Source of the DNA: Isoetes taiwanensis
Taxonomy: Eukaryota > Streptophyta > Lycopodiopsida > Isoetales > Isoetaceae
NCBI GenBank assembly: GCA_021234155.1
Contig: JAJEKV010000001.1
Coordinates: forward strand, 18,371,382-18,435,381
Length of the DNA stretch: 64,000 nucleotides
Direction of reading: 5' to 3'
Numbering within the stretch: the first letter of the stretch is position 1; the number at the start of each line of letters is the position of its first letter. Under the pieces are notes generated by a model. It had not been told where the DNA came from. It did not search any database and worked only from the letters and a program-made list of their open reading frames with translations. The translations under genes and the position numbers were made by a program. Shown one piece after another: positions 1-64,000 of this stretch.

Positions 1-2240
1 CCAACTACACCATCAAAGACCAGCAAGGAGAGGCTTCTAACGAACAAAGTCAACCTCTACATCAAGGAGGAGCCACCGTCAAGGAGACCGAGTATCGAGC
101 GACTCGAAAGAACGTTACCTTGCTACTTCAAGCAGGCAACGAGTGGATGAGCTTCTAGCAAGCTCAAGGATCCAAGGCCATGGGGCCTAGTAGGTTAAAT
201 GTATGGATGGTAACATCCACATGGGGATTAGAAGGCATTTTTTTAGATATTCTCGCCGAAAGGATTGCCCAATATTGAGCTAAGCGTCAAGTATTGAGAA
301 GGAAACACATAAGAGTAACTAAAATTATACACGATTGTTAACAGACATCCAACATATTGAAACCACTTAGTGAGATTGAGCACCTCGCTAAGAAGGAATC
401 ATTACTAGGATAATTGTTGACCATGTATAAATCTAGTACCTCCAAAGAATAATCCAACCGAAAGAAAAGAAGTAATCTAACAAGTCCGGCCAACTTGTTA
501 CGATGACATCAATTCGATTGGTAGGAATATTCCAAGAGTTTAAATAACTAAGAAAGGGGGAATCTCTAGAATATAAAAGAATAGTACATGCAAGGTACAT
601 CTAAAATAAGAATTATAGTAATCAAATAGTCTTTTGAGACAAAAGGAATTGTCATGATGACAAAACCTTGTGGTTTAGAATCATTCTAACTAAGTAGGTA
701 ACCCGTAACTATATTGAAATAAATGATAACATAATATGTGCATCCATCTTAGATGGTTATATATGTTAGCTAAGGCTAGTAAATTAATGCGCTAAGTAAG
801 AAGCATATAACCTCTTGAGGGGAGAGAATAGATATGACGTTGTGTACAACGTCATTGAAGGGGTGCAGGACCATTTTCTTTTCGAAGAAATTGGGAGGGC
901 TCAATCTTATGATTGAACGTACTTGCATCGAATTGACCGACCCGTAGAATAGAGTTCACTCCGGCAATGGCCGAAGCGAATAGAGCGTAAGATAGATAGA
1001 TACCTTAGTGCTTAGGAGGCCTTCAACGTGCGAGACTGACGTAGTAGCTAACTACACCAATGAAGTGGAGCAAAACTATGGGAGCGATGCAACAACCAAG
1101 TCATCTCCAAAGTTACTCGACGCCGGCTCAATGGGTGGATGCGTTCTAGCCTTAGGTAAGGTGTGCGCATGCGTTATAAGCTTTAATGGTCTTATAGATA
1201 AGTTAAATATAGATCCTAATAACTGGATAGAAATTGTTGTACGTATATGTATCATAGGAAAATAAGTTAAATAACAACGGTAATGTGAGTAGCATGTTAA
1301 TTAATCCTTCGCAAGGATGCAATTCCTTCCAAGGATAGCTATATGACCTCGGGTCCTTATAAATATAAATAGAAAATAGAATTCAGATATACTTAAGTGC
1401 ATCTTAGCGTTATACTTCCAAGGGTAATGCAGGACCCAAGGAAGAGAATAAGAAGCACATCTAATACTTGTGTATGATAATTAAAACCCTGTCTATGTAA
1501 CAATAGGTCTAAATCAGAGTTATTGTTTAAATAATCGCGATCTAAAAGTCATTAAATATTGCAAAGCTTAGAGTAAATATAATTGTACTATCGCAAATAA
1601 TGTATCCGATACTATGATAATGTTAATTCATAAATATTACCTTAGGGTAATTATGTTAATCGTATGCATTAAGGGAAGTCCAGCAGGATCGTGCAGGGGT
1701 CCAAGACTGTAATGTTTACTTAAAGACGTTAACGGATGCTAGCCGACATGCAACAGTTGGTGGAGGAAGTACGAAGACATCCTCTCGCAACAAGAGTTCC
1801 AGAGTAGTTGTGATTTCTACCATTTAAATTAATCGCTTAAATCTTGTGTGAGATAGTAAGTATGTAATTATAGATATTGTAAAATTAATGCAGGATTTCA
1901 AGGTGCAAAGACTTGCAACACAAATTTTGTTATAACGTGTTGCAAGGGATGAAGAGTACCTTGGAAGCGTAAATTTTGTATGAAATTGATAAACTTTGAT
2001 AAACTTAAATGTTGTATTAAGTAAGGTTAGTAATTACCTTGCGTTGATTAAGTTATGAAGTGATAAGTTAATTGGATAATGAAATAGTACAGTAATGTTT
2101 TAAACATTACCTTAGAGTAATAGTAATAATTGTGTAACTGTAATAATAATTGCATGCATCAGGTTGGTTGCAGGACAGGAAGATCCCAAGGTGGGGAGAA
2201 CCTCGATGCTGCGGACAACATCATTTTAAGGTGGGGAGAA
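1..2240 (+). mobile_element. 3' internal region of an older LTR retrotransposon (5' part lies outside the window)
   Basis: This AT-rich stretch has no convincing long ORF. It ends in a purine tract (AAGGTGGGGAGAA, 2228-2240) immediately followed by TGTGACGTTCC, the same LTR start used by the younger element at 3197, so it is read as the 3' internal part of a related older element. The first ~150 bases are open in two frames and could be the end of an ORF entering from the left, but I recognise nothing in them. The purine-rich/TGTGACG junction is directly visible. Assignment of everything back to position 1 to the same element is inference. Confidence 0.6.
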
Positions 2241-3196
2241 TGTGACGTTCCAGCATAACATACGATATGAATACGTATATTATACTGACACGTCACTAGT
2301 ACATGTCACGATGACCGTAAGGGGTAGTACCCTAGGGTACGACCTTGTGAACCATTATATTGCACATGTTAAAGCAACATGTGAATATAATCCCTTTTTG
2401 CCACATGGCAATGACCCATTGACCAAAAAGGGACCAGCCCTAAATGCGTGGAGATAAAGGGGCATAAACCCTAAAAGGGAAACTCTTTCAGTTTCAGGCC
2501 CTGAGTCTCGGATTGGAGCAGCAAAGGACGCATTTCCGCCTGAATGGAAGCAGAGAAGTCGGATTTCCTAGGTTGCAGCTCGATCCAAGATCAGTAGACC
2601 CGAGATCAGCAGCATGGACGCTTTCAGGGGAGTGGGAACCGGCCAAGAAGCGGGTTAGTGGTTGATCCGATAGTTAGATCCGAGTTTTCAGCTCTCATTC
2701 GATAGGATTCGTATTCATTCTTAGCTATAGGCGACCCCTACAGCTAAGAATGATAGGCACTAACAAAGGAACCTAACTATGTATGATTAGGTAGATTAGA
2801 ATAGGTGTATTCTATTATTTTCAGTTCTGTTGTGATGATGTCTTATCATTCTATGCGCCACTCTTGTGTATTGGGAAGGGGGGTAGAGACCCAGAGTCCA
2901 AGTAGTTGTATGATCCTAGTTTTAGCCCATTAATTCCCAATTAATGCGGCCTGTGCATAAGAGCCCGCCTGGCTGTGGGTGGCGGAGCTAGACCGTCTGA
3001 TAAGGAAGGGCTTGTCTGATCACAGTTGATCCCTCTGGTGCGTAGCGACGGCCGGGGAACATTGTGGGCTAGGCCTAATACCCTGGCACTGCGTGCGGGC
3101 AGGGTATGGGCTCGACACCTCTTGGGTGACGCGTCATCTTCTAGGGGTTCAAGTCGTATACGAGCAGTGGCTCTCTAGCTCGCCTGTGATTGGCAT
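2241..3196 (+). mobile_element. Older LTR, left part (split by a nested insertion)
   Basis: The LTR starts TGTGACGTTCC directly after the polypurine tract and is recognisably related along its length to the LTR at 3197-4835 (shared blocks around the GGGAAGGGGGGTAGAGACC and GCGGCCTRTGCATA motifs), but clearly more diverged. It stops at GGCAT, the target duplication of the 17.4-kb element, and continues at 20602-21185, where it ends CCGTCACA. The reassembled LTR is about 1.54 kb with TGTGACG/CGTCACA ends. It is the 3' LTR of the older element, because a polypurine tract precedes it. Confidence 0.8.
3192..3196. repeat. Target-site duplication GGCAT, left copy
   Basis: GGCAT directly precedes the LTR start at 3197. 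The same five bases follow the 3' LTR end at 20597-20601. Five bp is the usual duplication length for Ty3/gypsy integrases. Confidence 0.9.
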
Positions 3197-4835
3197 TGTG
3201 ACGTTCCAAGGGAATATACGCCATAAATACGTATATTCCTGGACCTGTCACCATACAAGTCTACCTAGGTAGCCTTGTATGCCTTGGATAAGTGGCAAGG
3301 GGTGCACATCTAAGTTAATTGTTTAACCTAGATAACCTTAGGATAAGATCCATTTTCCACATGGCCTTATCCTATTGGGGCAACCGCCACATGGCCTCAC
3401 CCTAGTGGTGCCACATGGCATCCTATATGGACCAACACCTATATTAGCTCTAACCCTAACCCTAGACCTTTTTCCCTGACCCAGCACCTGAACTCTCATC
3501 TACATGCCCGAAACCCCGTTTCGAGCATCGTTCGTCATAGCCTAGCCTGGAGCAGCAGCCCCTGGAAGGTGTGTATGATCGTTGAGGGAGCAAGTCTTCG
3601 AACCGCGTCAAGGAGCATGGAGACGCCAGGGATGGGAGGAAGCGCTTCCGGAGGAGGTAGGTTGAGTAGGGTTCATGTTAGTTCATCTGGAAGTTAGTAT
3701 TCCAGGTGGGTTGGTATGTTGTGTCTAGAGTAGAGCCACCCTAGATCCTTTGTTGAACATCTTGAACCCTAATCAAGGAACCCTAACTGATAGTTAGATA
3801 TGTATGATTAGGTTAAGATGTTCATATGATATTGTTCATGATGATATGTGATGATGGTTGATCATGTTGTTCCTCTTGTGTTGGGAAGGGGGGTAGAGAC
3901 CTAGGGCCATATGTAGTATGCTCCTAGTGTAGATCCCTTAGTTCCTATTAGATGCGGCCTATGCATAGGAACCCACCGGGCTATGGAAGCTATGATGTGA
4001 CTCAGCACTACACAACGGGCTAGAGGCAAGATGGAGGGTGGATCCCCGCCGAAAGTGGGGGCAGGGGGATCCCATAGTGGACTAGGCTTATGGCCGGTCA
4101 CTTCGTGTGGGCCGGGCATGGGTCCGACACCTCCTGGGGCGAAGGTGTTGCCCTGCCTCTCAAGAGTTGCAAGTGTTAGCTTGGCTCTTGTTTTGGGGTT
4201 TGATGTCAGTGCTAATCGTGTGTCATCACGATTCTCTAGCCTTGCCAGTGGAGCCTCTAGACCCGGGGAAGGGGAGATGCAACCCTTCCTACCTCAGCGG
4301 ACCGGGGAGATGCAACCTGGAGTAGTCCCCGATGGGTGATGCCATGGGATTGCGTGTCCCGAAGGTTAGAGTTACGCCTTGAGCTTGATCTAGCCTATTT
4401 GCAAAGTATGCATGTGGGGGGCGGATGGAGTGGTCAACCCCTAGCCATTGTCTTATGCCAGCCCCGCCATTGTTATGATTTGGGTCTGCTCTATCTTGAG
4501 GCCTATCCAAATCGACTTCCTTTTCGTCCGACCCACGGGTAGGATCTCATGTTTTATGGCATATGATTATGTTCTTTGCATCTATGGATATGCGATTGAG
4601 CTACTCTTTGAGGTAGCATATTGTATTGTATTGCTAGTTCTGACGTGTTTATGCTTCCGCTGTGATAGGAGCCCATAGGGGAAGGGCGGCGCCAAAGACA
4701 CCAGAAGTGTCCCCTTCACTACTACGGAGCTTCGAGTGCGGGATAGGCGAGGGCCTGTGGGCGGTTGTTGCCGGACGGGGGGATTTCCGCCGAAAGTGTA
4801 TGGTAGTACCGTGATATTTAGCGAGGGGCGTCACA
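3197..4835 (+). repeat. 5' LTR of the 17.4-kb element
   Basis: Starts TGTGACGTTCC and ends GGCGTCACA, giving 7-bp inverted termini TGTGACG/CGTCACA. It is matched by the 3' LTR at 18957-20596 and, from LTR base 75 onward, by the internal partial LTR at 6580-8139. The first ~780 bp are nearly identical among the three copies. The GC-rich second half differs here in many small substitutions and indels clustered at CG-containing words, whereas the other two copies agree with each other there. Confidence 0.92.
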
Positions 4836-4836
4836 A

Positions 4837-4848
4837 TGGTATCAGAGC
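4837..4848 (+). other. Primer-binding site, initiator tRNA-Met type
   Basis: TGGTATCAGAGC begins two bases after the LTR end. This is the standard plant LTR-retrotransposon sequence complementary to the 3' end of initiator tRNA-Met. Confidence 0.9.
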
Positions 4849-5398
4849 GATGTTCTTGGTTGACCAAGAACTAGCACTGACCATAACCATGAAAGTAGTC
4901 TAACAAGCCTATAGGGGTGAGAAATAGAAATTTCCACCATCGAGCCTCGAAAATGAGGGAAAATTTTCCCCAGGTAGTGAGTTCGAGATTAGGCTAAGTT
5001 GAAAGAATGAGTCAATTTACCTTCTAGTAAATTTGAAGTGAAAATTATGCATCTGCATCCAATTTCACCTAAAATGGGTCGAAGAAGCATGCCAATCTGA
5101 GACCCGAGTGAAAAATGGCGCAAATCCATAATTCACACTTCAAACCATTAGGAAATTGGAAAATTCAAAGGTATAATACGAATTTTAGGTGTATTAAGAA
5201 TTAAACATATATTAAAATTAAGGGTACTATGGGGTAATTAATAAGGGGGGCTAATAAGTAAGCCTATTAATGGTAGGAGAATATTCCCAGGGGCCTTCCT
5301 TTTAAATATCCCTGACACCTCATTTTTCCCTCCAAACCTTTCCTCCACCTTATCTCTCTTGATCAGCCTTACGTCACCTGTTTTCTTGACCGTCAAGT

Positions 5399-6513
5399 AT
5401 GGCTCGAACCAAACAAACCGGCGAGGAAAGCCGGCGAGTTTACCTACTCTCTCGATGGCGACTTTGGCAGCAGGTCGCCATGTTAAGAAGATCCCCGAAA
5501 GCACCTTCGACCTAAACCGGGGAAGGGGCCTTTCTCCAAGAAGCTAAAGAAGCAGCGATGAAACCTACCATGACGCCAAGAGGGGGTTTAGCAAGAGCTC
5601 TTCGCCGCCAGCACCCAGAGAACCGAGAATCCCGGTCACTTCGCTTTGACACCGAGGTGGAAGAGTTGTGTCAAGAGCAGCCCCACAGACGTGACCTCCA
5701 GAGGGGGCCCTTTCAAGAAGAAGGGCAAGGAGAAGGTTATGGAGTGGTCAAGACAGTACGCTAGGAAGAAGAGGGAAAGAGAGCCGAGCCGAGGGAACAG
5801 AAAGAAGGACGAAGAGGAGGAATGATCGCCCCGAGGACCGTAGAGTCGGGCGAAGAGCCTCCCAAGACGCAGGGAAGAGGAGGTGGAAGAGGGAGGAGAC
5901 GGCGAGGAGGAAGCAGAACCAAGACGCTTGGGAAGCTTCAAACCTCGGACAAAGACCACCTTATCCGGTGGCCCGAGCCACCTAAGGTGGTTAAGAAGCA
6001 GAAGGCGGGCGAGCGATCCTTCGCCTTGAAGGAGGACCGCCTCTACCAACGCCGCCTCAAGGCGTATCAACAATACCTCCGCCAGTGGACGAGGTATAAC
6101 GATTGGTACTGCCGGCAAAACGTCCAACGCACCGTGGAGGGGGGCCGGCCACCAAAGAAGCAGCCTGCAAACCACGCCACGGTAATCCCGAAGCCAAGAA
6201 GAAGGTCCACCATGGGCCTAACTCCCCGCACGCCCGAGCTTTTCGAGAGATTAAGCACTTTCAACAGTGCACTAATCTCTTGATTAGGAAGAAACCCTTC
6301 GAGCGGCTCATGCGGGAAGTAATGCAGGAGTTCGTCACCGACTATAGGGTGACGTCGCTAACAACTAGGGTGTTGCAGGTAGCTGCGGAGGCCGAGCTCA
6401 CCCAGTTGTTCGAAGAGGGAAACCTCTGCGCAATCCATGCGAAGAGGGTGACCCTGATGCCCAAGGACATACACCTGGCGCGTCGTATCCGCAAGGAACG
6501 TCCTTCAGGATGA
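5399..6513 (+). pseudogene. Broken first copy of the element's histone H3-like gene
   Basis: Aligns end to end with the intact copy at 8701-9816. The start is the same (MARTKQT), but a small insertion immediately after codon 7 shifts the frame, and further small indels recur through the tail and linker region. From about 6205 the histone-fold part is again open and nearly identical to copy two, reading through [14 protein letters not shown] to [13 protein letters not shown]. The final codons differ (TCAGGATGA instead of TGA). Many of the changes fall at CG-rich words, so the gene may be truly decayed or may carry consensus errors. Confidence 0.85.
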
Positions 6514-6579
6514 AGTTTTGTGTAAATTAATGTAATTGATAAAGTTTTCCCCCTATAAATCTAAAATTTTGTAGTAAAG

Positions 6580-8139
6580 AGCCTTGTATGCCTTGGATAA
6601 GTGGCAAGGGGTGCACATCTAAGTTAATTGTTTAACCTAGATAACCTTAGGATAAGATCCATTTTCCACATGGCCTTATCCTATTGGGGCAACCGCCACA
6701 TGGCCTCACCCTAGTGGTGCCACATGGCATCCTATATGGACCCACACCTATATTAGCTCTAACCCTAACCCTAGACCTTTTTCCCTGACCCAGCACCTGA
6801 ACTCTCATCTACATGCCCGAAACCCCGTTTCGAGCATCGTTCGTCATAGCCTAGCCTGGAGCAGCAGCCCCTGGAAGGTGTGTATGATCGTTGAGGGAGC
6901 AAGTCTTCGAACCGCGTCAAGGAGCATGGAGACGCCAGGGATGGGAGGAAGCGCTTCCGGAGGAGGTAGGTTGAGTAGGGTTCATGTTAGTTCATCTGGA
7001 AGTTAGTATTCCAGGTGGGTTGGTATGTTGTGTCTAGAGTAGAGCCACCCTAGATCCTTTGTTGAACATCTTGAACCCTAATCAAGGAACCCTAACTGAT
7101 AGTTAGATATGTATGATTAGGTTAAGATGTTCATATGATATTGTTCATGATGATATGTGATGATGGTTGTTGTTCCTCTTGTGTTGGGAAGGGAGGTAGA
7201 GACCTAGGGCCATATGTAGTATGCTCCTAGTGTAGATCCCTTAGTTCCTATTAGATGCGGCCTATGCATAGGAACCCACCGGGCTATGGAAGCTATGATG
7301 TGACTCAGCACTACACAACGGGGCTAGAGGCAAGATGGAGGGTGGATCCCTGCCGAGTGGGGGCTTCGGGGGATCCCATAGTGGACTAGGCTTATGGCCG
7401 GTCACTTCGTGTGGGCCGGGCATGGGTCCGACACCTCCTGGGGCGAAGGTGTTGCCCTGCCTCTCAAGAGTTGCAAGTGTTAGCTTGGCTCTTGTTTTGG
7501 GGGGTTCAGTCGGGTACGAATCGTGTGTCGTCACGATTCTCTAGCCGCCCGTGGAGCCTCTAGACCCCGGGAAGGGGAGATGCAACCCTTCCTACCTCAA
7601 CGGACCAGGGAGATGCAACCTGGAGTAGTCCCGATGGGTGATGCCATGGGATTGCGTATCCGGAAGGTTAGAGTTACGCCAGAGCTTGATCTAGCCTATT
7701 TGCAAAGTATGCACAGGAGGGGCGGATGGAGTGGTCAACCCTAGCCATTGTCTTATGCCAGCCCCGCCATTGTTATGATTCGGTCTGCTCTATCTTGAGG
7801 CCTATCCAGTCAGTCGACTTCCTTTCGTGTCGGAGCCACGGGTAGGATCTCTCATGTTTTATGGCATATGATTATGTTCTTTGCATCTATGGATATGCGA
7901 TTGAGCTACTCTTTGAGGTAGCATATTGTATTGTATTGCTAGTTCTGACGTGTTTATGCTTCCGCTGTGATAGGAGCCCATAGGGGAAGGGCGCGCAAGA
8001 CACCTTCGTGTCCCCTTCCCGCACTACGGAGCTTCCAGAGTGCGGGATAGACGGAGGGCCTGTGCGGTTGTTGAGCCGGACGGGGGATTTCCTGCCGAGT
8101 GTATGGCCGGGCGCCGTATATTTAGCAGGGAGCGTCACA
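6580..8139 (+). repeat. Internal partial LTR (first 74 bases missing)
   Basis: Matches the 5' LTR from its base 75 (AGCCTTGTATGCC) to its CGTCACA end. It is joined at 6579/6580 directly to sequence that follows the H3-like gene (GTAGTAAAG). The same GTAGTAAAG at 9888 continues into element-specific sequence instead. The segment 3271-6579 is therefore repeated as 6580-9888, a head-to-tail duplication with minimal shared sequence at the joint. Its GC-rich half matches the 3' LTR better than the 5' LTR. Confidence 0.9.
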
Positions 8140-8140
8140 A

Positions 8141-8152
8141 TGGTATCAGAGC
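8141..8152 (+). other. Second primer-binding site, tRNA-Met type
   Basis: TGGTATCAGAGC follows the end of the internal partial LTR, as part of the tandem duplication. Reverse transcription of this copy could in principle be primed at either site. Confidence 0.85.
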
Positions 8153-8700
8153 GATGTTCTTGGTTGACCAAGAACTAGCACTGACCATAACCATGAAAGT
8201 AGTCTAACAAGCCTATAGGGGTGAGAAATAGAAATTTCCACCATCGAGCCTCGAAAATGAGGGAAAATTTTCCCCAGGTAGTGAGTTCGAGATTAGGCTA
8301 AGTTGAAATGAGTCAATTTACCTTCTAGTAAATTTGAAGTGAAAATTATGCATCTGCATCCAATTTCACCTAAAATGGGTCGAAGAAGCATGCCAATCTG
8401 AGACCCGAGTGAAAAATGGCATAAATCCATAATTCACACTTCAAACCATTAGGAAATTGGAAAATTCAAAGGTATAATACCGAATTTTAGGTGTATTAAG
8501 AATTAAACATATATTAAAATTAAGGGTACTATGGGGTAATTAATAAGGGGGGCTAATAAGTAAGCCTATTAATGGTAGGAGAATATTCCCAGGGGCCTTC
8601 CTTTTAAATATCCCTGACACCTCATTTTTCCCTCCAAACCTTTCCTCCACCTTATCTCTCTTGATCAGCCTTACGTCACCTGTTTTCTTGACCGTCAAGT

Positions 8701-9816
8701 ATGGCTCGAACCAAACAAACTGCGAGGAAAGCCGGCGAGCGACCTACTCTCTCGATGGCGCACTTAGCAGCAGGTCGTCATGTTAAGAAGATCCCCGAGC
8801 ACCTTCGACCTAAGCCGGGGGAAGGGGCCTTCTCCAGCAGCAGCAGCGATGAAACCTACCATGACGCTGAAGAGGGGGGGCCTAGCAGTAGCTCTTCGTC
8901 AGCAGGCACCCAGAGAACCGGAGAATCCCGTCACTTCGGGCTTTCGGACACCGAGGTGGAAGAGCAGGTCGAAGAGCAGCCCCAGCACCAGACCCAGGAG
9001 GCGGGCCCTTCAGCGCCGAAGAAGAAGGGCAAGGAGAAGGTTGCGGAGTGGCCTGAAGACAGGGCCGCTAGGAAGAAGAGGGAAAGAGAGCGGGAGCTGA
9101 GGGAACAGGAAAGAAGGACGAAGAGGAGGAATGATCGGCCCCGGAGGACCGTAGTAATTGAAGAGCCTCCCCGGCACGAGGAAGAGGAGGTGGAAGAGGG
9201 AGGAGACGAAGAGGAGGAAGCAGATGCCGAAGACGTCGGGGAAGCTTCAAACCCCGACGCAAGACCACCTTATCCGAAGTGGCCCGAGCCACCTAAGGTG
9301 GTTAAGAAGCAGAAGGCGGGCGAGCGATCCTTCGCCTTGAAGGAGGACCGCCTCTACCAACGCCGCCTCAAGGCGTATCAACAATACCTCCGCCAGTGGA
9401 CGAGGTATAACGATTGGTACTGCCGGCAAAACATCCAACGCACCGTGGAGGGGGGCCGGCCACCAAAGAAGCAGCCCAAGCCGCCGCCACCACGACCCGA
9501 GAAGCCGAAGAAGGTCCACCATGGGCCTAACTCCCCGCACGCCCGAGTTTTTCGAGAGATTAAGCACTTTCAACAGTGCACTAATCTCTTGATTAGGAAG
9601 AAACCCTTCGAGCGGCTCATGCGGGAAGTAATGCAGGAGTTCGTCACCGACTATAGGGTGACGTCGCTAACAACTAGGGTGTTGCAGGTAGCTGTGGAGG
9701 CCGAGCTCACCCAGTTGTTCGAAGAGGGAAACCTCTGCGCAATCCATGCGAAGAGGGTGACCCTGATGCCCAAGGACATACACCTGGCGCGTCGTATCCG
9801 CAAGGAACGTCCTTGA
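8701..9816 (+). CDS. Retrotransposon-encoded histone H3-like protein with a long inserted linker (371 aa)
   Basis: Residues 1-10 are [10 protein letters not shown], identical to canonical H3, so the positions of K4 and K9 are preserved; S10 is replaced. Residues 27-37 ([11 protein letters not shown]) resemble the H3 segment before the fold. About 240 residues follow that H3 lacks: serine runs, a K/R/E-rich stretch, an acidic block ([19 protein letters not shown]) and an aromatic/arginine segment ([18 protein letters not shown]). Residues 280-371 form a complete H3 fold: [20 protein letters not shown], then [20 protein letters not shown] and RRIRKERP. Loop 1 has canonical H3 length, unlike most CENH3 proteins. 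There is no intron. It lies between the primer site and gag. A structural or chromatin-mimic role is plausible but unproven. Fold identity is very secure; function is inference. Confidence 0.95.
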
Positions 9817-9964
9817 GGATGAAGTTTTGTGTAAATTAATGTAATTGATAAAGTTTTCCCCCTATAAATATAAAATTTTGTAGTAAAGTGACTTCAATTT
9901 TGTATAAAAATGTGTCTAAGTTGTTCAAATTTTAGTTTAGTTGTAGCCATCATGACTGTAAGCA

Positions 9965-10217
9965 TCCTTCCGACCTTCACGGAAGGCCCAAATTCGCATA
10001 GCCATCCGGTTTCGCCTTGTCAGACCAAATTTTTGCCCAATTAGCCCAGGGAAAGATCCAAATTAGGTTAGAAAATTCCAAATAAGCATGCTAGGACTTT
10101 TAACTTTCCAAAAACTCTTGATAGAAGCCCAAAACTTCCGAAATCGGAAGGCTGTGCGAAAATGGCCTTTCCGACCTTCACGGAAGGCCCAAATTCGCAT
10201 AGCCACCTGGTTTCGCC
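9965..10217 (+). repeat. Two direct repeats (~50 bp) each with a small hairpin
   Basis: The block CCTTCCGACCTTCACGGAAGG followed by CCCAAATTCGCATAGCC occurs at 9965-10015 and, with a one-base insertion, at about 10164-10217. CCTTCCG and CGGAAGG can pair around CACCTT-like loops. The repeats lie in the untranslated gap between the H3-like gene and the accessory ORF. The remainder of 9817-10389 shows nothing else recognisable. Confidence 0.75.
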
Positions 10218-10389
10218 CAATTTTGCTTAGATTGACCAATTTTCATCCAACAAACTGCCAGGTAGTGTTTCTTGCTTTGTTTTGCTTAGAATTGCACTTC
10301 ATGGTAGCTCAATTGGACACCCTTGGCCATAGATTTGAAGTCCTCCCCATAGGGAACCCTTGTGCACGGAACCCGAGGCAGGTCTAGTC

Positions 10390-10397
10390 TATAAAAG
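10390..10397 (+). promoter_or_regulatory. Candidate internal TATA box
   Basis: TATAAAAG lies 118 bp upstream of the accessory ORF start at 10508, a spacing compatible with a separate promoter and a short leader. It is inside the element, far from the LTR promoter. Only the motif and its spacing support it. Confidence 0.4.
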
Positions 10398-10507
10398 GGG
10401 GCCCCATTTGTCATTTTCTCCACATCAAAACTGCTCTTAGCCCTCTTGGCGATTTTCTAGCTCCTTGCTTATCCTCATTAGCCATTTTTTATACTCCTTT
10501 CAGCTCA

Positions 10508-12031
10508 ATGGCGCCCTCAAGCTTTGTCAGATGGTACAATGAGGCCAATCACATCCGTGAATTCCCTGCTGAGCAAGCCTACCATGTCTTCGATCATCTC
10601 TTTGACCTTCATGCCACCTTGACTAGAACTCCCTATTACACCGACATTATTTGCCAATATGATCAGCAGGTCTTACCCTGGGAAGTTAGTTTGCCACCTA
10701 GGGGAGGGAAATGGGTATCTCTAGACTCTCTGTCCCAAGCCATAGGAGGGGGATCTAGGATCAAGAATAAGCTATGGGATAGAACCAAAAACATGCCAGA
10801 CTACATGACCTGTAAGCATCATAGGCATAGGTACGTCTCCAATCAGGCAGCCTTAGCTTTGTTCATGCAGTACAGGGCAGTCAACCAACCAGGGGAGCCG
10901 TCAATTCAACCTTTGGATTTGGCACCTCTCGACACTCGGAGGCAGCAGATAGGTATTCACGAGATCGAGACTGCAGAGTACGAATACTACGGCTCCACAT
11001 CAGAAGCACCTATGTTGCAGATTGAGCAGGATTACGAGGAGGAAGAGGAAGAGAACCCAAGTTGGGAGATAAGGGAGGCAAGAAGGATGGAGAGGCATCT
11101 AGCTCGGCAACAGGAAGCACTAAGGCGAGACTTTGAGCCGCCAATGGGTATCACGGCCCTCACTCCAGTGATCATCGACGGCGAGGAGTACATAATCGCC
11201 AACGACATCCTCAACCTTCCCTATTGTCAAGAAGAAGGCCTCAGGACCGATGAGCTCCTAAGCCTAATGGCAGAGGAGCAGGGTAGCGACTTCATCGACT
11301 ATGATTACCAAGAAATTCCAAGGGAGGTAGCCGAGCGACATTCCTACGCCGGAACAACTATGTCAGACATTCAAGCCTACCAACAGATAAGACAGATGTA
11401 TCAGCAGCAGCAACCCATCATTCCAGAGGAGGAATTCCACGAGATCCAAAGCAGATTGTACAAGCCGGGAAGAGGCCCAAGCTCAAGCCGACCAGTGCGC
11501 TCTAGGAGCATGCGGGAAGCATCTGGCAGCATCAATCTGGAGAACGCAACAACAATGTGGAGGGATCATGAGGATCTTGTCGCATTAGATGTCTTCGGCG
11601 AAGCTGCTCAAAGGAAGGGTACGGGAACCGCCGTGGGAGGCAGGGATAAATCATTCAGATACTATCTTCCAGTCCTTAGCCAGGGGCAGATGGTAGTTTT
11701 CCACAAGGAGTTCAGCCCAAGAGGAGAAGAATCCGTCGCGCTCCTCATAGCACTCTCAGGGTTTGGTCAGCATGCCAGGATAGATTATGGAGTAGACCAT
11801 GTCATCCTCTTCAAGAGATCCGTAGCACTTCATGCCCTCGACTTCGCAAGGGGCCACCTCAGGGATGCGCACTTGTCAGTAGTGGCAGCAATTGCACCGG
11901 AACTTCCAGAACCTCAGATGGCAAGAGCATTGGAAGGAGGATCGGCATCAAGAATCCTACAGAACGTCGGCAAGGGGATAAGATTGAAGAATGTGAAGAA
12001 CTTCTTCAAGTCCATGAGCAAGCGCCGATGA
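10508..12031 (+). CDS. Accessory ORF of the 17.4-kb element, unknown function (507 aa)
   Basis: Intact ORF between the H3-like gene and gag, with strongly coding-like composition. Visible parts are an N-terminal region rich in aromatic residues (RWYNEANHIREFPAEQ at residues 8-23), an acidic block near residue 178 (EEEEEE) followed by a charged helix-like stretch (EIREARRMERHLARQQEALR), a Q-rich patch (MYQQQQP) and a basic C-terminal end (VKNFFKSMSKRR). I see no transmembrane segment, zinc finger, protease or polymerase motif and do not recognise the family. Other plant gypsy lineages sometimes carry extra ORFs, usually after pol rather than before gag. It may be an expanded gag-like or viral-type accessory protein. 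Confidence 0.85.
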   Translation: MAPSSFVRWYNEANHIREFPAEQAYHVFDHLFDLHATLTRTPYYTDIICQYDQQVLPWEVSLPPRGGKWVSLDSLSQAIGGGSRIKNKLWDRTKNMPDYMTCKHHRHRYVSNQAALALFMQYRAVNQPGEPSIQPLDLAPLDTRRQQIGIHEIETAEYEYYGSTSEAPMLQIEQDYEEEEEENPSWEIREARRMERHLARQQEALRRDFEPPMGITALTPVIIDGEEYIIANDILNLPYCQEEGLRTDELLSLMAEEQGSDFIDYDYQEIPREVAERHSYAGTTMSDIQAYQQIRQMYQQQQPIIPEEEFHEIQSRLYKPGRGPSSSRPVRSRSMREASGSINLENATTMWRDHEDLVALDVFGEAAQRKGTGTAVGGRDKSFRYYLPVLSQGQMVVFHKEFSPRGEESVALLIALSGFGQHARIDYGVDHVILFKRSVALHALDFARGHLRDAHLSVVAAIAPELPEPQMARALEGGSASRILQNVGKGIRLKNVKNFFKSMSKRR

Positions 12032-12362
12032 GAAAATTTTGTTTGTTAAGGAAGTAATTGTATTGAAAATATAATCTCCCTTCAGTTATTATCATGTAAT
12101 TCATGAAATGTATTTCTATATATACTAATTAATGTCTTACCATGATCTTGACTTGTAAGTGGAATTTTCATATGATTTCTTTTGTACCTAACAACAATTC
12201 AATTGTAAGCAAGAATGATTAGTGTGTACTTTAAATAACAAGCATTGATGATCAATCCTTGCAGCAAGGAACACCGGCTCAGGGTCCCAAGGTCAGGGCC
12301 GACAGCATCAGTGGGTACCCAGGAACCTATTCGGACGTGATCAGGATGACATCAACGAGGAA

Positions 12363-13308
12363 ATGACGCCGGAAGCAATCAACGCAAGGCTCGTTCAGAT
12401 GAGGAATCAGATGCATCAGCTGATCCACTGGGCCACCCCATTGATGAATGCCCAAGAATACGCACCTGCTCCACCTCCACCTCCACCACTACCCCCAACA
12501 AGGCATTGAAGAAGGCCCACAGCAGGAGGGACAAGACAATCAGGTGAATGTCAGAGACAGGAAAAGGAAAAGGAAAAACAGAAGATCTCCAACTCCACCT
12601 AGCTCCAGTTCATCGGACACTTCGCACACCCAAGACAGTTCTAGCTCAGAAAGTGAGTCTGACACTCCACAGGTAAGAGCCAGGGCAAGAAAGGCAGATG
12701 ACTATCAGAAGAAGGTTGACAGTGCTATGAGCAATGTGTGGAAGACTAGGAAGTTGGGTCAGTTCTCAGGAAAGGACAGGTCAGGTATGGAGGCAGAAGC
12801 ATGGCTTGACGAAATGGAGGAATTTGGCAACTCTTATAGCATGAAGGACAAGGATATAGGGAAAGTTGCTACAGCAAACTTGATAGGAGCAGCTAGAATC
12901 TGGTGGAAAGGCTATGCTAAGTCTAACAAGCTCAAAAGAAACAGTTGCAGATTCAAGACCTTCAGCAAAGCTTTCCGCAAGCACTATGTGCCAAGATCGC
13001 ACACTAGCAGGCAGATCCAGCAGTTCTATAGGTTGAACCAGGGTACATTGTCAGTAGCAAAGTATACAGAGGAATTCATGCAGCTCAGGCTCCATGTTCC
13101 CGGAGTATCAGAAAGGCAAGCGGTTGATACCTACATTGAAGGGTTGAACAGCAATATCAAGAGGCTTGTTAGAGCAATCAACCCAAGGTCAGTGGCAGAG
13201 GCCGAAGACAAAGCTATAAGTTTGGAAGAAGCACCATCGACTCCAGCAGAGAAACAGACGGCATTCAAGGGTAAAGCTTCGGGGCAGTACCAAGGGCAAT
13301 ACGAGTAA
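12363..13308 (+). CDS. gag: Gag polyprotein of the 17.4-kb element (frame break near 12490)
   Basis: The first part is open from an ATG at 12363 (MTPEAINARLVQMRNQMHQL) into a proline run that ends in a stop at 12507. The second part is open from 12448 in another frame, so one small indel in the proline run probably split one ORF. The main part has a basic stretch (RKRKRKNRR), a serine-rich segment, then a retrotransposon gag domain (AWLDEMEEF, ARIWWKGYA, FRKHYVP, QQFYRLNQGTLSVAKYTEEF). A splice-acceptor-like TCCTTGCAG lies upstream at about 12260-12268. The product would form the virus-like particle. The end at 13308 is followed by a frame-shifted zinc-knuckle region. Confidence 0.85.
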
Positions 13309-13523
13309 GCAATCGCCAGCCTACGCCATCGGGGAGGCCAGCAGCAGGGAAGAGCTCAGGGTAAGACCTTTGGGGACCGTAAGCCGCAGAATGCATCAGG
13401 GGGCAGTGTACTAAAGCGTATCCTGGATAGTCTGACGAAAGAGAAGAGACAGGAGTGTATCGAGAAGAAGCTTTGTTTGTGTGCTTCCAGCGAGGGCACG
13501 AACACATGATTGCCCATTAGGTC
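13309..13523 (+). pseudogene. Frame-broken gag end with zinc-knuckle remnant, joining gag to pol
   Basis: One frame around 13465-13515 reads CFQRGHEHMIAH, which resembles the middle of a CCHC nucleic-acid-binding knuckle, but the first cysteine and the frame are lost and a stop (TAG) follows. The flanking text is Q/G-rich, as is usual between gag and knuckle. Together with the stop at 13308 this indicates at least two small indels between gag and pol. It was probably a continuous gag-pol reading frame in the parent element. Confidence 0.6.
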
Positions 13524-16127
13524 ATGCGTGCAGCTTTGGCAGAGCTTATGGATTGGGATTCTCCAACAGAAGCAGATGAGGACGACGACCAGCATGAGGC
13601 CCAGGACTTCATAGATGGTGAGTGCCACATATGTGCAAACATTGAGTCAGGTGATATTGAAAATCAGTCAACAGTCATTGCGGCTGATGGGATCATAGAT
13701 AGCAACCCATATGTAGTTCTCATAGACACAGGTAGTTCTCATAACTTCGCCTCTCCCAGGCTGGCCGCCCTAATGAAGAATAAGGTATTAAAGTCTAAGC
13801 CAAGGCCAGTTGCTATGGCAAATGGCGCCATTCGACACACTAAGGGGAGGAGGATCACATTCGACATAGACCTTAGTGGAAATAAGTGGCCGATGGGAGC
13901 AGAGGTCGTGGAAATTGGAAGGTATGACCTTATAGTAGGCATGGAATTCTTGAAGCTAGCCAAAGCCATAATTGATTGTGACCGCAACGAAGTCGCCATG
14001 ACGGCACCGGACGGCAGCAAGTTCGTAGTGAAAGGTAAGAAGGCAGCTCCTTCTATGCAGTGTATTTCCTTGAAGCACCTGAGGAAAAGTATAGAAAGAA
14101 ATAAGGTGGATTATATTTTGAGGTTAGTGGCAATTGAGCCCAATAAGCAGGATAGAAGCGATCAAAAGGGGAATCAGTTGCCCAGGCCAGTAGCAAGGCT
14201 CATCTCAGAATTTAAGGATGTATTCCCGGATGAAATCCGGCAGCTACCACCTTATAGGGGTGTAGAATGTAAAATCACATTAGCTCCAGATGCTAAGCCT
14301 ACCAGCAAGGCACCTTATAGGATGAGCACCCCAGAATTGATAGAACTCAAGAAGCAGCTCCAGGAATTGCTTGAGCTTGGGTTTATTAGAGCAAGTGTGT
14401 CTCCTTTTGGAGCACCTATACTCTTTGTGAGGAAGAAAGATGAGAGCTTAAGAATGTGCATAGACTATCGCCAGCTCAACAAGCAGACGATAAAGAACAA
14501 GTATGCATTGCCAAGGGCAGATGATTTGATGGACCAGCTCCAAGGAGCAAGGGTATTCTCAAAAATTGACTTAAGGTCAGGGTACCATCAGATAAGAATA
14601 AAGGAAGAGGATATCCATAAGACCGCCTTTAGAACGCGGTATGGTCACTTTGAGTTCACAGTAATGCCCTTTGGGTTGTCGAACGCTCCAGCAACTTTTA
14701 TGCGCCTCATGAACGACGTCTTCAGAGATTTTCTAGATGAGTTTGTCATTGTCTTCTTCGACGACATTCTAGTCTATAGCAAGTCCATTGAAGATCATGA
14801 TCAGCATTTGAGAAGGGTATTGGAAAAGTTGAGACGGCATCGCTTGTATGGCAAGCTCTCCAAGTGCCACTTTGCTACCGAAAGAGTGGAGTACTTGGGC
14901 CATGTAATATCGGCGGAAGGGATCTCCACCGACCCCGCAAAGATTGAAGCAGTAGTTGATTGGCCAGCTCCAAGGAATATAGCAGAAGTAAGAAGCTTTC
15001 TCGGATTGGCGGGATATTACAGAAAGTTCGTGAAGGACTTTGCTAAGTGGGCGTCCCCTTTGACGGACCTCACTAAGAGCGTTAAGGTGAAAGATTGGAA
15101 AACGCATTGGTTAGAGAAAGTTCAAGCTTCCTTTGAGAAGCTCAAGGAGGCCTTAACAACAGCTCCAGTGCTCGTCCTTCCAGATCCGAGTAAAGACAAG
15201 CTTGTGGCCACGGATGCAAGCAAGTTAGCAACAGGGGCAGTCTTGATGCAAGAAGAAAGGGTAGTCGCCTACGACTCGAAGAAGATGAACGACGCCGAGC
15301 AACGCTACCCAACCCATGATCAGGAGCTCCTAGCCATTGTCAGGGCACTAAGGATTTGGAGGCATTATTTGCTGGGAAGGAAGTTTCAGTTAGATACTGA
15401 TCACCAGAGCCTCCAGTATCTTTTCACCCAACCACTCCTCAACCTAAGGCAAAGGAGGTGGATGGAATTCCTTGAAGAGTATGATTTTGATATAGTATAT
15501 AAGCCCGGCAAGCTTAATGTGGTGGCAGATGCTCTCTCCAGGAGACCGCTTGAGACAAGAACGCATTGTAATGCGATTTCCACTCTTTCGAGTGAGTTTG
15601 GAAAGAAGATTGAGGAGACCCTGCCATTAGATGAGGATTTCAAGGAAGTATGGGAAAGCCTTTCTAGAGAGGCTAGAACAGATAAGGAACGGGAGGCCTT
15701 CAAGCATTATAAGAAGGAAGGCAACCTGTTGTATCATAAGCATAAGTTGTGTGTGCCCGAATCATCAGGGGTAAGGAAGCTAATTCTTCATGACACACAT
15801 AACAGCCCAATAGCAGGGCATGCAGGGTTTATGAAGACCTACTTCAAGATTCGAAGTAGTTATTTCTGGCCAGGGATGAAGAAGCAGATAGCCAGATATA
15901 TTCGGGAATGCCAGTTGTGTCAGCAGACGAAAGCGGAACAACTTCGAATTCCAGGTGCCTTAGAGCCATTGGGGGTGCCAAATGCTAAGTGGGAGGTCAT
16001 AAGTATGGATTTTATCACCGGACTCCCTAGAACTCTTCGAGGCAAGGATGCATTGATGGTTGTCGTAGACAAGTTATCTAAGATGGCACATTTTGTGCCT
16101 TGCGTAAACCTCTGGACACCGCATTAG
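13524..16127 (+). CDS. pol: Pol: aspartic protease, reverse transcriptase, RNase H and first part of integrase (867 aa)
   Basis: Protease active site DTGSS is at residues 68-72. RT runs roughly from residue 240 to 460 with [21 protein letters not shown] and the catalytic FFDDIL near residue 412 (FDD, the usual gypsy variant of YxDD). RNase H follows with VATDAS near residue 561 and TDHQSL. The integrase zinc-binding HHCC domain starts at H756 and ends with C796/C799. The first catalytic Asp is in SMDFITG near residue 829. The ORF stops at VNLWTPH because of a single-base-type frame change; the remaining integrase is in the ORF at 16100. Domain order is diagnostic of Ty3/gypsy. Confidence 0.95.
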
Positions 16128-17053
16128 ATCTTGCCAAGCTATTTGTAAAGGAGATTTTTAGACTCCATGGCATGCCTCGGGAGATAATTTCAGATAGGGA
16201 TTCCAAATTTATGAGTGCCTTTTGGCAAGAGCTCTTTAGCACGATTCAGACGAAGCTCTCCATGAGCACGGCATATCATCCCCAAACAGATGGTCAGACG
16301 GAGAGGACGAATCGCATCATTGAAGATATGCTTAGAAGCTTTGTGTGGAATAAGCAGTCCAAGTGGGATGAGTACATCCACTTGGTGGAATTCGCCTACA
16401 ATAGTGCCAAACAGGAGTCATCTCAGATGTCTCCTTTCATGGTAAATTACGGGTACCAGTGCTTAACCCCGGACACTTGGCACAATCCCGTGTCAAAGGT
16501 TGAAGTGTCCCAGCAGATGCTAGGAGATATGCAGCAGTTGGTGGAAGAAGTGAGGGGTTACCTCCTAGCAGCAAGAAGTCGGCAGAAGCAAGGGCAGAAG
16601 AGTGTAGCCGACAAGCACAGGACCGTAAGAGAGTTCAAGGTAGGCGATAGCGTGTGGTTGAAGATCAAGGTCAAGCAAGCTAAGCTTCGGATTGGGAGTT
16701 GCAAGAAGCTTGCCCCTAGGTGGGCTGGTCCATTCAAGATCTTGGAGAGAGTGGGCTCCCAAGCCTACAAGTTGGATCTTCCAGCCCATCTCAAAGTTCA
16801 CAAGGTTTTCCACGTAAGTTTATTGAAAAGGCACAATCCTAACCCCGAGGAGGTCTTGGATACTCCAACTTTGTTGGAAATGACTAAGAGCAAGTGGAAA
16901 TTGTGCCCGAAGTTACTTCTTGATAAGTCATTCAAGAAGACTAGGAGGTCTCGTTCTTCCAAAGATTTGGTCAAGTGGAAGCACTTGCCCGTGGAAGACG
17001 CAGCGACATGGGTATTGAAGCAGGATTTGGAGAAGCAATACCCGAGTTTATGA
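16100..17053 (+). CDS. Pol continued: integrase catalytic core and chromodomain-like C-terminus
   Basis: Overlaps the preceding ORF by 28 bases in another frame and continues its integrase. Residues D32 (SDRDSKF) and E68 (GQTERTN) with 35 residues between them complete the DD35E triad begun upstream. A GPY/F-like region follows ([20 protein letters not shown], then FHVSLLKRH). The last ~55 residues end [17 protein letters not shown], the core of a chromodomain. The aromatic cage looks incomplete, as in chromodomain variants of some plant chromoviruses. The first in-frame ATG is incidental; translation would normally come from the upstream ORF. Confidence 0.92.
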
Positions 17054-17189
17054 AGGAGTTTGATGGGCGAGTCGTCTCCGACTTGGTCGACCCCGACTTG
17101 CCAGGAGGTTAGCTTAGTATGTTTCTTAGTTAGCCTCTAGTCCGCGGATGTATTATAGCTAGTGGAATACATATGCGTAATCTTGGAAC

Positions 17190-17600
17190 ATGTGGGCGGC
17201 GATGGGATGAACCTTTAAGGCGTTCCCCTAGGCAACATGCACCAAGAGGCGCGCATGACCACTAGGGTCATCGCGAGAGAGAAGGAAAGGCATGGTGCGC
17301 GATGATGGGACATCGGTCGGATGCTCCCTATGCCACGATGTGGGGATCGCACACCTGGCCATAGGGGGGTCATGGTGAAGGTCAAAGTGATCATGTGCAA
17401 TGATGGGATCGTGAGACGTTCCCTAGCTTAAAACCCTTGGGGCATGATGCACTAGGGGTTTTCGGACCGGGCAACCGAAGTACAAGGTAGCACTTGATCA
17501 TGGGCGATGATGGGATCATCTTAAATGGTCCTTAAGCTCAAATCCGAAAGGGCCATGATCGAGTGCAAGGTATGGTAAGGGGGGGTGGTCCCCTAAAACC
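17190..17600 (+). repeat. Degenerate ~100-bp tandem repeat, about four units
   Basis: Units begin with GATG(ATG)GGA-type words at about 17200, 17301, 17398 and 17506. Each is followed by a diverged block containing CCCTAGG/CCCTTGGGGCATGATGC-like text. The array lies downstream of the integrase and has no coding signal. Confidence 0.6.
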
Positions 17601-18943
17601 ACAAACTTATTAATTAAACTAACGTAATGTGCTCCATGTGCAGGCAAGTGAGAAGGAGCTTCGAGGTGGAGCGCATTACGAAAAGATGGGGGAACCATAA
17701 TTTAGATTATGAACCCTAATAACTCTTATAATAATGTTTTGAATTATTGTAAGGAAGGAAGGAAGGAAGTATATTTTTACGTCGCACCACAAAGGCAGCG
17801 TCACGAAGGACATGCGACCACAAGTACAAAGAAAACAAAAATACATTGCATGGGCCGAAGCCCGTGAGCACCATGGCCCGGATTAAAAAACCCCACTGGG
17901 GAAAAACCGTTGCCATGATGACCACAGATCCAAAAAGCCCCCGAACCGTAACCTCTTCACAGCTAGGTGCCGAGTACTGGTGCGGACTCATGCACGCGCT
18001 AAACCTCCATCCTCTCAATCAAAACCCGGGGCAAATAGATGTCGATGCGAGATCCCGTGCCGACCTCGAGTAACTCGATCAAACCACTAGACCATAAGAG
18101 CTGCCCCTAAAACGGGTAGAGTCCCAAACCCCCATAGCAATGATTCTGCAAAAGGTGTGACCGCGGAGGGCACCGCTGAAGCTGAAAACCAACGATCCAA
18201 TAAGCCCAAGCGCCCGTAAGTCCAGCGCCAGTGGGAAGGCTTCGTGGAAAACGCTCAGAGAAGTCGCTCGGAGGAGGTGCATCCTCCAGCCCTGCGCCAA
18301 GGCGCCAGCACCCCTGCTCCATCGTGTGCTCCAGCGCTCACAAGCATGCTCGCAGGCGCTCCTCGCTCAGGCATGCACTGGTGCTCAGGCAGGCACCGAG
18401 GTCCGCCTCCAGACGCCATCCATCACTGCCAGGGCCTAGGCGCCATCCATCACTGCCAGGAGAGGCTCAGGCAGGCGCCCAGGCACCCTCAGGCGCTGAA
18501 GCAATCCGTTGATGCTGCCACAACCCCAAAGCAATCCGTTCAGGCTGCCAAGAAAACCCCCAATCCGGTCATGCTGCAACCCCGCCCCACTAAAATGCTT
18601 ATAACTCGCGAAATATGGCTCTGATTGACCTGAAATTTGTTGCAGAAGATAGAGGGCGCAAATACCTTCAATTTGATATGCGGCACGGCCTGAGTGAAGA
18701 TCGGGTTGTGGAGTTATGCTCAATCAAAGTTTCAAGGCTGGGCCATGGGCGCTGGGCGCTGTAAGAAGTAACCTTGTTAAGGCTATATAATTTTGTATAA
18801 GTACAAATATAGCTTAAAATTTTGACATTTAACTTTAATAGGAAGTTGATCGTTTAAATTAAACTTAAGTGTATGATCTTATGTGGTTTTGCAGGATAGA
18901 TAGGCTCGTCACCTTAGCGCAATGCTGAGGACAACATTGTCCT
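17601..18943 (+). other. Non-coding 3' internal region of the 17.4-kb element
   Basis: No convincing ORF. It includes a short GGAA repeat near 17752-17767 and a GC-rich segment at 18230-18560 in which GCGCCATCCATCACTGCCAG occurs twice (about 18412 and 18441) and AAGCAATCCGTT twice. Small ORFs here are GC-driven and not supported. Confidence 0.6.
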
Positions 18944-18956
18944 AAGGGGGGGAGAA
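18944..18956 (+). other. Polypurine tract for plus-strand priming
   Basis: AAGGGGGGGAGAA directly precedes the 3' LTR start TGTGACG at 18957. The older element has the equivalent AAGGTGGGGAGAA at 2228-2240. Confidence 0.9.
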
Positions 18957-20596
18957 TGTGACGTTCCAAGGGAATATACGCCATAAATACGTATATTCCT
19001 GGACCTGTCACCATACAAGTCTACCTAGGTAGCCTTGTATGCCTTGGATAAGTGGCAAGGGGTGCACATCTAAGTTAATTGTTTAACCTAGATAACCTTA
19101 GGATAAGACCCATTTTCCACATGGCCTTATCCTATTGGGGCAACCGCCACACGGCCTCACCCTAGTGGTGCCACATGGCATCCTATGTGGACCCACACCT
19201 ATATTAGCTCTAACCCTCACCCTAGACCTTTTTCCCTGACCCAGCACCTGAACTCTCATCTACATGCCCGAAACCCCGTTTCGAGCATCGTTCGTCATAG
19301 CCTAGCCTGGAGCAGCAGCCCCTGGAAGGTGTGTATGATCGTTGAGGGAGCAAGTCTTCGAACCGCGTCAAGGAGCATGGAGACGCCAGGGATGGGAGGA
19401 AGCGCTTCCGGAGGAGGTAGGTTGAGTAGGGTTCATGTTAGTTCATCTGGAAGTTAGTATTCCAGGTGGGTTGGTATGTTGTGTCTAGAGTAGAGCCACC
19501 CTAGATCCTTTGTTAAACATCTTGAACCCTAATCAACGAACCCTAACTGATAGTTAGATATGTATGATTAGGTTAAGATGTTCATATGATATTGTTCATG
19601 ATGATATGTGATGATGGTTGATCATGTTGTTCCTCTTGTGTTGGGAAGGGGGGTAGAGACCTAGGGCCATATGTAGTATGCTCCTAGTGTAGATCCCTTA
19701 GTTCCTATTAGATGCGGCCTGTGCATAGAAACCCACCGGGCTATGGAAGCTATGATGTGACTCAGCACTACACAACGGGGCTAGAGGCAAGATGGAGGGT
19801 GGATCCCTGCCGAGTGGGGGCTTCGGGGGATCCCATAGTGGACTAGGCTTATGGCCGGTCACTTCGTGTGGGCCGGGCATGGGTCCGACACCTCCTGGGG
19901 CGAAGGTGTTGCCCTGCCTCTCAAGAGTTGCAAGTGTTAGCTTGGCTCTTGTTTTGGGGGGTTCAGTCGGGTACGAATCGTGTGTCGTCACGATTCTCTA
20001 GCCGCCCGTGGAGCCTCTAGACCCCGGGAAGGGGAGATGCAACCCTTCCTACCTCAACGGACCAGGGAGATGCAACCTGGAGTAGTCCCGATGGGTGATG
20101 CCATGGGATTGCGTATCCGGAAGGTTAGAGTTATGCCAGAGCTTGATCTAGCCTATTTGCAAAGTATGCACAGGAGGGGCGGATGGAGTGGTCAACCCTA
20201 GCCATTGTCTTATGCCAGCCCCGCCATTGTTATGATTCGGTCTGCTCTATCTTGAGGCCTATCCAGTCAGTCGACTTCCTTTCGTGTCGGAGCCACGGGT
20301 AGGATCTCTCATGTTTTATGGCATATGATTATGTTCTTTGCATCTATGGATATGCGATTGAGCTACTCTTTGAGGTAGCATATTGTATTGTATTGCTAGT
20401 TCTGACGTGTTTATGCTTCCGCTGTGATAGGAGCCCATAGGGGAAGGGCACGCAAGACACCTTCGTGTCCCCTTCCCGCACTACGGAGCTTCCAGAGTGC
20501 GGGATAGACGGAGGGCCTGTGCGGTTGTTGAGCCGGACGGGGGATTTCCTGCCGAGTGTATGGCCGGGCGCCGTATATTTAGCAGGGAGCGTCACA
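18957..20596 (+). repeat. 3' LTR of the 17.4-kb element
   Basis: Starts TGTGACGTTCC after the polypurine tract and ends GAGCGTCACA, followed by the target duplication GGCAT. It is 1640 bp against 1639 bp for the 5' LTR. ORFs within it recur in all LTR copies and are not genes. Confidence 0.93.
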
Positions 20597-20601
20597 GGCA
20601 T
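20597..20601. repeat. Target-site duplication GGCAT, right copy
   Basis: Identical to 3192-3196. It marks the right boundary of the nested element inside the older LTR. Confidence 0.9.
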
Positions 20602-21185
20602 GAACCTTCTGGAGGAGAGTGATCTCCTCCCGCCTCATCGGGAGCTGGGGAGATGCAACCCAGTAGTAGTCCCTTTGGCTATGAACCCGGCAGGCTACGG
20701 TCAGGCTCCAATACTTTTCAGCCTATCTGCAAAGTATGCACAGGAGGGGCGGATGGAGTGGACTACCCAACGACCATGTTTCTATGCCAGCCAAATCCAT
20801 TTGCCATGAATTCTGTCTGCATTGTTATCCGGAGACCCAAGCCGTCAGTCTTTCCCCAAGAGTCTGAGCCTGGGTAGGATTTCCCCATGTTATGTTGATG
20901 TACTGATGTGTTGTTGCAGCTATTGTGATATGGTGGACCACCCTTCGAGGTGGGTATGTTATTATTGTTGTCATGTGCTCATGTTTATTTACGCTTCCGC
21001 AGCTAGGACGATCCCGAGGGAGACGGGATGAATGACACGTCCATTCTTCCCCGTCGGGTTCTTGGCCACCATCAAGGGCCCGATGTTAGGTGGACGGCCT
21101 CAGGTCAGCGAGCAGATGCTGATTTGAGGGATGATCTCCAGTTTGTATACGAGCGGGGCATCATATATGAGCTGGGGCCGTCACA
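20602..21185 (+). mobile_element. Older LTR, right part
   Basis: Continues the LTR that starts at 2241. It shows diverged similarity to the last third of the young LTR (GGGGAGATGCAACC, CAAAGTATGCACAGGAGGGGC GGATGGAGTGG in two pieces, GCTTCCGC) and ends CCGTCACA at 21185. It then abuts the gypsy fragment of the opposite strand, so the older element itself was inserted into that fragment. Confidence 0.8.
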
Positions 21186-21737
21186 ATAATCAATACATAA
21201 ATGCAGACTCCCATCCTTCTTCTTTACAAATAAGACAGGAGCTCCAAATAGGGATGTGCTAGGCCTAATAAATCCTTGCTCTACCAATTTTTCAAGCTGA
21301 TTTTTAAGTTCTGCCATCTCTACTACATTAAAACGATAGGGAGGTCGCGAAGATGGTGCAGATCTTGGAAGCGATTCAATATCATGATTCACCTCACGGA
21401 AGGGAGGTAGTTCTGTTAATTTATCAGGGAACACATCCCGGAATTCTTCTAATACAACCTGGACACCTTTTGGAACAATAGTTTCTTGCATCTCCACAGC
21501 TTTACTTATCATTTCAACATACATGATTCCTCCTTTGTGCAAATAGCACTTTGCCTGCTTGCAGGTCGACACAGAAGGACCAGAAAATATAGGACGACTA
21601 TCCAATCTCTTGATAGAACCATTTGACAAGATGCAAAGGATAGCCTTGCTTTTACAATGGATTGTGGCCCCTATGACTTTCAACCACGACATTCCCAGAA
21701 TTAAATTGTACTTACCCAGATAATTATTGAACTTCAA
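21186..21737 (-). pseudogene. Gypsy protease-RT fragment (family B), minus strand
   Basis: Read on the minus strand it contains the end of a protease-like region (NLILGMSWL), a linker, and the N-terminal half of a reverse transcriptase ([38 protein letters not shown], then LHLCIDY). It is cut off at LHLCIDY by the older LTR element inserted at 21186. It is almost the same sequence as the plus-strand fragment at 38265-39672. Fragmentary; not functional. Confidence 0.9.
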
Positions 21738-22418
21738 TTATGCAGACTCAAACTGGACTAGACTCAAACTGGACTGCATGAAGAAATGCTAAAACGTCCT
21801 AATCCACTTTGTTCGCTGCAAGAGCAAAAGAGCAACTGAGCAAAATAATACATCCCTTATGCCATGGCTAATTCTGTGCTCAAGTGAATTTATGTTACTG
21901 TTCCTAATGTTATAGTCTCTTCCATTCTATCACAGCTATTTTTGTTTATTCATAGTTACAATGTTTTGATTCAGCTTCAAACTTCTATCTGCTGAGAGTG
22001 GAACTGACGTGATGTGATTCATGCTCCTTTCCTTTCATGATCAACAACCATATGGAGGAGGCAGCCGAAGCCACTATATGGAGTTTACTTGCAAGCTAAC
22101 AGTATCAGCATGATGGACTTCAGAAAAGTCAAATGGGCATTGTGGGCTTTTTCTAGATACGTGCTTAGATTCAAAAAAAATTCTTACATGTTTGCATGTA
22201 AAAGGATTGTGTTGTTAATAGCTCAGATAACATAGATAGCTGAGGAAGTGATGTCAAATTGGTTCAACAATGCCTAGCTTCTGAACCTTGCATGCAACAG
22301 CCTTATTCTTGTAAAAGGGGGTACATACCAAAATGTCATATGTATTGTTAAAAGATTAGATTTTAGATTTTATGTTATGCAGATAACCAACAAGAGGTGT
22401 TCTCGGGAGCAGTTTGCT
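21186..22418 (-). repeat. Long inverted repeat, arm A
   Basis: The gypsy fragment plus about 680 bp of flanking sequence (through TTCTCGGGAGCAGTTTGC at 22402-22418) recurs in reverse orientation at 37599-39672. The matching flank includes the ATCATGAAAGGAAAGGAGC and GCATGCAAGGTTCAGAAGC segments. The arms are separated by about 15 kb. Confidence 0.88.
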
Positions 22419-23650
22419 TTGCTTCAATGCACTTTGAAGACCCTTTGGAAAATTGCATACTATAAGAATGGCCAGACATAAATGTGATATATACATGTTT
22501 CTATTTTGCAAACATATGCAATTATCATTTTTGGAGATCGAAGTATATGCAATTATAGCAGTTCTGTTTAAGATGGAAAGTTAAAGGATGTATAGTGACG
22601 CCGTCAATAATTCTCTTAATCGACTGGTCTATTATTCTGTATGTATTGCAAGAAATACAAGTTCTTAGCAGCACTTTTCGTAAAAAAAAAAAATTGTGAG
22701 GTCTATTTTATAGATGGATTCCTTTACAAATGTATCATTTCAGATGATTCTCATCCACGGTGAAACCAATTGAAGGTATGATCTTTTATAGAATTCAATG
22801 GTTTAGATATGTTATCTGGAGACGTACATGCATCCTCTTACTATATGCATCAAGTCTTAAGGTCAATATTTGGTCCAACATGAATTGTGCCCAGAACGAA
22901 TGTTTTTGTGAAATGATTTGTTAACCATCGACGTCTGGACAATGGGATAGAATTGCAAATTTTTAATCAATGCAACATAGTGAAGATTTCATGAATGAAA
23001 GCATGTGTAATGCTAAATTTCATGAAATTTGCCATGTCAAACGGTTCATTGTCATGAATGTAGCGATGTGTAATGCTCATGATCTATCAACTTATTAGTA
23101 AATGTTTTGAGCTGTTAGGAAACTAGGAGGAAATGTACGTTAGGAAACTCATGAGAGGAAATGTATGTTCTTATTGGTATACTTTTTTTAATCTTTTTGT
23201 TGTTGATTCTATGGCTTTATACGGGTTGGTACCATGCCTGCAGAGTAGTTGGTGTTGGCGTTGCATACAAGTTTGTAAAGCGAGGGAGATGATGCATCTC
23301 ATGACATTTCACACATTGTGGAGATGGTGTGAGAATCATTAGGTTGTTCCTTGCTTTGTGTTAGTTGTCATGCTCTCTTACTCTTGCTGCTACAGGGTCC
23401 AACTTTGCCACTTCCATACGAGTGCAGAGCAACATCTGCAGCTGGAGTACATGGTATCCAATATCTATTCGTCACGACTTGAATACTAAAAAGCTCAGAA
23501 ACCTTTGTATTCTTAAGGCCTCTCCATCACCGCCATTACTTTTGTCAAATAGTATAGACCTCGGCCATTGTTTTTGTCAAACAATATAGACCTCGTCCAT
23601 TATTTTTGTCAAACAATATAGAGCTCCTTGTTGATGCCACCAAGTACAAG
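22419..23650. other. AT-rich intergenic sequence, nothing recognised
   Basis: No ORF with coding character. An exon-like piece flanked by CAG and GT occurs at about 23396-23453, but its identity cannot be supported. A short poly(A) run lies near 22681. Confidence 0.5.
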
Positions 23651-23664
23651 TTTTATTATGGTAT

Positions 23665-24260
23665 AATAATGTCATTGATTCGCGTAGCGAATCGGGATTC
23701 TTGCACGAGACGAGCATGCATGCATGGCATGCGTCGCATGCATGCATCGCATGCATTTCTAGGCCGTTCATTAGGTTGGGGATCGCTACTTATTGCGGAG
23801 TTCTTCATCGACGTTTCATCGGCGCTTTCTCATCTCTCAGCAGTATCCATGGCTTCTATTTTTTATCTCATGCGGAGGAGGGGCTTCTTCTTGCATGAGC
23901 TACTCTTTCTTAGCAATTCCTATCCTTTCTAACCTCTTCTATCTTTGCCCTTTTGTCCGGCATAGGACAATCTTCAACCTTTCTCCTTGGATCTTGTATT
24001 TGAAGTTCTCTGGTATCGGGATGTTGTTGGTTTCATGCGAGTCGCAGTGCAAGAATGTCATCGATTCACGTAGCGAATCGGGATTCTTGCACGAGACGAG
24101 CATGCATGCATGGCATGCGTCGCATACATGGCATGCGTCGCATGCATGCATCGCATGCATTTCTAGGCCGTTCATTAGGTTGGGGATCGCTACTTATTGC
24201 GGAGTTCTTCGTCGACGTTTCATCGGCGCTTTCTCATCTCTCAGCAGTATCCATGGCTCC
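23665..24260. repeat. ~200-bp direct repeat pair rich in GCATGC/CATGCATG words
   Basis: Unit 1 (about 23668-23852) and unit 2 (about 24058-24257) share the path from GATTC-CGTAGCGAATCGGGATTC through CATGCATG-rich text to CTCAGCAGTATCCATGGC. Unit 2 contains an extra internal copy of the TGGCATGCGTCGCAT word. GATTCGCGTAGCGAATC at the start of unit 1 is palindromic. The overlapping ORFs on both strands are by-products of the repeat. Confidence 0.75.
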
Positions 24261-24305
24261 CAGACTCCCCCCCCTTAAAATTGTTATTTGTATGTTCATA
24301 ATTGT

Positions 24306-24411
24306 TTTAATTATCGCGTGGCACGCGTGACCAGCCCCTCGCTTTTTCGAGGTGTAAATGTTGTTTTTTGTCGCGTGGCACGCGTGACCAGCCCCTCGCT
24401 TTTCGAGGTTT
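24306..24411. repeat. Two ~50-bp tandem units with a CCTCG...CGAGG hairpin
   Basis: GCGTGGCACGCGTGACCAG followed by CCCCTCGCTTTTTCGAGGT occurs twice in tandem (about 24315-24353 and 24372-24410). Each unit contains the palindrome-like GGCACGCGTG and a small CCTCG/CGAGG hairpin. Confidence 0.7.
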
Positions 24412-24535
24412 TTTCTCTATTGGTTTTTCTGTTAGTGATGTGCAGGTCCAGGCGTGATGCGCGACTTCGGTTTTCTCTGTGGAGCGTGGGTTTTTTTGTG
24501 GGAACGTTTAGCAGCCCTGCGTTGTCCAAGCCCCT

Positions 24536-24616
24536 TGCCGAGATTTTATCGCTAGGGTTTTTCCTCGAAAACCCGAAAGGGCGGGGTTTTTTAATCCCGG
24601 CGATAAGCTCTCGGCA
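24536..24616. repeat. Small foldback sequence
   Basis: CTTGCCGAGATTTTATCGC pairs imperfectly with GCGATAAGCTCTCGGCAGG at the other end, with an inner AAAACCC/GGGGTTTT stem. It could be a small MITE-like relic. Confidence 0.5.
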
Positions 24617-25681
24617 GGTACACTAGCCAACATCTGTAGCACACAATTTTATTTGGGGTCCAGGTGTTATAACTGGATATTCCCTATGTTTTTCATTTTT
24701 TGGGTAGCCTGCGATGTGCAGCTACCAACCCTATACCATTGTAGAAAAACTGCTGAGATGAATGAAAAGCCTATCTATCGGGATGTTGTTGGTTTCATGC
24801 GAGTCGCAGTGCAAGAATGCAAGTTAACGTCTTAAGCTCAATATTACTTATCGAGACCTACAACAAATGAAAGATAATTCAGAGAATAAAGGCTTAAAGG
24901 CTCCGTCGAATCGCTTAAAAAGTAGCGTGGAGAGGGTTGATGAGTAGAAGAGTTTGTATTGTTTATTGTCTTCAGGTTCGGTCATGAAGTTATTTCGAGT
25001 TTTTTCAACCCAGTTTTGCATAATATTTTGTAGCATCTGTTAATTGCAAATTGCAAATATGATATTTACCGCTTTGATCATCCAAGCAATGTTCTCGCAA
25101 TTTGTAGCGATTTTGTTGTATTTTAAAGAGAAATGTGAACCAAAATATAGTTGCAGAAGTAGATGAATATTATCGTGAAATGTATGACGAATCTATATTT
25201 TCATCTTATGTTACTGCGATATTTATCAATGTGTCAGGATGTAAAGCATCAAGTCAAATGCAAATTGTACAGATTGGGAGCAAACAAATTGCTCTGGGCA
25301 CAATTTATGAATAATTTATAGTGTTTTTTATAACGTTCATCATTTCCAAATTAAGATACAAACTCAAGCAATTGTTACACATCAAGCAATAGGGATCAAA
25401 GTTACTATTTCTTACTACTAATAAATCAAATTCTATATTATCACATTCTAATTAGATTGCTTGCATTTTGTGGTACAAGTGCAATGTATAGATTCTAATT
25501 AAACTTCCTGGCTAGATCTTTTACCATCTCCATGTTATTATTGCTAGCAATTAATAACGTATGAATGTAGCTTCTTAAATCATGGTAGGGTGCAATTTCC
25601 CAAGCGATTTACTAAGAGACATCCCTATTCCTTCTCAACGTTGGAGATAATTCTGATACATTTTCAAAGTGACACATGTTT

Positions 25682-25709
25682 TCTTATCTTATCTTATCTT
25701 ATCTTATCT

Positions 25710-25739
<30 letters not shown>
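25682..25739. repeat. (TTATC)n microsatellite
   Basis: About eleven uninterrupted copies of the five-base unit TTATC. Confidence 0.95.
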
Positions 25740-25740
<1 letters not shown>

Positions 25741-26220
25741 TAACTTCAAAAATGACATGTTTCACATTTAACCGCCCTAACGTTCACATGTAAATGTTAT
25801 GGTATTTCGATGTCCTAAATACCTTTATATTGATACACAATTTTTGAAGTCATGTATTGTATTATTAGCCCAAGATCTTAAGCTTAAAAATCCTCATGTT
25901 ACCCAAAAGGCTCTATGTGCATGAAATGGTAGAAATTTAGTGCAAAAAGTACATGTCCACAAAAAATACATCTTCAAATGCCTAAACCATGACAACCCCT
26001 AAATGAATGCCCTAAACTATATGAACTCCACTACATCCACCCATTATGTTCTGTATTATGTTTTTTGTTTTTCCTACCCATTCCATGCCCTCATGGCTAA
26101 TGCCTAAACCTTGAACCTTCACACTTGGCACTCCAGTACATCTACAAAAATGACTATATTTATACATTCTTATTCCACCTACAAATTACTTTAGTCACCC
26201 ATTCCACACGCCCACGACTA

Positions 26221-26251
26221 ATGCCCGGCATCGTCGGGCACACGTTTCTAG
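26221..26251 (+). mobile_element. Helitron-type 3' terminus
   Basis: ATGCCCGGCATCGTCGGGCA forms a GC hairpin, followed by CACGTTTCTAG and then T. This matches the hairpin-plus-CTAG ends of the two complete Helitrons at 44877 and 58969. I could not find its 5' end, so the extent of the element to the left (24620-26220 is otherwise AT-rich and featureless) is unknown. Confidence 0.6.
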
Positions 26252-27457
26252 TAGATTGTTAAAGCATTACTTCACGGTTTGATTTATGCCACTTCACCCT
26301 CAAGAAACTAAAGGCAACCCTCTGTGCGCAGCACCTTGTTTGTACAGCATATATATATGTAGTCTTTTGGATATATGATTGCAAGCCATTCCTTTTGCAA
26401 TCTACTTTTGAAGGAATTTCGACTGCTTTTAGGCCAAGCTTACATATTACAATGTAAAAGGTTGCCCGATTATCATATTACTAAAAGTTCAATGTATACT
26501 ATAATCATGATAACTAGGTCCAATGTTATCATTATGTAATTGGCTATAAGTATTGTAATTGTCCCCAGTTGTTTATTTAGTTTCATGTACACTATATTGC
26601 ATACAAGAATAGCACAGTCTTCAACAATCTTTGTATTGGAATGAATCATGCAAAGTAGCCCGGTATTTCAATTCTGATTGCATGCCAAACACAGTTAAAA
26701 AATGTGAAGAAAGGAAAAAAGCAACAAAGTTCGAAGCATGCAACTCCTGTATGCTCCTATGTATACTAATATAGAGGCAATAGTGAAAAATAACTACCCC
26801 ATATTGTAATGTGCTACTTCCTCTAGTGTGCAACTTTTGATACTAATCATGGTAATCTCTCCATGGCAAAAGTGGAAAATAACTACCGTAGTCTGCAACT
26901 TTTCATACTGAATCATGGCGACCTATCTATGGCAAGACTTTGGAGGACTTCATGCCCATCCATAAGCCCAAGAGATCCACGCCATGTTAAAGACTTTAAG
27001 CAATCCGATGAAGGGGCCTTCCATGATTTTAATTGGAAAAGAGGCTATTTTAGATATTATATCATGCGTGCATATTGCAAGTTGTTGAATAAAGAATCAG
27101 AGAATCAATCGAACCTTGGTAAGAAGTGCACCAGACAATGATGAGAGGCACCATGTGGATGAGATTGATAGAAGTGCTATGCATAGATGTCGTAAGATTT
27201 CTTCTTTTTGTATATTCATTGTGTTAACAAGGGAATTTCAATCAATGTTTTGGGGATGTGCTTTCTTGGCTTCTGCAAACCTTCCACTTATCAATTACAA
27301 AAATATACACTTTCTATGTGGCTAGCAGAAGTATATTTGTGTCATGGCCTTTTCTCAACGGATACTTTCTCCAAGCATTTTCAATAACCTTGAAGGTATC
27401 CTTTTCTTTCACTTTCTTGAAATTGTTTTTTACAATTTCTTGAACCGATCCTGCAGA
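26252..27457. other. AT-rich sequence upstream of the coiled-coil-type gene
   Basis: No strong gene. A possible exon around 26986-27119 (KDFKQSDEGAFHDFNWKRGY in one frame), followed by a GTAAG donor, might belong to the gene at 27458, but this cannot be established from sequence alone. ATACTGAATCATGG-like text at 26843-26871 and 26895-26920 is a short local repeat. Confidence 0.35.
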
Positions 27458-28330
27458 ATGAAGACCCCGACCATGCCCAGCAAATCCAAGAAGGTCTCCA
27501 AGGCCCTAAAAGCAGCAATAAAGAAAAAGACATTGGATCCCTCATCTCCAACAATCAAGCCATCAGTGATTAGATCTCTGAATGACGAGATGAGTGAAGA
27601 GTTGGCAACCCTGAAAAAACTTAGGAGCCTTAAGTTTCAGAGTGCCCATCCAGATTGGCACGACTTAGTGGAAAAAATATGGGGGAAAGAAGGTCCAGCC
27701 GAGAGAGGTTACAGAGAAGGAAAAATCAAGAAAGCACGAAGAGATGAATTCTTTGCAAAGTATGAAGAGATCTATGGAAAACAACATGTGGCAAATCACC
27801 CAGTATACTTTGCAAGGGCACTTGCATTGGACAGGTCGCGTGTATGTGTAGCCTGGGACGAACTGGTGGAGAATGCTGCGCTGCATAGTAAGGCAGCAAG
27901 AGGCGAAGAATCTAATAGGGGAGCTAACCTGACAGAAGAGAACACTGTCAAATCCTTAAATTTCATGAGGCTTACCCAGAGGCCGTATTCCATTAAACAA
28001 ACTGCTCTTGTGGAGCAGATACTGGAGAAGAGGCAGAAGGGAAGAAATCTTTAACCACTCAGAGACAGATTTTGGAGGATGACAGGAAAAATCTGCAGCA
28101 GGAACTTTATAAATTGTAGGGGAAAGTCGAAGGCTTGAAGACAAGCTTAGAAATGAAGGAAAAGAGCATCAGAAGCTTATGGAAGACACCAAGCATCTGG
28201 ATCCATCTGTTGTAGAGACCACAACTTCCTTCTCCAAAGAATCATCTGTGGTGTTAGCATTTGGCGCCAAAGAATCATGTTCTCTGGAGCTAGCTCGGGG
28301 AGCTAAGGCTACTTACTCTTGCGCTATCCT
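27458..28330 (+). CDS. Unrecognised basic, coiled-coil-type protein gene (partial or frame-broken)
   Basis: An exon-like ORF follows an acceptor-like CCTGCAG and starts MKTPTMPSKSKKVSKALKAA. It is lysine-rich at the N-terminus, then has a globular-looking segment (HPDWHDLVEKIWGKEGPAER, EIYGKQHVANHPVYFARALA). It stops at 28054, but the adjacent frame continues with coiled-coil character (TTQRQILEDDRKNLQQELYK) and then a serine-rich stretch, suggesting one small frame break. I do not recognise the family. Charged heptad-like exons at 30.1-31.4 kb may be its continuation. Coding nature is likely from composition; the limits are uncertain. Confidence 0.5.
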
Positions 28331-28439
28331 AGATCGCCGGGAGATACTAAAAGCCTTGGGAGAAATGGGCTTTTGCGGTTTAACGGACGAAATCTTATTA
28401 AAGCCTACCGCCGAAGTCCGCCCACTTTATTGGCTCCCG

Positions 28440-29900
28440 AAATTGAGTCAACATGCCAAGCGGGTTCGCCCAGGCGTTTAACCCCAAAAATTCGGCCAGC
28501 TTAACTCCCCAGGATTCCCCCCAGCGAACCCGCGAGGGGACGTGGCATGGCGGTTCGCAGAGGGCCGCGCGTTAATCGCTGCATTGGCATTATTGTTGCC
28601 GGGTTCGCCGGGCCGAATCCAAACCATGTTAAGTGTCGTGGCAGGCGGGGCGCGGCGGCCGAGTCAAGCGTGTGGGGACCGGCGACCCTACCGGGTTCGC
28701 GGCTTAACCCACGCCAGCGTCGATCGCGACGGACTGTCGGTCAAGACTGACCCCTGGCGTGAGGGGGCTCGGGGTTCGCAGGGCGAACCCATCGTGGGGA
28801 AGATGTATGCCTAATCGATGATTTTTTGGCTTTTCCGTAAACTTCTTCAAATCATCTCTCCGGCCACCTTGTTGCATTGATTTTTCGGAGCTTATTTGGC
28901 CCCATATCCGCGGGAGTTGATGCAAGCGGAGTCTTTAGACCTTGAACGAGGATATTCCATTCTCGCCGGAGACACACCGCCCGCCCTTTACGGTTGAAGT
29001 TGTTTGCCTTTCAAGACTTTCTCTTCATATACCCCGAAATGGCTTTTGAATCAGACCTTGCCCTTTGCGACCATGGATCGGAAATGGGTTTCTCCGCTTC
29101 TCTTGCCGAACTATATCCGGGCAAAAATTGAGCTTCTTAAACTCAAAAATCTGTTTCCATCCGCAGATTTTTCGCAGAGTATCGTGGTTCGTGAAGTTTT
29201 TGTTCTTGTTCATTCTAAAACGCTATGCAAATCCCGTTCTCTTTGGGTCCCCTCGTCCGATGCCCTGTTTTGGGATATTTTTTTCAGGAAGATGAATCAC
29301 AAGAAATTTCCCATTTTGTATCGATCCTCTGCCCGGAACGGAAGCGAGGAGTTTCAAATTTGAACTCTCGAATTCCGTGGGTTGCAAATTCAAAGGCGCA
29401 CTGCACAAGTTGATGGAAAATTCACGAACGGATCGAATTGATGCTAGGATGTAAATCAAAATCATTGCCGGATTCAACCGGTCTCTGTACAAGCCATATA
29501 AATCCAAACAATCCAATTCAACGAAATATAAGGATCGGAACCAAGTTATAAGGATCGGCTAATCCGAAGACGGCAAATGCCCGCATTAATCCGCCAACCA
29601 ATGACGCCTCATAATATTCGCCCTCATACGGTGGGTTCGCTTTGGGCGAACCCGGCGAGGGGTAATAAATGCCGCAGACGCATCCAAAACACACCGAGTC
29701 GAGTCCCCTCACGGTGGGTTCGCTTGGGCTTAACCCCAGGGGGTAATAAATGCCATCGCGACCGACATCGCACGCTGCATAACCTTGGTTTGGGTGGGGC
29801 TAACCCGGAGGGTATTGCCACGCCAGATGCCACGCCAAGATGGGGTTCGGCCGGGCGATCCCACTGGTTCGCCTGGCGATTTTCGGGTTCGCTTGGGCTA
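28440..29900. repeat. GC-rich region with many GGGTTCGC/GCGAACCC inverted words
   Basis: GGGTTCGC or GGTTCGC and the complementary GCGAACCC occur more than ten times, often facing each other a few bases apart, for example near 28464-28475, 28601-28612, 28774-28790, 29633-29653, 29717-29735 and 29885-29904. The stretch 29630-29830 also repeats GGGTAATAAATGCC in about 100-bp units. The CG density contrasts sharply with the AT-rich flanks. No gene is supported here. Confidence 0.65.
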
Positions 29901-30011
29901 ACCCGCCAGCTCCCTCGACTTAATTTCTCGAGCCGATTGAAGTAACCAATCAAGTCATATGGCCTCTTTATGAGAACTTGATCGTCTGTCTACTGGACAT
30001 TACTAGGTGAG

Positions 30012-30034
30012 TTTTTTTTTTTTTTTTTTTTTTT
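30012..30034. repeat. Poly(T) run
   Basis: Twenty-three consecutive T. It could be the poly(A) end of a retroposed sequence on the minus strand, but no matching retroposon body is recognised next to it. Confidence 0.9.
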
Positions 30035-30149
30035 GGTTCATGTCCATGCATGGGTTTTTTGTCGCATTGGCTTTACTTCTTTTCCCAAGTGACTTGTTTG
30101 GGTTTAGGGTTATTTTGAGTTCATCTAGATTTTAAGAAATTCAACAACC

Positions 30150-31430
30150 TATTTTAGGGTGCCTTGGAATGTTTGAAGTTCGAATCACTGCATGATGAAG
30201 CAACTTGTGTGAAGGCCTCTGTGAGGGCTATCACAAGACTTATGTTCTCTTCTGGTGCAATTGACTTTGCATCTCGTGATATCTTCAGATCCGACCCTAT
30301 ATGGACAACATGCTTTCTTAGTGATGCCATAAATTTTGCAATGTTCAGGTTGTTACTGTTACCTCTGTTGGATTTGTCATGGTTTAGGCCAACGCATATC
30401 ATTGTATAATATGTAGTTGAGGTTGTGAGCTGTGATGCAGATTAGAAAGAGAGCAGACAGTTGCTGATGTAGAAGAAAAGAATGCTGCTTCCCAGGAAAT
30501 ATATCAGCAAAATCAACAAGTATATGAAAAAGTATAAGCGTGCAATTTTTACAAGTGTGTTTCAGACATAAAGTGATTTGCTTCTCTGCTCTGTGTAATA
30601 GTTAGTATATGAAATTACACAAAAAGAAGCAGAGAGACAAGCTGAACAGCCATTGGTGGAGGTTCTTCAAAAGGAGACAAAGCAATTTGAAGCCAACATT
30701 TCTACCTGAACAAAACGCAAGCACATCAGAAGAATGAAATCACAACAAATAAGGACTGAATAACGTCATAGAGAAGGTAAGTCAAACAAACACTTATATC
30801 ATTCTACTTTGTTTCATAGTGCAAGGTGAGAATATTGCATGGGATTTCTTCAGATAACAAGTGAGAAGTGATTGCTCGCTCAAAAAAAACAAGAAGGGTT
30901 TCAGTTGAAAATGTAGATTGTTCAATCACTAGACAAACTTCAGGTATCTAGTGGTCTTTGTAGCTTTGATTTCGCAAGATTTGTTGACAAGTCAACATTG
31001 GTATATGCATGCAGAAAATGCTTCATGACAAGAAATTGCATTTGAGAATGCTGAAGTGGCTGCTGAGACAGCGAGGAATCGTGTACAAAATGGAAAGCAA
31101 AGTTAGAATCATATATTAAGGTGCAATTTTTTTTCCATTTCAAAGTGATGTTTATAAGGTCTTTTCTCAGAATGGATAATTCCTTACTGCAGACGCCAAG
31201 GTATGATTGATTTACTTGAGAAACAAGTAAGATAATCTATTATTTCATTCTGGTCAATTTTCTATTTGAAAACTTTTTTCCCACTTGATGATGACAATAA
31301 TAATTATGCTGTATTAGATAGCCCTGCAAAAGAGGACTGCAAAGGAGTTGAAGGATCTAAGCAAATCCAATGAAGAGAAACGTTGATAGAAGCTTGATGA
31401 GTCGCAGGTCTTGATTAACAAAGTTTTGAG
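30150..31430 (+). pseudogene. Series of exon-like coiled-coil segments, probably decayed
   Basis: Exon-like pieces separated by intron-like T-rich stretches with AG/GT borders: about 30158-30350 (HDEATCVKASVRAITRLMFS), 30441-30530 (ADVEEKNAASQEIYQQNQQV), 30602-30706 (YEITQKEAERQAEQPLVEVL), 31014-31103, 31191-31229 and 31318-31407. Several end in in-frame stops (for example TGA at 30707 and TGA/TAG near 31382-31387). Composition suggests a long coiled-coil protein. It may belong to the gene at 27458. Family not recognised. Confidence 0.4.
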
Positions 31431-31645
31431 GTAAGATTATGTTGTCGTTGCATGGTTCCAACAGCCAAAATTTTGCTCACGGCTCTGCTTCCAGCCCGAA
31501 GATTAAATCGTGTTCAAGATTTGTAGAATTTGAAGACTGTGCCCTAAGATTAATCAAGATTTGAAGACTGTGTTGTGCTTCAACAAGAAGCCTCTAAAAC
31601 CGTTGCTTCAATGGATGTTGAATGGTGTAAAATGCTGGTGTAGAT

Positions 31646-31782
31646 TGCCTTGGCCAGGGAGTTATTGGGAAAAAAAAATTGGGCCACGTGGCTATGGGCA
31701 AAATGGCTCGGGTGTGTGCACACCTGTGCCATCGCACGCGTGACCATGGTCACATAGCCCTGAAATTACTCGGGCCAAGGCG
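31646..31782. mobile_element. Possible ~137-bp MITE-like element
   Basis: The left end TGCCTTGGCCAGGGAGTTATT and the reverse complement of the right end (CGCCTTGGCCCGAGTAATTT) match with a few differences. The interior has further inverted pairing (GGGCCACGTGGCTATGGGC against GTGACCATGGTCAC and ATAGCCC). No clear target duplication is seen. Confidence 0.45.
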
Positions 31783-31837
31783 TTATTTACACCACAACAT
31801 CCATTGACTAACATCCATTGACTGACCCGATCGTAAA

Positions 31838-31979
31838 AATTCAGAAGAATTTGTAGCTTGCAATAGTCAAGATATATACACTCTTTCTGGTGTGAATCCA
31901 ACCGGGCATTCAATTCGATCTCCAAGTTCCCGATCCTCAATTGGGCTTTGCAATATTCAGACAGATCTCCTGTTCTTAA
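31838..31979 (+). pseudogene. TPD1-like gene remnant (left arm of the inverted duplication)
   Basis: On the plus strand this retains pieces of the C-terminal exon of the TPD1-like gene at 59743-60201: GAATTTGTAGCTTGCAATAG, the DIYT region, part of the NPT/GIQ segment and the final CCCGATCCTCAATTGGGC stretch to a TAA. The signal-peptide exon, the first cysteines and an internal block are missing. It converges on the DY-peptide gene at 32221-32571, the same arrangement as the intact pair at 59-60 kb. Confidence 0.85.
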
Positions 31980-32220
31980 TTGTTTTTCCATATTGTTTTT
32001 GTCATGCCTCAAGAGCATTTCATTCAATATATCGCAATAAGAACTTAAATTGTAGTGGTGTTAATGGAATTTTATAGAGAAGTATATTTTCACTAAGATC
32101 TATTGACCGAGTAAACGCAGCAGTGGAAGCCGTGGTTACCAAACATTCGAATATGAAACAAATCCTCGTATTTATTTGTATGAAACACCAAGCCAGAGTT
32201 ATTCAGTCCATGTTATTTCT

Positions 32221-32571
32221 CTACGGTGGCGGCGAAGGCTTGCTATAATATCTGAAGGGACTGTGTGTAGGCTCTATGTAGTCGCTAGAAAATGGCATCT
32301 CTCCCTGCAAACAGCATCATCCATCATAGGTATTTATTTTTCCTTCTGCGAATTATAAAGTACTTACTTACCTCTGAGGCTTTCTGAACAAAAAGACCTC
32401 TCCTTCCTCCCGCCAATGCCCTGTATTCTTTTGCTTGTGCTTCTCCTGCACAAAATTCAGTTACTTTTCGTTTTGCAATCGTATTTCATTTTTTACACAA
32501 ACATACTTACCGGAACAAGTCGAAGTTATAAGAAGAATTGCAAGCACTAGTACAACTTTTGTTTCTGCCAT
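32221..32571 (-). CDS. Small secreted peptide precursor with DY motif, paralogue B (72 aa, three exons)
   Basis: Exons on the minus strand: 32571-32511, 32445-32372 and 32304-32221, with GT-AG introns of 65 and 67 bp. The precursor begins with a signal peptide (MAETKVVLVLAILLITSTCS). It then has EAQAKEYRALAGGRRGLFVQ and ends SSDYIEPTHSPFRYYSKPSPPP before the stop. Asp-Tyr followed by Pro, His and Pro-rich text at the C-terminus is the hallmark of tyrosine-sulfated plant peptide hormones. The spacing D-Y-x-x-P-x-H-x-P-x-R fits the RGF/GLV class; PSY is an alternative. GGRRG may be a processing site. Exon lengths match paralogue A at 59106 exactly (61, 74 and 84 nt), strong support for a real gene. 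A TATA-like TATATTATATAAG (minus-strand sense) lies about 120 bp upstream. Confidence 0.78.
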
Positions 32572-33294
32572 TGCTGCTTTTCTTTTGTGTAAGTAGTTAG
32601 AAGCTTATTTGAAGCCTCACATTTCTTACTCTCGGATTTTTTCGCATCGGAGCTTCCATGGGAGCTTCCTTTCCTTGCATTAAAAATCTTATATCTTATA
32701 TAATATAGTATCGGTGGCTGTACGCTTAAAGAATTGACTTAGACCATTCTTTTCCCTCTTTCACATTACATATAAATTTGAATTCGCACTAGTGGAATTC
32801 AAAATTCTTGAATTCCTATACACCAAAATGAGCGCTTTTAAAACTTTAGAACATGTTCCACTTTTACGCGTTGTACTATGTTGCCCCCACATGTACTCTT
32901 AATCCAAATGGAGTTTAGTGATTTCAACTTCTACCATTAGCAATTGGAATTTCAAAATAGGGTGTAAAAATTTGGCTTGGGATATTTAAATATGAGACAT
33001 ATTTAAATATGAGACATGGAAATCCAAGACATGAGACATGGGTTATTTAAATATGAGACATGAGACATGAGACATAGAAATATCGACTTTTTGAAAATCC
33101 AAAAAGCTTTTTTGGAGTACGATTTCAATTTTCAATTTTGACCTTTCCAAGTTCTACAGATCGATATCACCCCTTCCAATTTCAGCATGCATATGCCACT
33201 ATTGTGCCAAACGTTTATGTGCGGCAGAAGAAATGACCATTTCAAAATCCATCATTGTTGCATCTCTGCATTCCTAAAGATCTTCAAACCTCGC

Positions 33295-33362
33295 CTCTTT
33301 CATCCATACGATCCATAGCAACCATGTGGCCTCTTTCATCCATACGATCCATAGCAACCATG
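33295..33362. repeat. Tandem duplication of a 33-bp unit
   Basis: GCCTCTTTCATCCATACGATCCATAGCAACCATG is present twice head-to-tail near the centre of the inverted duplication (shown here as one unit in words: GCCTCTTTCATCC then ATACGATCCATAGCAACC). Confidence 0.85.
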
Positions 33363-33596
33363 CCTTACACAGGTGAAAAGCTAACTTGTTTACCTGAGGC
33401 CTTGGATAAATGCCCAGGAGGACCTCTGACTATGCGGTGAGGGGGCGGTGTTGCCCTCTCCAAACCGGTCGAACTAGCCTGCCAGAATTTCGGGGCTGCC
33501 TCTCTGATGCAGCCGGTATGGTCCTACCCTCTCCAAATCCGGTCATAGCCATAGAAGCAGCCTTAGATGGCGTCGCCAACATGCTGGAACCTTAGA

Positions 33597-33661
33597 CGGT
33601 GAGCAAAGGTGGCACTGCAAAGGTGCTCACCACAGTAGTGCAGTGCCACCTTTGCTCACCG
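33597..33661. repeat. Perfect hairpin, 23-bp arms and 19-bp loop
   Basis: Arms at 33597-33619 and 33639-33661 are exact reverse complements (outer bases CGGTGAGCAAAGG). The loop repeats part of the arm (GGTGCTCACC). It sits inside the central spacer of the inverted duplication. It could be a young foldback insertion or a small-RNA precursor. Confidence 0.85.
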
Positions 33662-33912
33662 CCTCAATGCCACCTTCACCGCCATCCTCCCTTTTTCATT
33701 TTATTTTGTTGGGCATGTTCTAGGGGAAGTATCCAGAATATCCCAAGTTAACAAGATTGATTTTTATGTCTCATGTCTCGTGTTTAATTCTGCCAAGCCA
33801 TAGAATTTTACACCCCAATTGAAATTTTGAAATTCCATCTTGCTAGTGGTATAACTTGAAACTACTAAACTCCGCTTGGATGAAGAGTACATGTGGGGAA
33901 ACATAGTGCAAC

Positions 33913-36648
33913 TGATATGGATATGGTAGCTCGGGGGAGTGGCCTTGAACCTTGGTCTTGGTGGACTAGCATGGGTGTGTGAGATTGGCAAATTAATGGC
34001 AAGGCAAGGCAAATAAATTGGCAAAGATATTTTACGTTAATAATAGCTAAATAATATCATGTAAGATATTATTTAATGGCTAAGCTTTATAAGGCTTGTT
34101 TAAAAATAGGAATAGCCGAACCTTTTTCTAAAAGAGCCAGCATCGAATTTATAAGGGAGGCTGCATCGAATTTTCAGGGGCATCATCAACGGCTGTCGAC
34201 CAGATTTCGGACGTCTTCAACTAGCTGCTGCTGCCGACTCTGCTGATCCAGCCTTAAGCCCGCTTTGTCCATAAGCCTATTGAGCTTTCCTTTGCCGGAA
34301 CTGTGATCCTTGCCTTAAAGTATTGCCATAGCCTTCTGCTTTGCCATTGATTTGCCAGATCTCAACACCGGTTGGCCCGGTTGGGTGGAGAACTGCCATT
34401 AATCGCCTTGAATTGTGAATCTTCCTCTAGTTTTGGTGAACTAGAGCCGGATTATTTTGAGCTATCGGTGTAGTTCATATCAAAGCTAGATCCATATGAG
34501 TTATTGGTGTAACTCATATCTTATGTTCATTGGATCTGTGCTTATTTGTCTTCTTATTTCATACTTAGATCATTTTATCATTGCTAACGGTTTATTCTGT
34601 GGATTCTGTAGCAAACCTAGACGACTTACAGGTTATGAGATTCTGATTTGTTTGAAGAAGTCTGGTATTCTATTTAGAAGAGATAAAAGGTATGGTTTAT
34701 TGTTGTGAACCATATCAATTGGTATCAGAGCCAAGCTATTCCTAAAGTTTGCAAAGACTTTCGGTTGGTGCTGGAGATTGCAAACAGGAATAGAGAATCT
34801 TATTCTGGCTATTCTTGATGTTTGTAAGTCATCTAGTTGGTGCTAGTGATTGCAAATTGGAATAGAATTCCTTCTCCTTTGAGAATCTAAATGATCTTCT
34901 TTCTATGAATTTAAAATCTTTCCTTGAATTATTCTTTCATAATTTGATTCTACCCAGATCACTCAATCTTTAGATATATTGGTACGAAAAAAAAAATGTT
35001 TGTTGCAGGGAACATATAGGTGCAGGTGATTGGTGACATGGAACAAGCAGAGGGAACTGAGCCTAATCTTCCTTATCAATCCATTTCATTTTCCAAAATG
35101 GATCTCCTTCCAATCAAGCCTAAGCAGAACTGACAATCCATCTCCTTGGCCAGGATGGATCTCCATTGAAACTTTTTCTGCATCCATAGAGGACGGATCA
35201 ATCTTTATCTGAACTCTCTATCCTTGACAAATCTTGAACTATTCCAAACTAAACGAGTTTAGTGCGGTCCATTGTTTTAGTAAGATGTCTTGTTAATGAA
35301 TATTTGTCTGTAAGAAATTGTAAATCTATTTTATGATCGTGTTGCTTCTTCCTAATGAATGATCATGCCATTAATAGTTGCACAATGGTTGGTGCCATAA
35401 ACTTGTGTTGATGTTAAAGGATGACACTGAAATTCTAGATTGGTGTCTAGAGTTTTGTGCAGTAGTTGGTGCTACTGGTTGGAGTCGGTGCTTCAACAGG
35501 AACCCTTGATCTTTTCTTAATCTTGCCTTTATCTTAAAACTTAAATTTTATCTAGTAGATCTTAAGCTTTGCTAATATATTTCAAAAGAATAAATCAAAT
35601 CTTCCCTGAATTTTTATCTTAATCTTTAGCCACAACAGTTATGATTGTCATAAATAGTTGGTGCTATTTATGAGATCATAATCCTAGCCTTTGGTCCTTA
35701 AAATGGATTGAGTTGGTGCTCATGTACAAATTGAGTTGGTGCTCATGTACAAATTGAGTTGGTGCTCAATTGGATAAATTAAGTTGGTGCTTAATTTGTT
35801 TATGGACACAACTGAGGTCAGTTGCCTTCAGAAAGGGAGGAATTGATATGGATATGGTAGCTCGGGGGAGTGGCCTTGAACCTTGGTCTTGGTGGACTAG
35901 CATGGGTGTGTGAGATTGGCAAATTAATGGCAAGGCAAGGCAAATAAATTGGCAAAGATATTTTACGTTAATAATAGCTAAATAATATCATGTAAGATAT
36001 TATTTAATGGCTAAGCTTTATAAGGCTTGTTTAAAAATAGGAATAGCCGAACCTTTTTCTAAAAGAGCCAGCATCGAATTTATAAGGGAGGCTGCATCGA
36101 ATTTTCAGGGGCATCATCAACGGCTGTCGACCAGATTCCGGACGTCTTCAACTAGCTGCTGCTGCCGACTCTGTTGATCCAGTCTTAAGCCCGCTTTGTC
36201 CATAAGCCTATTGAGCTTTCCTTTGTCGGAACTGTGATCCTTGCCTTAAACTATTGCCATAGCCTTCTGCTTTGCCATTGATTTGCCAGATCTCAACACC
36301 GGTTGGCCCGGTTGGGTGGAGAACTGCCATTAATCGCCTTGAATTGTGAATCTTCCTCTAGTTTTGGTGAACTAGAGCCGGATTATTTTGAGCTATCGGT
36401 GTAGTTCATATCAAAGCTAGATCCATATGAGTTATTGGTGTAACTCATATCTTATGTTCATTGGATCTGTGCTTATTTGTCTTCTTATTTCATACTTAGA
36501 TCATTTTATCATTGCTAACGGTTTATTCTGTGGATTCTGTAGCAAACCTAGACGACTTACAGGTTATGAGATTCTGATTTGTTTGAAGAAGTCTGGTATT
36601 CTATTTAGAAGAGATAAAAGGTATGGTTTATTGTTGTGAACCATATCA
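33913..36648 (+). mobile_element. 2.7-kb non-autonomous LTR retrotransposon
   Basis: LTRs 33913-34717 and 35844-36648 (both 805 bp, about five differences by eye) start TGATATGG and end CCATATCA. The primer site TGGTATCAGAGCC is at 34720-34732 and the polypurine tract GAAAGGGAGGAAT at 35831-35843. The target duplication GCAAC is at 33908-33912 and 36649-36653. The 1126-bp interior has no substantial ORF and is punctuated by GTTGGTGCT motifs. With no gag or pol it must use another element's proteins, as TRIM/LARD-type elements do. The 70-aa ORF present in both LTRs is not a supported gene. Confidence 0.93.
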
Positions 36649-36948
36649 GCAACTCGTAGGAATTGATGTTCCACGGTTTTAGAAGCACTATTTTGGTTAA
36701 TAGGAATTCAGGAATTTTGAATTCCGTCTAGTGTGAATTTAAATTTCTATGAATTTTGAGAGAAAGAAATGGTCTGAGCCAATTTTTAAGCGTGAGACCA
36801 CGAGAGATGAAAAGAAAGAAAGAAAGTCAAAATACTGAACGGAAGCCCTCTTGGAAATTTAATAGATCTAGTGCCATGCTAGTAAATCCGAGGATAAGAA
36901 CAATAGCTAGGGAACCGCCTGGTTGATAGAAATAAATACAGTCCCTTA

Positions 36949-36984
36949 ACATTTTCTAGAGACCCTTTGCCGCCTGGACATAAC
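36949..36984 (+). pseudogene. DY-peptide gene remnant (right arm)
   Basis: Only a collapsed third exon remains: ACATTTTCTAG joined to CCTTTGCCGCC, corresponding to the start and end of exon 3 in the intact copies with the DY region deleted. The downstream 3' flank (GGCTTGGAGTTTATGTA, GATACAAATAAAT) matches that of the gene at 59106. Confidence 0.7.
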
Positions 36985-37489
36985 TATAAACCTAAGATGG
37001 CTTGGAGTTTATGTAAGCTTAGCGTCTGATACAAATAAATACGGGATTTGCTTAGTGTCCTTCTCTCGAACTCTCAGGCTTAATATCGGAATGTTTTATA
37101 ATCGATTGAATTCTCACGGACCTGCTGTGTTGCCATAACTTATTACGTTAACAGTTCTTGGCCCAAGAATGGCATTTTGACTTACAAACATGCAGGTTGA
37201 ATCAGGTTCAATAACGCTAAGCTTACTTTTTCTTCATTTGGCAATTTTTTTAAGATATGGCATATGCTAAGATTGTAAGGAAACATGAGTAGCGTAAATG
37301 AGAGACAACATAACTTAAGACCTTTGTGGCTTCCACTGCATTTACCCCGTGGTGAACAGATGGTGAGGAAATACTTCTTCATAAAATTCCATTAACACAA
37401 CATAAATTTAAGTTCTTAAAACAGCGATATATTGAATGAATCAATGAAATGGTCTTGAGGCAGGAGACTTGAGCTGTATGAAAAAACAA

Positions 37490-37591
37490 CTAAGAACAGG
37501 AGACCTGTCTGAAAATTGCAAAGCCCAATTGAGGATCCGGAAGTTGGAGATGGAATTGGATGCTAAAACGGGGAGGCAGAGAGAGGCCGTC
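37490..37591 (-). pseudogene. TPD1-like gene remnant (right arm)
   Basis: Minus strand, the last ~30 codons of the TPD1-like gene (PPRFSIQFHLQ, PDPQLGFA, then a stop), truncated exactly where inverted repeat arm B begins. At the joint, TGCTAAAACGGGG and its reverse complement CCCCGTTTTAGCA flank a 17-bp spacer, so the break is associated with a short foldback. Confidence 0.85.
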
Positions 37592-38264
37592 CCCGTTTTA
37601 GCAAACTGCTTCCGAGAACACCTCTTGTTGGTTATCTGCATAACATAAAATCTAAAATCTAATCTTTTAACAATACATATGACATTTTGGTATGTACTCG
37701 CTTTTACAAAGAATAAGGCTGCTGCATGCAAGGTTCAGAAGCTAGGCATTGTTGAACCAATTTGACATCACTTCCTCACCTATCTATGTTATCTGAGCTA
37801 TTAACAACACAATCCTTTTACATGCAAACATGTAAGAAATTTTTTTGAATCTAAGCACGTGTCTAGAAAAAGCCCACAATGCTCATCTGACTTTTCTGAA
37901 GTCCATGATGCTGATACTGTCAGCTTGCAAGTAAACTCCATATAGTGGCTTCGGCTGCCTCCTCCATATGGTTGTTGATCATGAAAGGAAAGGAGCATGA
38001 ATCACATCACGTCAGTTCCACTTTCAGCAGATAGAAGTTTGAAGATGAATCAAAACATTGTAACTATGAATAAACGAAAATAGCTGTGATAGAATGGAAG
38101 AGACTATAACATTAGGAACAGTAACCTAAATTCATTTGAGCACAAGGGATGTCTTATTTTGTTCAGTTGCTCTTTTGCTCTTGCAGCGAACAAAGTGGAT
38201 TAGGACGTTTTAGCATTTCTTCATGCAGTCCAGTTTGAGTCTAGTCCAGTTTGAGTCTGCATAA

Positions 38265-39126
38265 TTGAAGTTCAATAATTATCTGGGTAAGTACAACTTA
38301 ATTCTGGGAATGTCGTGGTTGAAAGTCATAGGGGCCTACATCGATTGTAAAAGCAAGGCTATCCTTTGCACCTTGTCAAATGGTTCTATCAAGAGATTGG
38401 GTAGTCGTCCTATATTTTCTGGTCCTTCTGTGTTGACCTGCAAGCAGGCAAAGCGCTACTGATGGCGTCACAACTACTTCTAACTTCATGGTCAACCCTA
38501 TGTTCAAGAAGGCTACAGTTCTTTAGATGGTTAGCCTTGCAGGGTGGAATCAGTACTATGGAGGTACTCCATCAAAGGGGAATGCTTGCAATGGACCGTT
38601 GTCCACTTGGATGCAATAATACGGAAACACTCTCACATTTGTTCTTTTGCCCCAAAGTTGTGGACTTTTGGAAATGGGTAAGTCCTCTTATTGGTGTTAG
38701 AACTGATCAATGTCTATGGCCTGAAATCTTGGTAGTAACTGATGGGGACAAAGTATCAGCATCATTGGTTAACATAGTGTTGTGGGCTATCTGGAAGCAT
38801 AGATGTGGAATTGCTCTTGGAGGACAGCACTTTTCGTTAGACAAACTAAAGAATATCTTTAATATGGAGGTGGCACTTATGGCTTTAAGCCATCATAGAA
38901 AGTTTGGTCGTTTCTACAACAAAGCTTTAGACAGGATTGGCAGGATCCAAGGCTTCTATCTGTTCTTTAAGTGTCACTGGGCGTCTGGGGATGATACGGG
39001 GGATGATTCGAGCTCCAGCTTGCAAAGGCTGGCCCTTGTATAACTTGGCTATTGTGATCTATTCCTTTAAATAGGAATTATGTACTACAGTTTTCTTTTC
39101 ATTTAATATAATATACCATATTCTTA

Positions 39127-39157
<31 letters not shown>

Positions 39158-39672
39158 GCTACTTGCACAAAGGAGGAATCATGTATATTGGAATGATAAG
39201 TAAAGTTGTGGAGATGCAAGAAACTATTGTTCCAAAAGGTGTCCAGATTGTATTAGAAGAATTTCGGGATGTGTTTCCTGATAAATTAACAGAACTACCT
39301 CCCTTCCGTGAGGTGAATCATGATATTGAATCGCTTCCAAGATCTGCACCATCTTCGCGACCTCCCTATCGTTTTAATGTAGTAGAGATGGCAGAACTTA
39401 AAAATCAGCTTGAAAAATTGGTAGAGCAAGGATTTATTAGGCCTAGCACATCCCTATTTGGAGCTCCTGTCTTATTTGTAAAGAAGAAGGATGGGAGTCT
39501 GCGTTTATGTGTTGATTATAGGCTGCTGAATCAGGTAACTATCAAGAATGGTTATGCTTTGCCACGAGTGGATGATCTATTTGATCAATTAAGTGGTAGC
39601 AAGTTCTTTTCAAAGATCGATTTGCGATCTGGCTACCACCAGATCCGGATTAAGGAAGAGGATATCCCTAAG
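38265..39672 (+). pseudogene. Gypsy protease-RT fragment (family B), interrupted by a LINE and a DNA transposon
   Basis: The protease-linker part is at 38265-38460. After the LINE the linker and RT resume at 39158: [49 protein letters not shown] and [18 protein letters not shown]. The RT is cut at codon EDIPK by the transposon and continues at 53965. The left end lacks gag. This fragment is the target that dates both insertions. Confidence 0.92.
38461..39157 (+). mobile_element. 5'-truncated LINE with zf-RVT domain and poly(A) tail
   Basis: The 193-codon ORF (38462-39043) has the C-terminal zinc-binding region of plant LINE reverse transcriptases (FFRWLALQGG, RCPLGCNNTETLSHLFFCP, FWKWV, LWAIWKHR). 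A 3' untranslated region and 26 A residues (39132-39157) follow. GCTACT flanks both sides (38455-38460 and 39158-39163) as a short target duplication. Arm A lacks the insertion, giving the empty site. Confidence 0.9.
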
Positions 39673-39674
39673 AA

Positions 39675-39697
39675 GTCGTATTTAATTAAAGTGGGAC
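39675..39697 (+). repeat. Left terminal inverted repeat of the 14.3-kb transposon
   Basis: GTCGTATTTAATTAAAGTGG plus GAC; exact reverse complement at 53940-53962. Bases AA separate it from the TAAG duplicate. TGGGACTC and TGGGACAAA words follow at about 39710 and 39731. Confidence 0.92.
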
Positions 39698-39856
39698 AAA
39701 TCTTGAATTTTGGGACTCGGACTGAAAATGGGACAAAAAAATTTCTGAATTCATTGCTTGAATAGAATTACACATCACACACAAAGAATTGGGTTACTTG
39801 TTTTCCTCATAAATTTTACAAACCACTAGTTGAGAAAGTTCTCAGGCTTCTCAATA

Positions 39857-42770
39857 TTATCTACCCTCATACAATGATATAGCATGGAGGTTGCTCATGG
39901 CTTTGTCCATCTCCCTTTTTGGGATCTTGTGTGTGTTCTCCTTTGCAGTGTGAGAACTTGGATATGACCATACCACACACTCCACCAATTCCCTCCTTTG
40001 AGGATCAGCATAATTTGCCCTCCACTTCTTCTCCCAGCAGTCGGTGTATTGCTCCTTCAAGTTGCCTTTCTTGTGTCTCCCAATGGGCTCCCAATATTGA
40101 ATTTGGAATCCAGGACGTAACTCCTCTCCATCAGGCATAGTGGTGGTTACATGGAGAGTGCCACCCCTAACCATATTGGGCCGATCCTCATCATCGGGCC
40201 TTACTAGCACAAAGTATCCTTCCTTGATGTCCTCAAAGGGATCCCACTTTCGGGAAGATCAAACCACTTTGGCTTTGAGGCCTTACTTCCCACAAACCAC
40301 TTGGAACCCTTGTTAGGACCCAAGTGAACATTCTTAGACGTGCTTGCTCCTTGAGAACCCTCCCATCTTGACTCTGGCAAGAACCCGTCTCTTAGCTTCC
40401 TCCCACATGGTTGTTGGGGTTTCTAAGCATGTCACAACTTTCTCCCCAAGACTTGATTAGGGAGTCCATTTGATTTTTCTTAAGAATGGAGGTGTGCTTT
40501 CCATTTCGAACATCATCCCGGTCGTTATGTAATCCTTGATGCCCTTCACTAGTTGGCTAGAGTCTTTGTGATCTTGAAGGGAGGTAGTGGTTTTGGCTGC
40601 CCTTTAGGGATGAGAACTTCACCGGTGACACCCCCCTCTGCCACAACTCGATTCCTTGTACAGGCATCCACAACTTGTCACCTGGTCTCCACTTATATTG
40701 CATGATTGGTATTCCATCCCTAACCCAAAACTTGAACTGAAGTGGCTTTGTGTGTCCTGTCAACTGGTCCTTACCATCTAGCAAGTATCCCTCTACAAAT
40801 GATTTCCAATCTGCAACCTCATCCATCAAGAATGCCATTGGGTTGGGGTCAATGCAGCTCTCAAACACATCCATTAGTTCAGGTAGACTAGTCACGTTTT
40901 CTCTCTTGAGCTTGGTGGAGAAGGTTCCAAAGAACCCATCTATATCATCATGCGTATGCCCAACCATCATGAATCCCACTTTCACAACTTTGAATACTCC
41001 CCCCACTGGCCAAGTATGACATTGCCCCAAACATCCATCTATTCTTGTTTTCTTTCCAACAGGTTGTCCAATTGAACACATAGCTCCTCAGGCAGTGGTT
41101 TCTCAAGTAAGGGGAAATCATCCCAAGTCCTCCTTGATTCACTAGACACCTTGGATGTGAGCCTTTTTATCTGCCTTTGGTAACAAAGCGGTTGATCATC
41201 CATCAAAGCCTCAAAATGGGTGCTGAGGGGAATACCTCCTCCCTTCTATTGATCCTTTCTCTAGTGTTCTCAAACACTTGAAAATAGAGCTCACATGGAA
41301 GTTTGGATCATCCCTCCATAGATCAAGCACAAAATGACCATATGTTCAGTTCCATGACCATGTGTTAAGACACCCCTTGAGACTTACTTTCATCGAAAAG
41401 CGTTTTGACAACGCTTTGGGTAAAGGATCTAGCTTTGGCAAGAAAGTCTTGTGTTGGTCCATCTTATCATGAATTATACACAAAAATTTGTCCTTTGCAT
41501 CTCGAGAAAATGTTCTCCCACCGCCAATACAACTGTCTCACGTGATATTTGGTCCCTTTGGTGATCCGCAAATTGCTCCCTAATTGCCATTCTTTCTTTC
41601 TCTATTGCAGTTGATGCAAGTGTATCCTTGAGTTGAATGCAAGTGTTGCACTTTGAAAATGGCATGTGTTGCAGGACACTCACGTCTGAGAAGTGAGTGC
41701 TCCATAACTTGCTGAAATGTGATTGAGAAAGAGGCCTACCTCCAGTAGTTTCTAGGATGGAGTTGACCTCTTTAAGGCACTCTTTCTGGATGTAATGTTG
41801 TGGCAATATCCTTTGGACCACTCGCACACCGTGCTCGTTCACCTTCGACTTGTGGGGCATAGATTGAGACATGTATCTCACAAAGCTCTCGAAGACTGCA
41901 ATGGCCTTGAGAGTATTTGCTCTAGGTTTCAAAGTGAGTGCATTACCATGTTGGAACAAACTGTGCCCTTTTCTAACCTGCTCCCAGTATCTGTAAAATG
42001 AAGACTTGCTCACCCCAAGAATCCATCTCAATGCTCTCATACATACCTTCATGCCCCTCAATTGATATAGTAGCCTTCCTGTGTTTTCATCATAGCTGGA
42101 ATTCCTACACAAGGAATAAATGAAATTAATCCTATCTTTTTGAAGCTGTCCAATGTATTGGGACCTTATCTGCACGAGGTCATCCACATTGTACTGCACT
42201 GTGCAATCTAGGTTGCAACACTCTTGTCCCCTAATTGCCTCTAGGTTTTCTTTGGTTGGGGCCATACTTTCCATCCTCTCTAAATATTTGTCACTTCTAG
42301 GCCTCTTGGGCACCCTTGGCTGCCTCTTATGAAAAACATAGCGTCTCTTCCTTGTGATCAAAGGATGCTCATCGACCACCAAATCTTCCACATGGCCTTG
42401 GGTGGGCCTTGGGGTATGTAGTTCAATAGGGCATTCCAGACTATCACCATTCTTGTGTGTAATATATCTGATTGGCCATCTCAACTGAGTTTGGGACTCC
42501 AACAACCCAGAGCAGACAATGCAATCACTAGAGCTTCCCTGGGACATGATTGTATCAACTTGGATAAGAAGCTTCACAATGCCAACTCCAAGATGATCAT
42601 CTCCCAGCCTTTCATCATTCACACTATCAAATGGATCAACTGCAGTTATTATCCCCTCTGCAAATACCGTCTGGTTGCAAGGGTGCAACAAAAGGCAATC
42701 CATCTTCCTCCATTGGAGCCTAGGGCAATGGTCTCTGCTGGACTTCCTTGGCTCCATTTTACTCATCTCA
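39857..42770 (-). pseudogene. DUF7869-like protein gene, probable transposase of the 14.3-kb element (frame-broken)
   Basis: Read on the minus strand. The first large ORF (to 41474) starts after an acceptor-like TTTCATTCAG, near MSKMEPRKSSRDH. It carries a basic RKRRYVFHKRQPRVPKRPRS segment and a cysteine-containing stretch (HMPFSKCNTCIQLKDT). Shifted frames then give HDKMDQHKTFLPKL (about 41432-41474), QLDN...KENKNRWMFG (about 41040-41075) and VGHTHDDIDGFF (about 40935-40966). This order is typical of DUF7869 proteins. The C-terminus continues to 39857 (FQIQYWEP, WSYPSSHTAKEN). The three acidic motifs resemble an RNase H-fold DDE/D triad, which is inference. At least three frame changes are needed, so this copy is decayed or mis-sequenced. 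A Helitron sits just 5' of it. Confidence 0.7.
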
Positions 42771-42820
42771 CATGCTCCCTGAATGAAAAAGCTAACATTA
42801 AAACCATATAGCCCCAAACA

Positions 42821-44877
42821 TCTTATATTATAATGTTATAGCGTAAGTATGTCATGAATGAAACCCTAATTTGGATGGTTGAGATCATCCAATTGCATCC
42901 GAAGACCGAGATTTATCACACGACTTCCCACCACCATGATTGGCCGTGCTCTAATGTCTGAATAGGAAAGGGAAAAGGAAAAGGGAGGAGAAAAGGGCAA
43001 AGCAAAAGGAAAAAAGGCACGGGTAAAAGGGAAAGAAAGAAAGGGAAAAAGGAAAGCGAAAAGAGCACGGAAAAGGGAAATGAAAATAAAGAAAAAAAAG
43101 ACACTACGAAAAGGAGAAGATGGAAAGAACGAGGATAGGAGTAAAAGGGAAGTTGAAAAGGGGATGAGAAAAAAGGTAGAGAGGAGGGAAGGGAAAAGGG
43201 AAAAGGAAAGAAAAGGGAAAGGGAGGGAGTGAAAAGAAACATTGGGAAAGGGGAAGAGGAAAAAGGTAGGGAAAGGAGGAAAAGGGAGGAGATAAGGGCA
43301 AAGTGAAAGGCAAAAAGGCATGGGCAAAAGGGAAAAGGAAATGGAAAAGAGCACAAAAAAGAGAAAGGAAAAGAAAGAGAGAAAAGAAAGGACACTATGA
43401 AAAGGAGAAGAGGGAAATGGTGAGGACATGAGTAAAAGGGAAGGGAAAAAGGGGATGAGAAAAAGGGTAGAGAGAAGGGAAGGGAAAAGGAAAAGGGAAA
43501 AGGATAGGAGAAGGGAAAAGGAAAGGGAAAAAAGGGAGAGGAGGAGAGAGCAAAAAGGGACAGTGGGAAATGGAAAGAGAAAAAAGGTGGGGAAAGGAGA
43601 AAAAAAAGAAGGGAAAAGGGACATGAAAAAAGGAAAGAGAAAAAGGGAGGGGAGAAGGGATGGAAAGGGAAAAAGGAAAAAGCGAGGGGAGTTGCAAAAG
43701 GGAAAAAGGGCATGGGGAAAGAGGAAGAGAAAATAAGGAGAGAAGCGGAAAAAAGGAAGAGAGAAAGGAGGGAGGAAAAGGGGAAAGGAAAAAAGAAAAG
43801 AACAAAGGAGGGAGGAAAGGAAAAGAAAAAGACTACGAGAAAAAGGGAAGAGGGAAAGGGTGGGCAAAGGGAAGGAAGAAATGGCACTGTAAAAAGGGGA
43901 AGAGAGATAAAGGGAAGGGAAAAAAGACATGAGAAAAAGAAAGGGAAAAAAGGAAATAAAAAGGAGGCGTAAGAGAGAAAAATGGAAGGAAAAGGGCACG
44001 AAAAAAAACGGAAGAGAGAAAGGGTCGGGAGAGGAGGAAAAGGGAACGGAAAAAGGCTATTGGTAAAGGGGAAGGGGGAAAGGGAAGCGAAGGGGATGGA
44101 ATGGGAGAAAAGGAAAATAAATAAGGTAAAAGGAAAAAGGGAATGTAAAAAGGGGAGGGAAAAAGGGAAAGGGGAAAAAGGAAAAGCAAGGAGGGGGGAA
44201 ATGGAAAAGGCAAACGTGAAAAAAGTGGAAGCAAATGGAAAAAGGCAAAAGGGAAAAAACGGGGGGTAAAATGGAAAAATAGAAAGGGGAGGTGAATAAA
44301 AAGGAAGAGCAAAATAGAAAAGAAAAGAGAAGAAGAAAAAAGGGAAAAGGAGGGAGAGGAGGGAAAAGGTGAAGAAAGGGGAAAAGAGGAGCGAAAAAGA
44401 GCATAAAAAAATAGAAGAGAAAAGGGACATGGTAGAAAAGGGAAGAGGGAAAGGATGAGGAAAGGGGAAAACCGAAGGAAAAATGGACATGGAAAAAGGG
44501 AAAGGGAAAGAGGGAAAAGAAAAAAGGAGGGGGAAAAGGAAGGGAAAAGGGCATTAGAAAAAAGGGAAGATGGAAGGGCTGGGCAAAAGAGGAAAATGGA
44601 AGGGAAAAAGGGGAAAAAAAGAAAAGGTGGGGAGAAGGAAAGGGAAAAGGGAAAGGAAAGGGGAAAGCAGAAAGAAAAACTTAGAAAGAAGGGCACGAGG
44701 AAAAGGGGAAGATGGAAAAGGAGGAAAAGGGAAAAGGGAAAAGGTAAGGGGAAATGCGAAATGTGTTCGAATGCTCTTGATTATCCAATTTTAAAAACAT
44801 GAATCCATTTAACAATTGCTCCAGTATATCATTCACAGTTTGTAGCTATGCCCAGCAACGCTGGGCACCTTAACTAG
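42821..44877 (+). mobile_element. Non-autonomous Helitron carrying a polypurine tract
   Basis: Starts TCTTATATTATAATGTTAT after A (42820) and ends GCCCAGCAACGCTGGGCACC, TTAACTAG before T (44878): hairpin, CTAG end and A/T insertion without target duplication, all Helitron hallmarks. The first 19 bases and the 3' hairpin are shared with the Helitron at 56198-58969. No Rep/helicase is present. It is nested in the 14.3-kb transposon immediately upstream of the DUF7869-like gene. Confidence 0.85.
42961..44752. repeat. 1.8-kb polypurine (A/G) tract
   Basis: The plus strand is almost entirely A and G in irregular AAAAGGGAAAAGG-type words with scattered C or T. It is open in several frames on both strands only because purine-only triplets lack most stop codons; these are not genes. 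Such tracts can form triplex DNA and stall polymerases. Confidence 0.93.
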
Positions 44878-45090
44878 TATTAAATATAACCATATTAAAC
44901 CATATTAAATCATACAACCATATTAACTAAAATCATATAACCATATTAAGCCATACAACCATATTCATTGTAAACCATATGTAAACATTGTAACCATATA
45001 TAACCTTTAATACTATTCAACCATTGAAACCATATTAAATATATAACATAAGGTAACATATATAAACATATAACCTTTAATATCTTGTCA
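44878..45090. repeat. Degenerate AACCATATTA repeat
   Basis: About fifteen diverged copies of an AACCATATTAA-type word in tandem directly after the Helitron end. Confidence 0.7.
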
Positions 45091-47720
45091 TGGCCACGTG
45101 GCGCCTCCTCAGAGGCTGAAAGCGTGGCCATGTCGGCAAAGGAACTCCAGTCTCGCCATCGTCATGGAGGGCATGGCCCACACGCGATGTAAGTTTATTA
45201 TTGCACTTTTATTTAGGTTCGAGGGTGCAGCCGTAATTAAGTGCTTGACCCTCTTCCTCTCCCCGACCATTCTTCCTCCCCATTTTTCTCGACGATCACT
45301 CTTTCGCTCCTCAGATTTTCTTTTAGCGCCCGGTCTTCCGGGATCAGGCGATCGATCGAACAAAGAGCCATTCCAAGGCCATCTTATGCGAGCGGCTTGG
45401 TCGACGGATCGAGATGCTTCCGGTAGCAAAAGTGTTGTTGGCAGATTGAGTGTTCGGGGCAATTCTTCCTCGAGAAGAAAGTGAGGCCTTTTACTGCTGC
45501 TTTTTAGTTTTACGTAAGTCCTTTTCTTTGCATATTTACTTATATTACTGTTGTTAGAGGCTCTTATTAATCTCGATACAATTTCTGGCCCAGAGCAAAT
45601 CCTTATTCACGCTTTGCGAAACCATCGTACCCACATGGAATCGAACACGGGGAGCTTCCTCCTCATGCAACAAATCTTCGGTATGCTTTTGTAATATCAT
45701 ACCCTTTTTTAATCTCATTTCTCTCTACTGTTCTCTGTTTTCTCATTAATCTCATTTGTCTCCACTGTTCTCTGTTTTCTCATTAATCTCACTAGTCTCT
45801 CTGTTATCTGTTTTCCTTTTGTATTGTTTTCTGTTTCTGTTATCTTTTTCTTGCTTGTGGTTGAATTGAATACATTGTACAGGCACAAGTGAGAGTAGTG
45901 GTAAGAGTAGTAGCAAGCAACCGAGATAGAAATCATCGAGAGACAAAGTGTTAGTAAGTAAGATATTGCGAGCATTAATGTAACATTACTAGGAGAGATT
46001 CACAAAAGATATAGCTAAATTGTCTAAGAATGTATCATAAATGTAACATAACTAGGGAATGTTTTTCTCCAATCGAGAACTAAGAATAGGAATTGCTTCA
46101 CGTAACTGCAGATTTCTAACTCACAAAGATATCCTCCCACTGCGGTAGAGACATGCAGGGAGTGGCGAGTTGAGAATACCTCAGCTTGCCAGCGATCAGA
46201 AGTATTAAGGCCTTCTTCTCGACTCGCGAGTCGAGAACTTCGACTTCAGGCGAGAAGAGGGAGTGTACACTGACTGTTGGCTGGTTGAGGGATTCTCACT
46301 TCGATTCGGGATTGCACACGGCTACCCAACGCCTTCACATTCTTTTTAAGCACTCGCTGCGGCCTTCTGCGACTTCGTGGAGTCGAGAATGTCATACCAA
46401 TCAATAGCCCGCTTTGTACGCAGTGCCTCCACCCGGTCAAGCCACTCTCCTTGAACCATGCTCATGAATATTCTAAGAGGGATTTGGCTCGACCGGGTGG
46501 GAGGCCCCGGCGACTAACAGAGGTGCTGGCGGTTTCGACTCATGAGTCGAAAAACCAGTTCTAGTGGACTCGCTTGCTGCTGCTGCCAGTCTTAACCACT
46601 CTCTTCAAACTATCTTCGGATGTGCGAGAGGAAGTGGTTTTGACCGTCATAGCCAACTCTTAGCAACCCAATTCTCATTATTGGGCGTGGCGGCCTCTAC
46701 CCATCAAAGGCCGTCTCCTTGAACCATCTTCGCCGAATATTGCGGCGTATGGGCCTCGGACCGCGGAGATGGAAACCAACTAACCACGGGAAACCACGAG
46801 CTGTTTATGCATTCTCGGCTCATGAGCGGGGGAATGCCTTACCCCACCGCACTCCATGTGTACTATCCGAGTTCTCGATGGCTAAGGCATTCTCGACTTG
46901 CGAGTCCAGAATGTGGATGAGAAACCAACACTCGATTTTCGAAGTCGCAAGTCAAGAATCCCTTAGCCAGCCAATTCTCTGCGGTATTGTGACGCGATGG
47001 CCTCGACCCGGCCAGAGCCACTCTCCTTGAACCATCTTCCTCGAATATTGCGTAAGGGAGGGGCTCGACCGGGTGGAGGCCTCTACAACTAACCACGTGG
47101 AAACCGGGGAAAGTTGTCGCCCGCATTCTACCACTCGCGGAGTCGAGATTGCAGAGAGGAAGCTAAGGCTTATATTCATTTCGCAAAGTCGAGAATCCCT
47201 TAGCCCAATCCCACATAGCAATGCCCGCATTCTGCATTCTCCTCTTGCAACAGGCCACGAGCCACTACCTCCTTCAAACTATACCGCCAATATTGCGAAG
47301 GGAAGTGGCCCCCGACTGTCTAGTAGCCTTTGGGTCTTAGCATAGGTCTCTACAACCAAAGCTTTGTATTCTCCTCGCTTGTAGTCCCGGTGCCTCTAGC
47401 CTGCTCGAGCCACTCTCCTTGAACCATCTTCCTCGAATATTGCGAGAGGAGTGGTTCCGACCGGGTGGAGGCCTCTCGATTAACCACGGGGAGGATGCAT
47501 TTGAACCGCATCTCCCGGCCTTAGACCTAGCCTGATCTATATACAACATTCCAAGAAAACATTCCAAGAAAAAATACACCTAAAATGGATCTGTTCAAGT
47601 TTACCCCCGATCCATTGTTTCCTTGCCGAGCATCTCTCAACCCAGAGAGTAAATCATCTCTCGAAGCTGAAAAATGCTGGACAAGGAAACAATAAACCCG
47701 TCGAGCTTATGAGCAGTTCC
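45091..47720. other. Transposon interior with degenerate ~50-350-bp repeats, no supported gene
   Basis: Between 46.4 and 47.6 kb the phrase CACTCTCCTTGAACCAT followed by TCTTCCTCGAATATTGCG recurs (about 46444, 46709, 47019, 47412), with GACCGGGTGGAGGCCTCT nearby, at irregular spacing. Diverged CGACTCGCGAGTCG palindromes occur at 46215-46236 and 46533-46553. CTCATTTGTCTC-CTGTTCTCTGTTTT units repeat at 45710-45800. ORFs on both strands are short and repeat-driven. Confidence 0.5.
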
Positions 47721-47789
47721 ATGATTTAAACACAGACGGCATGTTCTACACGCAAAATAATACAGGCATCTCTGAAACTCACCTCTTCA

Positions 47790-47970
47790 CGCAGAAATTC
47801 CTTGGGCCACTGTATCACGGATCCCGCAGCCTCACCGAGAGTCTTTGCTTCTTCTGTCGGTCTCATCAAGAGTGCACTCTCATCTAATACTTGTATCACT
47901 GCGATTCTCGCGTATCCCCGTTCCATGGCGCCGCAGTGTAGAGTTCCCGCGGTTCCGCGGCTCCTCTCCG
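47790..47970 (-). CDS. Exon-like fragment resembling the plant transposon DUF8039 domain
   Basis: On the minus strand an exon reads GAMERGYARIAVIQVLDES then LLMRPTEEAKTLGEAAGSVI and QWPKEFLREE, directly followed by a GTGAGT donor. The LP-P-EE-T-GEA-GS-VQWPK pattern resembles the DUF8039 region seen in proteins of plant DNA transposons. Only one exon is visible; the upstream part toward 48060 is GC-rich and open but unassigned. It points away from the plus-strand cargo beginning at 48370, so the two may share a promoter region. Confidence 0.4.
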
Positions 47971-48369
47971 CTTCCTACCTTAGCTCAGGTGCTCATCGAT
48001 CAAATCAACTGCTTGCAATAGGACGCGCGGTCAGGAAAAACACACATTCAAGGCGCTGTTAGCAGCTTACCGCGTCGCGGCGCCATTCCGGAAGTCGCTT
48101 ACAGTCGATGCTCCCCTCCGAACTCGAGGTCGCCAATGCCGCAGTGAAGATAAACTACGCTCCGCTCACTAAGTCCCTTGATGTGATTAAATTTCGAAAT
48201 AGTGTTTGGGCGGGCTAAAGCCGACCGTCTTTGTACCCTTAGCCCGCTTTTTTCATAAATGATTGCATGTCCTTAAATTCAAACTAAAGAACACGCGATC
48301 TTTTTACATGCAAAGTCCTAAAACTCACAACGCGGAGGAAAACTTAATTTACAGAAGGGTCCGAAGAGG

Positions 48370-49652
48370 ATGAGAGGGCATACAGACATGACTCCGGCCC
48401 AAGAACGAGGCGCCGGAGGGGATGCTAGTTCTAGCGGCAGCAAGAAGAAGAAGACTAACACCCCAGGTGAGCTCTGAGGTTTTTCTTTTGTCGGAATACC
48501 TTAACCGATCCATCCTTTCGACTTGCAAAGATTCACCTCGGACTCACTAGTGATCACCGGCCGAACTCCGTTCTTACATCATCGAGGGACTGGAGACAGA
48601 GCTTCTTGACACACCAAAGAGATTCTTGGTGGTATGTCGAGGTATCAACAAGTGGGAAGGAGAAAGATCTGTTTCTCCACCAAAGGGACAAGAAGAGCTC
48701 AGGAGACAAGTACAAGAAAATCGGTGTTGTGCTCTCCGCCTCTGGTATGATTCAAGCATTTAACACTACATGTCGAGGACTCGCCAGGGAAAAGTAAGTT
48801 CTATCACACCAAAAAATTAGCAGTTTCAAATTATTCTCACTCTTCCATGAGCAAGGCGAAGGGGCACGAAAAAGGCAGCGCCTTTAAATTGTCGAGAACC
48901 TTGGGTGGAAGGATCGGAAGGGATGAAGGAGGCGGAACCCTAACATCCGGGGAGCTTGGAATGGAGATTTCGAGTCGGGAAAAACATTCAATACGGGAGC
49001 TTCACTTCTCTTGTCTTTGAAGACTCTACAACACTCGGCAGCGGGGGAATGAAGTTGTGGTTCATACACAAAAAGTCCACCAAAAACAAAGATGGGGAAG
49101 ATGACACCACACGGGAGGAATCAGATGACGAAGGAGAGACGAAGATATGGTCGACTCCCCAATAATGGATCCGGATGATCGATCAGGATTTCACGAGAGA
49201 GGGGCACAGAAAATGGAGCGGCGGGCTCAAGATTATCCGTTGGGAATATCACACAAGCCGCCGCTTTGGACATTAGACTACCGGTGAAGGTTTGCACGGA
49301 GATGCCGCCTTGTTCAACCCGCAGGGGAATTTAATCCAAAGACATCATTGGAGATTCTGAACCCGATGGTGCGACATCATTCTGCAGATCCAATGCCCCG
49401 CGGATGTCATACCTTTTAGCAGTCGGCCGGTGAGTTGTTCAAATTGGAAGTCCGAGGAAGATCCGGGGAAAGGACGTCCGTTACGGGTTGTAGACGTCGG
49501 CCAAGATTCGCCAGGGCGGCGCAAGTATTGCGTGACGGAGAAGGAGGTGCCGCAGCGATCAAGGATAGATATGCTTAGCGAGAGTGCAGAGTTCTTTTCT
49601 ACGGAGACGCCAAGAATCGAACCGCCAAAGATTAGCCACGCCGTAACACAAT
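48370..49652 (+). CDS. Cargo gene exons, N-terminal part (family not recognised)
   Basis: Exon 1 starts MRGHTDMTPAQERGAGGDAS, continues into a serine/lysine run and ends before a GTGAGC donor at about 48469. Further coding-like segments are near 48606-48795 (STSGKEKDLFLHQRDKKSSG, followed by GTAAG), 48956-49164 (NIQYGSFTSLVFEDSTTLGS, then an acidic tail) and 49430-49652 (RPLRVVDVGQDSPGRRKYCV). The pieces are in different frames. They look like one multi-exon gene running toward 53.7 kb, but the splicing cannot be fixed by eye and frame errors are likely. Confidence 0.45.
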
Positions 49653-49729
49653 AAAAAGCGGCGAGTCGCGCGAGCTATGTAAGGTAAATAACTCTCTAAA
49701 TCCTAACATTTGCCGATTATCACCCGGGT

Positions 49730-50025
49730 TTTTCGACTCGCGAGTCGAAAGCCGTGGTAACACGTAAAAATCAAAGGATGCAGAGCTTTTCACTTCGTGA
49801 GTCGAAACCCGTGAGAAGTAAAAAGAAAATTAGACATTCAAAGGACTTTTCGACTCGCGAGTCGAAAGCCCTACCATCTTAACGTTTTCCGTTATCGGGT
49901 TTCGACTCATGAGTCGAGAAAGCCGTGGTAACACGTAAAATCAAAGGATCAGAGCTTTCTCGCATGAGTCGAGAAAACCCGTGATAAGTAAAGAAAGGGG
50001 ACTTTTCGATTTCATGAGTCGAGAA
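49730..50025. repeat. Minisatellite of ~55-bp units, each with a TCGACTCGCGAGTCGA-type palindrome
   Basis: Palindromes or near-palindromes lie at about 49732, 49790, 49847, 49900, 49955 and 50006, separated by AAGCCGTGGTAACACGTAAA and TCAAAGGATGCAGAGC-like spacers. The array lies between a GTAAG donor-like site near 49680 and a TTTGTAG acceptor-like site near 50065, so it appears intronic. Confidence 0.8.
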
Positions 50026-50152
50026 AACCCGGCTACTATTTATCGTTTATTCCGGTGTTTGTAGATACTTTCATGCTCCGACATTAATACATTGACTAAA
50101 TGTTCTTTATTATCGACGGATCATACACGCTTAGGCAACAAAGTGGAAAGCA

Positions 50153-52676
50153 TTGGGTTGTCCTCGGGCCGTCCCTAAAGGAAACAGGGCTCCCTCGGAT
50201 AAGTGGAAGACCTTTGAGAAACTATGCAGATATGTTCCACTGGAGGGACAGGAAGATGATGAGGGAGAGGAAGAAGAGGAGAAGAAGAAGAGAACACCAA
50301 GGAAAGGCGGGGGAGTCTCTCTCGGACCAATATGACCTCATTCTTAGTAATCGAGGCGGTCCGGGAGAAATGGACCGAGATATGGGCTCAATGGACAAGA
50401 GGCAAAGTGAAGGACGGCAATGGAGAATTTCCAAGCGGGCCGGACCCCAAGTTGTTTGACAAGCAGTTCATGAAGAGGATACAGGGCCTGACGGACAAAG
50501 AAATGCTTGACCTACAAGGCAAAATCTTGGAAGGAACAATCCTACTAAGGAAGACCAGGAGTTCTAAAATGCAGGGCCTAAAGGATTATGCCCACATCCC
50601 CCTAAAGCGGCGTGCGTTAGAAGAAGACATCACGGAGTTCTGCAACGTTGCATCTAATGAATACCATGATTTTGATTATTACAAGGAAAAGGCTGCCCTT
50701 GATGAGGAAGACATGAAGGAATTGAACCGTCTATGTCAACCCTACATCAACACCAAGCTGAAGCGTAGCGTCAAAACCCTTCCTTTCCCAGAGCGTGCTA
50801 TGGCAATTCAAGAGGAAGCTTGATTCGGGTGGTCCCATTTAAGGCAGACGATAGCTCCCCCCCATTTCTGGTAACTTTGGGACACAAGGGATTTGGTGGT
50901 CTGGAACTGGCACCTGGACCCGTGGCACTATTTGCCATCAATATGATCGAAGACCCCACCCTTTTTTATGACAAAGCTGACATAGAGCAAATTGGTACAA
51001 GGCGATGTTCGGACATGACCGACACGGATACTTCGGTTTCCTTGTCTTTTGCATGCGGGCAATCGGACAACTGTTGTCTCCCAATGGGCGGTGATAACTT
51101 CACCAACAAGATCATGCACTCCATATACGAACTTGATCATGAGTGCAGACTTGGCTTGCCGAAGGCACCAAGCTTTGCCAACATAGTTTTGGTTTTGATT
51201 TCAAGATCGGCGGTCGACCTGGATAAGTGGTGGTCTAGCGAGCATCATTATCTCGACAAGTTCATGATCTCTCAAGAGCAGATGGAACCCTGGAAGGGGG
51301 GCAGATTTATGGAGGATGTTCCATCGATGGACAAGGTCAGCAAAGATGGTGCGACAGGTCCTATACATAGAATTCCTATCCGCCAAGAGGGCCAAGAGTT
51401 ATCAAATACTTCATAACTTGACTTTGGTCGAGGAAGATCAAATTGTATGAAAGTGGTACATGAATGGCCTCGTTTCTCTCGACATGGGGGCTATCTTTGT
51501 TTGGAATGAAACCTATATGGAATTGGTTGGAAATAAGGACATGGTTGAAACCATTCGGTCATACCTGGATCTGCTTCATGAGCATTTCAAGGGGAGGAAG
51601 ACAAATGGAAGCAGTAAAGACGACGAGGACGAGGGAGACAAAGGTGACGGAGACGAGAATGTCGAAGGCTTGGACCCGAATGCTAGATTGAGGTGAGTGA
51701 CCTTTGCTCTATCGGTGTTTCTCGATTCGCGAAGTCGAGAAAAACTCGTTTCCTTTCAATACCTTTTCTTTTCATTCTCGACTCGCGAGTCGAGAAAACT
51801 CGTTTCCTTTCTGACAGATGTCATCATTTCAGGGAATTCCAGGTCAACGACTCCGGATCATTGTCATTGGGCAGTGGTTCACGTCGCGAGGAGGAGAATG
51901 AAAAGGACAAAGACAATCCAGAGCAAGACACCTCCACGACCCTTAAAGGACTGAAAAGATAATGATTCCGCATTTGGATCCCGATGAACCGGATATATGG
52001 TCAGAGCCAAACTCCAACTGGGATCCAGCTGGTCCCGCCAAGCTTGTAATATTTGACGTCAATGGAGTATTAGCTGCAGTATACCACGATAAAGACGTCC
52101 CCGAGATTAACACCTCGCAGATCCCGACCAAAACGGAGCATAAAATAGTGTATCCGAGGCCTAGAGCTAAGGAAATTGTTGAATGGTGCCTGGAACGGGG
52201 ATTCGAAGTGGGCATATGGTCTTTGTATGGCAAAGAAAAATATTGTCAATGTTCTTGGTGTTCTCGGCATTTCAGTTTTGAAGTTCAAGTTCGTTTGGGG
52301 AAACGAAAGGGTCGAGCATGTGTCGGACCTCGATCCGGCCCACAAAGGGAAGCATATAATGGTGAAAAGGTGGGCCGGGGTTTATGAGCAATTCGGGACT
52401 ATGGCAAACACAACGCGCGATCATAGGCGACTCCGCCTACAAGTGCTATCATAACAGCGCAAAATACAATCATTGCTAAGCCATATCGACTGAAGAATAT
52501 GAGACGGATAGGTGGTTGTCCCTTGACCGCGTGTCTGTCTTGGCGAGAATCCCGCTTTGCCATTCTTGTCGCCGATGTGCTTTACGAACTATCCGAGCCT
52601 CACGGAACCCGATCCAGAGAGCAAGGCGATCATGAAAGCTATGGACGACAAATATTTTGGTGAACAAGAAGAGTGA
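50153..52676 (+). CDS. Cargo gene exons with FCP1/HAD-like phosphatase domain (frame-broken)
   Basis: Coding segments in successive frames: 50153-50335 (WKTFEKLCRYVPLEGQED plus an acidic-basic run), 50332-50823 (LFDKQFMKRIQGLTDKEMLD, FCNVASNEYHDFDYYKEKAA), 50820-51416 and 51460-51692. A donor at 51693 and an acceptor near 51829 bound an intron with two palindromes. From 52046, LVIFDVNGVLAAVYHDKDV, PRPRAKEIVEWCLERGFEVG and IWSLYGK mark an FCP1-homology HAD domain. Shifted frames continue it to KRWAGVYEQFG, GDSAYKCYHNSAKYN and KAMDDKYFGEQEE. The HAD motif is DxN rather than DxD, so the second Asp is replaced and phosphatase activity is doubtful. The N-terminal half is not recognised. Confidence 0.6.
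51719..51797. repeat. Two palindromes in a cargo-gene intron
   Basis: TTCTCGATTCGCGAAGTCGAGA (one base off symmetry) and TTCTCGACTCGCGAGTCGAG at about 51719 and 51775, each followed by AAAACTCGTTTCCTTTC. They lie between the GTGAGT donor at 51693 and the TTTCAG acceptor near 51829. Confidence 0.85.
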
Positions 52677-52779
52677 CCTCTGCTTTCAGATAGTCAAATT
52701 GTGTGAATATTGTAAACAAACGTGAACACATGTATTGAACATTTTGTAATGAATATACTTGTATATTGAGTTTTTATTT

Positions 52780-53062
52780 GCCTTTCTCGACTCACGAGTC
52801 GAGAAAGGCATGCTTGTCCTGTTGATGAGACCATTTGTATGTTTGATTGTGTGACTGGATGCAGCCACAAAGTATTATGATAATGCTTGTACATTGTGTT
52901 TCCTGGGCCTTTCTCGACTCGCGAGTCGAGAAAGGCACTGGTTGTCTCGTTGACGAAACCATTTGTATGCTTCCGTGTGTGATTGGATGCAACCATATTC
53001 TAATGAGAATGGTTGTACTTTCACTTTTATGGGCCTTTCTCGACTCGCGAGTCGAGAAAGAC
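52780..53062. repeat. Three ~126-bp tandem units, each with a ~30-bp palindrome
   Basis: Palindromes at 52780-52809 (one mismatch), 52907-52936 (perfect) and 53033-53062 (one mismatch), core CTCGACTCGCGAGTCGAG. The spacers share GTTTGATTGTGTGACTGGAT and CCATTTGTATG text. The array lies between the end of the FCP1-like exon and the acceptor near 53190. Confidence 0.9.
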
Positions 53063-53189
53063 ACTACTTCCCACGTCATTGGATGCAGTTGTATGGAATG
53101 AATGTTCTCCATTGTAATTTGATTTCAACATTCTTTTCTTTGTTTTGACTAATGGCACCGTAATTGTTAATCATACTCTCCTTGCTCCA

Positions 53190-53690
53190 GGTGGTTCAGG
53201 CACAGATCCGACACGCTCGAGGCATCACAGAGACCGCTCGAGGCGGCACAGATCCCGCTCAAGGCGAAAGAAATACCGTTCTGGCACAGACCCCGGTCAC
53301 GCTACACTCTTGCCCGGCCTCTGGGATAAGGTTGCTCGCGAATTCAGAGGTTGCTCGCTACACCCTGGGAATAAAGAATAGGCGAAGAACAAAGAGAAAG
53401 TCCAGGAAGCTCAAAGCATCTTGCAAGCATTGCATAACATCCACGGAGGTTGGGGAAGGAGCATATTCGATGAAAGGCTGCGGGAGGCGAGTGGAGAAGT
53501 CGGGTGGACAGGTCGGCCGGTAGCTGCAGAGGCACCTCCACGTGAGGCATTCCACACTCTTCAGGTTGCCCCCAAGGCTTACAGTCGGCGTGAAGAAGCG
53601 CCGCTAGTTAATCCCCTAAGGTGGACCACCTACCAAGATGATGTAACTGTAGTGACAGCAAGACCGCCATGGTCTCTGCGTCCGATGTAA
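53190..53690 (+). CDS. Cargo gene 3' exon(s), RS-like and C-terminal segment
   Basis: After a TTGCTCCAG acceptor the sequence reads, in one frame, an arginine/serine-rich run (SRHHRDRSRRHRSRSRRKK). A second frame from about 53400 reads QALHNIHGGWGRSIFDERLR, TLQVAPKAYSRREEAPLVNP and RWTTYQDDVTVVTARPPWSL to a stop at 53690. One small frame break near 53390 would join them. It lies just inside the right end of the transposon. Family not recognised. Confidence 0.45.
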
Positions 53691-53939
53691 AATACATTGT
53701 ACCTATTCAATTTATTAATAAAAATTCTTTTTCAACTAGTTCTTTGGTTTCAATCTTTAATGAATTTCCTTTGTTTCAGTTGCATTGTTCTTGTTCTCGA
53801 CTCGCTAACCAGGGAAAACTGCAGCAAAGCTGGAATGCAGAGTTTTATTCAAAAATTCGAATTAAGGATAGTTTTCGGGTCGAGGTGCTCCTTTTGATGT
53901 AAATTAACAGGGTTCCGAAAAAAAATGGGAATGGAATGA

Positions 53940-53962
53940 GTCCCACTTTAATTAAATACGAC
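53940..53962 (-). repeat. Right terminal inverted repeat of the 14.3-kb transposon
   Basis: Exact reverse complement of 39675-39697. Bases AT separate it from the TAAGA duplicate at 53965-53969. Confidence 0.92.
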
Positions 53963-53964
53963 AT

Positions 53965-54275
53965 TAAGACTGCTTTTCGCACCATATAGGCATTATGAGT
54001 TTGTGGTAATGCCATTTGGGCTTACCAATGCACCAACCACTTTTATGAGGCTTATGAATGATGTTTTTCGGGTTCATATTGACCAATTTGTGCTCATGTT
54101 TTTCGACGATATTCTGATTTATTCCAAAACACTTGAAGAGCAGGTTGAACATTTGCGCTCATTTCTAAAGCTTTTAAGGCAACATAAGTTTTATGGTAAG
54201 CTTTCCAAATGCAGTTTTGCTCAAGAGCAGTTGATTTATTTAGGCCATGTTCATGAGTTAATTTTTATAAGGTGA
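53965..54275 (+). pseudogene. Gypsy RT fragment (family B), second half
   Basis: Continues the RT cut at 39672. After a short frame defect (CGCACCATATAGG) it reads FVVMPFGLTNAPTTFMRLMN, the catalytic MFFDDILIYSK, and KFYGKLSKCSF to YLGHV. It is then joined abruptly to a polypurine-like AAGGTGAGAA, so RNase H and integrase have been deleted. Confidence 0.92.
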
Positions 54276-54278
54276 GAA

Positions 54279-56040
54279 TGTAACGAACCCAGTGGCTTAG
54301 ACTAGCTTCTTGATATCCATAAGGGATGTGCATAGATTTAACTGCATATTGATAGTAGGGAGGAACACACCTTGGGTTTGAGCTCGGTTTATTAAATGTG
54401 TTGGACATGACATTGGTATTTCCATTTAAAAACAAGTTAATGGTCATAATAGTTCTTTTAAAAATGTGAGCACATCTAAATAGGGGGGAGCAAAATCGTG
54501 GTTGTGCCAGATAAGCATGATCTCGATTAGAGGGGCATGTAGCATGCTGGATTTACATTTGGCCTGATCCTGGGATTCAAAGATCTTGCCAAGTGTTCTC
54601 TTGCTCCCAGGGCAAAAGTATATAAGAAGCAGAAGGGCTGGCCGGATGGTGGATGGAGGAGGAAAAGAGAAGAAGATCGGAGGCTGAGCAAGGAGAGAGA
54701 GTCCAAAGCATATAATTTAGGTGGGGATTCTGCTTGTCTGAGGATTTTGTTGTTTATTTTTTATTATTGTGAATCATGAAAGGGTAAAGCCATCATTTGG
54801 AGCTGATTGATAGCCTGCCTCTGTAATCTGCCATACAAACTAATTGAGTCATTTGAATCCTGCTCCTTGCTGTAGAAAATCGGCCCGATAGCTGTAAGAA
54901 TCCAGTCTTGTCTCATGAAAACTCCGTCCTTCTGTCTGCCGACCTCGGATTGCTGATCTTAGTTTCATCCTCCAGACTGTCTTAAGCTATATAACTCCAA
55001 TTCGATGGCAAAGCCTGCCTTTTGTGAAAGATCAGAAAAAAATTGGAGGAGCTGGAAGCTGGCCGCCCTTGGCTGCCGTTGCCTCTTCCTGTAAGATCCG
55101 GTGTCCCCATACATATATATTAAATTAGTGTCTAAGGTTTTGAACCATATTAGAGTTTTTATCAATACATTCTAAGCTATTAAGACCATACCTTTAGATT
55201 TTTGCTATTAAAGTTAAAGCTTTAGAGCCTTAAGTTGTTTTGATTCTTAGAGTTTCTACCATAAATAAACCCTCCTAGGCAATAAACCTTATGATGTCGA
55301 AATCCCAGCTAGCCGAGAACCTTGAGTTCTACTCTTGAGAAACCTAATCATATGACCTTGTCTTAGAATTTGGTAAATTAGTCCGGTCGTATGAAAATAT
55401 TTGTCTTCGCTAGCCTCTGACGTGGAATGTTCGTACAAGTACATAAATTTGAGGTTGGTTTTTCCATGGCTTGGGTCACTTGGTAGAAATTATAACATAT
55501 AAGGATCTATGATGGTATTTTCGTGATATTGTGCATTTGCATTACGTGATGTTGTGTATTTGCATGCAACGGCCCACCTTCGGAGGGGTGGGGTGGCCGT
55601 GTAACTCCGCATCTATGTTAGATGGCCTGACGGATGAGTTAAAGCCTGTATGCAGACGGAGAGAGTGGTCACCTTGGGGTCGCCACCCAAGGATTATGCT
55701 TGTCATGTAGTTATGCATGAAACATGTAGTTATGGAATGTGCTAACTTATTCAGCGGGAGTCTTGACGGAGCAGGTAAATAATGTATTGTTGTTATGCTC
55801 ATGAATGAATGTTGAAGATCCCTAATGCTCCTCCCCACTTAGTCCTTGTTTATATATATATATATTTATTATTTTAGAATGGGAAGTATAACTTTCTTCT
55901 TTCAAAAGATAGAATGAATAATTTTCTTCCCCACCTATTCATGCTTTGAATCCTCATTACCTAAATTTGGCATAAAACTGATGGGAAGCTTCCAGTTATA
56001 ATATTTTGATGTCTGTTTTCCTTCATGCCCTAGATCGTAC
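54279..56040 (+). mobile_element. Probable 3' LTR of the family B gypsy element (right end not located)
   Basis: TGTAACGAACCC follows the purine tract at 54279, the classic start of many plant gypsy LTRs. The sequence has LTR-like mixed composition and no ORF. I could not find a matching CGTTACA-type end or a second copy, so the right limit is a guess placed before the promoter-homologous sequence near 56040. A short TATATATATATAT run lies at 55849-55865. Confidence 0.5.
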
Positions 56041-56279
56041 GGTCTAGAATTTGTTTGAAGAGATCAGACGATCATGACAAATCCTATTTTTTTGTACACG
56101 CTCCCTTAGTTTTTTCTCGGTGAAATAAGTAGTCTAAGTGGAAAAAAATGGTCTAAGTCAATTCTTTGAGCGTACAGCCACGAAACTATATTAAGTATCT
56201 TATATTATAATGTTATTCCGTAAGTGTTGGACCCAGCCCTAAATCCAAAGGCTGAGATTTAGGGTTGAGATTTGATGGT

Positions 56280-56440
56280 TGAGATTTGGTCGAAGAAGAG
56301 GCACCGAAGAAGAGGGCATCGATTTGCAGTCTCTGCTCTGCCCTTTCCACGCTACTGATATTCGTGTCTTGATCTTGGCTTGGAAGCTTCAGGCCTCTCG
56401 CCAGGGTTATTTTACCTTGGCATGGCTGAGGTTTAATCAC
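56280..56440 (+). pseudogene. Possible DCN1-like (cullin neddylation) gene fragment inside the Helitron
   Basis: One open frame reads IDLQSLLCPFHATDIRVLIL then AWKLQASRQGYFTLAWLRFN. The motif D-x-R-V/M-L-x-LAWK-x-x-A-x-x-QGYFT resembles the DCUN1 domain of DCN1/AAR3-like proteins. It is a single exon-sized piece without its flanking domains. Confidence 0.4.
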
Positions 56441-57319
56441 TATCTTATGGTTACGATTTGCCAATCTTTCGAACTTAGGGTTAGGAGATAACGCAACACA
56501 GTTTTATCGCTATTCCTTCTTACTCCGGTAGGATCAAAAGACCAAGGCATTGTGATTGTGTTCTTTGCCTCAGAAGCCAGGACCCGCATTCCGAAAAGGC
56601 AGAACCATGTAGACAAAAGCTTTATGTCAATTTTTGGAGTCAGGCATCAGGCTTAGGTCTTATCAAGTATGATGCTAAGGCCTCATAGAAACTTCTTTCG
56701 ATTCCCAACTTGCATGTGGTTCTGTGAGTTTTTAATTTGGAAAACCAGCTTCTTATCGTCCAACGTATTTTCTTACCACTCTTGGTGAAGTAGCTGGGGA
56801 AATAATGGCATGCAGAGGTTCGATATCCTCTATTTTTTTCCATTTCTCATCCAGTATTTTCATCTGCAACAGATTGTTTTCTGCAACAGAGTATTTTCTA
56901 ACCTGTGTATAGCTTTGTTCCTGTCAGAGTTCTGAGCAGCATTCCTTTAGAATGCAGATACCTGGCTAGAAGGAAAGACGGTAAGCATTATGTACATTAG
57001 AAAGAAATAAGTGGTATAGTTATAAGCTAGAGGCATCTTGCCATGGGTTCATCAAGCAAATAAACTTGCACATTGGCTTAGGTTGCTTTTTCATTGGCAA
57101 TCTATCGATGCTTTAGTTTTTAATTTGCATTGATTTATGACTTGCTTTGATGTCAGTCTGTTGCCTTATTTAGGACACCAGATGCAGGCTGCTTAGCAGT
57201 TGTTTTGCACACAGGATGTGTAATAAGCTAGGGCAAACTAATGAGACCATTCTCTTCTCAGAGAAAAGGGTAAGTTATATGGCAGAATGGTTCTTTCATA
57301 TGTTTGATGTCTTTTTTTG

Positions 57320-57600
57320 GCTCCCCACAGGATTGAAAAATGGGTTCTGCATTTTGGAATGCTAATAATGACTTGGAGGAACTCAAATATAGGAAATGAA
57401 CTGATTTGGTAGAGATACCCCTTTCAATTTGACTTACAATTGTTGGTGCTTTCTTATTATGTCATAATTTTAATAATCTATTACCTTGCAGGAATGGGCC
57501 GCCCAGCACTTTTCAGGACCATACAAAGCACCTGAACTCTTGCAGACATGAATGAAATAACTCACCTTTGGTCTCTTGGGTGTACTCTCTTTACCACTAT
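57320..57600 (+). pseudogene. Captured STK16-like protein kinase exons inside the Helitron
   Basis: An exon at 57492-57600 between a TTGCAG acceptor and a GTAAGT donor reads EWAAQHFSGPYKAPELLQT, then after a one-base shift DMNEITHLWSLGCTLFTTM. These are kinase subdomains VIII (APE-type motif) and IX (D-x-W-S-x-G). The EWAAQH-S-PYRAPEL and WSLGCTL wording resembles plant relatives of STK16. The preceding exon near 57332-57402 contains MGSA where kinases have DFGSA, with stops. A fragment, not functional. Confidence 0.7.
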
Positions 57601-59105
57601 GTAAGTCTTTATGCATTTTCTAAACTTATTACTTCTTACAGGTGATGTAAGAATTCAGGTACATCACTGCAAGCACTTAGAATAGGGCGCACAATATTAT
57701 GTATGCAACTGGAAATTGATTCCAAATTGTTTGGAAATGGATTCAAGCAATCTATGATTTGAAGCTTTATTACAGTTGAAAGGCCAAACTCATATGAAGA
57801 ATCAAGTGGCTCAATCTTTGTTTCACCGTGTAGTGTTGTATATACTAAAATAGCTTTTGTATTGCAAAATCACATTGAAGTGTAGGTCGGTAGAAGAAAA
57901 TTGTAGAAGAAAATGCTTGTGTCTTGGAAATGAGGCGTCAAATGCTAGCCGCAGCTGATCCAAAGCTATTACTAATGCTTAGCTATGTATCTTAACACAC
58001 ATCACAATGCTTTGCAAAAAGGCTTACAAGAAGCTTACAATGCCTACCTCTTCTACCATCCCAACCGTTTTAGAATAATGAATGCACTGCAGTCAAATGC
58101 AAGAAAGCAAGTTTACAAAAAATGAAGAATTATTGAAGTAATACCAAATAAAATGAGAGCAAATTTCCCTTACAATTTCTTCACTCGCACACACAAACAA
58201 CTGCCAGGTGTTGCAAGTCTCTGTGGAATATGTGTCAGCTAACATATAAATGGAAAAATGACTTGAAATAAAAAGACATCCTTGGAGAAAATTATGGAAT
58301 GGAATATGTGTTACATAACATATAAATGGAAAAATGATTTGAAATAAAAAGACATTCTTAGTAGTGGAAATTATTTCTTTTGCATTGAACGTACCATGTA
58401 TGCCGCAACATGCAACTGTATCATCACGCCACATCATCCATATAGAATTTTATTAGAATGACTGAATTTGAAAGAAAGTATTTCTTATTTTGATCATGCT
58501 GCATCTTCCATATAGGATTTTCTTAGAATAATCGAATAAAAGGAAGAATTCTTTATTTTTCACCCTCCTTTTTTTTTCAAAAAATGTTTGACGGTCCTAA
58601 CAAAACCCTAAAGACCATTGAACAACGAAAACCCATATGCTGACATCAGAATTATACGGAAACATCATACGAATACACTTCAAAACCATTGAAAACCATA
58701 CGTAAGCCCACACCAAAACAACATTTTGGAAACTTAATGGTCAAAATTTGACGCCATAGCACGGCCAAGATTCCATGCTAGGCTTAAGGTTTAGGTTCAT
58801 TGCAGTTTTAGGTGTGTGCAGTGTAGTCGATAGGCGCATGCATGTGTTTCATATGCATATCTCCAAGCGAAGCCCAACAACGCTAGACATCATTATTACT
58901 CATGCTTTTGCGCCCAAAACATTTGCAGACTTCTAACGTATGCCCAGCAACGCTGGGCACTGTTACTAGTAAGATATTAAGATTTTTAATGCAGGGAAAG
59001 GAAGCTCCCATGGAAGCTCCGATTCTAAAAAATCCGAGAGTAAGAGAATAAGAAATGTGAGGCTTCAAATAAGCTTCTAACTACTTACACTAAAGAAAAG
59101 CAGCA

Positions 59106-59473
59106 ATGGCAGAAACAAAAGTTGTATTAGCGCTTGCAATTCTTCTTATAACTTGGACTTGTTCCGGTAAGCATGTTTGTAGCAAAAAAATGAAAAACGA
59201 TTGCAAAACAGAAATTGACTGAATTTTGTGCAGGAGAAGCAGAAGCAAAAGAATACGGGGCGTTGGCGGGAGGAAGAAGAGGTCTTCTTGTTCAGAAAAG
59301 CTCAGAGGTAAGTACTAACTAAATGACTGGCTTTGATTTGTGCGCAAATCAGAAGGAAAAATAAATACCTATGATGATGCTGTTTGCAGGGAGAGATGCC
59401 ATTTTCTAGCGACTACGCAGGCCCTAGACACAGTTCCGTAGATAGCACGCCTTCGCCGCCACCAGAAAAATAA
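59106..59473 (+). CDS. Small secreted peptide precursor with DY motif, paralogue A (72 aa, three exons)
   Basis: Exons 59106-59166, 59234-59307 and 59390-59473 with GT-AG introns of 67 and 82 bp. The precursor starts with a signal peptide (MAETKVVLALAILLITWTCS). It continues EAEAKEYGALAGGRRGLLVQ and ends SSDYAGPRHSSVDSTPSPPP-EK. DY plus Pro and His near the C-terminus suggests a tyrosine-sulfated peptide hormone (PSY- or RGF/GLV-like); this paralogue fits PSY spacing about as well as RGF. Reading frame and exon sizes are conserved with paralogue B at 32221-32571, while the mature peptide region differs, compatible with divergent signalling. It converges on the TPD1-like gene 270 bp downstream. 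A Helitron has replaced the sequence beyond about -137, where paralogue B has its TATA-like motif. Confidence 0.8.
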
Positions 59474-59742
59474 CATGGACTGAATAACTCTGGCTTGGAG
59501 TTTATGTATGTAGTGCTTGATACAAATAAATAGGAGGATTTGTTTAAATATTCAAATGTTTCATAACGGATTGAAATCTCTCATGGACCTCCTGTGATGC
59601 CGAGACAACATAAGGCAATTGTGGCTTGAAATACTTGTTTATAAAATTCCATTAACACCTCACAATTATACTTAAGAAAACAGCGATATATTGAATGAAA
59701 TGCTTGTGAGACGCGACAAAAACTGTATGAAAAAACTGTAAC

Positions 59743-60201
59743 TTAAGAACAGGAGACTTGTCTAAAAAGAGCAAAGCCCAATTGAGGATCGGGAACTTGG
59801 AGATGGAATTGGATGCTAAAACGGGGAGGCAGAGGGAGGCCGTCGTTCAGCTGGCAAACGCCCGGTTGGATCCACATTATATGATGAGGATTGACGCCAG
59901 AAACAGTGTATATATCTTGGCTATTGCAAGCTACAAAATTCTCCTGAACTGTGCAGTCGCAATTGCTGCTTATGCTTACTTCAATCCCTCCCTTCAGCGG
60001 CGCGGGCCTTGGAATTGGAGTCTGTTTTATTGTCAGATAATCGTCCCTGTTGCACCCTGCACAAAAAAAAACAAAAAAATGTTCGCCCATTTTTGGTTTT
60101 AGAATTCGATTCTTCAAACAGTGTGTTTAATCGAAGATTTGAAATGTACCTTGTGCCGTAGTTGCTAGGATGAGTAAAGCAGCGACGAATCTGAGCGCCA
60201 T
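59743..60201 (-). CDS. TPD1-like six-cysteine secreted protein (121 aa, two exons)
   Basis: Minus strand: exon 1 60201-60150 encodes the signal peptide (MALRFVAALLILATTAQG). Exon 2 60056-59743 follows a TGTGCAG acceptor. The mature protein has six cysteines (CNRDDYL, SSNCDC, VACNSQDIY, PGVCQLNDGLPL, VSCS) in the arrangement of the TPD1 family. In that family the Arabidopsis founder is a secreted ligand acting with receptor kinase EMS1 in anther cell fate, and homologues occur across land plants. The CxxNDGxPL signature and terminal SC are visible. Length is shorter than TPD1 itself but typical of small TPD1-like proteins. Two decayed copies at 31.8 and 37.5 kb keep the same linkage to DY-peptide copies. 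Confidence 0.82.
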
Positions 60202-61892
60202 CTTCCCTTTTGAAAACTGATCATGGATGGCATTTTTGTAGTGCAACAGTCTTATGCATTTCGTATACTCTATTTTTTTCGTCAATTTCCTATTTTCCAA
60301 TTTTTTCAATTTCGTAGGAATGTCATTTATACTCAAAGAATGTTATATTAACATGGCAAATATGCATCCCATATGACTATGAAGGGATCACTCATGCTTC
60401 CAAATCCCTAATAGCTCTAACTACATAATCTACCGTTGTATGTCATTCTCCACCACATTTTGCATATAACCTAATGGGTATTTGCCAAATTTTGTATAGA
60501 AACTTCAAAACTCCTACATTTCTTGCATGCAAGCGAAAACTCGAACAGGAAATTAAGGATTTCAATAACCCCCAATTTTTAAATGCATGATCTCACTTAC
60601 ACTCACATTTGATTATTGGTCCTGTAAGCGTAATTATAATAATAAGATGATCTTACTAAGAAACCACCCAAATTGGGCAATAATGTGACCAAGATACTTG
60701 AACCACCATTAAGACGAACATGTTGCTACTTTTGTAATTCTATTCTACTAGCCAACTCTCCCTATCATGCTAATTGCATCCAATACAACTCCTACTTACT
60801 CAAATGAAGAAGTGATCATATAAATAATAGCACCTTATGCTCCATCATCTCTTAAGTCAAGGCACTCTATCTCAAGATGAGCCTTGTTTGTTGAGTCTCT
60901 TTATTTTTTTCTTTGCAGCAGATTATATCTTATTTAGATCAAATAAAGTGGATTATTGCCATCTTGGTAGGATTTCTCTAATTGTTATTTTGGCCTATGG
61001 GCACGACGCCACTTGCAATTTGGGCATCACCTATTGAGTTGAGTCACAGGCCTTAGGTTGCTTAGAGAGCCATTGCTTTGGGTTATATCAATGTCCCTAG
61101 GTCACATGGGAGTAAGTTGAATGTACAAGAAGGAACATCTCGATTTTACCATGGTTAAGGCAAAATAACAACTTGCATTATATACAAATATGAAAATATA
61201 TAATTGTTCTCAATAAGTTGCTAACATAGAGATGACGATGCATGCCACACCAATAATTAGATGTACACTTATCAGTTTCAAGGCTATATATAGGACATTA
61301 GGATTGACACAAACTTATTATTTGTGAATCATTTTGGCATTTTTGTAGTCCACTGGTTTTGCATTTTGTATTGTTCCTGTCAATTTCTTATTTATAATGA
61401 TCAACTTTGATTCCCAGCCATGGATGCATAGAATATTCCCACATTATTCCAGATCAGTGGCCACCAATTTTTGAAACCAAAAACTTAAACATCCAATCAA
61501 TGGTAAACAACTGTATGGTTGAGAATATTTTATTCACAATATATTTACATACATCAGAGATTATAGCTTCACATCACAAAATCACAAACACGTAAGTTCA
61601 AAGACTGAAACACAAGACAATATTCACATTGGTTGTTGGATGCTCAGAACAGGGTAAAAGCACGCTGTGGTGTTCCAATTCGGCTGTGCCCCTTGTCCCT
61701 TCAAAATGTGGCGTTGCATCCGCCACTTTTGTGGTATGAAAGTATAATTATGGCACCGCTCAACTGTCGTTATTTAAGAACGGAGTCCTAATTTCAAAAA
61801 CTAAAATTCAAATTTCTATTCTTTGGCCCCTTCCTATTCTTTGCCTACGTCCTATTCTTTGGCTCCCTCCCTGCTGCAAGCTCCAATCCATT
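60202..61892. other. AT-rich intergenic sequence
   Basis: No supported gene. About 65 bp containing TGGCATTTTTGTAGT and GTCAATTTC-TATTT at 60229-60300 recurs diverged at 61331-61395, which may be a relic of a duplicated promoter region of the TPD1-like gene. Otherwise nothing recognised. Confidence 0.5.
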
Positions 61893-62866
61893 GTGGATAT
61901 GGATGTCAATGAGGTAATCTGTCCACAAACCGGCATTTCAGACAGGAGAAAACGAAGAAGAACCAAGGAAGAAGAAATGTTGAAGAAAAGACGCCAGAGG
62001 AAAAGAAGAAGAGAAGAAAAATTAGAGCTTGCAGAATTGGCAGAAGGATCCGGTTCATCAAGAAGTGCAAGTAGTAAATGCCGTATTGTCCTTAAAAGCA
62101 CTGTTTCATTATTTATGGACTTTCCCTGAGTCCATACGTCTCCGAAATTGAGTCAAATTTCTGAAATATGATGGTTTTTTAAATAGAATGACGTAAATTT
62201 TCGGGAAACGTGCAGGTAGGTGAGATGGCAGAAGCTTTTTCTATTAAGCCAAGGAAAAGCCCGCCCAACTCGTGGTCAAGGAAAAGCGCGTCCTGTATAA
62301 GAGGTGTTGCTAGTGAGGCTTTGTTTTGCAAATCTGTGCAGCATAGATTCATAACGAAGCAGTGAGAATGGTTGAAACGAGGCGCCGGTATGGACTCACA
62401 ATGCCTGAAATGCAGTCCCATATCAGTGAGCAAATCTTAGCCCACGCGAATCAATTGCAGGTTGAGGTGCAGAATGAGATAAATCAGAATGGAAGAAACG
62501 AAATCAGTGGGCAGGTCATGAAGCTCCTCCGTGGGGATGGGTTGTTAAAGGAAAACAATTATCAACTCAATAGGGTGGAGTTGGAAGCTTCCCTGATATC
62601 ATTGAAACGACATGTCTCTGTGGGAGAGGCCCCCAAGAGGCTACTCAAATTAGAGGATGTTTGGTGCACAACACCTTGAGACCATTATTTAAGAAACTTT
62701 ATAAAAAGGAGAAAAGGCAAACAAGTGAAGATTTGGTAACCAAGCTCATTGTCAACACTCCTCACTCGATCCTTGAGTTGGATGAATGGTCTGAGTCAGA
62801 GCAGCGAAATTACATTGATGAGTTCGATCAGGGTGATCTTATTCAAGTAGAACTAGCCATTGACTG
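61893..62866 (+). CDS. Unrecognised gene with strongly basic N-terminus (probably spliced, one frame break)
   Basis: The first segment from 61893 (MDMDVNEVICPQTGISDRR) runs into a dense K/R stretch (KRRRTKEEEMLKKRRQRKRR) that looks like a nuclear localisation signal. A GTAGT donor near 62069 and a GTGCAG acceptor near 62216 suggest an intron, followed by VGEMAEAFSIKPRKSPPNSW. A later segment, 62362-62679, reads GLTMPEMQSHISEQILAHAN and QVMKLLRGDGLLKENNYQLN. The overlapping frame 62661-62866 continues LRPLFKKLYKKEKRQTSEDL to VELAID. The last two overlap and probably form one exon with an indel. Helical, charged; I do not recognise the family. Confidence 0.5.
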
Positions 62867-63790
62867 AAACCTGGCACCCTGATATTTTCTACTTTGTATT
62901 CTGTTTTTGTCAAACTGCCTACGTCGAGGCATGTTGTTTTATTGGTTTTATAATATGTGTATCACATCTATGTAATGCATTTCTTAATGAATGGAACCGG
63001 TTCTATCTATTTTTATGATGGAGCATAGGCCACAATCCCTAGACACCAATTTGTTTTGTGCAAATTGGGCGCCCGCCCAATTTGCCCTGATAGTCGTATG
63101 AACAAAGTTTAATAGAAGCCTCCAAAGGAAATAGGGCGCCCGCCCAATTTGAACAAAGTTTTAGACTTCAAAGGCGAGAAAATAAAATAGAAATACACCT
63201 TTGTCACAAATATAATTAATCCAACGCAAATAAAAGTACTTGAAAACTATAAGACCAAGTATGGATGCTACCTAATCTGATCATATCGGATATAAATTCT
63301 TATGAACTTATGAAATACATCTCATAGATTGTAATTATTGGTGATTTTGTCAATCTCAGAAGCGTCGCTCGAACCCAAACAATATGGATAGTAACATGGT
63401 AATTTTCGCGAGGGGGGAGTCTTTTCGACGACAAGTAGCTATACCATGCAGCCGTGTATCAAGGGTGATCCCTTTGATAATGCATGCATGAAGGTCGCCG
63501 AAAGTCATTAGGCAAGTGAGGGTGTCCAAATGCTCTACGGAGGTGGAGGCAATTGGGACCTCTCAAGAACTCTCTAGCGGCGAGACATAGCAAAGGGCTG
63601 TGCTATCACTCGAATGCGGCTATACTTATAGCCAAGTAATTATTGATGAAGCACTGTAGTAACATTATTGGGCGTACATACGACTGTTAAGTATATCCAA
63701 TAATTATTGTGTACAATACCAACAATAATTCTGGTTGGTATAAATATATATCAAACCAATGTTGGCCAACAAATTTGGCCTTAGTCTAAC
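62867..63790. other. 3' flank and intergenic sequence with two GGGCGCCCGCCCAATTTG repeats
   Basis: GGGCGCCCGCCCAATTTG occurs at about 63067-63084 and 63133-63150. The first is embedded in CAAATTGGGC...GCCCAATTTG, an inverted repeat. No ORF of note. A TATA-like TATAAATATATA is at about 63739-63750. Confidence 0.55.
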
Positions 63791-63791
63791 C

Positions 63792-63900
63792 ATGTGGTCT
63801 CCTGTTGGTCCTGAACGTGATTCCATTACGTGCAAGATGAATCACGAAAACTTCAAGCAGTGCCGCGAGCGCGAAGCCATGGAAGATTGGATGACACTGT
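63792..63900 (+). CDS. Possible first exon of a gene running off the right edge
   Basis: ATG at 63792, about 45 bp downstream of the TATA-like sequence, opens MWSPVGPERDSITCKMNHEN then FKQCREREAMEDWMT, followed by a GTGAGT donor-like site at 63899-63904. Only this arrangement supports it; the product is not recognised. Confidence 0.3.
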
Positions 63901-64000
63901 GAGTCTCAATCCTCGCCATTATCCTGATCCCTTCGATGTTATCATCCATATGATATGGAATAGAGAGCATCAGATGTACATGATAGAAAAGATCTCTGGG

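Follow-up and report, generated by a model that had tools for sequence, protein, structure and literature searches.

Within the 64,000-nucleotide stretch of Isoetes taiwanensis DNA analyzed here (the window), an open reading frame for a histone H3-like protein (ORF1) lies inside an LTR retrotransposon. This raises the question of whether a core histone has become a gene of the element itself and, if so, what purpose the protein could serve.

Organization of the Retrotransposon

The ends of the element were located at 3197 and 20596, with the termini TGTGAC...GTCACA, and were flanked by an identical 5-bp target duplication (TSD), GGCAT, at 3192–3196 and 20597–20601. The 3′ LTR (18957–20596, forward strand), ending in ...GTCACA, was directly preceded by the PPT AAGGGGGGGAGAA (18944–18956, forward). 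A primer site (PBS), TGGTATCAGAGC, was read from the sequence at 8141–8152 (forward), and its primer was presumably a tRNA of the Met type. Profile matches placed gag (Retrotrans_gag, Ty3_capsid) at 12448–13308, and protease, RT, RNase H and the start of integrase at 13524–16127; the remainder of integrase, with an SH3-like part and a chromodomain-like end (about 16961–17044), was found in another frame at 16082–17053 (all forward), pol of the window copy being broken by a frameshift within the integrase. The chromodomain profile PF00385 matched the integrase C-terminus with an E-value of 8.5e-4 and 19.6 bits, against a curated cut-off of 25.1, and the motif LVKWKHLP was present there as well as in one locus of a sister family (family B, see below). 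The LTRs, TSD, PBS, PPT and gag-PR-RT-RH-IN order identified a Ty3/gypsy element, with the overall order LTR, PBS leader, ORF1 (H3), ORF2, gag and pol. The preliminary description had placed the H3 ORF between the PBS and gag of an LTR element; the LTRs, the GGCAT TSD and the PBS were all seen, but a second extra ORF of 507 aa intervenes. For this ORF2 (10508–12031, forward), no relative scored in a set of 5.8 billion proteins, weak matches occurred in one family B locus and in the family C locus, and its structure, predicted alone, reached a pLDDT of 33.8.

The 5′ end of the element was doubled, in two exactly abutting units of 3309 bp (3271–6579 and 6580–9888). To unit 1 belonged the outer 5′ LTR (3197–4835), which started with TGTGAC and was identical to the 3′ LTR over its first 144 bases before showing patchy differences, a PBS read as TGGTATCAGAGC (4837–4848), and a first, frameshifted copy of the H3 ORF (5399–6513, ATG at 5399), all on the forward strand. 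The second LTR copy (6580–8139, forward) was without the first 74 bp and differed from the 3′ LTR by 11 substitutions in 1560 aligned bases. Differences between the units were likewise patchy, amounting to 2 of 560 aligned bases in the leader and 75 of 383 in the stretch coding for residues 46–180; in the last LTR block, 43 of 140 bases differed between the outer 5′ LTR and the 3′ LTR. Given these patchy differences and an assembly that, according to excerpts of its description, comprises 1658.30 Mb in 204 scaffolds and 909 contigs and was built from Nanopore reads with gap filling by LR_Gapcloser (PMC8566536), the first unit is likelier to be a gap-filling product of poorly polished long reads than a real, decayed tandem duplicate. 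The patchiness also led us to reject the two units as a pair for dN/dS calculation. The conclusions on the H3 ORF are independent of the origin of unit 1.

Several further features were observed in the window. Inverted copies (95–97.5%) of another retroelement fragment lay at 21186–22418 and 37600–39519, the latter with ORFs matching RVT_1 and zf-RVT. An 808-bp direct repeat with 99.3% identity (33910–34717 and 35841–36648) may be the two LTRs of a young, small element. On the reverse strand, two ORFs at 40557–42817, one with DUF7869, perhaps represent a transposon-derived gene, and long overlapping ORFs at 42866–44696, consisting almost entirely of F, S, L and P, are probably a degenerate simple repeat.

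The H3 Protein Encoded by ORF1

ORF1 (8701–9816, forward) ran uninterrupted from ATG to TGA and encoded a retrotransposon histone H3 protein of 371 aa. Residues 1–10 (8701–8730) comprised the start Met and H3 residues 1–9 (ARTKQTARK), and residues 272–371 (9514–9813) made up an H3 histone fold, assigned by profile, PDB match and alignment. The C-terminal ~100 residues matched Pfam Histone (PF00125) at 3.4e-30, the best PDB chain for ORF1 was Histone H3.2 (1.6e-30), and 56 of 92 fold residues were identical to plant H3 in an ungapped alignment. The intact 371-codon frame with an ARTKQTARK start and an H3 fold at its end, as originally reported, was thereby confirmed by reading frame, profile and PDB match. 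A complete H3 tail (residues 1–38) was absent: residues 1–9 were kept, whereas residues 10–38 were replaced, about 250 unrelated residues following the kept part. This insertion had been described as ~240 disordered residues; its length is closer to 250, and it is perhaps not wholly disordered, as residues 209–249 were modeled as a single helix, the best-modeled part of an otherwise poor prediction (8-row alignment, mean pLDDT 46.6), on whose account no conclusion was built on the predicted structure.

Residues 176–262 had zero scoring relatives in the 5.8-billion-protein set. A search with the whole protein returned 3190 proteins, and the five examined among the 120 listed were H3 proteins bearing repeated H3 segments or parts of other histones; no relatives were found in viral contigs or in prokaryote genomes. 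In CENH3, loop 1 is longer than in H3. The ORF1 fold aligned free of gaps over 92 residues with canonical H3, in agreement with the earlier argument from loop-1 length for H3 rather than CENH3, and a CENH3 origin was rejected on this canonical loop-1 length, the comparison being with canonical H3 alone. A chance ORF was also rejected. An assembly chimera of the ORF itself was rejected as well, since the ORF recurs at many loci.

Recurrence and Purifying Selection

The window's own assembly (1,658,258,908 bases in 1110 sequences) was searched for ORF1, and at least 110 matches, the window included, were scored from 20469 first-look candidates. Seventy-nine of these lacked an in-frame stop (frameshifts outside this count), an intact share that is biased because the compared copies were ranked by likeness to the window protein, which favors intact ones. 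Restriction of the ORF to a single copy, which would have counted against the earlier reading, was thus excluded. Stretches of ~10 kb were fetched for 20 of the 109 other matches, namely those ranking highest after the window itself. The element leader was found upstream of ORF1 in all 20 loci (second half only in L027) and LTR sequence before ORF1 in 19 (not in L027; last part only in L026). An ORF2 match followed ORF1 in 19 loci (not in L012; displaced and partial in L020), and 16 contained a gag match inside the fetched stretch (not L012, L020, L023 and L024; a fragment in L025). A deep member of the window's family, L048, also had an LTR and primer site upstream (L061). The suggestion that multiple elements share the ORF ahead of gag was therefore borne out, with a constant position throughout the fetched loci. 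A recent transduction of a host gene was ruled out, as the copies differed at up to 30% of sites, with a pooled dS of ~0.9.

Putative expression signals were found ahead of both extra ORFs. A TATA-like motif, TTTAAATA (8603–8610, forward), lay ~90 bp before the ORF1 ATG and was present in 20 of 20 aligned rows (the window and 19 of the 20 loci, L028 being left out), and a TATA box, TATAAAA (10390–10396, forward), lay 112 bp before the ORF2 ATG in 16 of 18 aligned rows. The 561-nt leader ahead of ORF1 contained 11 ATGs, for which reason the full-length RNA would be a poor template for ORF1. A separate message for each of ORF1 and ORF2 is plausible from this arrangement. The hexamer ACGTCA, which we take to be that of plant histone promoters, was observed just 5′ of the ORF1 start (window 8670–8680) in 17 of 20 rows, after the TATA-like motif.

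For the analysis of selection, 41 ORF1 copies were aligned, comprising the 21 best, including the window, and 20 ORFs chosen from lower in the match list; six of the 41 contained one in-frame stop each. The dN/dS of the whole ORF was 0.143 over 20 disjoint closest pairs and 0.124 over all 820 pairs. By segment, dN/dS was 0.049 for residues 1–10, 0.272 for residues 11–45, 0.148 for residues 46–180, 0.146 for residues 181–271 and 0.077 for the fold. Neutrality was rejected for every segment (largest binomial p 2.9e-19), and residues 1–10 were under tighter constraint than residues 11–45 (Fisher p 1.6e-5). Neutral evolution of the ORF can accordingly be set aside, and the proposal that selection kept both the modifiable tail and the fold was upheld, these being the two segments with the lowest dN/dS. 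In copies picked for matching in one stretch or nearly so, gag had a dN/dS of 0.177 (12 copies; ORF1 at the same loci 0.126) and ORF2 of 0.144 (7 copies; ORF1 at the same loci 0.141). We do not think that similarity ranking by itself would pull a neutral ratio down to 0.14 at such a pooled dS. Because ORF1 recurs in a fixed place with a dN/dS similar to those of gag and ORF2, it is, as judged from sequence comparison, a gene that belongs to the element and is maintained by purifying selection of roughly the strength acting on gag.

The conserved positions were distributed over both ends of the protein. All copies except L028 covered the tail. Among these 40, R2, T3, K4, T6 and K9 were kept in every copy, A1 and R8 in 39 and Q5 in 38; A7 was retained in 33 copies and replaced by Y in 5, and the S10 position was occupied by F, A, Y, P or T, with S in none. 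In the fold, K64, R72, C110, H113, A114, K115, R116, M120, K122 and D123 were present in all 41 copies, R63, R83 and L126 in 40, and R49, R69 and R129 in 38. These are presumably DNA-contact and H3–H3′ interface residues, and we take C110, H113, D123, L126 and R129 to form the H3–H3′ interface used in nucleosomes. Seventeen fold positions were fixed yet unlike the plant H3 used, including L82Y, F84V, S87L, V89T and S90R, and these changes may affect pairing with H4 or chaperones.

Sister Families and Acquisition of the H3 Fold

When the assembly was searched with plant H3, at least 150 matches were scored from 9022 candidates. They included 15 full-length host H3 genes (96–98%) and at least 135 others at 71–86%, many of them in frames of 400–570 aa. 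Eight of the 135 were fetched and typed by fold, seven as family B (L049–L055, of which L053 and L054 covered the near-fold part only) and one as family C (L056), the window's family being designated A. Where readable, an N-terminal part unlike that of the window was fused to the H3 fold in both families; in family B the first ORF read MA[IN]TK...APDP... followed by the fold (L049–L055, L058, L059). Family B is possibly more numerous than family A. Two B loci of 10 kb each (L058, L059) had the same primer site as the window and LTR stretches ~70% like those of the window, and the pol of A and B was ~80% identical where best preserved in these loci. L058 contained a relative of ORF2 (23%) and gag (60–63%); no ORF2 or gag match was found in the 10 kb of L059. 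At the C locus (L056/L060, downstream side only), the fold was followed by a relative of ORF2 (short, 33%), then by gag at 60% and pol at 61%.

Before the fold, homology was found between B and C and was absent between A and B, and a match to the H3 tail was restricted to family A. Since families B and C carry the H3 fold without a tail, the fold rather than the tail is the shared feature. In five copies of family B, dN/dS was 0.035 for the fold and 0.129 before it. Over 93 positions, 80–82 were identical to host H3 in B (five copies), 79 in C and 50–62 in A (41 copies; window 57), and the window fold shared 54–56 of 93 residues with the B folds. One to three changes from host H3 were shared by A and B, with Y54F in all pairs and a terminal P in nearly all, while B and C shared S87F, V89I, T107A and I124L, of which only I124L occurred in A (12 of 41 copies).

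These patterns bear on how H3 was acquired. It may have been captured twice independently, once in A together with the tail and once in B/C with a different N-terminal region, or just once, its N-terminal part changing afterwards. Two captures would account for the four changes common to B and C, which apart from I124L were missing from the A copies, for the dissimilarity of A and B outside the fold, and for folds more diverged between the window and B than the pol sequences. On the other hand, the H3 ORF occupies the same slot beside the same neighbor, ORF2, in A and B/C, and Y54F and the terminal P are common to all or nearly all A–B pairs. Because identity to host H3 ranged so widely within A, and because some A copies carry I124L, we regard one and two captures as evenly balanced. 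A history of two captures is compatible with the nucleosome explanation considered below; it is a matter of history, not function.

Possible Function of the Element-Encoded H3

In our assessment it is moderately probable that ORF1 is a long-selected gene of a chromovirus-like Ty3/gypsy clade and encodes an element-specific H3 variant that would be built into nucleosomes. Incorporation into nucleosomes is favored as the core function, with the tail as an addition of the window's family, because the H3 fold is the sole feature common to families A, B and C. Selection on the fold was strong in both A and B, and the nucleosome-type residues were kept in A. Against this reading stand the 17 fixed fold positions that depart from plant H3, the replacement of H3 residues 10–38, and the lack of the tail in B and C. 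The ORF1 protein would be made from its own message by way of the internal TATA-like motif, would enter the nucleus, and would there pair with host H4 and join nucleosomes, most likely where DNA of the element has just been synthesized or inserted. Its N-terminal parts would be family-specific additions; those of A comprise stretches rich in charged residues, possibly a helix, and the K4/K9 tail end. How this chromatin is handled by the silencing machinery of the host, or by the integrase of the element, could then depend on the long charged insertion and, within family A, also on the K4/K9 tail.

The alternative that survived best is a decoy for silencing, in which the free ORF1 tail would occupy host K4/K9 methyltransferases or readers and the fold would serve for stability or nuclear retention only. 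The constraint on residues 1–10, the tightest of all segments, and the consistent lack of S at the next residue would suit such a role. However, families B and C are tail-less and nevertheless have folds identical to host H3 at 79–82 of 93 positions, the B fold is under very strong constraint, the DNA-contact residues, needless for a pure decoy, were kept, and A7 was replaced by Y in some copies, so that a decoy appears unlikely. Somewhat less credible is a packaging role, with ORF1 as a component of the particle that compacts the RNA or cDNA of the element, either in the cytoplasm or within the pre-integration complex, its fold binding nucleic acid without host histones. The location of ORF1 ahead of gag, selection like that on gag, and the long basic and acidic stretches carried by ORF1 are in line with packaging of this kind, but the conserved C110, H113, D123, L126 and R129 argue for real tetramer formation, and conservation of a tail with modification sites also speaks against it.

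Nucleosome incorporation could also form part of a chromatin-marking system encoded by the element, in which its own H3 variant, with a K4/K9 tail and no S10, would be laid on element DNA and read by the integrase chromodomain or by host factors, thereby steering insertion or escaping silencing. We consider this full scheme improbable, slightly more so than packaging. Reading of H3K9me by the element's own integrase chromodomain is doubtful because, as judged by eye, two of the three cage aromatics were missing from the chromodomain-like end, although the LVKW tryptophan was present. These cage aromatics are described in the accessible portions of PMC3350952 and PMC6317226, where the ligand of this chromodomain type is stated to be unknown. 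Lastly, a transduced host gene carried as a functionless passenger, conceivable since capture of host genes by plant retrotransposons is known (available text of PMC7264820), is hardly credible given the fixed place of ORF1 in diverged copies and its dN/dS of 0.14, unless ranking by similarity has badly distorted the sample.

That a large element family preserves its own H3 suggests that elements influence the chromatin they occupy, and a core histone as a standard retrotransposon component would give a genome parasite a direct route to shaping chromatin. This opens to experiment the questions of whether nucleosome components can come from transposable elements, whether a signal can work with H3 residues 1–9 alone, and which ligands the plant type II chromodomains recognize. 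The host is probably a quillwort, and living plants may thus be available for such tests.

Comparison with Known Systems

Histones encoded by viruses include the histone doublets and sets of giant viruses and the H4 of bracoviruses. As in the element described here, a core histone resides in the genome of a virus or mobile element; however, these are DNA viruses with other histones and arrangements, whereas ORF1 sits in a retroelement. Plant CENH3 is an H3 variant with a diverged tail, in which it resembles ORF1, but loop 1 of ORF1 has the length of canonical H3.

Among retrotransposons, the closest structural counterpart is the eORF-5′F class, defined in the consulted sections of PMC6317226 and PMC7264820 by an ORF in forward orientation, 250 codons or longer, that precedes the polyprotein. 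With its 371 codons on the same strand before gag, ORF1 belongs to this class, and it followed the leader in all 20 loci. As the most prominent contents of eORF-5′F, Neumann et al. (2019, PMC6317226) and Vicient and Casacuberta (2020, PMC7264820) give Transposase_28, the plant mobile domain and Athila ORF1 domains there; no histone is among the contents named in these sections, whereas ORF1 encodes H3. More generally, the portions consulted of PMC6317226, PMC7264820, PMC12786077, PMC3350952, PMC8566536 and PMC10541799 made no mention of a retrotransposon-encoded histone, the word "histone" was absent from the main text of PMC7264820, PMC8566536 and PMC10541799, and among the papers listed by a thin literature search no title or beginning of an abstract described a histone-encoding retrotransposon.

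A host-type regulatory protein is also carried by an orchid Ty3/gypsy lineage, whose additional ORF encodes an AlkB demethylase said, in the available part of the report, to raise the element's own expression (PMC12786077). AlkB targets RNA methylation there, whereas the window element has a core histone instead. Chromoviruses with type I/II chromodomains, as far as covered by the extracts of PMC3350952, resemble the window element in the order of pol, which is that of Ty3/gypsy elements, and in an integrase with a chromodomain-like end; reading of chromatin is known or presumed for them, whereas the element described here additionally encodes a histone. The Ty3/gypsy chassis with an extra 5′ ORF is therefore known, and a core histone in that slot appears to be new.
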